Source: Atriophallophorus winterbourni
Lineage: Eukaryota > Platyhelminthes > Trematoda > Plagiorchiida > Microphallidae
Direction of reading: 5' to 3'
DNA: 64,000 bases
NCBI GenBank assembly: GCA_013407085.1
Contig: JACCGJ010010859.1
Location: 1-64,000, forward strand
Below, piece after piece: positions 1 to 64,000 of the stretch. The notes below the pieces were generated by a model. The model made no database searches and had not been told where the DNA came from. It was given only the letters and a program-made list of their open reading frames with translations. The first letter of the stretch is position 1; the number at the start of each line of letters is the position of its first letter. Made by a program: the position numbers and the translations under genes.

Positions 1-2260
1 GAGCAGATCAAGGCGCTAAATGTAGAGGATATCGTTCGCAATTTTGGTGATCAATTCAGCACTTCACGAAACGTGTCAGTCAATCCTCTTCTTGAATATC
101 AAGTTAACCTAGTTAATTCAAGTTTGACACCAATAAAACCACAACAAATAATTAACATGCTGCACTGAAATGTAATATCGTCGCATAACAAATTGCTTCT
201 TTCTTGGCGCAAAACAAATGAAAAAAAACGAAGCGCTTTCGAACGTTGTGCTCAACAATCATTAGGAAAATGGCAGCTTTTCCTACCAGGCACACCCGCT
301 GTGTGTTTCAACGCACCAATGGCACCTGGTAGTCTAGGAATTTCGCATTTTAACTCGACTATCCAGTTCAAATTTTTGCAGTATAGACGTTTTAGTCAGA
401 GGAATATTTGTGCTTTTGTGTAAGCATACTATAAGGTTGATTGAAGGTATTTGATTGCTACAACAGAGGTTAGTTATCGCTCTTTTATAGCTTCGGGTTT
501 GCGCGCTTATGTTCTGAGCGTACGATTTCATGGAAAAAATTTAAATATTTTAAGAATATATTTTATAGATTATAGTATTATTTGACATCACTTCCAGACT
601 TGGACGGAATAGCTTAATATTTTTTACAAATTAATGTCATTTTGCATTTTCTTGAACGGAAACTAGTTTTGTAAACATAAAAATTGATTCAAATGTCATA
701 TACAAACAGCTTGCTGGTGAACTCAAGCGGGCGAATAATTAATTGTAAATTTCAGTGAAAAATTAAGATTTCGCATTAATGTTTACCTCTGACTGCGGAA
801 TTGGATTGCCAATCGTAGGTTACTGAAATAAAATTCACATTAATTTATTTAATTCAGTCATCTTGGCAGAAAACATAGACGAGTGGTTTTACAAGAAATA
901 TAACTATATGTGTTTAACACCGCTGATTTTTAGTGGGTGTAAGAAACAAAATTACACTCCGTCTCGACAGAGTTTTGATATTTCCGTAGACTTTTTATTC
1001 GAAAAAAATTAGCACCATAAATTATCATCTTAAGTAGTTTATATTCTGACATAAATCCTTTATTCCGAAACCAATATTATGGTAGAGGATTTTAATTGAT
1101 TTCGAATGTAATAACCAAGCTTTGTTCTAGTATAGGTAAGGGTAAATAAAATTTAACACTCCGGCTTCCTATTTTATATAAAATCCGATCAAATGTGGAC
1201 ATGCGTTGATTAATGTCTATGTCTTATATTTGTTTCATCTATTTAGGATAATGAAATTGACGTTGGCAATTTTACTATAAACAATAACACAATTATTAAA
1301 GTGAAGTTCATGCAAAAATTAAAAAAGTAAATTAATTATATTGTAACAAAATTCGGTGTTTTATATTTCTGATTATTTCAATTTCTAATTTGTGCATTAA
1401 ATTTTTATGATGTATTAAAGTTGTACACACCTGTTTCTGCGGTGACTGAAGACAAAAATTTTAAAACATGAGAAATTGTTGGATGTTTTACGAATCGTAA
1501 GTACGTTAACTTTCAATGTGGTCGTTTATGTTTAATTCTGAATTTTCATTCGGATTTAGTGTATACTATACTCATGAAACGTTTTAAATAACAGTTGCAT
1601 ATAATTCATTAGGTTAAAAAAATAGGCTCCGTTAAATTTTATAATTGATTCCATGGTAGTCAATAAATAATTAAAATCGGTATGAAAGTAATCTTCATTG
1701 CGATTGAATTTATTGATATCTTTATGGTTTAAACTTACTTCCAAATTGTGCCACTATGAGAAAAAGTTGTTTATTACTTGGAAAAATGTATATTTTAAAA
1801 CTCGAAATAAGTGTTTTTATCATAAAACTACCTGGTCGAATACTAGGCCAAAATATATCCACTGAAACTGCGGAATAGTTGGAAACGTTGAGATAAATGC
1901 ACGCAGTATTAAAAAGTTATATAAAAATTCCAACTTACCTCTGTTCGTTTTCACAGAAACTAAAAATATATGGATTGAGTCAAACTTTCCGCAAACAGAA
2001 ATGTATTATTAGATAAGGATCGAGTTTAATTTGATTAAATACAAAACTAAATTAATAAACCTAAATGCAAAAATATTTATAATCAAACTGATATCAAACT
2101 AATGACAACGAACTTTGAATACCGAATATTGTAACTCACCGTAGGCAGGAATTACTGAGAATAAAATAATTCCGACATGTTAATGACCTTGTCAAAAATT
2201 ATTGACGAAGATGAAGAATGTGAGACTGGGTGAGTAGTTACTTTTCATAACATAAAACTA
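1..2260. other. AT-rich stretch without recognisable genes
   Basis: Read on both strands. Only short chance frames (under 80 codons) with no motif, no convincing splice pairs and no tandem structure. Probably intergenic or intronic. Confidence 0.5.
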
Positions 2261-2261
2261 T

Positions 2262-2440
2262 ATTGGATAAGGTTGTTAGCACCAACCTGTTCAATCACAA
2301 TAGCCCACACTCATGTAGACTGGGTTTGAAGCGCATGCGGATTCTGATCCTACTGCCCTTACCTGATGAGTACAAACAGCACTAAACCGGTTGTGGAGTG
2401 TGTGTGACGTAGATGGATGCAAATGGGTTTTTTGTTATTT
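2262..2440 (+). repeat. Decayed hammerhead-ribozyme repeat copy
   Basis: Member of the dispersed family also found at 12.1-12.6 kb and 49.4-49.7 kb. It shares the left-hand block with paired AACC/GGTT segments and then the ribozyme core: CTGATGA at 2363-2369, stem II strands 2370-2373 and 2379-2382 around an AAACA loop. The second core box reads TAAA instead of GAAA (2383-2386), stem II has one mismatch, and the base before the cleavage point is T rather than C. A changed G12 should abolish cleavage, so this copy is inferred to be dead. Confidence 0.7.
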
Positions 2441-3299
2441 AAATGTTTAATGCCAACCAGACATCACAGAATTTAAACCGAATTAAATGTTGGATTTCAA
2501 CAAATTTCATTTAAATGCTCATAATTTACATGTGATATTCCGCAATAAATTTTAGCCTTTTTGAAAAGAATAATTTTCAGTCACCCATTTTGTACTCAAT
2601 AATGTTTTGCTGTTACCCATGTCAATAATCGATAAATTAACTTTTTATTTGAAATCATTTATAATCGCGATTGTTTGCATTCGAGCTAACTAGATGGTTA
2701 TTTGGTGGCAAATTTTCAGAGAAACAACTTCTCAAATATTCACCATTTTGAAGTAAACATTACATAACGAAAATGTAATAATATCAATGAAATTAATTCA
2801 ATTTACATGAAACATTACCTGATTCCTCTCCCGGGGTGTATTCTACTGTAATTAGGTAATATACTCATTTTTACAAAATATATTTCTGAAATTTATTGCT
2901 TTATTAAACGAACTGATACTCTTCTCTTTTCGATCAATCAAAACATAAATGGTGGATTCATTTGCTACTTAATGGATACAATAATGAAACTAGGACTGCA
3001 TATTAAAACAATTTATTGAAAAACTTAAGAAAGTGATGAGATTTCTCTCCGGCATTTCTCATCTAGCTCTACAATACAAGCGTAAGAAAATAGAAATGGT
3101 TCTGATCGGCATCAACCGTTAAACAAAACTAAATGTCATGTGTTGTTACTTGAAATTGTTTGGTCGATATTGGTGTTAACCAAGACAAAATCACGCACTA
3201 GTCATTGTTGTACTCATAATTATTGCTTAAAAAGTTTTTTGTGCAATCGCCTTAGATATTTGCAATATGTTCCAGCCAGCTCTACATGAAATGTTGTTA

Positions 3300-4145
3300 G
3301 GAACCGTGCAAACAATCGGGAACGCATGTTCAGGCTTTACTCGAGAGGGCTATGTCAATTAGATGATATGAATTCGAACCATTCACCTCCTTACAACAGT
3401 CTTTGCCTAACCAATTAAGATGATGTTCATATATTTGCTTTGCCAGCTTCTTCATCCTTAAGCCATTTTATCCTGCTTCACAGGAACAGGTGAATTCATA
3501 AATATATATTTGAATTGTCTGACTTGGTAGTTAGTCATTAAGATAAAGTCTGATTATTGGCCTATTGGTGAAGGTTTTGTCGCACTTTTCAGAAGTGAAC
3601 GTCCTTTAAACTATTCATTAAGGCTTGAGCCTTAGAAGTCACTAGAGGCTTCGCCTTCAAATTGAAACAATGGATGTAAAGTTCTCTCATGTAATGTTGT
3701 TATAGATATTACGTTTGACATTGAGGGAATATATCGTTCAAGGATAGCCATTTCTGATTATACAACTGCTTTTCAGTGCAAGATCTTCAACAAAATTCTC
3801 TTGAGAGAAAAATGGAGTTGCTAGCGTGAATAGTTTATGCACCAGATTTTGGTTTATCTTCACTGGAATAGCGCTAATGAAATGTGTATACTGCCGTGAC
3901 CAATTTAAATTCCAGGCTAATCCAAGGTTCGTCCAAATTTGTTGTAAGTAAAAGGACAAGAAATGCTCGGCGTCCATTGTTTTTAAGTCCGTAAGCAAAA
4001 GGGATGTTATCATGTGTGTGGTTAAAATGTGTGAGCTAGTTTACCATGTCCAAATCTCCATTGCAATTCAGGAATATATCAGTCCTTGAGGCGAAACCAT
4101 GGTAACTCCATCGATTTGACGAAACATCTTGCAGTCTAATTGACA
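3300..4145 (-). pseudogene. Penelope-like element fragment (RT end plus GIY-YIG)
   Basis: Minus-strand remnant of a Penelope-like retroelement, which encodes a reverse transcriptase followed by a GIY-YIG endonuclease. Reading 5' to 3' on the minus strand: an RT motif of the form FRQIDGVTMVSPQG at about 4090-4140 (the family has GVAMGSPLGP); an open 91-codon segment at 3738-4013 ending in the RNGYP signature that precedes the endonuclease; then at about 3350-3510 an IYEFTCSCEAG segment followed by a lysine-rich stretch and EHHLNWL, matching the GIY-YIG core. Several stops and frame changes interrupt it, and the second half of the YIG motif is lost (stop codon). No RT catalytic DD is recognisable. 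The copy is 5'-truncated. Confidence 0.7.
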
Positions 4146-4200
4146 TTGTACGTTCATTGTGCATCTTTGAAGTAGAAATCTCTCAACGTGGTGATTAAAA

Positions 4201-4558
4201 CAGGAAAGTAGAACCTTTGTCGCGCAACTGTATCACATACAAATTCAACGGTTTATATCAGTGGTACATTGTTGAACAAAAAAGATTATTCAAGTGATAT
4301 AATTCTTTTTGGCTGAAAAATACATTGATTATCTAGTCGACAAATGTCACCGAATTATTTTTGTTAGAATCTAGCGTTTCGCACAATAACTTTGGTATCG
4401 TACGGCGAATTTAGAAAAGAGACGATCGGTTTCAATGATGTGTTTTCTTTATGTATTCGCATATTTATACATTAAATTCATTTTTCTCTCATTAAAATTT
4501 ATAACTAAATTTATAAAATATAATCATAAGCTGATCGTTACATATTTAAATGACGAAC
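4201..4558. other. AT-rich spacer, nothing recognised
   Basis: Lies between the decayed PLE and the 3' end of the CR1-like element. No motif, splice pair or repeat was seen. Confidence 0.4.
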
Positions 4559-4716
4559 ATTATTAGGATTCAAGATTCAAGATTTTCAAGAATTTATGGT
4601 TACAAAAAGCACATAGCTTCACAATTACCATATCATAGTAAATATGCGTTGAATAAGAGGTATAAAAAAATCAATTATACGATGTCACTGGAGTCAAGTA
4701 ATATGCTTACCATGAG

Positions 4717-6420
4717 TCAATACACAGGCATCGTCAAATCGTTAAGTAACAAATAATTGTCCAAGGTACGAGTGAATGTTTGGATACAGGGAGAGGTGAT
4801 AATTGCTTCGGGAAGGGCATTCCACAGGAAACAGACACGTACCGAATAGAAATATCGGCGACAATTAGTACGGGAATGGGGAATTTGTAGTGCCGCTGAG
4901 TGGCTACGTGTACTTCCTGATTCACGGTATTTGAACAAATGTTTGAGTGGATGATCTGGAGTATTCAATATCTTGTAAGTAATTATAACGTCACTTCGAA
5001 GTCTACGTTGAAGGGGAGTGGGAGCTTTAGCTTTTTCAACCTTTCCTCGTATGTAAGGTTTCGATAACCACGCACGAGTTTAGTTGCACGATGATATATC
5101 CTGTCAAGCAAGAATATATCTTTTTTCATCCACGGAGTCCATGCTTGAGATGCGTGTTCCATTGTGGGAATTAAGTAGGTCTTCATGATTCTTGGCAACG
5201 TTACAGGCGTAAAGGTTCGGAAGATCCGTCGAAGCATACCTAGAAGCTTTGAAGCACGCTTGTGAATGACCTCACAATGCACGCTGTTCTTTAGGCTGCC
5301 ACATATCCAGACTCCAAGATCCTTCTCCGATTCGGTCCAGCTCAAAATCGTCTGCCCAAATTGATATTCGTACTGAAAGGGCTTACCGATTTGCAGTAAC
5401 TTGCATTTTTGAAAATTGAACGGCAGTTTATTTCTAACTGACCATTCGTGTAGTGCATCTAAATCACTTTGCAGTTTTACGCAGTCTGCAGTTAATTTTA
5501 TTCGCATCCAAAGTTTAACATCATCCGCAAAAAGAACTACCTTGCATGAGAGCGTCTCAGGTAAATCATTGATGTAAACTAGGAAAAGCACTGGACCGAG
5601 AACGGAACCTTGCGGTACACCACTGGAGGTATTAATGGCTCGTGATTGTACCCCCTTAACTCGAACGGTTGCCTTGCGCCCATTGAGGTAGCTTTCGAAC
5701 CATACGAGTAGCTGCCCATCAATACCAACCTGTTTCAGCTTTTGTAGCAACAGGAAGTGATCAACTCTGTCGAAAGCTTTCGACATATCCAGATAGCACG
5801 CGTGCACACTGTCTCCTGCGTCAACCGTTTGGGTTCAATCGTTTAACACCGTCAGCAAGTTTGTCAAGCATGAGCGAGCTTTACGAAACCCATGCTGGGC
5901 GACAGATAGTATATTTTGTGATTCCAAGTGATGAACTATATTTTCCGTCACTATGCGCTCCATCACTTTGGATATCACGGGTAGTAGGGTGACAGGACGG
6001 TAGTTCGCGGGATCTGAACGGCTACCACCCTTATAAATTGGTGAAATTACTCCTGTCTTCCACTCTGTTGGCACCACTCCTTCAGTTAGGGAATGTTGGA
6101 ACAATTGGCATAGTGGTTCACACAGCTGCTGGTCACAGGATTTTAGTAGTTCTGGTGTTATTCCATCGGCTCCAGGAGATTTCCTAGGGTTCAGTCGACA
6201 CAAGTGTCTTCGTATAATCGCTGAATTAATCTCAATATCATTCAGTTGTTGAGATACAATCGATGTCAGTAAATTCTCATTCGCCCTAACCGTTATCGGG
6301 CTAAAAACATTTTCATAAAATTGAGCGAGAGTATCAGCCGTTTCCTTTGCTGTGACTGTTAATCCATTCTCAGAAAGAACAGGAAACACCCCTGGTTTCA
6401 CACTGGACCGAGCATTGACA
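4717..6420 (-). pseudogene. CR1-like ORF2, reverse transcriptase and C-terminus
   Basis: Reverse transcriptase half of ORF2. The N-terminal part is open from about 6420 to 5835 (KSPGADGITPELLKSC; VISPIYKGGSRSDPANYRPV; QHGFRKARSCLTNLL). A single TGA replaces the expected Trp in the LND-W-T stretch, and the frame resumes with ACYLDMSKAFDRVDH, SGVPQGSVLGPVLFLVYIND and the catalytic FADDVKLW. Near 5030 one more frameshift leads into the C-terminal region (IITYKILNTPDHPL, CRRYFYSVRVCFLWNALPE), ending with a stop at 4717. All core RT motifs are present and the active-site Asp pair is intact. Confidence 0.85.
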
Positions 6421-7521
6421 ATCCGATAGAGAAGTTTAGGGTTTTTCTTCCATTTTCAAAGACAGAGAGCGATGGTAATATTGCTTGTCCTCTTTGACGA
6501 GAGCATTCACTTTGTTACGAATTTTAGAAAATTGCTGCCAAGAGGCATCAGTTCTGGTCTTCCGGTGTTCAGTCCAAGCAAAGTTTCGTTTCCCGAGCCA
6601 TTTTTTTGTGCGACTGCGAAGCTTAAATCGGAAATCACTTGCCCTTCGTTCATCAACAAATCGCGAATTATGATCTATGTTTGACTGAAGTATTTTCGTG
6701 AGCTCACTGCATTGTGTTTCGGTGTTGTGCTGATCAAGTTCTTGCCAATGTACTAGCCCAAGCAATCCACGTAGACCAGCGTAGTCGATCTTTCTGAATT
6801 GTGTGGAGGACGCACAAACTCGTCTAGCACTGCAAACAAACTCAAAGGCTAGCACCAGATGATCACTCCGACCGAGGGGCGCAATGTAGTCAACACCCTC
6901 AACTGCTTTTTTCTCTGAAGTAAAGATTAGATCCAAAATTGATGGCAACTCTGATCCTCTTCTATGAGTAAAGTCAAACACATGATTATGCAGTGGAATC
7001 ATGTCGATCACCTCACGAAATTTGTGATCAAATGTGTTTATAGGGTGATCGGACCTGGCAAAGAGATGAGGAAGATTGAAGTCCCCGATGAGTAGTAATT
7101 GCGAGCTACGCTTCTCTCCGGCGTAATTTAGCGCTTGTAATAACCTGTCATTCTGAGTATCATTCGAGGCTGGAGGGCGATATATGATTCCAAGCATGCA
7201 ATCGTCCTGTGACACATTCGTGAGACTGCACCAGAGGGTATCTTCGAAATCAAGTCTTGGATCGTGAATTTTCATGCACTGAAGCCGTTCGTGACAGTAT
7301 AAAGCCACGCCACCACCTTTTCTTGGGCGATCGTTCCGTATTAGCATCATGTTGGGGATTAAGAGTTCACTATCAGTCATACAGGATTGAAACCAGGTTT
7401 CAGTAACAGCAACTAGGTCTGGCGTGTATCGTTTGCACAGCTCGGTCAGTTCAGTCAATTTGTTGAACAAACTTTGAGCATTGGTATAGATGCATTTAAG
7501 TGAGTTTTTAGAATGTAACAC
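6421..7521 (-). pseudogene. CR1-like ORF2, endonuclease domain
   Basis: N-terminal apurinic/apyrimidinic-type endonuclease of ORF2, which nicks the target for reverse transcription. Visible landmarks: YTNAQSLFNKL near the N-terminus, AVTETWF (catalytic Glu), RKGGGVALY, LGIIYRPP, LLIGDFNLP and a GRSDHL box near 6860 (the catalytic Asp-His pair). The frame is open for 361 codons and ends at TAA inside a short A-run near 6430. The RT frame continues one base away (NPKLLYRIVNARSS), so the break is a single-base indel at a homopolymer. It could be a real mutation or a sequencing error. Confidence 0.85.
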
Positions 7522-7538
7522 CGAGTCAGTATTTGTAT

Positions 7539-8526
7539 TTATTGGTCCGACGATGTTGACGTCGGACCGAGATCGTTTTTTGAATCAATTTGAAGTAATT
7601 TCGCGGGCGAATTTGCACCAGTTTCGGATAATTGCGTAATTGAGGGCTCCAGGTGGACCTCAACAGCAGCTTTTGAGCTGCACAGTCGAACGTTTTCAGG
7701 TAGCCTGTTTCTGTTCACTTTTAGCTTGCTTCGAACATCATCCGCCATGCTACTTGAAAGAAACGTAACCTTAAGTGGATTTGCCCCTTTCCCGTGATAG
7801 TTCGGCGAACGAGGTATTCTGTATGTGTCGACAACTACCGAATTTTGGAAACCGATATTTTCGGCTATAAATGACCATTGTTTACGGTCGTGCTCTTTGT
7901 TTTCGAAGCCCGTTGTGGTGCCCGAATTTTCTGGAACGTCAAGCAGAATAATACTTCTTGGTGCTGTTTGATCCCGCCTATTCGGTGCTTTTGACCTTTC
8001 CCACCAAGGAACGTCAGCATATATACGGTTGGGTAGGTCACTGCGTTCGGAGCAAATACGAATTTAGTAGAACATTTTCCATGTCCTTTTCGTTGGCGAA
8101 AGTGATTTTAAGGAGACGTGGTTTATCTTGATTCGGGGATTTCGTATGACGAGTTAATCGAGTTACCGACACGGGGTGAATACTGTCTAGGCCGATTCGA
8201 TTACAAACGACGAACCAGTTTTCACGGTCATGCTTTTGCCTTTCTTGAAAGAGCGTCACCTCTGACTCAGGAATATTGGTGCATATTACACTTAAATTTT
8301 TTATGCGTTTAATCGAATTTTTCTGCTCCCTGTGATATGGAACCGTTTTGCTTTGAACTTCCTCTTTTGCCTGAGGTTTAGGGCTCAATTCTAACGCCAA
8401 ACACTTATCACCTTTAGACACCATCTGGGCGAATGTTAGCTTGCTGGAATGAGACGCATTCACTTGGAGCTCTTTGGACGTAACCCGTGAATCTGGAATC
8501 GATGGTACATTATTGACTTTTTTCAA
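7539..8526 (-). pseudogene. CR1-like ORF1 protein, frameshifted, two related domains
   Basis: First ORF of the 4.6-8.6 kb element; non-LTR ORF1 proteins usually bind the element RNA. The first part (8038-8526) is open for 162 codons from ATG and then hits TGA. A one-base shift near 8040-8050 restores an open frame that runs to 7539. The two halves look like a duplicated domain. Each has a hydrophobic strand (NLSVICTNIPES; SIILLDVPENS), then HDR followed by a K/E-rich helix and a W (HDRENW; HDRKQW), then an R-P block and LKITF or LKVTF. This spacing is reminiscent of RRM-like folds, which is inference. The start was chosen because it is the first ATG after the AT-rich 5' UTR. Confidence 0.65.
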
Positions 8527-8587
8527 CAGTTCCGTCGATATTATTATTACATATATATTATTTAAAGGTCATTGATGATTATTAGGA

Positions 8588-10320
8588 ATTCCAAAGGATT
8601 TAGAATTAATGGATACAATAAAATGACCGAAAATCTATTTAATTGCTCATCTAGTAATGGCAAAATTGATGGTAGACCTACGCATAAATTTATCTCCATC
8701 TGAAATTGATAAAATTCGAACATACATTAATATTAATATTAAAAATTGAAAATAAACATGTCTTTGATATGCAGAATTCACATGTCGCATCATATTCTTT
8801 GTGATATTTGGCTATCAATTTTTTTCGTCAACTTGCAGGCGTAACTAACAAATGTACTATTATTCACGAATTGTTCCGAAGGCACAGCATTTTCATAATG
8901 GTTAAAGAAGAAATTCACTGGAGGATTTTCCGAATCAGTTTCCACGAGAATGTAGCGTAACCTTGATAACTAGTCGCGTATTTATTATCTGAAATGTGGG
9001 TGTCTATATAAGTGTTCATTATCCCTATTAAACATTTTGTAGACTTCTGGAAAACGGTAATGTGTTTCGCGAAGACCGCAAAATTTTTAATCATACATAA
9101 AACCGTTATAATCAACCAGTCAAAAGTTCTTCATGTAAAAATTTTATCATTAAAAGTTGGATATATCGAAATGGATATAGGTTCATATTTTTTTAGAAAC
9201 AAGTAACGAATATTACGAAAGTGTGTAGATGCTGCAGGATTTTGTGTATCATATCACTATTTGAGACCATTTTTATTTTGCTTTGAGATAACTAGCCCCA
9301 TGGAAGAAACAAATTCGTAATCATAACGAAAACAACTGACTGTTCAATTAGATTCTGTCTTTTAGTACTATAATTATATATACTCAACCCAGAAACATCT
9401 GATGGTTATTAAATTCATTATAATTTGAAAAATCACAGATATCTTATCAACAAACATAATTACAAATATTTGACCTTGATTTATCTTCTAGTTTGTAGTG
9501 TGAGTAGTGTTGTTAATTGATTAAAGCAAACTACTGTTCAAATTTCGTTGTACGAAATTAATGATACGTTCGGTCACCTTAGTTTATTAGCAAAGTTTGA
9601 ATTTGCACATTAGGATGAATTAAATTAAAGCACTGTCTCCGCACTTGAAAATTATCGAACAAATCTTCATGGTTTACGAAAGAAACAAGTACATTTTAGC
9701 AGATGCATCGATTGTAACAACTACAGTGGTCAATAATATTATAATATAATTACCAAAGTGCACTACATGAGTAAATAAACATAAGGATCTTACCAACATC
9801 AGCTATAATGGGTAATAATGTAGAGTGAGGGAAAATATCAAATTGCGTCAATTATATTGAGGACATATTGCAATACTAAACCTAACGTCTTTCACTTTGC
9901 TTGCACAGGACCCGAGCATCATGGATGCAATATTGTTTGCGTAATTCCCCGCGTTTCACATTCACTTTCGATAGCGTCTCAATTTCGACAAACGTTCTAC
10001 CGTTTCAAATTAATCATATCCGTCCTTTCGGTGCTTTCTGCCCTTGCGCCAGGGTTGAGTTTGTTGTTCTTTATGCCATCCAGAATCTCAAGATAATCAA
10101 TCAATACTGATGCACTTTACATCAGTGTAATATCACTTTCAATGTATTTGTAATAGTCCGAATGGTCTCGAGCAAATATTATAAAAGCGCGCTCAAGTGT
10201 TTCATGTTTAGCTCGTAAGAACTTTATCCGAATGTGTATCTTTCTAAAATCGTCATGGCAGAATTTTATACGCAGACAGTTGTTTCTCGATTCAGTGTAC
10301 ATTTCCATAAATGCTAAAAT
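8588..10320. other. Spacer with one GC-richer patch
   Basis: Mostly AT-rich. The patch at about 9900-10100 is clearly richer in GC and is open in two plus frames (up to 79 codons). Its minus strand reads LEILDGIKNNK and further charged residues before stops. It may be an old retroelement or exon fragment, but no family was recognised. Confidence 0.3.
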
Positions 10321-10374
10321 AAACGTAATGAATGACGGAAAAGCATGCAAATGAATATTTTGTTAAAACGTAAT
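10321..10374 (+). mobile_element. 36-bp insertion of the hammerhead-repeat 3' end, with TSD
   Basis: The segment 10330-10365 is nearly identical to the 3' part of the 49.4 kb element (GAATGACGGAAAAGCATG and onward to ATTTTGTT). It is bracketed by AAACGTAAT at 10321-10329 and 10366-10374, read as a 9-bp target-site duplication. It looks like an extremely 5'-truncated insertion of the hammerhead family. Confidence 0.7.
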
Positions 10375-11799
10375 ATACTTTGTCATACAATGTTCGGTGT
10401 TGGAGAAGATCTCGCTATGATCAAACACTACATGAAATTGGTATCTTCATACGAAATTCATCGTCTATCTACTACCCGCAATCAATGATTATTTTACATA
10501 TATATTTTGTTTTATCAGCAACCAGATTTCATGTCTGCTCGTTCAAACCCATGTAGAAAAACGGAACATTCGATGCTCCATATACATTATTGGCACAAAT
10601 ATTCACATGAACTAAATATAAACACTACTCAAATTTGAAAAATGTTGAATGTTGAACTATAAATAAATGAGCTAGAATGATCGTTGGGATCAAAGGGAGT
10701 TTTAGGTTACATTTCATTCCAGACATAGCTGAACCAAAATCTGATTGTCTGGAGGATAATTTGCGGTGTTTAAAACGCGATGGTATTGGTTGATTTTTGA
10801 TGTAAAATGTATAAAAGATTAATAAAGATAGATGAGACAAAAACTTAAAAATCTATGTATTACTATCGCTACGATAACTTGAAAATGATTAACTTGCTTG
10901 AACACTTATATAAGCTTTTACGGCTTCACTCATGAATAAATGATTGCTTTTATAGATGTGAGAGAAATTTCAATGTTTTTCAACTTTCACTTAAGCCCCC
11001 CACAATCCAGGCTATCAAAATAATACATACCTGCGAAATAACTTGGTTGCGAATGGTAGTCTCTAATTTGATAGCGAATCTCTCTCAATAGATATTCTTC
11101 CTTTGTTGCAGGATAAGTAAACTAACATAGCGCTAAAATATGTATTTGAGTTTACCTATACATAAGGAAGTCGGTTAATAGACTGGTTACTATAGACTAT
11201 AATGTTCTGTGGTTAGTAGTTAATTCTGATTTTTGACGAATATTCTCAAATATTCGTGAAACAAATTAAACGTATGATGGTTTGATCGCGTTTTTCATCC
11301 ATACTTAATATAAAAACTAGATGTTTGACCTAAAATTTATTACAATATATATCTATATATATTTAGGCAAAAAATACAAATGATGATAAGTAACATATAT
11401 CAACTAAATACAACGTGATTTATTATCATATATCGATGATTATAGCATGATAGTATTTGCAATGGCCTTTCTAATGTTTGTAACATCAATAGCTAAATAT
11501 ATCCATGAACAACATTCGGAACTATTTAGTTTATCCTGAATAATGCATATCAATGTTCTATGTATTCATTAATTAAATTGTTATAAAACAGAAGATCAAG
11601 GTAATTTGACAAAGATTGAGGTTTTTAAATGATGAGGTCGACGCTTATATCAGTCGCAATGCCTAGAATGCACGCAGTATAAACCAATCCAGCAAATGCA
11701 ATGCTCTTAACAGATGTCAAATATAAAGTGCTTTTCAACTAGTAAAAGTTATTTAAACTCGATTAGCAGTATAAATCACCGCGAAACAGAAACTAGTGA

Positions 11800-11841
<42 letters not shown>

Positions 11842-12089
11842 TATAGAAGTTGAAACACGATACATGTGCTAAAAACACGTTTTCTGTTAAGAATAAATAA
11901 TTATTCCTAATATTGTAACCCATTTTGAATTTTCATCAAAACATTTCTGACAACATTCGTGATCATTTTATTAAAAGTAATATCCTTATTTTGAAAATAA
12001 ATATTGAGAACTTGGACTTACATTGTTTTATTACAGGCACTAGAATGTTGTAGAAAATAAAATTAGTGATGACTAGAATTGGCCATAAA
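10375..12089. other. AT-rich spacer with an (AT)n microsatellite
   Basis: No coding or RNA features recognised. An interrupted AT dinucleotide run lies at 11803-11845. Confidence 0.45.
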
Positions 12090-12639
12090 TGAAAATTATT
12101 GTAAACAATTTGCGCTTGAATGCCACTGTTGCGTTAGGTTGGTACGACCACCCAGTTCAATCACATGAGCTTGAACTCATTTAGTTAGGGTTTACACCCA
12201 TGCCCATGAAAATGACTAAACTGCATGCATTTCCATCACACCCCATCTTTTTCCAACAGTGGCATACAGGCGCTAAATGTTTACCATTAATCCACTGTTT
12301 CAAGCTCATGCGTATCCAGATCCTACTGTCCATTCTTGATGAGTTCAAACAGTGTGTGATGGAAATGCATTTAAATGAGCTTTTTGTTCACGGTAATGGG
12401 TTTTAACACTATCTAAGTAATTTGGGGCTCATGTGATTAAATAGGTTGTTGGTACCAACCTTATTCTATAGTGGCATACAAGTGAAACCAGTGTACCGTT
12501 CTTTCACTGTCTCAAGCGTATGCGGATCGTCACCTTATTGTCCCTGATTATCTGATGAGTGCAAACAGCACGAAACCGGTCGTGGTGTGTGTGTGTGTGA
12601 TGGAACTGCCAGCAAGTGAGCCTATTTGAAAATTATTGT
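12090..12639 (+). mobile_element. Hammerhead-ribozyme retroelement, about 1.5 units, with 13-bp TSD
   Basis: TGAAAATTATTGT occurs at 12090-12102 and 12627-12639 and brackets a 524-bp insertion, read as a target-site duplication. Inside are two related blocks, each with a ribozyme position. The first core (12336-12342, TTGATGA) is degenerate and its GAAA half is missing. The second is intact: CTGATGA at 12552-12558, stem II GTGC (12559-12562) with GCAC (12568-12571) around AAACA, GAAA at 12572-12575, then the ACCGGT palindrome and C before the predicted cut after 12581. Stem I is weak and G-U rich. The dimeric layout resembles known hammerhead retroelements, which use tandem copies. Confidence 0.75.
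12552..12587 (+). ncRNA. Hammerhead ribozyme core, type I layout
   Basis: All core residues are present (CTGATGA and GAAA joined by a perfect 4-bp stem II with an AAACA loop). Stem III is very short, A-C with G-U around CG, and its ACCGGT is self-complementary. This is the arrangement described for dimer-acting hammerheads in Penelope-like elements and schistosome repeats. Stem I is mostly A-U and G-U pairs, so activity may be poor. Confidence 0.6.
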
Positions 12640-14505
12640 GGTTGAGTGCCCACAATTTGTTTAGAGGTTATAATTGTGAAAAGGATAAAACATACATAAC
12701 AGCTTAAAATATTATAAGGGAATCCCCGATACCATGATGGCATGGAGCAAATAAAGTTCATTTAAAACTAGATTCAAGTTTGCAACCTCGAGAATCGTAT
12801 GCACGTGCGAATCTTTCAATGAACTCAGGTAAAAAATGGTTTACTACAATCGTCGTTATTCAATTTCTCCAGCCTACAGAGCGTCAGGTTTGTGAATTCG
12901 TAGCTTTTGATTTACATTCTATTGATGAAACTGTAGCTATTATGGTGCTTGCGAATCCGTTAAGAAAACGATCAACATATATTTGGATGTTTGAAATAAG
13001 ATGCACAATTGCGTGCAACACACTGCTACTGTTCAATTCTATGCTTCAAATCGAGTAAAAGTTGGTATTTCAAAATCATTTATATTTAGATGCAACGCTG
13101 TTTAGAATGAACGAAAAATTTCAAATGTGAACATACGCATAAACAGAATAATAAAAGTCATTTTAGTGAAATAGAAAAAAACTAATCTAATTATAAAAAT
13201 TAAAAACCCACGTAATACGGAATTTCGCATAGCTGATAGAGTAAGTTGTGGAAACCAAGAGGTGTATGTGAAAGTTTGACATAAGCACAAAGATATTAAT
13301 GGATTAATGTTTTCAGTCTGTATAGGTCATTTCAAATACTAAATTTGTGAAAATTTATTTTGTGTTTCCAAGAGTTAATTTGATTAAAAATTTGATGGTT
13401 TTGCTGTTATTTGAACGGACGCATGTTCGGATTTCCTTCATCCATCAATTAAACATTTTGGGACCTTAGCTTAATATATACCCCTACTTCATTTTATTTT
13501 ATTTTTATTACACAGATTCCAAAGGTCTTTTGCAGTGCATTCTTAGTGAAATTAACTGACGATCGTAAGTTCCGACAATCTTTGTGCCGCAAATCATTGT
13601 GGTGAATGGTGAATCATGCCAAATTGTTAGGAGGTATCCATCACACTTTTTGAGCCACTTTGAGGTGACGATCCAAATGAGACAGCCACAAATACTTACA
13701 AAGTAAATTTTAATGTTTGCAACGAATTTTTTTTACATTTTTTCAGGGTTGGCTGTTATTAATTGTTTGTTTGTTTGTTTCATGTTGCTAAATTTACACT
13801 ATCTCACCAACTGCTAAACAGTTTTTATTTTACCTTCTGTGCCACACCCCAAAACGAAAAAAAGCAACTATCAGGGATACGTCATCTTATGTTCTGGCCT
13901 GATTTGCTTACAGAAACACGTTCCCAATACCACCAATGACATGAAAATTGGCCCATCTTAAAAAGCGATCAACAGGTGTACGACCCTTGGACTCGAAACA
14001 ACTGCTACCAGCATGGTTGGCAGCTTGATGAACGAAGAAACAGTATTGTGTTCCGAGATTTGGTGAATATTGAAGTTTGTAACTATTTAACATATGACTT
14101 GCGTTAGTTACATGCGCCGCGAAATATTTTTGGCATTGCTATCAAAAGCAACTTTAGTTGCTCACTCGAATGCTTGCGACAAGAAGACGATGTGCTTTGA
14201 ATATCACAAATGCAACGTATAGGTTTGTCATGTGTATGCATTTTGCATTAAACTACAACATCAAGTTCTTCCTACAAACAACCAGAAATCTCTTGATTTG
14301 AATTGCAGTGCATTTTCTCTGTTGGACCTCTAACTGGGACAACAAATTGACATATATATGTAACATGCAGTTGTATATCTGATAATGAGCGTCCGGGATT
14401 ATACTTCAAAGTCACAAAAATGTTAGCACGTATTTAAAAATGCAATAAGGATTATGCAAAATGTAAATCAAAAATGTTGATATGTAGTTTGAAAAATATT
14501 AGGGA
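12640..14505. other. Spacer with one unexplained 92-codon frame
   Basis: A plus-strand frame is open at 12780-13058 (92 codons, starting at a TTG). It has no recognised domain and no clear splice signals and could be chance. A short GTTT tandem run lies near 13765-13780. Nothing else was recognised. Confidence 0.3.
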
Positions 14506-14539
14506 TTGTTGTTGTTGGCTTCCTCCGGTCGATGTCGAC

Positions 14540-14905
14540 CATGGATGTACATCATAATCGCAAGAATGTTAATGTTCTAAAGCTTTTGGAATTACTAAAC
14601 TGTCCGATTCGGGAGGAACAATCTCTACGGCAGCGCTGGCAACGATGGTCAGAACTCGGTTGTATTGCATCAGCTGCACGCCAGCAGGGTGATCTGCGTT
14701 CAGCAGCCAAGAGCTGTATCTGCTCCTCCCAGCTTGCACACGACGCATTACATAATGCCTCCAATGTGAGTGGTCAATAGCAAGTTCTTCCAAACTCGCG
14801 GTGTCAATGCCAAGAGATTTCATATCTGTTTTGCAAATGTCTTCGTAACGCAAGTGCGGTCTTCCCAATGGTCGATTTCCTAGGGAATATACACAAGATA
14901 TTCTG
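14540..14905 (-). pseudogene. Non-LTR retrotransposon C-terminal fragment
   Basis: A minus-strand frame of 113 codons (14569-14910) contains NRPLGRPHLRYEDICKTDMK, then an acidic block and WRHYVMRRV. This is the C-terminal end seen after the RT domain in several non-LTR families (G-R-P-x-L-R-Y-x-D-x-C-K-x-D-x-K). No RT or endonuclease motifs remain, so the copy is 5'-truncated. The same sequence recurs, more decayed, at 59.4-59.96 kb and 62.56-62.7 kb. The clade was not determined. Confidence 0.6.
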
Positions 14906-14910
14906 GTCAA

Positions 14911-17029
14911 TGATTAGCCGAAAATGGTTTCCATAATATCAACGTGACTCTAATTATCCTACAATACTTTTCGTAACTTATGAATACGTTTCCACCTTCA
15001 CTGCAGATAATTTAAAATTTTCTCACTACATTTGGCGAATGACATGTGATTTATAGACATAACTGGCAGAGTTAAATTTAGTATACTTTTCTTGAGTCGA
15101 TCGAGAAACAATAGTTAGAATTGTAGATTCTAAATTCAATCTGATCAAGATGGCTTGAAATAAAAATAGCTGGACACTCAGTGGTAAATATCATCTGAAA
15201 TTCTGTGTACGAATATCAACTAAATGGTGAATTAGCAAATACATGAAATTTATGCGTTTTCTACGGATAATTATGGCTTTGAAATTATTCGATAATGAAA
15301 CTGACATGATTGAATTGGCAGAAGTTTTCGTCCTTAAGTTTAGAGGAACGTATTTATATTAATGGCACGACAACTTAATAAAAGAAACCTTTTAAAAATG
15401 AACAATTTACTAATATATAGCTATACGTGAGAGCTATAATCTCAGGAACTATCAAGAAAAGTTATCATATACACTGCTTTTGAGCTAAAGTAAGCGTGAA
15501 ACACTAGTCCAATATGGGCGGATATAGTCGGATATTTTCTATGTATTTAGTACTTGTGAGTAGTCACAAAAAATAATGAATGAACTTTACATAACCTATA
15601 CGTTATAATATCCTGACAACTTTAGTATCGATGACTACTGTATATCCGAAACACATATATTCAAAGCTTTCACATATGGAACATACGACATATACAAGTA
15701 TTTTATACTAGTTGTTCACGTTCAACCGTCGATTTAATGTGCCATTTAATCGCTTAAACACTTGATTTCCAATCGCTAAAATTGTAGTATCAGAAATCAT
15801 TGATCATTAATTAGCTTTCTAACATTACACTTAGACGAATGCTGTGTATTTGTATCCGGTAATCATGTTTTTTTACTAACGAGATAAATCATTACATGCA
15901 CAGGGATGCCATGCGATACTCGAAATCGACTACTTAGCTGTTATAAAAACTCTGTGTATCCACTTGAATGAGGTTAAATGATGAAGAAATTTGGAGCAGT
16001 TATAGGAAAAGGTAGGAAAGCAGAATTGCAAATATATTTTGCTTATTCAAACTATTGAAACATTTAAAGAGATTATTCACAAATTTTGCGAAGAAACATC
16101 TGAAAAAGCTTAACAATGTTAGCGAGTTGATAAGTAACTGGTCGAGAAATGTTATTTACGTTTGTCGCCTAACATTTTTAATGAAATATGAAATACATTG
16201 AAAAGTAGTGTGTTTGAGTCCTGGTGGCATAATAACAAACTCTACGATCAATAAAAGTATCTAATAAAAATGATTGATGAAAAATACTAATTTCTTGGAA
16301 AGAATATATTCAGATAATACAGTGTTTGATACTTTCGTGCTTTTTGCACAAGTGTTCACACCATGTAGAAGCTGAAGATTATTCACCACTCATATCATTA
16401 AAATTCACGTGCTTATTTAAAAAATCAACCTATCCCTAGAGGATTTAAAAGCTGTTTTTTGACAAAGCATTCTCTGTTCACAACTGAAACCTAATTTTTT
16501 AATCCACATAATGGATCTTTGATCAAATCAAATCATCCGTTCAAGTTTTTGAGTGTTGATTTACAAGGAACGATATCTATTCCAACTTAAAGAGGTTTTA
16601 TTATCAATTATCCTAGACTGTTCTCGTTTTGCTTTCGCTTTCTAATGCCACGATATATCAAGCGCTACTGTCATTTCACGGTTCATTGAAATGTTTTGGG
16701 TTTCGGCATGCCATCTTACGTACACTCTGATCGTGGTTCATAATTCATGTTTACCTTGCTGAAATCCTTCACAAACTCTCAAGGTGTGGCTACGAGCATA
16801 TCTACGATGTACACAATGCAAGGGAAAGTGTAGGTGTACAATATTGAGTGCTTCGTTCTTAAACACACAAATGGAAACACACAAATTAATCAAACATATA
16901 TTTCCGGACGAAAGTCCCATTATCAATGTCATAATGAAATTACATTTACGACTCCTTTAAAAATCATGAACGCAAACATTGAAGTACGGTTTGTTTAACT
17001 TTTAGACGTATATTCTAGGGTATTGTAGG
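14911..17029. other. AT-rich spacer, nothing recognised
   Basis: Both strands were read. Only short chance frames are present, with no motif, repeat family or splice-site cluster. Confidence 0.45.
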
Positions 17030-17074
17030 GTTTTTATCACCATAAATCTTGAATCTTGAATCTTGAATCTTGAG
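17030..17074 (+). mobile_element. Solo CR1-like 3' tail
   Basis: CACCATAAAT followed by about four CTTGAAT repeats (17048-17074) matches the 3' ends of the CR1-like copies at 4.57 kb and 27.2 kb. It is probably an extremely 5'-truncated insertion on the plus strand. An independent microsatellite is possible but less likely, because the preceding CATAAAT is also shared. Confidence 0.6.
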
Positions 17075-19139
17075 ATAAATGTTTAATTGCAAATGAGCAA
17101 AAAGCGATTTATCAATGTGTGCCAATCTACGTACCGATTAGTGTTTATTTTTGAGTGACAACTGTTTTTCTCTCAAACGATATGTGACTCACCTTTTATC
17201 GTTATGATCACTGTGCAGAATCGATCAAACTATTAATAATCGTTTTCTGTTCCGGCGACCACACACCAAGGCAAATTAATTTTGAAATTGCGAAAATGAT
17301 TTTCAAGATTTTCTTAGAATTATTTTTAAAAAAATATTAATTTCATTATTTTAACACGTTTTGCTGTATAATACGTCGGTTTATACATTTGAACCAAGAT
17401 GTCGTTTGGGAAAACGAAGCAATATACAAAATAATTGAGATGAATTTAATATCGTTAATATGATATGCACCTTATGAATTATAATTTTCATGATAAAAAT
17501 GTATTAATTCAACTTAAACATTGAAAAGCACCCGAAATTACTAATATTCATCAATTAACTTTTCTTTTTCTCATTCATGTCGATAAACAACCGATTGCAG
17601 AGAATAGAATGTCGGTTCATTATGGATTTTTCTATTAAACATAAAACTAGAGTTTCAACGATAATCACGTTAAATACATCTGTTTTTGATTTGCTTATAA
17701 AAAAATCATATTATTTGAGATGCTTCATTGAGAAAATTTAACCAGTTCTATTCTATTCCATCCCGAAATTTTTTTAATTTGCAGTAGACCCATGGTCTTA
17801 TAAAACCATAAAAATAAATTTATGCGATTTATCTGCATTAATATTTAAGATTGTAGAACATAACATTTATCATTCGAGAATTGCTTCGCAAATTCAATGA
17901 AACATGTAGACATAAATAAATGGTTTTCCGAAATCACTCACCAAATTTGCCTTTAATCTCGACTGTATTAATAATTAAAAATCAATAGATTATTTATTAA
18001 TTGAAATTTTCAAAGCATTTTCGGTTGCAATTTCCAGCAAATTCCCTCACGATATATTAACCCGATTCAAATGACGCATTATGAAGAGAAAGTCAAAGCA
18101 ATATTTTTATGAAAAAACAACATTTATAAGGATTTGAATTTTCTATAAATTTAAATGTGAATAAACAAAGTTATACTTGAATAATATCTAATCAACTCTA
18201 CCCCAACGTAAAATGTGCCTGAGTCTTATCGCCATGAACCAAATAATTAAAGGTGAAATATAGCAATATTATCTTAGTAGAATTTTTAATTCAAACGGAT
18301 TTCGCTACTAGCTTTCATGCAAATTTTCAGCTCATATTTCAAAAACTCAACTGTCAAATACATAGAACTCATGTGTTCACATAAAATATTAATCAATATT
18401 TTTGGGCTGTTACACCGAAGAAAGGTCGAAATAAGCCGCATATTTTATAATTGAGTTTATAAAAGGTCACCCATAGGAAGCATTTGTCACGGTTTACTTT
18501 TATCAGTGGAAATGAAATGCAAGTTGAATACTAATCAGTGAAATCATGCTATTAAATTATTTTTTATGGTCAGTTATGATTATATGATTCAGGGAAATTA
18601 ATCAAAAATGTATTTATTTTATTTGAAATCAATTTATTGAACGGGCAATGGAAAGGTAACAAGATTTTACAACTGTTACAGACAACCACCGCAACATTTT
18701 GATCCTCGCGAGTTGCAATGGAAATGATAGGATGATCATTATACTTATGGAGATGTTTAAAAATAAACTTTGATATTACTATGTATGATCGGGTGATACA
18801 CAGTGTACAGGAAGTCTTAAATGAATAAATTTCCGTACAATTTTATTTTAAATAAGAATTGATTTTAAATAATTATATTTTGTACAGTCAGTTAGCATTT
18901 CTCAATGCACAGGGTTGAATTTATAAGGCTGCAATTTTTTTGTTTACTAAGCGCTCAATGATTAATTTCAAATATGTATTATTATCAGGATGGATAGCTG
19001 TTTAAATATTTATTCAAAAACACACTTGTAACGAAGCAGGGATGGTCCTTTTCAACTGATAGATTTGACAACAAATATAACTTTTAGTATTATTTTGAAA
19101 TAAAATATTAGATTCATAAAAATTAATGCAACAACATAT
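17075..19139. other. AT-rich spacer, nothing recognised
   Basis: Very AT-rich with frequent stops in all frames. No repeat or RNA feature was recognised. Confidence 0.45.
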
Positions 19140-19510
19140 GATCTGAATTTGCGATTTCGAGGATAAATCCTCATTTGCAAATTGAAATTTAGCTTTTATA
19201 TGGGGACTAATCTAAGTCCCACAGTTGGTACAATGTAGCACAGATAACTGTTTGGAATATTTTCGCAACATTCCAATAACAGCAGGATGGTAGTTTTTGT
19301 TTAAAGTCAGATTTTTATTAATAAGTAGTATATGACGTTCGAAAAGCAGGACAGAAGCACACGACCGGTTTCGCGGTTATTGCCGCTCATCAGGTGTGCG
19401 TATTCGTGACCTGACATTCGAACGCCGTTCTGACTCTGTGCTAAACCCATTTATTTGCGATTTCGAGGATAAATCCTCATTTGCAAATTGAAATTTAGCT
19501 TGATCTGAAT
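19140..19510 (-). mobile_element. Short hammerhead element with terminal direct repeats and 9-bp TSD
   Basis: A 353-bp insertion (19149-19501) is bracketed by GATCTGAAT at 19140-19148 and 19502-19510 (repeated once more at 19511-19519). Its two ends are a 47-bp direct repeat (19149-19195 and 19455-19501), each containing a small hairpin of GAGGA and TCCTC around TAAA. The spacing between repeats is 306 bp. An intact hammerhead ribozyme lies between them on the minus strand. It has no coding capacity. The layout (repeat, ribozyme, repeat, TSD) resembles retrozymes or non-autonomous Penelope-like elements; that assignment is inference. Confidence 0.75.
19336..19424 (-). ncRNA. Intact hammerhead ribozyme with extended stem I
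   Basis: On the minus strand, CTGATGA (19393-19387) is followed by stem II GCGG and CCGC around CAATAA, then GAAA (19372-19369), a short stem III within the palindrome ACCGGT, and C as the cleavage base (19363). The inner stem I is a perfect 6 bp: 19394-19399 with 19357-19362. Beyond an internal loop there are 4 bp (CAGG and CCTG, 19410-19413 with 19347-19350), then 8 bp (CGTTCGAA and TTCGAACG, 19417-19424 with 19336-19343). Every conserved core residue is present. Internal loops in stem I are where natural type I hammerheads make tertiary contacts. This is the best ribozyme in the window. Confidence 0.88.
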
Positions 19511-19717
19511 GATCTGAATTCTTATCCGTAGACATTATACAATAATCAACTAAACAACTGCGAATAATTTCACGCCGTTTAGTTATTAATATCTAACCAT
19601 AAAAATTTGATTCATCAGAATGTTCTAAGAAAGGATTGTTTTTGCCGGCGACAAAATATCAACCGTGCCAAAGTGAATCTTGAAATTAAATCTGACGAGT
19701 TCGAAGCGAATTTGCTT

Positions 19718-22700
19718 TTTATTTCATGTTCCATATTTGAACCTATATTTATCATTTTAACTAAGCAGTCTTCAATGCAATATCTTCGAGTTACAGCATG
19801 TCGAAAAACATGAAGCATTTGAGAACCTCTGAGTAGTAGTAGTTTTAGTTACATTGTTTCTATGAAGAAATGCCTGGAACTACTGAAAATTCATTTGATC
19901 AATTTTATTTTCATCCTTTGTAAAATATTGTACACAAAAGTGAACGAATTTTGCCAAAATGTTTTTATCTTCAAGTAAATATGGCAACAATCACATAAAA
20001 CATTTTCAAAAGTAAACGTACCAGTGACGTCGCATCCTTTATCAATTGGATCTGCAAAATGTTTTTTAACATGGAAACAATAATCTCTAATATTTTATTT
20101 TTAAATATAAATGAATTAAGCGATAATACTGCAGTAGAGACTGTTTCGTACATGCGAGTTTTCTTCCTCTGAATAGAATATCCACTAATTCTGAAAGAGA
20201 ATTGCGAAATATTCGAGATGTTTTATAGAAATACTCATAATATTTTATGAATATATTTTTTTATTTTGCAACGCTCACTGTCAGCAGCTTTGGCTTTCAC
20301 TATACAAGAAATATTGTATATACATTTGAAATGTTTCATTCACTCATGATTAGCATTCTCAATGTTCACTTACATAGAACAATGATGTTTGAGTTAAAAT
20401 TTTACAGAACAATTACCAATTGATAAACAAACGTAGACTATTAGGATCGTACGAAGAGTCACGATGTTCAAATACAAAGTCACAGAGTAAATAATTAGAA
20501 ACTTGAATTCGAAATGATTACAAAAACATTTCGGGTCATTTCAGCCACGATGCAAACAAGTAATAAATAATATTAAATTGAGTGAAATTTCAAGATAATT
20601 TAGAAATTAAAGATTCGAACGAGCGTTATGTACATCTCACAGTTTCATCAATCTACGAATAGCAATTTCCAAACGAAATCAATAACAATGACTACTTCGA
20701 ATAAAATATATGTTACAGTATTTTAAATGTAAAACATTTTTTGAATCATTTAATATACTCAGTTTTTAATGAAATTTTGACAAACCTTGTTCAGTTTCCT
20801 GATTGATAGCAACTGCGTGGACGAATCATGATATTTGATGTTAAAAATATTTAATTATACTAAAATTCATGATCATATATCATCAGTAGGTAAAATACGA
20901 ACGTTTATTTATTTCGATAAATTTGGGCTCACCGCCTATGTTTAATTATATATAATTATATATATTACCTTCAATAAGTAAGATTTCACATTTTTTGGCT
21001 TTTGAAATAAACACAGGATAAACATTATTAGTCAGAATAATGAACTTGAGATCATCGAACGATAATTTTTACGAATAATCAAAATATATTTCTCAATCAA
21101 TTAACTTACAGCCACTACGTTTGGATCGAAACAATTTTTTGGATTGTTTATCTAGGAAATGTAGAAATTGTTAGAAAGCTTCAAGTGTGATTCAATTATA
21201 ACAAACTGAAAACAATAAAATCTGAGAGTTCCTAGATCGTTAAGCGTCATTACCTTTACATTCAGATATGGTGACTGTAAAGTAAATAATTTAAATTTAA
21301 ATTAGTTAAACAATAACGGAAGAGTTTTTCGCTCTTACAAGTTGCTTATCTTAAGTTTATTTATTACGGAGCTATACGGGTGATATGGTTTTTTTACTGG
21401 TTAGAACGCATGGATGTCGTGTTCATTTCTTTAAATATAGTTTGCAAAAATTTGACACCTATGTAAAGATTTGGGTCTTAAAACTCACTGGCGAAGATTT
21501 CTAAACGCTGATTTTTCATGTCGTTTCATGTATTTTGGTGAGATGTGGGAAACTGTGCGCTATTACTTAATATGTTGTTATCGGAAAAGGAACTATAGGA
21601 ACAGCAATTTTTCAATTTTTACGATGAGTGTTCAAGACCTTTAATTCGAACGCTTATTTATAATTGAATAATTTAATAATATAATAATAATATAATGTTT
21701 GATTTTAATCCAGATTGCGTTCGATGCGCTTTTAAAATCATTTCCCTCCGATTTCCATAAAAGAAAAATTATTATCTGCATAATAAGTAAGCAGCATAAA
21801 TGATATACTTCTTGTACATTCGCTCGAAAAAATTAGTGAATAACTGCGTTGTTAAAATTTAGGAGTATTTCCACTTTAAATGAGTTGCATTATTAAGATA
21901 AAATAATTATTTTGTTTTCTTCATAGTTCTTCTGTGGTATCTTCTTTAGTTCTTCTTCATAAGTTATAATAACCTTTGACGAAGTCTTAAGAACCATTGG
22001 ACATAAGCATCACAACCAAGTTAAAAAATATCGTATAGCTATCAACAGGTGGAACCAGTAATATTTCGTATCCCATGTTGATTTATTTTTAAATTTTAAT
22101 ATTTTGGTTTATTCTTCCTATGGAAATTCACAAACGAATTAAGGTGGGGAAGAGCTATAGATTTGACGACTTTGTGATCCTACCTGGAGTCGATTGGGGA
22201 AAATAGATTTTTTCAATCATATTATGTTATCGGCAATGAACAAAAAATCCTTAGAACATTTATTACATACGATGTTACCTTTATTTTGACCCTCTGTTGA
22301 ATATACAAAATTCATTACACTTCATAAAACCACTCCCATGTGACATGAAAAGTCTTTTATAGCAATGTTTTCAACTGTTTCAAATCCAAAAATCTAAACA
22401 CGAATTCTGATTGATGCATTTTGACTCGACATAACGAACAGAAAGATTAAAATCTGATAACTATTATTTTCACATGTAAGAAATTGACTAAATTATATCC
22501 AAACTGTTTACAAGCTATTCATGTTCATGAGAATAAAGTACTTGATTACCACTTTTTTACTTTCAAGTCTTTTTTAGATATAACATCGAGATTAATCAGA
22601 TAAATCTGCGTTCAACATTTTTCGGTCATATTGATTAAAAGTAAATCCCTTCGATATTTAACATCGAACTTTCTGCTACACATTTATCTCAGACGTCCAA

Positions 22701-23551
22701 AAATGAATCCTTTTCATAACAAATTTTGAAATGGAAATCTAGGCTGTAGGATATGGAAAAGTCATCGATTCAGAACTCCGTACATTCTTTAAGAATATTG
22801 TGATCGAGATCTTCCCAGCTCTCATTAGATTACCAAACCCAATCGTTACTGGTGTAAGTAAATCAATGGTAGCACATCAAGTAGATGCATTTGAATCTGC
22901 TACACAATGGCCGGTTTATTAGTAACATATTCACACTTATTTAACGAAACGTTCATACCATGTTTACTGTTGGAATGTGATGAGAATCATTTTCCGTTTT
23001 ACCCGAAATCCAATTGTCGAGTCAACAATAATTGAATTTATGATTTTTATCATTGGTTTATGAAAATAGTAATGTTCAATCAAATTGTTATCGAGGAAAT
23101 ATTAAGCAATCGTTGTTGAGAAGTGAATATCTAACCATTTGAAAATATGATTTTTGACGTATTTAACAACATTCCGCATGCAAAGACACAAACAGATAAC
23201 ACCTAAATATACTTACGCGGTATCAATATAAAATCGTAGTTGTTGTGTTCTGTAACAATTTCTTGAGTTAAAGTTGGATAGTGTAGATAACGTCCCACCA
23301 ATAATTTGTCAAGGGTATATAACTTACCGAATTGGAAAAACAGTTCTGAAATATTAAAATTGTGGATGACTATATATGTTTCGTGATACGATAAAATTCT
23401 CAACAATTCATTTCATGAATTAATTGCATCAATACACACTAAAATGCATATATGGAGTAAGTTGCATTAACGGACCAAACTTACCACTTAATGATTCACG
23501 GCACATAGTAACAAAAATCAATAGAGCGCACAGGAACCTGAGCTGACGCAT
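19718..23551 (-). CDS. Micro-exon gene encoding a predicted secreted protein
   Basis: Spliced minus-strand gene. Exons: 23485-23551 (ATG, signal peptide), 23328-23345 (18 nt), 23217-23261 (45), 21489-21500 (12), 21254-21274 (21), 21110-21151 (42), 20969-20998 (30), 20786-20812 (27), 20279-20299 (21), 20022-20051 (30), terminal 19860-19882 ending in TAG. Every internal exon is a multiple of three and starts and ends in phase 1, with no stop when joined. The minimum product is about 111 residues: a hydrophobic leader, then short hydrophilic blocks rich in Lys, Glu and Ser. Donors are GTAAGT, GTGAGT, GTAATA and similar; acceptors are pyrimidine-rich ending in AG. An AATAAA lies at 19718-19723. 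This is the architecture of schistosome micro-exon genes (MEGs), usually secreted from glands or tegument and made variable by exon skipping. The MEG family was not identified. Three further optional exons are listed separately. Confidence 0.8.
19860..19882 (-). CDS. Micro-exon gene terminal coding exon
   Basis: A good acceptor (GAATTTTCAG) precedes seven codons (VVPGISS, the first completed by the previous exon's G) and TAG. A downstream AATAAA at 19718-19723 would give a 3' UTR of about 150 nt. A second acceptor 54 nt further on (exon from 19828) would give an alternative tail of about a dozen residues, so two C-termini are possible. Confidence 0.6.
20417..22848 (-). CDS. Three further candidate micro-exons (optional)
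   Basis: Three more segments satisfy the same rule (AG before, GT after, multiple of three, phase 1, no stop): 22834-22848 (15 nt, LTIGF), 22279-22293 (15 nt, with a 27-nt variant using a later donor) and 20417-20437 (21 nt, VYVCLSI). Each could be a skipped exon or chance. Their splice sites are acceptable but no stronger than random matches might be in this AT-rich sequence. Including all three gives about 128 residues. Confidence 0.4.
22743..22921 (+). other. Unassigned plus-strand open segment
   Basis: Open for 59 codons from an AG (possible acceptor) to TAG. It is richer in GC than its surroundings and protein-like in composition (ELRTFFKNIVIEIFPALIRL, then a QVDAFESATQWPVY end). It lacks a Met start of its own and no family was recognised. 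It lies antisense to an intron of the micro-exon gene and overlaps one of its optional exons. It could be an exon of an overlapping gene, a retrocopy fragment or chance. Confidence 0.3.
23485..23551 (-). CDS. Micro-exon gene exon 1: signal peptide
   Basis: The first ATG (23549-23551) opens 22 codons beginning MRQLRFLCALLIFVTM, a basic start followed by a hydrophobic core, then CRESLS. One base of the next codon precedes a strong GTAAGT donor (23484-23479), giving phase 1. This fits a secretory signal peptide. No TATA box was assigned upstream. Confidence 0.8.
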
Positions 23552-23984
23552 TGTTTAATAGTGAACAGATATTTAGCGACAGAATTATATATCTCAAAGC
23601 ATCTATTCAACCAATCCAAGTAGTCACAGCTTTAGCAGAAATACTATTGGCGATCACTGGTTTCGAAGTGATTTTAACTGCAAAAAATAGTCCAATACGT
23701 GAGTTTGGATTTCGGCCGATGGAAAAGTTTACTTAATAATGGAAATTACAATGCAACTGATCTACTCGACGAAAACATATTGACAACCTCAAAATTAATA
23801 AATTAGTTACAAAAACCTAACTACCATACGCAATTGATAAATCAGATTATAATCTTCTGCTTTAACAGATTTTCTTGAATCCATTTACTGAATCTTAACA
23901 AAAAATATTAACGCTCGGAAGAACTGCTGCAACTATTACTAACGAGAACATATTTGAAATATACATAGATAAAAAATATAGTTT
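23552..23984. other. Upstream region of the micro-exon gene
   Basis: This 430-bp interval between the gene start and the Penelope-like element must hold the minus-strand promoter if the gene model is right. A plus-strand 61-codon frame here has no recognised features. No promoter motif could be assigned. Confidence 0.3.
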
Positions 23985-24063
23985 CAATCCATCGGCATAT
24001 GTTTGGGACCGATCGTGTATTCATAATGCAAAGTAATTTGAGTGCAATCAGTTACAGCAGTTT

Positions 24064-24107
24064 TTGGGTAACGTTTCACTTCTGACACAGTAGCTTCGTC
24101 AGACCAA
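24064..24107 (-). ncRNA. Candidate hammerhead ribozyme in the Penelope-like 3' region
   Basis: Minus strand: CTGACGA (fits CUGANGA; 24102-24096), an imperfect stem II of 18 nt (CUACUG pairing with CAGAAG across one A-A mismatch, plus a bulge), then GAAAC and a palindromic ACGU, with a stem I of UUGGU against ACC-C-AA. The predicted cut lies between 24070 and 24069. Hammerheads are known from the terminal repeats of Penelope-like elements, so the position is right. The imperfect stem II makes this a degenerate or weak example. Confidence 0.4.
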
Positions 24108-24413
24108 GGGTGATAGTCAAGACAGGGAACATGATTAAGTTATAGTCACCCTACCACCACTTACTTGACCTTACCGCTAAACAGCCTATAGTACGCCCAC
24201 AATGTGTCAAGTCTCGTGGGAATGACCAGGATCAATGATCGATTTTCCTACTAGTGTATCCACATCAATCTAATACAGTTGAGCACTTTCAAGGTCGGTT
24301 TACACAGTGGCCCACATGCGTAAGCGTACATAACTAACTGGGCTAAGGTTAAGCTATTTTTGAAGAAAAACAAAAATCTAATTAACTAGGAGATATAAGG
24401 TGATTAACAACTA

Positions 24414-24830
24414 TTACCTTCGCCTAGGTGCCGAGCGCCACATTGTGGAGATTTCTGCCACATCCACTTTATTGACCGCCGGTCCGCCTATTTGGGCAAT
24501 TTCGACCGCCTTCGCATGTAGGCGTTGGATATGCGGTTTAATACTGCGTTTCAATATTGCCACATTGTCTAGATCGACGCTGTAGCCCGTATCTAAAACG
24601 TGCTCCGCCAAGGTAGAATCACGAATAAGTGATTAATATTCCCTAACATCCCGCGGCTGTCTCCGGACACGCTTTCAGTGTTCTTCGATTAGGTTATGAA
24701 TTTCCCTTGATGTCTGCCCTATGTAAACACCTGAACTGTCATTACAGTGGATTTTGTAGATGCTGTTCTTAACGCTAGATAAAGGTGTCTTATTCTTGAG
24801 GTGCATCAGAACCGAACGAATATTTTCCCT
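24414..24830 (-). pseudogene. GIY-YIG endonuclease domain of the Penelope-like element
   Basis: One frame beyond the RT the minus strand reads SIYKIHCNDSSGVYIGQTSR followed by EIHNLIEEH. The IYKI and VYIG halves correspond to the GIY and YIG motifs, the Arg follows at the usual distance, and the Glu and His follow in the helix. A stop comes directly after EEH. The frame then resumes with AEHVLDTGYSVDLDNVAIL, the conserved C-terminal H...GH-like extension of PLE endonucleases. Confidence 0.75.
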
Positions 24831-26270
24831 TTCTTATAAGTTACGCATATGGCAGCCTGGTTAAATATTCCACGTATCGCTTTAGATGTGCATCTTACAT
24901 ACGGTATATAAACTGTATCTAGCCAATTTCTCTCTGGTTTTTCTGACGGGTATTTTACCTTCATCAATTGGCGTTTTACAAAAAGTTTTGGATAACCGTG
25001 GTCTATAAGCCCGTGGCTCGCTTCACGGTGCGTTTGTTTTCGGTCGTCGCTGCACATATGCTCTATCCAATGGAAAACAGAACAATCTATGGACCCAAAT
25101 TCCTGTCTTGAATGAGCTGAAGTGTATCGTACTACAGCATCAGTATCGATAGGTTTCCGTTCGACACAAGGTTTTATTTTCCGGTCTACGTTTTTTGCTA
25201 GGCAGTCGAAAAATTTAAGAGTGCCTGTGCAAGATTCAACTTCCTTTGTGACCGTATTACTTGGGTCTATTTCATTCAAATAGCTGAAGAAGGCCTATAA
25301 CTGATCTCGCTTGTTGATAACAAATGTGTCATCAACACAACGCCACCATAAATTTGGCTTAAGCCCTTAATTGTTAAGGACTTTGTTATCGAAATGCTCT
25401 ATATACATGTTCGCAAGTACTGGAGATATCAGTGAGCCCATTGACAACCCATTTTGTCTATATACTTGCTCATTATATATGAAGTGGTTCATGCTTAGGC
25501 AGATCGATACAACATTGATAATTTGCTTGACGCTCAAGTTTGTGCGATTTGACAAACTGGCATCAGATTCCAAGGCCCGATTAGCTAGTTGTATCAACGT
25601 TGGTGAACAAAGCGCTAACATCAAAGCTAAACATTATATCATCACCATACATGTTTCCTGACTCTAAGCGTGCTGCAAAGTCATATGCGTCCGTGATTAA
25701 CGAGGCTGTATTACCGACTAAAGTTTTCAACAAATAAGCCAAATGTCTAGCTATCTCGTGCGCAAGTTATCCGATACCATCGACGATACGTCTTACAGGA
25801 ATGCCTTCTTTATGTATTTTAGGTAGGCCTTAGAACATAGGAGTTAGAGTAGACTTGGGATACAGGTTATATCACAAACCCTTTCCCAAACTCTCTTTAA
25901 CGCTAGGTAAGTACGAATAGACTACTTTTTTCAGTTATTTATATCCTCTTTCATTTTGCCATTATCTATCCGTTCATAAGGGCCCTCGGAAAAGTGTACA
26001 TCAACCTTGTCTAAATAATCGGTTTTGTTAAAAAATTACTGTTACAAAAACTTTATCAGCCTTAGTAATAGCTATATTCGTATCTTGCTTCAGTGAGGGA
26101 AGTGCTTGTCTTTCGTGTGAATCAAGGTTTGCATTGACTTGTTCCTGGTTTTTAATGACACCAGCGATATAGTTTCTTACCACGTCTGCCTGTTCATTGG
26201 GAAGTGCATTTAATGACACCTTAATAAGATCCTGAGCCTTCATAGAGCTCTTACCTATGCAGAAATTCAA
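24806..26270 (-). pseudogene. Penelope-like reverse transcriptase, broken
   Basis: Landmarks: LKQDTNIAITKADK near 26060 (family: L..D..I.I..ADKG), VYRQNGLSMGSLISPVLANM at about 25410-25480 (family GxxMGSPLSPVLANI), and the catalytic WWRCVDDTFVI at about 25330-25360 (intact Asp pair). Then come a conserved linker with LKFFDCL, IKPCVERKPIDTD and the DHGYP signature before the endonuclease. At least two in-frame stops flank the VDD motif, and there are frame changes near 25700-26030 and 24825. These motifs identify the family but the gene is not functional. Confidence 0.8.
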
Positions 26271-26870
26271 GCCCTTCTACAACAATTTTCGCTCAGCTTG
26301 CCAAAGTTACCGATTAGAACACTAGAATACTGGATGCCTGATAATGACTTATTAGATTCGTCTGATTAACGTTTCTAATAAAACTCTAATAAATTGTTGA
26401 ACTTACGGTTTTGTCTTTCTCCTATGCGCTACGTTTGTGTGGCTAAAACCACCTCCTATTTTCCACAAATTCTGCAGAAATCCGCTTCAGATAATCCCAC
26501 TCGCAGTTTCAACCCCATTCTCGAGGCTTTTGATCGAGCGCCCAATAGGGTTTCATTGACCCGGTGAATCCTTTGTTTAAAAACACTTTGGATGTGCTCG
26601 CGGCCGTTTTTGTCGATTTGTGTGAATTATCCGGAGGTTTTACCACAAGAGCCCTTGGTATTACGTCGAGCTTCTTGTAAGGAAAGTTGAAGATGGGGTG
26701 GTTCACCCATCTGGCTTCATATTCCGCTGTTCTCACCAACTTGCTGGTCAATGTTTGAAAACGGGGCTTGTAGGAGTCAGCCATCGATTGGAATATGTTT
26801 GGGACAGATCGTGTATTCATAATGCAAAGAAATTTGAGTGCAATCGGTATTTCAAAATATAGTTTCATTA

Positions 26871-27194
26871 TTTGATTAGTAGCCATAATTAGTTGCAATT
26901 AATGTCAGTATTATTTTTATTAGATATCACAATTCATTTTTCATGACTGATCCTATGATACATTATTAATTTTTTTTAGCGCTACGTATTGGTAAAACGC
27001 TTGGTTTTTATTAGATACATTATGCAACGCAATATTTCTGATTGAAATAATGGTCTAAATCAGCCAGTTTGATCAAGATATATTTAAAGGTATCCAACAG
27101 GCATATGAATAATGCTTAAAAATATCTTTAAAAAATACTTCGAAATAAACCTGAATAAGCAATTTCCTCATCCGTTGACTGCTTTACACTGTAT
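26871..27194. other. AT-rich spacer, nothing recognised
   Basis: Separates the Penelope-like element from the tail of the second CR1-like copy. Confidence 0.4.
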
Positions 27195-27332
27195 ACTAGA
27201 TTCAAGATTCAAGATTAAAGATTTGTGGTTGAAAAAGCAATTAACTTTACAATAACCATAGAGAGAAACTATAGTTACAAATGTATGTATATGTATCAAT
27301 AAAATCAAAATCAATTGGTCGATGATAGATTA

Positions 27333-28844
27333 TTAATAGTTGGGGGAAAAATTCGGAATAGCTCTGATATAATCATTAAGTTTCGATTCGAATATAGATA
27401 AAATGTTTGAGCTTACCAAATCGGCAGGTGGGGAATTCCAATCATAGCACACACGCACCCAATAAAAATACCTACGAGAGTTTCGTTTGGAATGTGGTAT
27501 TTCCAACTTGCAACCATGGACACGGCTGTTGCTGGAAGTTCGAAGGTGGAATAATATATACAGGGTATGGGAAACTGTAGTAAGTATTTTGTATGCGAAG
27601 ATAACATCACCTTGCATACTTCTTTGTGCAAGTATACTCAGCCCCAGTCGTCTGAGTCGGCCGGCGAATGGCATATTTTTGAGTCTAATGACAAGCTCAG
27701 TAGCTCGTCGGTATATTGGATCCAGAAGTAAGATGCCTTTTTGCAGCCATGTTGTCCAGGCTTGTGCTCCATAGTCTAGAACCGGGTGAATATGTGTTCA
27801 TCAAGAGCGGTAAACACCCCGGGAAAATAGTCCAACTATCCGCTGTAACAAGTCGAGCAGCCGAGACGCGCTTTTGTAAAAGGCTACACATTGTAGACCA
27901 TTTTTCAAACTACCGGGAATCCAGACAGCCAGGTTCTTTTCTTCTCCGGTGCACTCCAGGCTTGTGTCGCCAAGCTTGTATTGATAGGAAAAGCCAAGGT
28001 CACGACCGATCTGAATGATCTTCGACTTTTGCCTATTCAATGACAGTTTATTTTCGGATGACCAGTTGAACAAAGCATTCAAATTGTTTTGCAGCAAAAT
28101 ACAATCATCAGCATTGCTGATTCGCCTCCATACTTTCATATCGTCAGAAAACAATACCATCTTACTGTAATTTGGTATTGGTATATCATTCATATAGACT
28201 AGGAACAGTATTGGTCCAATCACCGAGCCTTGTGGAACACCGCTAATGACATCGATTTCTTCGATAATAGGCCGTCCACACGAACTCTGATGTATCTGTT
28301 GTTGAGGTAATCACTTATCAATTCACATAGTCTTCCAACAATACCGTGTTTCTTTAGCTTGTTCAAGAGTAAACTATGATCAACTCTGTCGAAAGCTTTA
28401 GAAATGTCCAAGTAGCACGCATGAACACAGCCCACCCCCGCATCTACAATCCCCGTCCAATCATCGAAGCTTGTCAGCAAATTTGTTAGACAAGAGCGAT
28501 TTCTCTGAAATCCATGTTGCGCAACTGCCAAAAATGGGTTCGCTTCCAGATGTCGCACTGTTATTATTCGCTCAAAAACTTTTGATTGTCACCGGCCTGT
28601 AATTTTTAACTTTAGAACGGCAACCACATATATAAATGGGTATTATTTGTCCCAGTTTCCAGTCTATTGGTACCACTCCAGATTGGATCAAATTATTGAG
28701 CATGCAGGATAGAGGTTCAAATAGCTGCGCATGACAGGTTTTGAGCAGCTTTGGAGTTATCTCGTCTGGTCCTGGAGATTTCTTTACGTTTAATTCTCGT
28801 TGGCGCTGTGTTGCCACAAGCGGAGTAATCAATACTTCACTCAA
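27333..28844 (-). pseudogene. CR1-like reverse transcriptase remnant
   Basis: In order: KSPGPDEITPKLLKTCH, GQIIPIYICG, KNYRPVTI, QHGFQRNRSCLTNLL, VHACYLDISKAFDRVDH, the shifted IGPILFLVYMNDIP block, and FSDDMKVW where the first copy has FADDVKLW (the Asp pair is kept). Four or more frame changes divide it into separate open pieces. Confidence 0.75.
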
Positions 28845-29460
28845 GGTCGGTCGGTCAAGTCGAACGGTTGGTTCCTGATCAGGCTCCGTGGATTTTGGCG
28901 CAAAAACTCCGGCATAAAAGCCTGATAACAGGTCATCGGTCTGATTAATGGAGTCTGTGAAGCCGGACGAATTTTTAGGGCAAAGACTCTTGGTTTAATA
29001 CTCATTCTATCTTTTACGAGTCTATATGAGAGCTTCGGATTCTGGTGCATCTGAGAAATCAATTGCAACTGGAAAGTTTATCATCTCGATTTATGCTGAT
29101 AAATTTGTTTCGCAGTAGTGTAAATTGTGCTCAAGAATCAGTTGTGTTGGTAGCCTTGTGAAACACCCTTACCATTGCCCTTTGTTTCACCCACGTTTTA
29201 TTTCTGCTTCATAGTAAAAAATTAATACGTTGAGAAATTTTCTTCTAAACAAACATTGAATGTTCCTCCAATATATATTTCAGGTGATGTAAGAGAGAGC
29301 GCCACTGACTATCCGGATCGGGGTAATCCGGTTGGGCGAAATTAGTGCTTTGTAACTCGGCACACGAAGCACGGTAGTTCACCCTTCTGACGCATTTTGT
29401 CCACTCACTGTTGTTCCTAGCGCTACAAATGTACTCGAATTCTAGGACAACGTGATCGCT

Positions 29461-30090
29461 TCATCCGATTGGCGGTTTATAAACGATATTCTCTACAGCT
29501 GTGGGATCTGATGTAAGTATCAAGTCCAAGGTAGTCGGCTGGTCTGATCCTCTTATACGATTAAATCTAAAAACGTGTTTATAAAGGGACGCGTAATCCA
29601 GGACGGTTCGAAGTTCATATTCAAGTGTTTCTGATGGATGATCATCCCGGCTATAGAGTTGGGGAAATTTGAAAACCCACATTAATAATATTTGAGTATT
29701 GTACCGCGTTGTTACATAGCGCAAAGCATCATTCAATTTATTGTTTAAGTCGAGAGTTGCTGTTGGAGAATGATAGATCACTCCAATAATGCATTGGTCT
29801 CCTGAAGTAATAGTCAGAGAGCACCAAAGTGTGTAAGTTATATCAAGGGTTTGGCCGTTCATAGCTCTACAGATAAACGATTGCTTGAAGTAGATTGCTG
29901 CTCCTCCGCCATCACCTAAACGGTCACGTCGGAATTGTGACATGATGTGCAAAGAGAGTTTATTATCAGACAATGAGAAACAACGTTTCTGTTATTGCAA
30001 CTATGTCTGGCGCCAGTTCATTACAAATCTCGGACAATTCGATTAATTTGTTGAAAAGGATGTTTGCGTTTGTATAGATTCACTTAATTA
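29461..30090 (-). pseudogene. CR1-like endonuclease remnant
   Basis: Reads FNKLIELSEICNELAPDIVA then ITETLF near 30000-30080 (the catalytic Glu is kept, but the Trp of ETW is changed to Leu). After a frame break it continues with GDGGGAAIYF, CIIGVIYHSP and LLMWVF where the family has LLIGDFN, so the motif around the catalytic Asp is degraded. Confidence 0.7.
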
Positions 30091-30779
30091 TATTTTTCGT
30101 GAGTAATGACGGGGTTTAAACTGAAGTTATTGGTCCGGCTTCTCTGGAGTCGGACGTAACAAGTAGTGATGAATCGTGTGTATGTGATAGGGCTTTAAAC
30201 AGAGTGATGCCGGATCTCTCTGTGTAGTCAGTGCCTGAGATGATAGAACATGTGAACTGCTTATTGGTCGCCAACCGCTTGAACCGACAACTAGGTTTCG
30301 GTGTGAATTGCTCAGTTCGACTCGATTTAAGCCGGATCTACGTCATTTTTAATGCATTGATTTCTTCCATTTTGATTAAAATGCTACTATCCGCTGTCTC
30401 CGGAGGGGGGAGTGTTTGACTTATGACATTGGGTTTGGGTGTGCTGAGTCTAACATCATTTTTACATTGCGACCTTACGAGTTTGGTCATAGCGCTGGTG
30501 AAGAACGTTATCTTCAGAGGTTTCTATCCATCGCCATCTCGAAAAGTGTTCATAACAACGGCATTAGAAATATCAAGACAAACACGCAATGTAGCCCCTT
30601 TGCTTGACGTCATGCACTACGGTTTCCTCAATCGATGCTCGATAAGTTATTTCTGATACACCAAGTAGAACTATACTTCGTGATACAGTTTTTTCCCTGG
30701 CGTTCAATTTTCCTCTACTTACCCACCTTTGATTATATTTATCAATACTCAATGAACGTATACAACTGTGAACTATGAC

Positions 30780-32690
30780 TTGCTTCGAGCTATCACTACT
30801 GCAAATCTATGGGATTTCCTTGAATTCAAATCAGCTAATGAAATTTTGAAACGTTTTTACGGTCAACTCCGTATTATCATTGATTTATCATCGAACGTTA
30901 AAATAATATGCAGCAAACAGAGTCCAAAAAAGCCTCTAGGAAATGGATGTGTAAACGTGACAATGCCTGGTACAAATACTTGGACGATTCGTCTGGGCTA
31001 ACTTGATGCAATTACACCTTAATGCGAAATAAGAGTGTCTGCCTCATTCAAAAAGACAGAAAAGATTACAAAATCAGTCTAGTCGAAAAATTCGTTATGA
31101 ATCCCAAAGCATTGTACAAACACGTCAATGACCTCCGGAATTTTAAAATGGGAATACCGCCACTGGCTTCTGCTACTGGCATAGCGACATCATTAAAAGA
31201 TTGTGCAAACGTTTTCCGACAGCAATTTGCATCAATTGTCTCAAAAGTGTAGACCGATGGACAGTCTTTAAACTCTGACAGCTGCAGCCTGCCAATTCTT
31301 CACTGGGTGGAATTTTCCCCTCCAACGTTGTTGAAACAAAATTAATGACGATGAAGAAAACACCAGGTATAGATAATATACACCCAAACATTTTGTATAA
31401 TCTCTCTATCGAATTGGCAATACCAACTTTATACGTGTTCACGATAATGTTCGAGCCGAGCTTTGTGCAAGAAACTTGTAAAACTACCCTGAGCATTCCC
31501 ATCTACAAAAGTGGCGAGAGAAAAATTCCATTAAACTATCGTCCGATAGCTTAATTACCGGTGCTATTGAAAGTAATGGAGTACATCATAGCTGATGCCT
31601 TGCGGAATCACTTTGAGATTAATAATTTAATCTCCGAGGCACCACTGGATTCAGGAAAAAACGATCTTGCTTGACAAATTTGCTATTAGCAAATAAGCTT
31701 GGTCGAGTTACTGATGCCGGCAACACCGTAACATGATTTATATCGATTTCCTCACGAGCTTTTCACAAGGATCGTCCTCGAACGGCTTTTTGTTATATAT
31801 ATATATATATCTAGATATATCCTCTCTTTATATATATATCTATCTATCTATCCTCTCTCTCATCTCTCTATCTCTATAGCTATATATCGATACTATCTAT
31901 ATAGATATATATATAACGGCATGCCTCCTGTAGTGCAGGTCGCCGTCTTATTTCTGCGGATGACGCAAAGCTTTGGTGCAAGATAAACCTTACACCGACC
32001 TCATTACCTGCCACGGGATCTCGATATGATTTAAACCTGGTCCCTAGACAACGAAATGCCATTGAATGCTTCGAAATGCATCCTACTGTCGCTCAACAGC
32101 AAGTTGAGCAAAGAATATTATCTTGGTCATACTATTATTAAACCCGCCTCCTCCGAAAAATATTTAAGCGTGATTATCCAATCTGACTTAGAAAACTCAA
32201 TGCGATGTCGAGTCGCTGCTAGCAAAGCTGAAAGCAACTTGGGTCTCCTTAGAAGAGTCCTAAGTTCGTTTTCCCCCAACATTGTCTGCAAAATGATTTC
32301 AACCTACATCCGTCCTCATGTCGAATATTCTATACCGGAATGGGATCCATGGTTGAAAAAATTACTCAGCTATTAGAAAATCCACAGCACAGAGCGACAA
32401 AACTCGTCCATACGAAATGAGACTTAAAATATTGAATTTGCATTCGGCTCAACACAGACGGAAACGAGGAGCACTAATATTCATTTGGACAGTGCTTAAT
32501 CAAACAAATCATCCTTGCAATCGTTTGTTTCATCTTTTCCACAACCCATATTTGTGTGATCAATAATCTAAATTTTCCAACAGCATAGCAGGTCGAACTG
32601 CCGCGAATATTCATTTTCCGTTAGCAATGCGGTGCGACGAAATTTCGATATTAATTTGACCTTCATAGGCTATCATCATGTTCACTACGA
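30780..32690 (+). pseudogene. CR1-like element of a second lineage, interrupted by microsatellite
   Basis: Plus-strand remnant: an endonuclease-RT linker from about 30850 (KKASRKWMCKRDNAWYKYLD), KALYKHVNDLRNFKMGIPPL, then RT KKTPGIDNIHPNIL, TLSIPIYKSGERKIPLNYRP, RSCLTNLLLA and MIYIDF. The central RT part is missing and a TATA/CTCT microsatellite (31793-31916) stands in its place. The reading resumes with SADDAKLWCKI (catalytic Asp pair), MPLNASKCILLSLNSK, the thumb region and C-terminal RTAANIHFP-like segments. The DNA from 32007 on is unit 1 of the tandem array. Confidence 0.7.
31793..31916. repeat. Compound TA / CTCT / TATC microsatellite
   Basis: A low-complexity run of TA, TCTA and CTCT repeats inside the plus-strand RT. 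It replaces the segment between the MIYIDF and ADD motifs, so a deletion accompanied it. Confidence 0.85.
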
Positions 32691-32693
32691 AAA

Positions 32694-32900
32694 ATGATCG
32701 TACGATTTATCGAAAACGTTGAAGGTTTCACATTACTCGACATGAATCATCAATGCAGTGGACCGACTACGTTTCGAATGCAAGAAAACGACACCGAAGT
32801 AAACGGTCGAGAGTTTTCTCACCAACCATTTAGATCAAACTACGATAAAAATATGAGACCGTTTGAAACATTCTATTTCAATTGGTTTGCTAGTTTGTGA
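32694..32900 (+). other. Conserved 68-codon frame in array unit 1 (copies at 34661, 36636, 38610)
   Basis: ATG-initiated frame beginning MIVRFIENVEGFTLLDMNHQ and ending FNWFASL. It is kept open in all four units (34661-34867, 36636-36842, 38610-38816), with only a few amino-acid differences in unit 3. It starts close to the end of the RT homology. Charged, with no signal peptide or recognised domain. Openness in all copies may only reflect how recent the duplication is. Confidence 0.3.
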
Positions 32901-33590
32901 TTCAGCTTCGTCTTGTATTTTGACCGAAGAAAGTAAGAAAACCAAAATGTAGAATCTGAAAATATTTTCTGAGTAATTTGAAAATTCTGAATGATTCATC
33001 ATTTTATCATGAAAAATAATTGATCAATATCTGGCTAAATTGATTCTGCATAGCGCGATAGCGGCAGACAATAGATTCGATGGTGGAACGAGCCTATTCA
33101 ACGCTGGTTAAACTAATATTGAAAGCAAATTATTCGCAATCGGAAAAATTATTGAAATCATATTAGAGTTCAGTTTTCTGAAAGCTTTTTGATCAATATG
33201 AAATTAATCACTCGAATTTTAAAAGTAAAATAATGTAAAAAATTTCAGGAAATCTTATTCACTTATTTTTTGAATATAAAAAAATTGTATTTTGCTTCTC
33301 TTGAACTGTAGATGTTATCGATGAACAGAATGACAAAGGTAAACAGTATTTAGTCGGAAACAGTCTATTCTAGCAAAATAATTTAAATACAAAATACTAA
33401 AATTGCTATAACTGCTTTAGTTATTACCGACAGCCGATAAATTATTAATACATCGATTAGTGTGCAAATAAGTTACAGGCGTAACAAAAATCATTTTATT
33501 TATCAATTTTATATTGCTGAAACACGATTATCTCTACAGGTTTCAAATAAAAAATGTAAACCTTGAAGAAATATTTATTTCCTTTTTTAG

Positions 33591-33807
33591 TTTTCCTGTA
33601 CAAACATTCATGTATAACAAGAGTTATAACTCTACGGTAATCTGGTTATCTTCTCCTCTGACCATCAGTGCGAACGAGAAAAGCGATTATAACGGGCTCC
33701 TAGTAGATAGCTCCGTGTTGAAGGAACATTATTATAATAGATGCGTGTTTTACGCTTATAAATGTTTTGACCAACCGGAGAAAAATAATCACAGTACTGA
33801 TGAATGA
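33591..33807 (+). other. Exon-like open frame in array unit 1
   Basis: A pyrimidine-rich acceptor (TTTCCTTTTTTAG, ending 33590) precedes 71 codons to TGA (FPVQTFMYNKSYNSTVIWLS onward, ending NNHSTDE), which looks like a terminal exon. The frame actually opens at 33514. In units 2, 3 and 4 the TAT codon of the NKSYNS stretch is TAG, so only unit 1 is open throughout. No family was recognised. The antisense 63-codon frames in all units are shadows of this segment. Confidence 0.35.
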
Positions 33808-36800
33808 ATTCTAATTTGCTTCGTTCTTTGAACACGGCAGTTTTCCAACTAGACATTTCAATTTGATACGAACCCAGTTTTGCATTAGTTTATTATAAGA
33901 ATTGACAAAACATTTCACTTGATATCACCGAATTATGTTGCCCAAAACTCATGTAATTTTGCACGAGGCACGAATTTGCTCCTGCAACGGGATCTCGATA
34001 TGATTTAAACCTGGTCCATGAAACGAAATGCCATTGAATGCTTCGAAAGCAGCTACTGTCGTCAACAGCAAGTGGAGCAAAGAATAATATCTGGTCGTAC
34101 TATTATTAAACCCGCCTCCTCCGAAAAAGATTTGGGCGTGATTATCCAATCTGACTTAGGAAACTCAATGCGATGTCGAGTCGCTGCTAGCAAAGCTGAA
34201 AGCAACTTGGGTCTCCTTAGAAGAGTCCTAAGTTCGTTTTCCCCCAACATTGTCTGCAAAATGATTTCAACCTACATCCGTCCTCATGTGGAATATTCTA
34301 TACCGGAATAGGATCCATGGTTGAAAAATTACTCAGATATTAGAAAATCCACAGCACAGAGCGACAAAACTCGTCCATACGAAATGAGACTTAAAGTATT
34401 GAATTTGCATTCGGCTCAACACAGACGGAAACGAGGAGCACTAATATTCATTTGGACAGTGCTTAATCAAACAAATCATCCTTGCAATCGTTTGTTTCAT
34501 CTTTTCCACAACCCATATTTGTGTGATCAATAATCTAAATTTTCCAACAGCATAGCAGGTTGAACAGCCGCGAATATTCATTTTCCGTTCGCAATGCGGT
34601 GCGACGAAATTTCGATATTAATTTGACCTTCATAGGCTATCATCATGTTCACTACGAAAAATGATCGTACGATTTATCGAAAACGTTGAAGGTTTCACAT
34701 TACTCGACATGAATCATCAATGCAGTGGACCGACTACGTTTCGAATGCAAGAAAACGACACCGAAGTAAACGGTCGAGAGTTTTCTCACCAACCATTTAG
34801 ATCAAACTACGATAAAAATATGAGACCGTTTGAAACATTCTATTTCAATTGGTTTGCTAGTTTGTGATTCAGCTTCGTCTTGTATTTTGACCGAAGAAAG
34901 TAAGAAAACCAAAATGTAGAATCTGAAAATATTTTCTGAGTAATTTGAAAATTCTGAATGATTCATCATTTTATCATGAAAAATAATTGATCAATATCTG
35001 GCTAAATTGATTCTGCATAGCGCGATAGCGGCAGACAATAGATTCGATGGTGGAACGAGCATATTCAACGCTGGTTAAACTAATATTGAAAGCAAATTAT
35101 TCGCAATCGGAAAAATTATTGAAATCATATTAGAGTTCAGTTTTCTGAAAGCTTTTTGATCAATATGAAATTAATCACTCGAATTTTAAAAGTAAAATAA
35201 TGTAAAAAATTTCAGGAAATCTTATTCACTTATTTTTTGAATATAAAAAAATTGTATTTTGCTTCTCTTAAACTGTAGATGTTATCGGTGAACAGAATGA
35301 CAAAGGTGAACAGTATTTAGTCGGAAACAGTCTATTCTAGCAAAATAATTTAAATACAAAATACTAAAATTGCTATTACTGCTTTAGTTATTACCGACAG
35401 CCGATAAATTATTAATACATCGATTAGTGTGCAAATAAGTTACAGGCGTAACAAAAATCATTTTAATTATCAATTTTTATATTGCTGAAACACGATTATC
35501 TCTACAGGTTTCAAATAAAAAATGTAAACCTTGAAGAAATATTTATTTTCTTTTTTAGTTTTCCTGTACAAACATTCATGTATAACAAGAGTTAGAACTC
35601 TACGGTAATCTGGTTATCTTCTCCTCTGACCATCAGTGCGAACGAGAAAAGCGATTATTACGGGCTCCTAGTAAATAGCTCCGTGTTGAAGGAACATTAT
35701 TATAATAGATGCGTGTTTTACGCTTATAAATGTTATGACCAACCGGAGAAAAATAATCACAGTACTGATGAATGAATTCTAATTTGCTTCGTTCTTTGAA
35801 CACGGCAGTTTTCCAACTAGACATTTCAATTTGATACGAACCCAGTTTTGCATTAGTTTATTATAAGAATTGACAAAACATTTCACTTGATATCACCGAA
35901 TTATGTTGCCCAGAACTCATGTAATTTTGCACGAGGCACGAATTTGCTCCTGCCACGGGATCTCGATATGATTTGAACCTGGTCCCTAGACAACGAAATG
36001 CCATTGAATGCTTCGAAATGCAGCCTACTGTCGCTCAACAGCAAGTTGAGCAAAGAATATTATCTTGGTCATACTATTATTAAACCCGCCTCCTCCGAAA
36101 AATATTTAAGCGTGATTATCCAATCTGACTTAGAAAACTCAATGCGATGTCGAGTCGCTGCTAGCAAAGCTGAAAGCAACTTGGGTCTCCTTAGAAGAGT
36201 CCTAAGTTCGTTTTCCCCCAACATTGTCTGCAAAATGATTTCAACCTACATCCGTCCTCATGTCGAATATTCTATACCGGAATGGGATCCATGGTTGAAA
36301 AAATTACTCAGCTATTAGAAAATCCACAGCACACAGCGACAAAACTCGTCCATACGAAATGAGACTTAAAATATTGAATTTGCATTCGGCTCAACACAGA
36401 CGGAAACGAGGAGCACTAATATTCATTTGGACAGTGCTTAATCAAACAGATCATCCTTGCAATCGTTGGTTTCATCTTTTCCACAACCCATATTTGTGTG
36501 ATCAATAATCTAAATTTTCCAACAGCATAGCAGGTTGAACTGCCGCGAATATTCATTTTCCGTTCGCAATGCGGTGCGACGAAATTTCGATATTAATTTG
36601 ACCTTCATAGGCTATCATCATGTTCACTACGAAAAATGATCGTACGATTTATCGAAAACGTTGAAGGTTTCACAGTACTCGACGTGAATCATCAATGCAG
36701 TGGACCGACTACGTTTCGAATGCAACAAAACGACACCGAAGTAAACGGTCGAGAGTTTTCTCACCAACCATTTAGATCAAACTACGATAAAAATATGAGA

Positions 36801-39800
36801 CCGTTTGAAACATTCTATTTCAATTGGTTTGCTAGTTTGTGATTCAGCTTCGTCTTGTATTTTGACCGAAGAAAGTAAGAAAACCAAAATGTAGAATCTG
36901 AAAATATTTTCTGAGTAATTTGAAAATTCTGAATGATTCATCATTTTATCATGAAAAATAATTGATCAATATCTGGCTAAATTGATTCTGCATAGCGCGA
37001 TAGCGGCAGACAATAGATTCGATGGTGGAACGAGCATATTCAACGCTGGTTAAACTAATATTGAAAGCAAATTATTCGCAATCGGAAAAATTATTGAAAT
37101 CATATTAGAGTTCAGTTTTCTGAAAGCTTTTTGATCAATATGAAATTAATCACTCGAATTTTAAACGTAAAATAATGTAAAAAATTTCAGGAAATCTTAT
37201 TCACTTATTTTTTGAATATAAAAAATTGTATTTTGCTTCTCTTAAACTGTAGATGTTATCGGTGAACAGAATGACAAAGGTGAACAGTATTTAGTCGGAA
37301 ACAGTCTATTCTAGCAAAATAATTTAAATACAAAATACTAAAATTGCTATTACTGCTTTAGTTATTACCGACAGCCGATAAATTATTAATACATCGATTA
37401 GTGTGCAAATAAGTTACAGGCGTAACAAAAATCATTATAATTATCAATTTTTATATTGCTGAAACACGATTATCTCTACAGGTTTCAAATAAAAAATGTA
37501 AACCTTGAAGAAATATTTATTTCCTTTTTTAGTTTTCCTGTACAAACATTCATGTATAACAAGAGTTAGAACTCTACGGTAATCTGGTTATCTTCTCCTC
37601 TGACCATCAGTGCGAACGAGAAAAGCGATTATAACGGGCTCCTAGTAGATAGCTCCGTGTTGAAGGAACATTATTATAATAGATGCGTGTTTTACGCTTA
37701 TAAATGTTTTGACCAACCGGAGAAAAATAATCACAGTACTGATGAATGAATTCTAATTTGCTTCGTTCTTTGAACACGGCAGTTTTCCAACTAGACATTT
37801 CAATTTGATACGAACCCAGTTTTGCATTAGTTTATTATAAGAATTGACAAAACATTTCACTTGATATCACCGAATTATGTTGCCCAGAACTCATGTAATT
37901 TTGCACGAGGCACGAATTTGCTCCTGCAACGGGATCTCGATATGATTTAAACCTGGTCCCTAGACAACGAAATGCCATTGAATGCTTCGAAATGCAGCCT
38001 ACTGTCGCTCAACAGCAAGTTGAGCAAAGAATATTATCTTGGTCATACTATTATTAAACCCGCCTCCTCCGAAAAAGATTTGGGCGTGATTATCCAATCT
38101 GACTTAGGAAACTCAATGCGATGTCGAGTCGCTGCTAGCAAAGCTGAAAGCAACTTGGGTCTCCTTAGAAGAGTCCTAAGTTCGTTTTCCCCCAACATTG
38201 TCTGCAAAATGATTTCAACCTACATCCGTCCTCATGTCGAATATTCTATACCGGAATGGGATCCATGGTTGAAAAAATTACTCAGCTATTAGAAAATCCA
38301 CAGCACAGAGCGACAAAACTCGTCCATACGAAATGAGACTTAAAATATTGAATTTGCATTCGGCTCAACACAGACGGAAACGAGGAGCACTAATATTCAT
38401 TTGGACAGTGCTTAATCAAACAAATCATCCTTGCAATCGTTTGTTTCATCTTTTCCACAACCCATATTTGTGTGATCAATAATCTAAATTTTCCAACAGC
38501 ATAGCAGGTTGAACTGCCGCGAATATTCATTTTCCGTTCGCAATGCGGTGCGACGAAATTTCGATATTAATTTGACCTTCATAGGCTATCATCATGTTCA
38601 CTACGAAAAATGATCGTACGATTTATCGAAAACGTTGAAGGTTTCACATTACTCGACATGAATCATCAATGCAGTGGACCGACTACGTTTCGAATGCAAG
38701 AAAACGACACCGAAGTAAACGGTCGAGAGTTTTCTCACCAACCATTTAGATCAAACTACGATAAAAATATGAGACCGTTTGAAACATTCTATTTCAATTG
38801 GTTTGCTAGTTTGTGATTCAGCTTCGTCTTGTATTTTGACCGAAGAAAGTAAGAAAACCAAAATGTAGAATCTGAAAATATTTTCTGAGTAATTTGAAAA
38901 TTCTGAATGATTCATCATTTTATCATGAAAAATAATTGATCAATATCTGGCTAAATTGATTCTGCATAGCGCGATAGCGGCAGACAATAGATTCGATGGT
39001 GGAACGAGCATATTCAACGCTGGTTAAACTAATATTGAAAGCAAATTATTCGCAATCGGAAAAATTATTGAAATCATATTTGAGTTCAGTTTTCTGAAAG
39101 CTTTTTGATCAATATGAAATTAATCACTCGAATTTTAAAAGTAAAATAATGTAAAAAATTTCAGGAAATCTTATTCACTTATTTTTTGAATATAAAAAAA
39201 TTGTATTTTGCTTCTCTTAAACTGTAGATGTTATCGGTGAACAGAATGACAAAGGTGAACAGTATTTAGTCGGAAACAGTCTATTCTAGCAAAATAATTT
39301 AAATACAAAATACTAAAATTGCTATTACTGCTTTAGTTATTACCGACAGCCGATAAATTATTAATACATCGATTAGTGTGCAAATAAGTTACAGGCGTAA
39401 CAAAAATCATTTTAATTATCAATTTTTATATTGCTGAAACACGATTATCTCTACAGGTTTCAAATAAAAAATGTAAACCTTGAAGAAATATTTATTTTCT
39501 TTTTTAGTTTTCCTGTACAAACATTCATGTATAACAAGAGTTAGAACTCTACGGTAATCTGGTTATCTTCTCCTCTGACCATCAGTGCGAACGAGAAAAG
39601 CGATTATAACGGGCTCCTAGTAGATAGCTCCGTGTTGAAGGAACATTATTATAATAGATGCGTGTTTTACGCTTATAAATGTTTTGACCAACCGGAGAAA
39701 AATAATCACAGTACTGATGAATGAATTCTAATTTGCTTCGTTCTTTGAACACGGCAGTTTTCCAACTAGACATTTCAATTTGATACGAACCCAGTTTTGC

Positions 39801-39897
39801 ATTAGTTTATTATAAGAATTGACAAAACATTTCACTTGATATCACCGAATTATGTTGCCCAAAACTCATGTAATTTTGCACGAGGCACGAATTTGCT

Positions 39898-40644
39898 GGG
39901 AAAACATACTCATCCAGTCCGTGGCAGCTTGTTTGAACAAATGTTATCACGACAATAAAATTCTTGATTTCCACAACACATGTATCTAGTTAGGTATCAA
40001 ATGATTTTTTATTCGTTAACATAGCTCAATGGTTTTAGCTTAATCCTTTCGAATCACCTTATATTTGATTACTTATATAAATGTAACACTTTCATAAAAG
40101 GCTCTCAATAAAACGAATAGTTCTATTTATATCCATTTACAGATCTTATAAATGAACCGCGCCAACTAAATCGTGAATAAAGAGGATGCACACTCATGAA
40201 TTAAATTGTTAATTTACGTATTACTAATAGGGATTATTTATTTTTTTCATTCTTCTTCACCCATAATTATATCAAGCTAATTAACGTAAGAAAACATATG
40301 ACTAACTTTTTAAAGACTTCATTATTTGCTTAATAATTTTTACCGTTTTCGATATGTACAAATATCAAATATTTTTGTATAGATTGACAAATTTTCATCC
40401 CACCATATAAAATGCTAGATGATTTTCGAATTAAGAAAAAGTTGACAGGCCTTGTAACTTGAGTGGTTCAATGGATATCTTATTGGAATACAGCGATCTA
40501 ACGTTGTTCAATATATTTCGAAATCTGGTTACTAATATTGAACTTAATTGAGTTCACTAACCTTTAATCCATAGTATTCGCTAGCCAATAATTTTCTCAA
40601 ATTGATGTTTAAAATTCCATTCAAAGATAACGAAGGATATACTT

Positions 40645-40648
<4 letters not shown>
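39898..40648. other. AT-rich spacer to assembly gap
   Basis: Single-copy AT-rich DNA with nothing recognised. It ends in a TA dinucleotide run. Confidence 0.45.
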
Positions 40649-40680
<32 letters not shown>

Positions 40681-40700
40681 NNNNNNNNNNNNNNNNNNNN
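40649..40700. repeat. (TA)n microsatellite abutting a 20-base N gap
   Basis: TA repeats at 40649-40680 run directly into 20 N (40681-40700). The gap cuts the RTE-like RT just after FSLRQLQEK, so its true length and content are unknown. Confidence 0.95.
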
Positions 40701-41375
40701 CTTTTCTTGAAGTTGTCTCAGGGAGAAGATCATGTCAACGGTTGATCTTCCCTTGCGGAAGCCACATTGAGATTCGGAGTAAATTCTATCATCTAAAACT
40801 TGCAGCCGGATCTGTACGACTTTAGCAAACAATTTGCCTACAACATTCAGAAGGGAGATTCCTCTGTAATTGTTGCAGTCGCCTCTGTCACCCTTATTCT
40901 TAAATAGCGTGATGATCTTTGTGTCTCGCATCTCTTGTGGGACAGCCCCCTCCTGCCAGCACTGAAGAAGCAAATGGTGAAGAGGCTGTAATAATGCTGC
41001 TCTACCGCATTTGATGAGCTCAGGTGGAATTCCGTCGTCACCAGGTGCCTTCCCATTCGCTAAGCGGTCGATTGCCTTATTGAGCTCATCAAGTGTAGGA
41101 GGGGTATCTAGATATTAAATGGTCGGCAACCGTTCGACATTCTCAAGTGCATGCGGTAGAACCGTACTGTCCATAGAGTAGAGGGAGGAAAAGTGCTCTA
41201 CCCATCTTTCCATCTGTTGAGTTTTGTCGACAATCGGCTTACCAGATAAAGACTTAATGGGAGCCGTTTTAAGTTTGTTTGGGCCAATGGCTCTCTTGAT
41301 CCCATCCATCAACCGTGAAAATTTCTGTATCCGCAGCTTTTTTGGATATGGAGAGGCTAACGATCGGTCCCAAGT
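40701..41375 (-). pseudogene. RTE-like reverse transcriptase fragment
   Basis: Reading 5' to 3' on the minus strand: RLMDGIKRAIGPNKLKTAPI, DKTQQMERWVEHFSSLYS, then one stop (TAA near 41117), NKAIDRLANGKAPGDDGIPP, AVPQEMRDTKIITLFKNKGD, NNYRGISLLNVVGKLFAK, SESQCGFRKGRSTVDMIFSL, and then the N gap. These are the palm and fingers motifs before the catalytic YADD, which is not present. The wording matches RTE-type elements of schistosomes (SR2-like; family by recognition only). It is 5'-truncated near 41375. Confidence 0.75.
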
Positions 41376-44300
41376 ATACCTCAAAAATATTTTACACGTC
41401 ATAGCACGAAATCATATTGATTTGGAAAATTGTGTCAAATTGACTCTGCATAAAATCCATGTGGTACTCAATGCTACTAAAAAAATAATCACGATGTCGC
41501 AAGAAATATATAAGTAAGTAATTAGAAAATCATCAACCCGTTTATGACCACAAATGCTTTATTTTGTTAGACATTATAAACGTTAATACGAAGCATTGTA
41601 ATTTGAGTTTTGGAAATATAAACTTCAAATTATAGTTTTCTAAAAATCGATTGCAGTAATAAAAAGTTATTCTGGGCGTCATCAAATGCACGTATTTGTA
41701 TTTACTTATACTTAAATATACCACTTTACCACTATTTTAAGATTCAATGAAACTGATATGACTCATTGCTGTCATCAGGTGGAGGAATTGAAATAAACAT
41801 CAATATGAAGAATTAGGTACCAATTTCAATCGCGCTGTCCGCACGAGCACCGTAGTTATAAAATCTCAAAACTTTGAAAATCAACAGTCGCTGCCAACGT
41901 TTTAACTATATTAGTATGTTAATGAGTAGTGTGTGAGCACCACAATACATATTTCATTAAATTGAATCTTACATATGAATTCCATCATCTCCCAACGCTC
42001 AGAGGGTATGAGGTGAATCAGATTTAAACATATTTACTCGAATGTACACTGCAATTGTGAATATTTACATGACCAGTTTCTCGGAAACAGGATTTGTTTG
42101 AATACTTCCACTACAATACAGCTGTACGATTTCCCTGTAAAACATACAGAAACCGTGGCAAGTATAAGGCAAGTATAATTCATGCATATCCGTATCTTTG
42201 TTTCAATTTTCATTATACAGAATGTGACAAAATTCATCGATGACCAGATGAATCAATTATAAACAGTGCGTTTGAGCATCTTGTGAAACTACAGCATTTT
42301 GTAAACGATACAGCCAATCAAATCGATCTGTTATATTTGTGCTTTTTAAAAAAATATCTGCTTGGCATTCATCTGGGAGTAGATGAAATTTTATCGTGAT
42401 TATAAAAAAATGAATCATAATTTAATAAATAAAACTCGGATAATAATAAATCTGTTGCAGTTGTTCCTTAGGATTCGCTTATAATATTTTAATCATATCC
42501 CCATATTGTAATGAGGTTATATGGAAGAAGGTCAACATATATTACGTTGTTGAGACATAGTGCAAAGTTAATCGACCAAGTTTTAGTACGTGCACGCCCG
42601 AACTCTCAATAAAAAGCGAACGTGAATCGGCCAAAATTGTAGCACGGCGATCACAAATGATCACACACATCTATAAGTTATTTTGAAACGGGTGGGGAGA
42701 GAGGCAGACAATTGTTTTGTCAAGTCATTTCAGGTCAACGAGTGGGAGCTGGCAATATTCAGGTCATCGGGTCGCACAACACAAGAGAAAACCGATTGGC
42801 CAAACGCGTTCATTAGACACAAGGTAAATTACAAAACGCACGGCTCGTTTATATAGGAAAATCAAACATTCACATCACTGTAGTGAAACGTGTGTCCAGG
42901 TTGTCACTTCGATCTGATTTGCCAAAGGATGTTGTACCAATCCTGGGCTCATTTGACCTCACTCGGCGAATTGAAAATTGTCCGATAGCGGATGTCGTTC
43001 ACTATGTTCTCACACTTTCGTGGATGTCGTCGTTCGAACTGATCGAATGCAATACTTCCGAAACCAGAATTATTACGGGTTCAAAATGGTCGATCCATGC
43101 TCTTGCTTAGTACAACAAGAAACACGAGGTCGAAAATGTTCTTTCGTATACTTAATCCTCACTGCACTATGAGTACAAAAATCAGCAAGTACTTATAAAT
43201 AAAATGCTTTAGTTTGCAACACGCTTAAGCTGCTTGAACTTTAGGAGTAGTGATGAAGATATTAATTTTCTCGTACCTTGACGAATTGCAGATTGTTCGA
43301 TAGCGGATGACGTTGACCATTTTCCAATACTATCGTTGTTGTCGTCGCTCGAAATGATCGAATGCAATACTTCCGAAACACCTAATCATTAGGCTGTTCA
43401 CAATCTATTAGTTTTAATAACGAAATTAAATACCGCCTAAAATAGAACAGTGAAGTTTCGAAAAATTGCAATTTGGGTAATAGTGTCACGACTGGTATTA
43501 CAAGTTCAGGACATATAAGGTAGACAAATACGCGTTTTTGGAGTCGCCAAATTTGTTAAACGCATCTAGTTTTGACGCTGTATGAGACAGATATTTTAAT
43601 TTTACCAGTAGAATATATCGTCTGAGGTTTAATGTGCCATTAAAGACGGGAATTATTTACACGCGCTAATTTAATTACTTAACAGTCTAGGCACACACGT
43701 GCTTCGTTTCCAGTTCATATTTGGCATGATATTTCTAATATGGCGTTCCGCCAATTGTTTCTGATCTTAAGCATCAAAATGGTTTTTGTACGTTCACCGC
43801 ATGTGGATGCATACAAAATGTTAGTACAATAAATCTTAAAACATTGAAAAGCAGTAAAAATGTTGATTCCTGTAGCCACTATTAATGGGGATTGTACAAA
43901 ATAATTGATTCAACCCACGATAATCATAACATAATCAACCGTTATTAATTATTCAGGATCTTCACAAATAGTTATAGGAACTTTAATTAACAGTTTTATT
44001 CAGCTTTCCAATCAATTAAAAATACCAAGTCCAATTCACAAGAGATAAAGCCATTGATCTTGCAGTGAATTAGAATGATTAGACTAGTTCTGAGGTATCT
44101 TGAAATTTTAAAATGTTGCATTAGGAAATAGTATCGCGGTAAATACGAATCATCAATTTAAAACGACGTAATAAATTTCTATTAATTTTGAGCTTTTAAA
44201 AGTCTTTGATGATAAGGGTAACTAAAAATACGGATATCCAATTTTAATCAAGATATTTCTTAAATTTTAAATAATTGAATATAGTTTTCAATTCGATTGC

Positions 44301-45054
44301 TACCGTGTCAATGTCAGAATCTCAATCCGTTATAGTTCGTTAAGCATATAAATTTATTTAGATAGAGATCGTTCACAGACCAGATAAAACTAACTCTCCT
44401 GGTGTAATTTAGTAAAAAAATACGTTCAATTTGGTCGCGGCCCATTGGAGTCTGCTTGAAATGGTTGAATTTAAATTCCAAGTGACAAGTTATCGATTTT
44501 AGACACTACCGAATTTTGCCGACAAATGTATCGTAAATTGTCATTAATTCTATGTGTTAATCGTTGTAAAATGATCAATTCGCCTCACAAGAAGTCGTTT
44601 GGTTGATACTATTACCAAGGTCGAATTTTAAGCCAAATTGACCACAGCTCTCAGTGAAAATAATATTTTAAAATGAAATTCACTGTATCCGGGGAAACAT
44701 CGATGCTGTAAATATACTATGATGCGAATTAAATGAAATATCGATGCACATATTTCGAAAGCGTTTCCTGTCAAATGTTTAGTATCCACCGTGAATGCTA
44801 ACATAGTTAAGAATTATATGTCAGATTCTACCCCATCATTTCTTAAAAATTAGATACAAACATACAATTCGTGTTAATGAGTATCTTATATCATACGTCC
44901 GAAACATTTTTGCCTGATATATGATTTCTATATGTTTCACGTGTTTTTTATTACGGAATTTTACGTGCTTAAGTTCAAAGAATTCACATTTTAAATTTGA
45001 ATTTAGTTTATTATTGGGATTTGGCATATCATACACAATTATTAATCTTATTTC
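41376..45054. other. Spacer with a diverged direct repeat
   Basis: No genes recognised. About 100 bp at 42966-43064 recurs imperfectly at 43281-43379 (shared GATAGCGGATG and GATCGAATGCAATACTTCCG). A 75-codon plus frame at 42883-43110 covers the first copy. A decayed CCTGATGA core-like patch lies antisense near 41775. Confidence 0.45.
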
Positions 45055-45700
45055 CAGTGTGCGCGATTTACGATACAATCGATCTGATTCGACGTTCTGC
45101 CATCGACTACCGTGTAAACAAGTGTTTCTTAGAGTTATGGAATTTAGTGTTGCAGACTCGATTAAACTATCACCGTTCTCGAAGCGCTGCCCTAGGCCAA
45201 ATCTGTCAAACTTTCGGTTTGTTGCAGCATCTGCTGGTCCAGTACGTGCATTTCAATCTCCGGCCACAACCAATTTGTCATTCCTGTTTTTCTGTCGACG
45301 ACAGACTGAAGGTGGTTATAGAAGTCGTCTTTGGAATTTTGGTCGGCACACAAGGCGTACACCGACACAATAGTAATGTTAAAAAGATGCCACTTCAGAC
45401 GGACTAGTGCAATACTTGGGAATACAAGCATCTATTACATGAATGCCTCCTTGGCCTGATCATGGAGAACTGTCGCTGCTTCGTGACGACCATATCCATC
45501 TTCAGGCATACTATAAAGAAGCCGGTATGTACGATTGACTCCGGAGACATTCAGTGATTTGGATCCGTGTCCAGATAGACGAACCTCAGATAGGCAAGCA
45601 AGATCTACCCGGTAGTCTAATAAAGAGCACATCGTGATGGCTTGACGACCAACATCCAGCAGTGTCTTTTAGTTCAGGCATCATAGAACAAACATTTTTA
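45055..45700 (-). pseudogene. RTE-like endonuclease fragment
   Basis: Minus strand: DVGRQAITMCSLLDYRVDLA followed by CLSEVRLSGHG near 45570-45690 (catalytic Glu), YGRHEAATVL, a frame break, FNITIVSVYALCADQNSKDD then FYNHLQSVVDR, and RFGLGQRFENGDSLIE near 45180 (family GRFGxGxRxxNGxRLLxF). The catalytic GDFN/GDWN region is damaged. The DNA at 45700-46250 directly upstream may be its 5' part, but no motif supports that. Confidence 0.7.
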
Positions 45701-48700
45701 CGAACATTCATAGCCTCATCTAGCTTAATATCCATCCTTGCCGCTGTAAGAGCAAAGGGCGCGTCGCTTTTCGGAAACGTTCTAAAATAGTTTTGAAAGA
45801 TATATTGAGACATTTTAATGAATTTTTAGAGAATGTTATACAAGTGACGTCCCCAGAACCACTTGGCTTTTGTTCGAGTAGGCGTCTCTAGCCTTTGCAC
45901 AACCAAGTGCAGCCTACCATGCAGCAGGGAGTTGACAGATAAAAAGCGCTATGCGCTTGTTTTCCGTTTACGGGAATTTGCTCCAGATTTTTCTTTGCAA
46001 TTTGGTAACAAACAAGGCAGCGTGGTTCCGGAATCAAGGTTTCCTTCCCCTAGATGGAATGTCAGTAGCTGATTATCTCAGTCTACATGGAAAATTTTTT
46101 AAGGCACCAGTAACCCGCTTTTTCCATTCTCCTGTCAGTAATAGCAGTTTCACCGGGCTCGTTGAAGCTACTCGTGTAGGCAGGAGTTGGACTTGGTTGA
46201 GAAGGGTTATTTGAGACGCACACCAGATGGGAGCATTTTATACATGTTTGGGGCTCATTCTTTCTTACACATCCGGCTGTGACAACCTTCGAACCTCTGA
46301 CCGCAGTTTACAATATATGCGGAAAATGGGTACATTAACGAAGTTTACAGAATGTTGACATTGCCAATTCATTCTCACAAATAAATTAAACTATTCTGAA
46401 GAAAACATCCACTGTATGAGATCCGGGGAGTATTTTGAGAACACATTCGTTCATGTTACTTATTGTTAAGGAATTCCATCTGATTCAGCATTGGCAAATG
46501 CACTCGCGAGTCAGCAATTCCATACGGATCACTCAACGTCTATCACTAAATGCCACATTGAAATAGATCAATATTCATATACATGGATTCCGGTCACAAT
46601 GCCGCTTCTTGTTAGAATCACTTATTCGTAAACCGGGGATCGTGAATCTATTTAAGTTCTTTTCTTGTTCCTAAATCAGCTTAATTATTTTCGGATTAAA
46701 AGCTCTAAGTTTACTCTACAATACAATATGTATTAGCAAAACTTCGGAGCATATGAGAAGAGATTTGCTGTCATTATTTTGATGTCGGATCTCCTCATAA
46801 AATGATAATTGGCCTTGGGTTAAGAAAGCAAATGATTGATGAGAACTGGTGCCGATCAATATTTTATTTACTTTGTCTAGAGATAAATAATATTAGAACA
46901 AATATCTTCTGACTCAAATTTATTTGATTAAAAAAGACGGATAAATCGGAATGAGAGCACTTTGTAGTTTAGTGATGAATATTATCGCATTAATTACATT
47001 ATACTTTGTTTTCTGTTTATTTGTTCTTCCGTTAGGTATACGAGAATAACACTTACATAATTTCCGATGAAATTAGCTCTCGATTACGATATGCATTTTT
47101 CCTTCATTAGAACTGCACTTATAGAACATTTATTCTTGTCTGCTCTCTTTGGTTGATCATAAATTAATTGACTTGGAATTGTATGGCTTCAAGTACGGCA
47201 TTTAGGAATGTCAAATTGCAGCACATTATATTAATATATATTATATTGTATTATAATATATTATATTATATTATATTATGGTAGTTTTGATTTAATTTGA
47301 TAACATTATATTATTTTACATTATGTTATATTTTTATTTCGTACGTTATATTTACTACACGGTGAAATTGGAACAGCATTTTAACCCCTCAGTGTATAAA
47401 TGAATGTGTAGTATTCGTTGTTATGCAAAGGTAAGGAATTAGATTTATTGAACTAAAGTGTAATGACAAACGGATGTAAAACGCAGTTCATTAAATTAAA
47501 TGGTGGGTTCACAACCTGTGAAAAATGCGGAAAAATCGAAAAATAAAATCGTTTGATACTTTTGATAAATTTACAATCAAACCAACATTAGTGTTCCTGA
47601 TGTTTAAAAGAATACGACAGAAATTTACTAACGACTGCCTAATGAAATATACAAATGGCTATGCCTCACACTTCACGCGGGAACGCAGGCAAGGATGAAT
47701 TTTATTCACGAATATTTTTTATCATCGCCGTGAATTTGCATAACAACACTGAAAAACTACAAGCCCGAATAATTTAAAGTAGTTTTACCAGTAAATCATA
47801 CTGTATAGGCAGTGAATGACATTTCTACAGCTTAGTGATGTGATTAGAACACATTTCCTTTTGCGTGGAAAATATCACCTAAATAAACTGAAATGTGAAG
47901 TATTACAAAGCAACTAGGAAAGACATTTTGCTATTATTTCGAGTGTAATTTTGAGTTCATTTGAGAGGTCTTTAGCAGAACCTTAAAAGAAAGTAGCCAT
48001 TAACATCAAAAAATGTACTGCTATTAGATATGATACAACGAATCCCCTCGGCTGTTATAGAAACAGCATTTACACAGCTGGAAAAATCTATATATCAACC
48101 AGAAAGATTTATAGAAGTATTTAAGAATTACCCCTTATTGTTTATGTTTTATAGCAGAAAACATATGAATTAGATTCTGATTTTAGCGGCGAACATTTCA
48201 AATTCAAATTCGTCCATCTGAACTAACCTGATTTTTCTTCATCAATCTTGCAGTCACAGATACACTGACGTACTATTTCTAAACGGATATACTGCAAGCT
48301 CGGCAATATAATATCAGTATCGACAGAAATTTATTTTTAAATCAATATTCTGAATTACTTCAACTATAAAAACAGGAAGAATTTGTTTTTCATATTGTTA
48401 TGTGCTTATATTATCTATAAAACATTATAATCACGGGTTTTGTAGTATAGAAAAACCGGTAAAATCATTCAGAAACCTGAGGCAAACGCAATATTTGCAA
48501 AATCCGCCGCAGAATACTTGTAGTTTTAAACGAAAGATTTCTAGTTGGTAATTAGAATATCTTTGAATGCAATGCCTTTATCAATGTACGATTTCATTAA
48601 ATGAAAATAACAAACCTCGTAGATTGGGGTTCAAGCTAAAAATTATTTTAAGCGATTTGCATTATCGAGATATTATTTAAAATTGACTATCTAGTTTGAT

Positions 48701-49423
48701 ACAATTCTGAAAATTATCTATCTACAATGCTTCTCTGTTCATTTATCACTAGGCTTCTATTTGTTGATTGCGAAATATTTCATGGGTGAAATGCAAACAA
48801 TGGGGGCAATATTCGGCACACATTCTTGGAATACGAAAGATTAATATCAAAAATTAGCTAATGCTCGTCACTAAAACTCACGCAAATATACAATACAAAC
48901 ACCTTATGGAGTAATACTTAATTTTGAATGTGAGAAATACTAATTAACGGCTGGTTTCAGTTACGATGACGGAATTAACGGTAAATGATCGCATTGTTTG
49001 AAAAATTCGTTTGAACTTTGGCTCAAAGTTAATTGTTCTTCCACTATACACTTTTATTGTTTAAACGGAAATTAGAGCTACACAAGCTAAATTCCTTACG
49101 TGTGCTGTTCGCGTTATTTTCATATTCATCTGAAAAATTGAGGATGATAATTATTTTGGTAAAACATAATTTCAAATTAAATTAAATTTCTCTATGATAA
49201 CTTTTGTTTCATTCGAAACAATTCACATTGGCACGTAAAGTGTCTATGCAGTGACAGCGGAGTATCTTTGTGGTAAAATAACCCGCATTTGACAGTGCCG
49301 TGTGGGACTAACAAAAGATCTAGGAAATTAAGTATCACGGCTCAAGCAGCTGTACTTGAATATGTTACTATGCGGAACACGCAATTTAAAAATCCGATAT
49401 CACTGAGCCATTTTGTGTTAAAC
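45701..49423. other. Spacer with AT-rich simple repeats
   Basis: The first 500 bp are GC-richer and could be the 5' portion of the RTE-like element. A TATTA-type simple repeat lies at about 47228-47345. Nothing else was recognised. Confidence 0.4.
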
Positions 49424-49734
49424 ATATTGTGCGCCTGATGAGTGCAAACAGCACGAAACCGGTCGTGGGGTGTGAATGACGGAAAAGCATGCAAATGAAT
49501 ATTTTGTTTCATGGTTATGGGTTTAACCCCATTTAACATGTGTTTGGACAAATGCTTTGAACAGGTTGGTCGTACCAGCCTTATCCAACAGTGGCATACA
49601 AGCGCTCCATGTTTACCATTCTTCCCCTGTTTCAAGCGCATGCGGATCCCGATCTTACTGTCCCTACCTGATGAGGCAAAACCGGTCGTGGGGTGTGAAT
49701 GACGGAAAAGCATGCAAATGAATATATTGTGCGC
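49424..49734 (+). mobile_element. Hammerhead-ribozyme retroelement starting at the ribozyme core, with 12-bp TSD
   Basis: ATATTGTGCGCC occurs at 49424-49435 and 49723-49734. The insertion between begins within the ribozyme core (CTGATGA from 49435) and runs one full unit to a second core (49668-49674), ending in GCAAATGAAT. The first core has perfect stem II GTGC and GCAC around AAACA, GAAA (49455-49458), ACCGGT and the cleavage C at 49464, but has lost its 5' stem I strand. The second keeps a perfect 6-bp stem I (CCCTAC at 49662-49667 with GTGGGG) but has lost stem II by a small deletion. Neither copy is complete. Together they show the full consensus. Confidence 0.8.
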
Positions 49735-52700
49735 CGTTTATCAACATGAAGCTCTATTAAACCAGTCTAGAGTTTTGTTGTGAAAACATTAGGAAAACTC
49801 CCAACAGCTTAATACTATACGCTTGCAAGCAGGTGATGACTGATAAACTGTGACTAAAAATGAGTCCCTCACAATTGCTGATATTTATAATTCATTGGTA
49901 CTCGACAATGTAATCGGATTTGTGTTAGAAATCTGTGCGCCGTTTATTGATGAAGCGATTATCCTGAACTTTAACCGTGATATCGATTTCTACTGTTATT
50001 TTAAAATATATTGGAGTGCACGGCAATGGGTTAATTGTGAGAGGAATCTTTCATCCAGAATGACAATCAACCTCTATAGCAAAAGCAACGCTATTCTACT
50101 GATGTCAATGCCTTTTTAATTCAGAGTTTAACATGATCTCGGCAATAGTTGTACAGCAGTCAAAGTATGATTTCTTATCTTGTTCTTTCATTCTTTGTTT
50201 GGTTCTTTCAAATGTACCATACTCGGAGATCTACTTACCATACAACTCGGATAGTTCAGTAAGAGAGTGCGATATGTTGACAGCATTTGTTTAGGTTCTT
50301 ATTTGTGTCAAACAGTGAAGGATCTCCATCAACTTGCATTACTCACTCTCTATAAAATTTGAATGAATTTCAATGAAGCTTGTGCAAGATTCTTCCATTT
50401 TATTTTCGCTTTTGACGCGCTGCTCATCTTTAGACACATTTCATTTTATTTCTGAACTATGTGATTATGCTTTCATAGAATCTGCAGTAATGAAACAGCT
50501 CTTTAAATACGCCATCGGTTGCATCAAGTGTAATTGAGAAATGGTCAAATTACTATTACGCATGAGGCAATAGACCTGACGCTTTTCGTAGTAGTCATCA
50601 GAGATCAAAATGTAAATATATGGACCTCCATAAATTCGTATTAGTGAGGTATCTAAGCCTGTGTTACAATCATCATATTTATTAATAAGTCACTAATGTA
50701 GGTAGCTTCTTATATTACGCGTTTCGACATCGTACTCTCGGAGTTAGACATGAAATTATTCCTCACATTACCCTGTTTTGTATTCCAGTTCATCATTAAT
50801 AATGCTCTCGCAAATATTTCCATGTGATGGTCATGAAATAAATTGTTAAAATTGAGCTTCACGTGAAAATATCTATTCCCAAATTTTCTTAGACAATTTT
50901 GAAACATATTTGCCCTATTCTCACTTATACCTCACCTCCCCTCAGCAGCTAACTATTTAAATCTTATTCTTTATTTTTTACAGGAAGAAAACTATATAAT
51001 GCCATCCCGAATTTCATCATTTCAGATATCGATTATCATATTTACTTCGAGGTATTCTTGTAAAGCTTTTGTTTCCATTAAGCAATAAAGCAAAGATGTA
51101 TCTCAATGCTAATTTTTTGTGTTATATTTTGTTGTCAATTTTAATGATTATGAAGGGTTTTAGTAATTGGAAAATTATGCATAGCTCAAACTTTTAATAT
51201 TTGTAAATCAGTGGTTTGCAATTTTTTCACGATAACTAAATGTATCTTTGACCTAAAAGCGAACTGTAAACAATTTTGATTACGAGTGCTAAAGAAAACT
51301 TACAGGGAACATCATTTCCGCCTGTAAATGAAATTTTAGTTATTATGAACATAGAACCATGGTTTTTGACTGAAGGTGGTGTGAATGTTTGAATATATAG
51401 CATTGTAATACCGGAAAATTTTCAAACTATGGGTAGTCGCTTACCAAAGGCATGACTTTCATTTTGGATAATTTCTAAAGGGTCGGTAAAGTAAATGATT
51501 CGAGATAAATAATTTTATTTCAAAAAATTGATTCATAATGGTTAATTACATTTTAATTGATAAAGTGTGGATATCTGAGCATGAATACATGTTCTTAAGC
51601 ACTTCTACAGAAATGTGAATAAATTGTTGTGATAAAATTTCTCGAATATGAATCGCGAAGTCATGAGTCAGTATAAACGTATGGATTACTATGTTGATAG
51701 TAAAATGATATGTTGACGTTCACATTTATGCAGATTTGTATTCTTGATAGTTATGAACTCAATAATTAAGACAAAGGGGAGAGGTTTTCATGCTTCTTAT
51801 TTTACAAAACCTTAACACAGAGGTCCTCTTCGGGCAAATGTTACTTAGTGGCGATAAATGAAAACGCTTTCGAATTAAACAAAACAAATATGACGATTCA
51901 GCATTTTCCGGATTTGTATTGAAAACAATTTTGAAATCAATGATTCTTTGTACGTTTATTCGCGAATTTTGCATTTATTGAATATTTGTGAATGCGAACG
52001 TTGTGATCTTCGTATTCTCATGATCTAGAACACCATCGTCATTACAGTTAAGATTCGTTATGTACGTAATCTTTAAAAGATTGACCTTTGACGTATTTGG
52101 ATGAAGTGCCAACTGGAAAATTCATTCAATGTTTTTCTAAGGACTAGTGATATCTCAACCTGAGAGGTGTATCACGGCACTCAGTTTTTTATAAATCAAA
52201 TGAAATTTTTCTCCCATTGGAAAATCCTAAATGTAATCTTGATTCAATTCACTCATGGATAAAATGGAAGAAGGTTCTTCCGGGTGTGCCAGAATACTCA
52301 ATAAACCCTTATATCTAACACTTACTATGGGATTGTTTAAATATATGTTTATTGTTGATTGTCATTCACCATGTATTACAACGGCAAGTTTAGCCTACAT
52401 AAAGTGATGTTGTGTACTATGTACACTTCTACCTAGCTTTTGATATGAAGGTTGAAAACACCACCACATTTTTCATTGAAAATATGCTATTAAAATTAGT
52501 ATTTATATCCCTAGTTATAAAATAATTTATGAACACGCGGTGAGCAACACATATGTGCTCCGAATTAAATCGAATATATAAATTTACATATAAATATATA
52601 AATAACCTGGCTCATAGAATAATATCTGATATTGTCAAATAAGAAAAATCAAAATGAAGAGGTTCATAGGAAAAATAATAGAAATTTCAGCTCTAGTATG

Positions 52701-53397
52701 ATTTCTATTAATAAAAATGAAAAATAAAAATTATTATTATTATTATCATTCATGAATATTTTATTCTCACCGTAAACATCAACACATCTTGTCTCAGTGT
52801 CTGTGTGTTAGAAATTTGAAACGGGCATGATCTATAAATATCTTATTTTATTAATAGAATGATTAAAATCTATTTTCATTAATTACAATAAATCATATTG
52901 TATATATTGTTTGTTATCGCAACATTACAAAATATATCCACGATTATTTTTTATTTTTTGCATTCTATATGCTACATAAATTTGTCCAAATTAACTATTT
53001 TTTTCACTTTTGACATATGTTAAGCGTTTTGTTTTTCTTCATTGTAAAAAATTATAAACAAAACATTAATTCAATATTTGCTACATAAAGCAAACAAAGT
53101 CTCTAATGTTTTCTAATTAACAAAATATTTCAAATTATCAGAAACCTTAACTTACATGTAGAGATTGAACTGATTTTGTGAGCCAATTACCCATATCATC
53201 GGGTGACTTAAAAGCAATAAATAAAATGTACTTATGAGAATAAATAAATTTGATTCCCACTTCGAAAAGTTGTTTAATTTGAGGAAAATTAACATTTTCA
53301 TGAGAATTCTGGAAAGTTATTGGATATACGCCTCAAGCGCTTGGTCTGGAATAACTTTGTGATTCTGATTTGGAAAGGGGGGCTATTCGTAAAAACC
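49735..53397. other. AT-rich spacer, one 89-codon frame
   Basis: A plus frame at 49850-50119 (89 codons from a CTG, no ATG start) has no recognised domain and may be chance. Nothing else was recognised in this interval. Confidence 0.35.
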
Positions 53398-53515
53398 ATA
53401 TACAACAGTGGCATACATGTATAACAATGATTAAAACTATACGATTCTTATGAGGCTCACTAAAACTGATCTTGCTATCTCCACCTGATGATTGCAGAAA
53501 TTCAAAATTTTACCG
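53398..53515 (+). repeat. Decayed hammerhead-family copy
   Basis: Shares CAACAGTGGCATACA and the CTCCACCTGATGATTGCAG block with the other copies, but no GAAA box or stem II remains. Confidence 0.45.
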
Positions 53516-56500
53516 AGATTAATATAATCGTTATGATAGTTGAGATTGATAGTAGATATCGAATATCATAGCCAAATATAGATCCTTTCTAAGCTATCTA
53601 TAGAAATTCAAGACACTCAAATTCTACATTAAGTAGTGATATTCAATAAATCTCGCAAACGACTCTGAAAATGTCGAACGTGGTCAGACTGTAGTGTCCT
53701 TTCAATAGTATTGGCTTGATGTAACCTAAAAGTTCTCGACATCCAATCAGAATAAAGAAAATGTGATTTCTTTTTGATGCTACCAACAAATATAATTATT
53801 GCAACGACAGAGGTTTGAATCTGCATTATTCGGAACCTAGAACTCGAAACCCGAGAATTTGGGGTAGAAAAAAAGTCCCATTCAAGCACAATAAGAAGAT
53901 AAATGAAGTACAGACATGTAAATTATAGGTAGAGCCATTTAATGAATGTGGTTTTATATAATCATCAAGTTTTCAGGTGAAAACTGGTACTAATTCCAAT
54001 CTTACTATTACTGAGGTAATGAGTTATAAGGGAAAGATTTCAACTGATATAGAATTAAGGCGGTTCTTTAATGGTGAATGTAGAATACCAATGTACGTTT
54101 ACATGCTTGGATACACTCTTGGGAGTTAAATGAAGGAATGAGTGTGTGATATTCGACGTGAAGAAATTTAGGGGTCAAAATAACGATTTACGGTTAGCGG
54201 TGCTGTGAGAGATATGGTGGTTTCAACTTGGATATTCAATCATTGTATAATAAATTCCTGTAACATGCAGAAATCTTTTGGTGGCAATCAAAATCCTATT
54301 TAAGGAACAGTTGAATGAATAAATATTACATAAAAGGGCACAAATATCTATTGAGTCTTCTGTGTATGATTGAACGCTCAGTATACTATTCGGTTAAATA
54401 AATATACTGCATTATTGAAAATAAACAGTGTGGCAAATAAAATCTTTTTCGAGCATACAAAACCTTTAGACACCGATATGTTTTCCGTAGTTGTCCATCT
54501 GAGATCTTGGGTTCAAAACTGATATGTATGGTTTGATGGACTTCATAGCTAAAACATTCTAAATTTTTCCGAGTTGAATTCACATTAATTTTTGTGGGAC
54601 TAACTGATTAAGATGCACGTATCCTGTGGTGATGCGGTAAACATATCGAACAATAGAAAACGGTTGGTATCGCAATTTCTTTAGTAAACGATTTCTACAT
54701 GCAGTTGATATCCTCCATTGTATCAATCAGATACGTTGAAATGCAGGGTGATGTGATCTAGTAGCCATAATGAACTCCAATCAGGAAAACATTTTCGCAC
54801 ATGCTGTCTATGCAAAATTATAACCATCTCAGAGTGAGATAGTCATTCATTCACTTCTGATTCACCCGTAAATTTAAACTATTTATGTTCTAAATGTCAT
54901 TAGTGATTCCACCAAAATCTTGAAATCGAAATATATCATCACTCTAATCAAATGCCGTTGTACGATCATCCAAAGTACTAAGAAATTTCGAAAGATATGA
55001 ACGATTTTCCATAAAACCTGTGCTGCGCTGATTTCAAATGATACAACATTCCAAAGTTTTTCGTATGCTCAATGTCACAATGGTTACCACGACATTAGCC
55101 ACAATTGGAGATGTGTGTATATGCGTCTATACTTTGCGGTATTTCAACAGTTAACTATATTGAAAACGTACGTAATCAACCAGGCTTTATGTTTTGGTGG
55201 TATCTTTGAAACCCTTTAGGTTGAAATTAAGATGGCGCATGAGAAATCATTTAAATATATGGGACACCTATGGAATGTAAAGAGAGTAATGCTCTATACA
55301 ACATTCGTTTGATTCTAGTGATTCTATCCCCATCCGGGTTCAGCGATAATCACTTAAATTCATAAATCAATATATCTTCATTCCTAGCACAACTATTAGG
55401 ATTTAGAACAGCTGACGTGAAGTATTCTAACGCATCAGCAGAATGAGATTATGCAATGCTTTAAAAGTGAGTCATTTACTGGTAGTAGAAAGTCTAATTT
55501 ATTCGTTGAAAATTAAAAACCATTTTACATTTTATGATTGGATGATAATAATAAGCTATGTGCTAGGGTATGAGCGCATTGATTCGATCAAAAAATAAAA
55601 TATGACAGAAATCAAAATGCGAAAGTTATTTTCACTGTGATTTAGTGAAATGTGACATGAAATTGAGATCCATTCCACCAATAATGCTCACATTTGGTCC
55701 TCGATAATTCGGGTATGCAAACTGTATATAAATGAAAGATTGAAATTTTTTAAAAATATTTTAAGTGTTCATACATTTATCTAAAACGGTTCACAGAGAA
55801 TGAGAAAATTGAATTTTGTTTGAAGTAATAATCATTTGCTACATGAAATATTTCCTCATGTGAAAGGTAAGCCAAGTCCAATAATCTGTGTTATGTAGGT
55901 TCCGAGACTACTACTAATGCGCGGATTGTAATAATCCATTACCGCACGATGTTTGGCATATTTTTCACATGGGGCTATATCTCCTGTTGCAAATGAGTGT
56001 TTATTCTTGAGAAAATGTCTCAAAATTCTACAGGTATTGCAAAACGTCACTACTGCTTGTGAATGCTAGGTCATGCATACGATTACCTAATTAGTGGCAA
56101 CAACCAAGAGGCCAGTCGTGTGTTTCCGTTTTGCTTTCCGAACTTTAAATAATATTCCGAATCGGATTCTGATTTTAAATTTAAGTCAATCATCTTGCTG
56201 TCATTAAAGTATAGCCGACATTCCAAACGTAGATTGTGGTACTATGTATATTCTTCACATGAAGCTAAATTTTAAGACGCAAATGAGGATTTGTCCCCGA
56301 ATTCGAAACTACCAGCAATTAGAAATAAAATATATAGGGCGAGAAAAAATTTGAAAAGCATAGAAAAATCGAAAACGGAAAATACGAACAGTTCTTATAA
56401 CATAATTATACCCAACACATAAACATAATTCAAACTTGTGTGTGTAAATTGATTTGGTATAATCAAACTTATTATAACATAAATTGCGTTGTTCCAATAA

Positions 56501-58755
56501 ACAACTTCAAATCTACTGAATTTCCTCAGCTGACAATGTTTGTAAATACTGATAATAATACTAATTAAAAGCATATGAATAGAGCATATTCAAATTATAT
56601 GAATCAATGGTGGATTTTTAATTCAACATGTATGTATGAGAACCCGGCTTTTCAAAAGTGATGAATAATGTTCAACCGAGTGGATAACAATGTTTAAGAA
56701 TATAAATAACATACTTGTAAATAAATGTTGACTGAAACGGTCAAAAGCATTACAACATTATTTGGTAAAAATGAAAGGAATATATCGGAATAACTAATAC
56801 CTGGATTTTCGTTGAAAATCGCCAAATGTGCTGTAAATCGTGAAACGAATATTCCGAATGTTATTCACCTCCAAGTGGATTAATCATAATAATATTATTC
56901 AAGAAAAATGATGCAAGATTTCTGAACACTTCGAGAGGTAGATACGGCTGTTGTGAAATCACAATATACTAAAATCGCCCAATAAGAACACAATTGCTGA
57001 TAGAAACATCTGTAAGATACGACAAGCTCAACAAACAACGACTTTTAGAAGAGGGAAGAAATGAATTATTCTCAGTAATCGTTCTACTATCAGTGTTATG
57101 TATATTTGCAAATTTAATATATTTGAGCTTAAAATTTATGATTCATTTTTCTATACATAATAAATTAACCGAAGCTCGAAAATTTTATAATAATTAGTAT
57201 TTAAGAAAATATTTTAGCATCGATTTTCACAGTCGAATAATTATTCCGACATATCTTGTCATACAAATCGGTTAGAAAAACGTTGATTTTAATATCATCT
57301 GAAAGTTAAATTAATGAAAGAAAATAACTGAGTTACATAAGACGAATTTCTGATTCCCCAAGTATTAATTATGATTTCTTATGAGAAAAACTGTATTATT
57401 TTTACCAATTGCGATATGACATATGAGTTTTTCTATAATTTCGCAAGTGTTCAGTTTATTGCAATAGACAGATAAATGCGGATTTAGAGTTGTAAAAATT
57501 CGTGAATGCATTTCTGCATTACAAGAAGAAGCATAGATACAGTACCTCTCTGGTATATATTTATATATATGTCACGCTCACCTTTAAATCCGTCACATGT
57601 AACCGCTAAATTCAAACATGTGGTTTCATGAAAAATTTTACGGATATGAAACACAAATTGTTCATTCATGCATTTACACATTAAAGCAATATTTCGGAAC
57701 AATTATTAAAACGCGGATAACTTTGGAGTGTAATATAAAGTTGGACAGTATTTGATATACTTTTTTCAATGGCACCTAGCGCATATATAGTAACTGAATT
57801 GTTTTACATGTAATTGAACTGAAAATAGCTTTTGTTAAATCAAGAAAAAAAACAAAAGAGCGGATAAATATTTCAACGGTTTTCCATAATTATTTGTAAA
57901 CTTTCTTTCAAACGAGAAGTCCGTAAACTGATACTGATATGTTGGTACATGGAATTTGTGCATGTATTGTAATATAATACATGAAAAATTGTTTAAATTA
58001 TCAATGCAACTACATATATTGTTAAATAATAATTTTCTTATGAGATTGATGCGAAAATTTAAAATGCTCCGTCTAACATTTATGTAATTTTGACAGTTGT
58101 ATAAATATATTATTTATCGTACAAACTTCATCAAATGCCTAATTAAAGTTTAAACAGGTAATGAACAGGTACAATTTTAACTAAGTGACAGGATAAAAAC
58201 TTTTCTGAATAGTACTTAAAAAGGAGTATATGGCTTAGCGGTCCTCTGATTGCAATTATCTTGGAATTAATAGCATTAGTTATTTTACAAAACAAGTTGA
58301 CGACATTAAAAATATGAATAAATGTTTTTAAATTAAATTGATAGTTTTCTGCAAAATTATTTTCTACTTCCTTATTCTGCTCAGATCATTATTCAATAAA
58401 ACTATTATAACACTCTCCTAATACAACGAATTGTAACAACGGAATATGTCAATGAAGCTTACTCTTATAGGCAACTTGCTGGGGTCGCAATCCTGATAAG
58501 AACATTTTAGCAAAAATTAAAACGTTCATTTTTACTAATTTGCTGCGATGATATTGCATATTTTAAACCGATAAAATGGATCTTGCAATGTCTGTGCGTT
58601 CTTCAATGTAAGCTTGATACACTCAGTAGAGCAAAACATAAAGAATAGGCAGCGCAATGTTTTCCGAACTCTTACGACGAAACTAATTTTTCAGCTGCTT
58701 GAACTCATCAGTTGGAAAAGGCGTGAATATATGAAGAATGACATGAAACATAGTT
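53516..58755. other. AT-rich spacer with one membrane-type open frame
   Basis: A plus-strand frame at 56994-57197 (67 codons, no ATG start, possible acceptor GCTGATAG just inside it) has a polar N-terminus (KLNKQRLLEEGRNE) followed by one strong hydrophobic segment (LFSVIVLLSVLCIFANLIYL) and a basic tail. It could be a terminal exon of a membrane protein or chance. No other features were recognised. Confidence 0.3.
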
Positions 58756-58935
58756 AAACTTGTATGCCACTGTTATATAGGGTTCTTACAAAGAACCAAG
58801 ATGTTCAAATACAGAAGTTTAACTGTTAACTGCTTTTCCACTGTCTCAAGACTCACTGAACCTAATCTTACTGTCTCCACCCGATGACGGCAAACAGGCA
58901 GCAACCGGTAGTGGATTGTAAGGAATGGGGATGCG
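58756..58935 (+). repeat. Decayed hammerhead-family copy
   Basis: Contains the family's GTATGCCACTGTTATA inverted block and a degenerate core at about 58880-58915 (CCGATGA, GGCAAACAGGC, AGCAACCGG). The T of CUGAUGA and the GAAA box are mutated, so it is inferred to be inactive. Confidence 0.6.
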
Positions 58936-59368
58936 AGAACAACAATACATTTACATGGAACAGTGTTTCAAATTCAAATTTGAAAGTTCACTGATTCTTT
59001 ATCATTTCCCAATATTAAACATCGCACTACTGAATTCAATTGATGTGTTGACAATAGCCAGGAATAAGCTGTTGTTATAAAGCATGATGAATGTGAGCTA
59101 CAGAAACAAGTTTGTCAGGTTTGCCAGGTTCTTGCACCGATAAAACCAATGGGTATTGATTAATATTCTTTATTCGGGTTTCAAAGAGATAATCCTAATT
59201 TATGCGTTCAAATTTATGCTGTTAATTGTTTTATACCGTAATTTATTAGTTGTTCAAGCTTTTACCTATTACAGCACACTCATTTGAGAAGTGTCAAGCC
59301 AAACACTGTTCATTTCTCTAATCAATTTTTAATATTATCCCGACATCAAAAAGTATTTAGATGTATGT
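58936..59368. other. AT-rich spacer, nothing recognised
   Basis: No motif, repeat or splice-site cluster was seen. Confidence 0.4.
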
Positions 59369-59965
59369 GTGTGTTGGCCTCATTGAGTCGATCCCGACCA
59401 TGGATGTACATCACAATCGCTTGAATTTTCATGTTCTACATTTTTTTGGATGATAAAATAGTTTGATTCGGGAGGATAAATCTCTCTCGCACCGCTTGCA
59501 ACGGTTTTTATACTTACGATAAAATTTCACTGGAAATCCACCTATAAAAAACCAAGAAAAGTTTTCAGATATACAAAAATAAGGAAACGTTGTCACAACC
59601 ACATTCTACCTAATGTTTCCATTCATCAAATATCATACAGTATGCATTATTATTGTTGTTGTTTTTGGTAGATGCCGGCAATTCATGTACAATACAGTCC
59701 CACAATGGTTTTATATTTTGCAGCTTCTCGAATGAATGAGCAGTCTGATTCAATTGAATCAATCTCTTCAGCACTTCTTAATGTCAGTTGCAAGTAGATC
59801 GCGTCTTCTACAATTAGCAGCCTGAAAGCAGTATCTACGTTTTCAACGCAAACAGTCAACAGAAAGCCTATCAAACTTATTCAGGTTAATGTAAAGATCA
59901 TTCATGTCTCCATTGCAAACATAGTTGTGCCGCAAGTGCGGTTTGCCTGATGGTCGACTTGGAAT
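59369..59965 (-). pseudogene. Decayed copy of the 14.5 kb retroelement C-terminus
   Basis: The 59369-59500 part matches 14510-14640 (CGACCATGGATGTACATCA shared). At about 59870-59960 the minus strand reads RPSGKPHLRHNYVCNGDMN, the counterpart of RPLGRPHLRYEDICKTDMK. The middle has diverged or been replaced. Confidence 0.5.
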
Positions 59966-61092
59966 AACATTTGACAAGGTGTTATATATAGTAACAATGA
60001 TGAACTCGCCTAGTTAAAATGTAAGCTTGCGGCCGCTCAATGAATAAAAATCTTGCACTCCAACCGAAAGCCTATGTATCAGTTCCTGTTGTAGTGTAAA
60101 TTTCGGACAATTTACTGAACCTTAACTTTCTCAAAATAATCTGATGTAAAACAGGTTATTAGATCAGCACTAATAGGCACCGAATACCCATAGGTTATAT
60201 TAAAATTTCCCGACATTTTTATAATGGAAGCAGATTAATAAGTATGATCGAATTGAACACTTCGGTGATAAATTGACAGTGAAATATTCTTAATTATTTA
60301 CAGATGAAATCCTGACTACTTTAAAAATAGCTTATGTGAAGAAAATAAAACGATAACACTTCTGAATCACAAAACTCACCTTCCCGGTTAGGAGGTTTTA
60401 CATCCCCAACGTGAACTGAATTGAGGCGAATTAATTTTAATTATGAGATTCTTCATTTTAAGATAGTGTACGATAAATTATTTACAGTTGTATTGTCAAT
60501 CGGCGAAAGCATTAGACCAAACTTATAAGTCCCGGAATTATTAGATCACGATTATTTAATATCTTGATTAACATAAGCATGAACAAATATAATTTTAATG
60601 CGTCACATTGGTTTATCAATACTTCCGCGTTCGTTTCTTATAACTTGGTATGAAATACCAAAAAATAATTTCGGTAATTATATCATTATAATTTTGAATG
60701 CTCTTTGAAGAAAAAGTAATTTTACAGCTTGAAATGGGTGTAAACATTTAAAAAATGAGTTAATTTCCAGTTTTCGTAATTGATGTACATCACAGTCGCA
60801 TGATGGTTTCATACTTCGCTAAACTTTGTTAAATATTTCCCATTCTTTTATGCGGTCTAAAATACTATTTTGATTTAGTGTATATAAGCTTAATTGAAAA
60901 TCCATTTATCTATATATGCACTAAAACTAACTGCTCTGTGCGTTATGTAGTTTTCAACATGATGCAAACATTTTGCGGAAATTGTATTCCGATGACTGGA
61001 TGTGGGAAGTGTTTCCAGGTTATAAGCGTTTTGAGTGCTTGACAAAGAATCAATTTGTGATTCCATATTTGAACATCGATATTCTGTGTCAG
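59966..61092. other. AT-rich spacer, one tiny repeat scrap
   Basis: Only a 20-bp scrap of the 14.5 kb repeat family near 60782 (GATGTACATCACAGTCGCAT) was recognised. Confidence 0.4.
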
Positions 61093-61230
61093 AACCCTAC
61101 TCAACAGTGACATACAAGTATAACGTTGTTCATCACTGTACCACTATTTTGAGGCTCACTAAACCAGATTTCACTGCCTCCACCCAATGACGTCAAACAG
61201 CCAAAAACCGAGTGTGGCGTGTAAGTGATG
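61093..61230 (+). repeat. Decayed hammerhead-family copy
   Basis: CTCAACAGTGACATACAAGT followed by a strongly degenerate core (CCAATGACG, TCAAACAGCC, AAAAACCGAG). Closest to the 58.8 kb copy. Not expected to cleave. Confidence 0.55.
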
Positions 61231-62539
61231 GGTATGTGAACACCAAGATATATTTTTACCAGGTGTCTTGCACGCATTTCACACAGCCAAGTGAAACCAA
61301 CAATTCGTTGCAAATTCTACAACATCCTTATTTACTACTTAAGCACGTGATTGAACATTAAGCTATTGTGAGGGAAAAAATAAGCGTTTGAAAGTTCATG
61401 AATCATTCTCATTATAAAATATTGTAGAAGTATTTCCATATCTCATTCTATGATAATTATTTCTCATTAATCTTTTCAAGTAAGTAAGAATACGCACCAC
61501 CTTTCTTTTTGAAGTGTCTTTGAGTACGCTTTTGTTCAATTCAATTGACAATGCATGTAGGCTGTTCAGAAAATCTCTATCAAATGTTTTAAAACTTAAT
61601 TGATCAAACTCCGATGAGGTGTAACTTTCCTAACATCACAGTGTAATCTTGTGCATAAATGAGTATGTATATTTGAAAATATACAATGTGAATCTGATTG
61701 ATCCAACTAAAAACAATTGGACTTAAGTTTTAATATATCGCTTGATGATAACTCATGTTCGAAGAACGATTGCACAGTAAATATAAGTTTTAAATTCTTC
61801 TTTTTAAACAAAGTTTCGCAATCAAACGTCGTAATTCTAATTGAAACATAATGCTTATATTTTAATATATTTATATTAAGGTAGCACCCATCAATGCAGA
61901 TTTCACAAAGATTTTAATATTTGTAAATGATTTGCTTCATTCAACCTTGGACAAATAGCTATAATATTTTATTATTCTGGCTACAATGTTATCGCGTATA
62001 TGACTTTGAACGACTTACTCTCCGATTTGGTATGGTCATAAATGACTAAATAGAAAATTTAATTTATTAAAAATTGTTAGACTGTTATGATAACTGAACC
62101 ACTTTTTAGTAATACAAGTATTACAAAATTTATTTGGTTTCGTTAAATCACGAATGTCATTCCCTAGAGGATGCATATTCAAAAATTGTTACAAAATAAT
62201 ACTGTCAAAAGTGTTCACCATCTATAAGACGGATGTAACATGTGGATGTCGTAGTACATATTCACGAGGGTCCGTGTTCTACTGGATGTAATGTATCCCC
62301 AAGTTTTATCGAAGGTTCACAGTTAAAATCAGACTTGAGTTATAATTTTTGTAGGAAACATTATATACCTTAATTCCCTAGAATATACCGATGTAAAAGC
62401 TTGCCAATCCACACAGAAATCACGAACAACATTAAACATAAAAATTCATCCCTTTTCCAATTTTCTGACTATGAAAGACAGAGATGTTTATCTCATCAAT
62501 GGGACATCTGTCTACTGAAAATTATTTCAATAAGGCTTG
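61231..62539. other. AT-rich spacer, nothing recognised
   Basis: Both strands were read. No gene, repeat or RNA feature is supported. Confidence 0.45.
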
Positions 62540-62720
62540 CTAACGTTGGCCACCATTGGTCGATGTTGATCATGGATTCAGATTAAAAGCGCGTGTTTAC
62601 TTAATGAATTAGAACGTTTCGAATGATTAAACAGTGCGACTCAGGAGAAGCAAGCTCTCCAACAGCGCATACAACATACATTCGTGTCTCGATTGTATGC
62701 TTCATGTTTCATTGCAGTCC
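62540..62720 (-). repeat. Third decayed copy of the 14.5 kb retroelement 3' end
   Basis: Shares GGTCGATGTTGATCATGGAT, a CAGTGCGACTCAGGAGAAGC counterpart and CTCTCCAACAGCGC with 14525-14640. Too decayed to translate. Confidence 0.45.
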
Positions 62721-62991
62721 AGTAAAGTAGATAATACGCACGCGCTGTATACCATCATCATTATCTTTACAATCAACATGTTTTTATCTCAAACACGAAA
62801 GTTTAATCGATGTTTAGCAACTGGTAATCTGCAATTGTTGAACCAATATATGTGAAATGATATACCGATTCAAGCTAACAGTTTACAACAGTAATTATGG
62901 TAGATGGTATAGTAAGTTGACTGTTTGTCAACGCGAGTTCTTTGCAAGCCGTCTATTATCTAATGACTGTGTTTTTTTGGAGTGAACGAGA

Positions 62992-63370
62992 ATGGCTGCA
63001 GCGTTAGAAAGCAGTACATTCCGCACCTTGTTATTTTTCTCTCAATCAGTCCAAGTTCAAAAACTCTTGTGAGAGAATGAGAGTTAGAGCACATCCTTAT
63101 TGGAGACCTCGGCGAATTTCAGAGGCCCCTGAACTGAAACCGCTAAAATACACCGAGCTTTTCAGGCCAAATTTAGATGAAAATGAAAAATTTGATTATT
63201 ATTGGGTGAATTCCATAAAAGCACATTTGAAAAGACCTTTTACGCAGCCATATTTAAATGGCTTCATTAAATCAGTAAAAACAGCGTATAGTGGTATACA
63301 ACCAATTCCGATTTGTGCACAGAACCCAGCCATAATGTCGCACGAAACTCCGTATATTCAGAAGCAACAT
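62992..63370 (+). pseudogene. Unidentified protein-like segment, possible exon or frameshifted retrocopy
   Basis: ATG at 62992 opens MAAALESSTFRTLLFFSQ and runs to TGA at about 63072. One base out of phase, an open frame covers the next 100 codons (MRVRAHPYWRPRRISEAPEL, TELFRPNLDENEKFDYYWVN, KRPFTQPYLNGFIKSV). The composition looks like a real protein and the N-terminus like a mitochondrial or secretory leader, so a single frameshift in an intronless copy is one explanation. The other is an exon starting at 63047, after the strong acceptor TTTTTCTCTCAATCAG, in the same frame as the second part. An RTE-like fragment follows at once. No family was recognised. Confidence 0.45.
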
Positions 63371-63371
63371 C

Positions 63372-63811
63372 AAATCCGTGCTACTCTATGGATCGGAAAC
63401 CTGGCGAGTGACCACAAAGTCTTCTGGCCGCTTGCAATCATTCCACTATAATTGCCTTCGTCGAATTATTGGGGTAGAATGGCGAGAAAAGATAAAGAAT
63501 CAAAACCTGTGGCAGATTGCTGCTGAGGACCCGATCGCCCAGCAGATCAGTAGAAGAAAGTGGAGATAAGTTGGGTACACCTTGCGGAAACCTTATGATG
63601 ACATCACACGTCATGCTCTGGTATGGAACCCAACCGGGAAGAGACGAGTAGGACGCCCAAGGCTATCTTGGAGGCGCTCGTGTGAAGAGGAAATCCGCAA
63701 GGGTGGACTTAACTGAAACGATATCAAACAAGCTGCTATGGACAGACCAAACTGGAGACAAGTTGCCGAGGCCCTATGTTCCTTTAGGAACTCAAGCGAT
63801 TACGTCAAGTA
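63372..63811 (+). pseudogene. RTE-like ORF C-terminal fragment
   Basis: Reads SVLLYGSETWRVTTKSSGRL, LRRIIGVEWREKIKNQNLWQ, a stop, GYTLRKPYDDITRHALVWNP, GKRRVGRPRLSWRR, EEIRKGGLN, a second stop, IKQAAMDRPNWRQVAEALC and FRNSSDYVK. This is the region after the RT domain in RTE-type elements (GSETW, GHTLRK, RGRP motifs). It is 5'-truncated with two in-frame stops. Confidence 0.75.
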
Positions 63812-63882
63812 AGTCATAGTGGTATACGCTGTTCCCAACACTTTTCCTAATGTTGTCACGGAAGGAATCTCTCCTTTGGTTG

Positions 63883-64000
63883 GTCTTACCTTGCGAAAGC
63901 CATATTCAGATTCTGTGTTAAAGCAATCAGCTAATTCCTGTAGCCGCATGAAGAAAAATTTCGCAAACAAATTGCCCGTAACATTTAGAAGAGAAGTTTC
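63883..64000 (-). pseudogene. RTE-like RT fragment at window edge
   Basis: The minus strand from the window end reads ETSLLNVTGNLFAKFFFMRL then ESEYGFRKVRP, the counterpart of GISLLNVVGKLFAKVVQIRL and ESQCGFRKGRS in the 40.7 kb copy. It is opposite in orientation to the fragment just before it, so these are two insertions. It continues beyond the window. Confidence 0.7.

Follow-up and report, generated by a model that had tools for sequence, protein, structure and literature searches.

Does the minus strand of positions 23551 to 19718 encode a micro-exon gene (MEG), and does such a gene stand alone in the window, the whole 64,000-nt stretch of DNA analysed here? Since an ORF search misses exons as short as theirs, MEGs are hard to find. 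Blood flukes make variable secreted proteins from genes of this type, and the available part of PMC7653826 gives high priority to their curation across lineages. A sequence-only reading had proposed a single hidden gene at this locus, with a signal-peptide exon, nine internal micro-exons and a terminal exon, lying between two ribozyme-bearing elements.

Exon model of the locus

The results showed that the proposed start exon and all nine internal exons are present letter for letter on the minus strand, flanked by AG and GT and with an open frame. The spliced frame encodes 111 aa, the introns range from 66 to 1,716 nt, and every internal exon is phase 1 with no stop across any join, a uniformity to be read in the light of the model's assembly from phase-1-open candidates. 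The features are as follows (acceptor percentiles are relative to all AGs on the strand).

23551-23485, minus: start exon, 67 nt, without acceptor, ending in phase 1
23345-23328, minus: phase-1 micro-exon of 18 nt; acceptor at the 99.8th and donor at the 99.6th percentile
23261-23217, minus: micro-exon, 45 nt, as first proposed; donor 98.4th percentile, acceptor weak (66th)
23249-23217, minus: 33-nt alternative of the 45-nt exon; better acceptor (83rd percentile)
22293-22279, minus: candidate micro-exon, 15 nt, absent from the original list; open in phase 1; acceptor at the 89th and donor at the 97th percentile
21500-21489, minus: micro-exon, 12 nt, from the original list; scored at 14.4 bits by a matrix built from other exons of the strand
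21274-21254, minus: micro-exon, 21 nt; 13.8 bits (generic matrix), acceptor 98th percentile
21151-21110, minus: micro-exon, 42 nt; 12.7 bits (generic)
20998-20969, minus: micro-exon, 30 nt; acceptor weak (80th percentile), donor 96.5th; alone not significant
20812-20786, minus: micro-exon, 27 nt; 12.1 bits (first matrix) or 10.3 bits (second)
20299-20279, minus: micro-exon, 21 nt; 11.0 and 10.5 bits with two generic matrices
20190-20152, minus: candidate micro-exon, 39 nt, absent from the original list; 14.2 bits (generic), fits the frame
20051-20022, minus: micro-exon, 30 nt; 13.7 bits (generic)
19882-19860, minus: proposed terminal exon, 23 nt, ending in TAG; acceptor 5.0 bits, 89th percentile
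19723-19718, minus: AATAAA; not above chance

The start exon encodes a signal-peptide-like N terminus of 22 residues (hydropathy peak 2.93; the call was made by a hydropathy test only), and its donor scores 10.5 bits, at the 99.9th percentile. It is the top-scoring exon among phase-1 signal-peptide-like start exons on both strands, and 5 of the 240 strands simulated contained an equally good one. Of the nine internal exons, five fall below 11 bits with the second generic matrix (those of 45, 12 and 27 nt, the 30-nt exon at 20998 and the 21-nt exon at 20299), and the exon at 21500-21489 is missing from the generic-matrix list, which was cut at 10.5 bits. The exon at 20299-20279 reached 15.1 bits with a matrix trained without it, and the leave-one-out score of the 20190-20152 candidate with the trained matrix was low (1.9 + 3.9). 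The model comprises 11 exons, and at most 13 are predicted when the two extra candidates are included.

The TAG exon and the AATAAA are present as originally described, but neither stands above chance: acceptor-type sites of at least 5 bits occur at 5.2 per kb, and AATAAA occurs 100 times on the minus strand of the 64 kb. The gene may extend past the proposed 3′ end.

Comparison with chance

The argument that so many consecutive in-phase, stop-free exons are very unlikely by chance proved insufficient alone; the locus nevertheless went beyond chance in simulations and shuffles. A strict chain scan with a generic matrix did not recover the locus, and since its thresholds dropped many sites, we switched to counts by length class and phase, compared with simulation. 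The first generic matrix was fixed before any candidate was seen; the splice matrix was later shifted towards AT-rich introns, and the main test, rerun with the first matrix, had the same outcome.

On the whole minus strand, with transposons masked and at 11 bits or more (first matrix), the length classes contained 42/11/11 candidates, and 34 of the 42 multiple-of-three candidates were open in phase 1, against 10.4 ± 3.3 in Markov simulation (maximum 20, n = 400) and 8.1 ± 2.7 in dinucleotide shuffles of 500-bp tiles (maximum 17, n = 300). The total of 64 candidates was not clearly raised, being matched in 28 of 300 shuffles. On the plus strand, the unmasked phase-1-open count at 12 bits or more was raised too (21 against 11.6, simulated maximum 21); after masking, a mild excess was seen at 11 bits (15 against 8.0, 6 of 300 shuffles), and with the first matrix the count at 13 bits lay at the null.

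Within the locus, the first matrix yielded 11 strong candidates, of which 9 were a multiple of three in length and 7 of these 9 were also open in phase 1, where local dinucleotide shuffles gave 3.2, 1.1 and 0.4 (maxima 10, 5 and 3; n = 300); the second matrix yielded 12, 10 and 7 against 4.9, 1.7 and 0.7. Within 3.7 kb there are seven non-redundant candidates that score 11 bits or more, have a length divisible by three and are open in phase 1, a number reached in 1 of 240 simulated strands. The joint score of the start exon at 23551 and the exons in the next 3.5 kb was 38.9, which none of 1000 simulated strands reached (best 32.3), in a test devised after the locus had been seen. Phase within the locus alone is not decisive: of the 11 candidates with a length divisible by three and a score of 10.5 bits or more, phase 1 and phase 0 are each open in 7, and four candidates closed in phase 1 (22249, 20968, 20652 and 19873) were left out of the model.

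Codon composition provided a separate measure. G occupies codon positions 1/2/3 of the exons at 0.30/0.16/0.12, and the codon test over all exons, one of which (1867-1832) was picked by eye, was equalled in 0 of 4000 resamples; by set it gave 0.020 for the nine internal exons, 0.0045 for block A and 0.0040 for block C, the two further blocks described below.

Further micro-exon blocks on the minus strand

The proposal of a single hidden gene was supported as to the kind of gene and not as to the number: the locus (block B) is one of about three micro-exon blocks on the minus strand, the others lying at 62-48 and 2.8-0.8 kb.

62045-48228, minus: block A, ten phase-1 micro-exon candidates
62045-62019, 60415-60380, 59541-59518, 58492-58463, 57605-57582, minus: block A, first five phase-1 candidates
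55721-55692, 52800-52771, 51321-51304, 49129-49100, 48278-48228, minus: block A, last five phase-1 candidates
17962-17942, minus: candidate micro-exon, 21 nt, 14.8 bits
17210-17193, minus: candidate micro-exon, 18 nt, 15.2 bits
2845-787, minus: block C, phase-1 micro-exon candidates
2845-2819, 2154-2140, 1959-1939, 1867-1832 (or 1861-1832), 1753-1739, 1445-1431, 822-787, minus: block C candidates

Block A is the weakest of the three. It contains 10 or 9 phase-1-open candidates with the two matrices, against 2.5 or 3.1 in shuffles (equalled in 0 and 4 of 300); candidates at 53308, 53206 and 52394 were left out, and no convincing start exon was found in 60420-64000. Block C has the top score per length, with a summed excess (11 bits or more) of 37.9 over 2.3 kb, where no 3.7 kb of 240 simulated strands exceeded 28.6, and 7 or 6 phase-1-open candidates against 0.5 or 0.6 in shuffles (maximum 3, n = 300). 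The best six signal-peptide-like candidates per phase in 2850-17000 included no convincing start exon for it. The candidates at 17962 and 17210, whose codon score lies at the null, form a possible link between the gene of block B and block C. No mutual similarity among the three blocks was found by eye.

Homologue, domain and motif searches

Neither A nor B (in a 125-aa version) had a homologue among about 5.8 billion proteins, in a database that contains named fluke proteins. Pfam assigned no family at its cut-off to A, B or C; Cdc13_OB2 in B (14.3 bits) and Nup153 in C (11.7 bits) were rejected against a cut-off of 25. The PDB search for B returned a single match, to a designed protein at E 0.86. 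The six MEG motifs taken from the available text of PMC10526429, which we rewrote as patterns, were all absent from A, B (two versions) and C. With neither homologue nor published motif, MEG membership therefore rests on architecture.

Flanking elements

Two elements adjoin the locus, and the claim that both bear ribozymes was borne out on the downstream side, by a match below the gathering score.

26848-23987, minus: decayed Penelope-like element; contains RT and GIY-YIG-like stretches and stops ~435 bp short of the ATG, on its 5′ side
19501-19147, minus: short element; HH9-type hammerhead match at 19414-19340, flanked by two identical 49-bp repeats
19147-19195 and 19453-19501: the identical 49-bp repeats, from repeat comparison

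The downstream hammerhead is a full-length match to Rfam HH9 (RF02275) at 45.2 bits (E 3.7e-9), short of the gathering score of 52, and from its sequence it likely works as a hammerhead; the whole window had no match at Rfam gathering scores. The upstream element had no hammerhead match at E ≤1 in a scan of 17-27 kb, and hammerhead families at E ≤10 were absent from 23950-24450 and 26600-27300.

Penelope-like elements carry RT and GIY-YIG stretches and a short repeat at each end. The upstream element, which we take to be one of them, shares these traits: its RT and GIY-YIG-like stretches were recognised by eye, and its ends match over 66 bp (60/66 identical). It differs in its many stops and frame changes and in having no recognisable hammerhead. 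Pfam gave no match on 24809-25294 and one sub-threshold, unrelated match only on 26512-26898.

In the RT protein search, limited to subjects of 0.55-1.75x the query length, the best named match among the best 120 of 7792 was Paragonimus westermani (60%) and the best unnamed one reached 67%, which likely points to fluke DNA. The lack of a Schistosoma-named entry among these 120 proves little, most of them being unnamed.

Proposed mechanism and alternative explanations

The locus is best read as a micro-exon gene whose first exon encodes a signal peptide, a reading that simulations, shuffles and codon composition all support. We consider it very probable that the locus represents a flatworm MEG-type gene, whole or in its 5′ part, whose products would be secreted and variable, within a MEG cluster or a set of very long MEGs. 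Transcription would start on the minus strand, with the signal-peptide exon at 23551 as first exon, and roughly 9 to 11 symmetrical micro-exons of phase 1 would follow. Since all internal exons have lengths divisible by three and the same starting phase, any of them could be skipped or kept with the frame intact, so that one gene would give many slightly different small secreted proteins; if secreted as predicted, they would sit at the host-parasite interface. The two additional same-strand blocks within 64 kb suggest that the window holds a MEG cluster, or very long MEGs with transposons in their introns.

That the gene runs past 19860, takes in 17962, 17210 and block C and leaves the window is a serious possibility, if somewhat short of an even chance; the terminal exon would then be a chance match, and the hammerhead element would lie inside an intron. 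It would account for a terminal exon and AATAAA at chance level and for the want of a convincing start exon before block C, the two linking candidates match in strand and phase, and MEG introns reach 5 kb in the available text of PMC10526429. Against it, the candidates that reach 12 bits in 19849-3001 number five where simulation gives about 3, which is therefore not significant, and block C lies about 14 kb beyond 17210 across a gap that contains a LINE and, as candidates, weaker ones only. Improbable, in our estimate, is the bolder form in which one MEG of ~20 or more micro-exons and >22 kb begins at 23551, spans the hammerhead element and continues into block C, with the sense-strand hammerhead cutting the pre-mRNA; if true, a mobile self-cleaving ribozyme in an intron would help to set which micro-exon isoforms are made.

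Other explanations concern the nature of the exons. One or more non-MEG genes with many small symmetrical exons (a VAL-6-like composite, a mucin or another extracellular protein) would agree with the missing MEG motifs and homologues and with the MEG-like exons of VAL-6 described in the available text of PMC4350168, but the absence of any Pfam family at cut-off in A, B and C and a layout of a signal-peptide start followed by only tiny exons, as in MEGs, make this unlikely. We doubt strongly that the locus is a decayed MEG copy, no longer expressed: transposons flank it on both sides and some splice sites are weak, yet all joins are stop-free and the 5′ sites are strong. The weak sites among the nine, the strict scan that missed the chain and a phase 0 open as often as phase 1 would also suit a chance chain picked by eye from AT-rich sequence; an excess specific to strand and length class, the strong start exon and the codon composition render this very improbable.

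The MEG-type reading predicts one or more new members of a gene type that is itself already known. Length class, phase and strand bias, set against matched shuffles, revealed micro-exon blocks from raw DNA without RNA or homology, and the same test run genome-wide could count MEGs across flatworm lineages.

Comparison with known micro-exon genes and hammerhead elements

In the available text of PMC7653826, a MEG has at least seven exons, and exons of <70 nt divisible by three make up at least half of the total, at least four of them being consecutive. The predicted model has 11 exons, up to 13, of which 9 of the 11 are such small exons, all consecutive. The tapeworm MEGs of Hymenolepis microstoma and Echinococcus in that text have the same operational architecture and cluster on one chromosome; the ten clustered ones have a conserved amino-acid motif in common, whereas the blocks here are dissimilar by eye.

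Schistosoma MEG-1 to MEG-32, as described in the available text of PMC10526429, have a signal-peptide first exon and symmetrical exons of 6-81 nt, and are clustered, with retroelements nearby and introns of 0.1-5 kb. All four likenesses recur here: a first exon that is signal-peptide-like by hydropathy, small symmetrical internal exons (all phase 1, in a model built from phase-1-open candidates), clustering and nearby retroelements. The differences from that description are introns of the size given above and the absence of a common motif or detectable similarity that would tie the locus to the named S. mansoni families (motifs in A, B and C; homologue search with A and B).

The available part of PMC4350168 describes an enrichment of Sm/SmAlpha hammerhead elements in the MEGs of S. 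mansoni, and the one hammerhead element found here speaks for the MEG reading. The downstream element differs from these SINEs and from the animal retrozymes in consisting of one unit and a 49-bp partial repeat, with an HH9 match below gathering; like them, as far as the available texts of PMC4350168 and PMC7229834 describe, it is a short non-coding hammerhead element, and here it adjoins a MEG candidate.

Exon structure of block B

Block B, the minus-strand chain of micro-exons that opens with the start exon at 23551-23485, is very probably a real micro-exon gene (MEG) or part of one. All the exons claimed in the sequence-only reading were found on the minus strand, and the nine internal ones (18, 45, 12, 21, 42, 30, 27, 21, and 30 nt) have the lengths claimed and stay in phase 1. 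Translation of the joined exons gave an open frame of 111 aa with a signal-peptide-like start. The predicted gene is indeed out of reach of an ORF search; no frame of at least 100 aa exists on either strand between 19.7 and 23.6 kb. Two additional candidate exons fit the frame of this model:

22293-22279, minus strand, candidate exon of 15 nt
20190-20152, minus strand, candidate exon of 39 nt

With both added and the 12-nt exon dropped, the predicted frame comprises 125 aa, and a 33-nt alternative to the 45-nt exon, which has a better acceptor, is equally possible. The proposed terminal exon with TAG and the AATAAA after it do not stand out from chance: acceptors of that strength occur 5.2 times per kb and AATAAA 100 times on the minus strand of the window, so that this is no more than a candidate 3′ end for block B.

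Micro-exon candidates on the two strands

The improbability of so many in-phase, stop-free exons, put forward in the sequence-only reading, is insufficient by itself, because AG and GT are frequent and exons were admitted only if short and divisible by three. The locus was not recovered when a generic splice matrix was used in a strict chain scan. Therefore, every AG...GT interval of 6-81 nt was counted and sorted by strand, phase, splice score, and length class (class 0 being multiples of three). At ≥14 bits under the second matrix, shifted towards AT-rich introns, the minus strand showed 18, 8, and 3 non-redundant candidates of classes 0, 1, and 2; of the 18, 17 had no stop in phase 1, compared with 11 in phase 0 and 8 in phase 2. 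Counts on the plus strand were 10, 10, and 7, with 7 of the 10 open in phase 1. Third-order Markov simulation yielded 4.1 ± 2.0 phase-1-open candidates at ≥14 bits (maximum 11, n = 240).

The first matrix, fixed ahead of any look at the candidates, was applied at ≥11 bits with transposons masked, and gave 42, 11, and 11 candidates (34 phase-1-open) on the minus strand and 24, 20, and 18 (15 phase-1-open) on the plus strand. As composition differs along the window, dinucleotide shuffles were confined to 500-bp tiles (n = 300). The 34 minus-strand candidates compare with 8.1 ± 2.7 in the shuffles (maximum 17), and the 15 on the plus strand with 8.0, a count reached by 6 of 300 shuffles; at 13 bits, the plus strand had 3 vs. 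3.3. The minus-strand total of 64 showed no clear excess over the shuffled 54.1 ± 6.9 (reached by 28 of 300), and the strand-wide signal therefore comes from length class and phase openness, not from number. On the unmasked plus strand, 21 phase-1-open candidates at ≥12 bits compare with 11.6 simulated (maximum 21). This excess was seen over the whole window and, with masking, was only mild at 11 bits; its source may be transposon frames, including those of four tandem copies that carry RT fragments on the plus strand.

Evidence within block B

In block B, the first matrix found 11 candidates, including 9 multiples of three and 7 phase-1-open, compared with shuffled means of 3.2, 1.1, and 0.4 (maxima 10, 5, and 3; n = 300), and the second found 12, 10, and 7 vs. 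4.9, 1.7, and 0.7 (maxima 13, 6, and 3). Seven such candidates in any 3.7 kb arose in 1 of 240 simulated whole strands. The summed excess of the internal exons, 26.9, is lower than the highest simulated value (28.6), so without the start exon they do not pass all of the tests. The signal-peptide start exon was equalled in 5 of 240 simulated strands, and start and internal exons together reached 38.9 vs. a maximum of 32.3 (n = 1000 simulated strands) in a joint test devised once the locus had been seen. Multiple-of-three candidates were open as often in phase 0 (7/11) as in phase 1 (7/11), and it is thus length class and the start exon that carry weight here. The tile-shuffle test supports the locus more strongly than the earlier tests.

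Three blocks of candidates

Candidates cluster at 62-48 kb (block A), 23.5-20 kb (block B), and 2.8-0.8 kb (block C):

48228-62045, minus strand, block A, ten phase-1 candidates across 14 kb
787-2845, minus strand, block C, phase-1 candidates including 15, 21, 36, 15, and 15 nt, heading towards the window end

The blocks were put together from phase-1-open candidates; over the same spans, phase 1 was closed in 3 of 14 multiple-of-three candidates for A, in 4 of 11 for B, and in 0 of 7 for C. The strongest block is C, with a summed excess of 37.9 vs. a simulated maximum of 28.6. Block A is the weakest: with the two matrices, 5 and 40 of 300 shuffles equalled its multiple-of-three count, and 0 and 4 of 300 its phase-1-open count. 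Only block B has a strong start exon, and no convincing one was located for block A within the window. Blocks A and B probably mark at least two MEG-type genes in the window, with C a third gene or the continuation of B. The controls support the predicted chain as a micro-exon gene, which belongs to a larger set that had been overlooked.

Codon composition was assessed on exons hand-picked from the scored lists, one of them by eye. Their 238 whole codons have G at positions 1, 2, and 3 at 0.30, 0.16, and 0.12, and score +0.052 bits per codon for average protein composition vs. −0.123 for null exons (0 of 4000 resamples). Taken group by group, the resample fraction reaching the observed score was 0.0045 (block A), 0.020 (nine internal exons of block B), 0.0040 (block C), 0.038 (the 15-nt and 39-nt additional exons), and 0.45 (two candidate exons located near 17 kb). 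The only exon bases entering the splice scores are three preceding the donor and one following the acceptor. Phase-0 openness, the plus-strand counts, and the candidates left out count against the gene, which on balance is still very probable.

Surrounding elements

23987-26848, minus strand, decayed Penelope-like element upstream of block B, domains recognised by eye
19147-19501, minus strand (the gene's orientation), short hammerhead element downstream of block B, bounded by identical 49-bp repeats
4986-5834 and 6436-7581, LINE frames confirmed with Pfam

Of the ribozyme-bearing elements said to flank the gene, the downstream one carries a full-length HH9 hammerhead match that scores 45.2 bits and so falls short of the gathering score (52), and no hammerhead was found in the upstream one. 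The Penelope-like element, whose 3′ end lies ~435 bp before the block B ATG, might have donated promoter sequence to the gene. Elsewhere, four tandem units of ~1,974 bp (98.5-99.1% identical) occupy 32007-39897 and contain plus-strand frames resembling RT fragments (113 aa in three, 100 aa in one). Twenty N at 40681-40700 mark an assembly gap adjoining a TA-repeat, and a dispersed repeat, ~74-98% identical piecewise, is common to 12112-12591 and 49435-49730.

Comparison with known micro-exon genes

Protein database searches found no homologues of the predicted block B and block A proteins, so family membership is unproven. MEGs evolve fast, and missing homologues may be expected. As defined in PMC7653826, a MEG has at least seven exons, of which half or more are both shorter than 70 nt and a multiple of three in length, four of these being consecutive; the block B model, with its predicted exons, falls under this definition. 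Compared with the exon and intron sizes in PMC10526429, the block B exons fit, whereas its shortest intron (66 nt) is under the reported range, and none of six MEG motifs from that paper is present in the predicted proteins of the blocks. According to PMC4350168, SmAlpha and Sm hammerhead elements are enriched in S. mansoni MEGs, and a ribozyme context is therefore expected, not odd. The predicted gene in block B is ordinary in kind.
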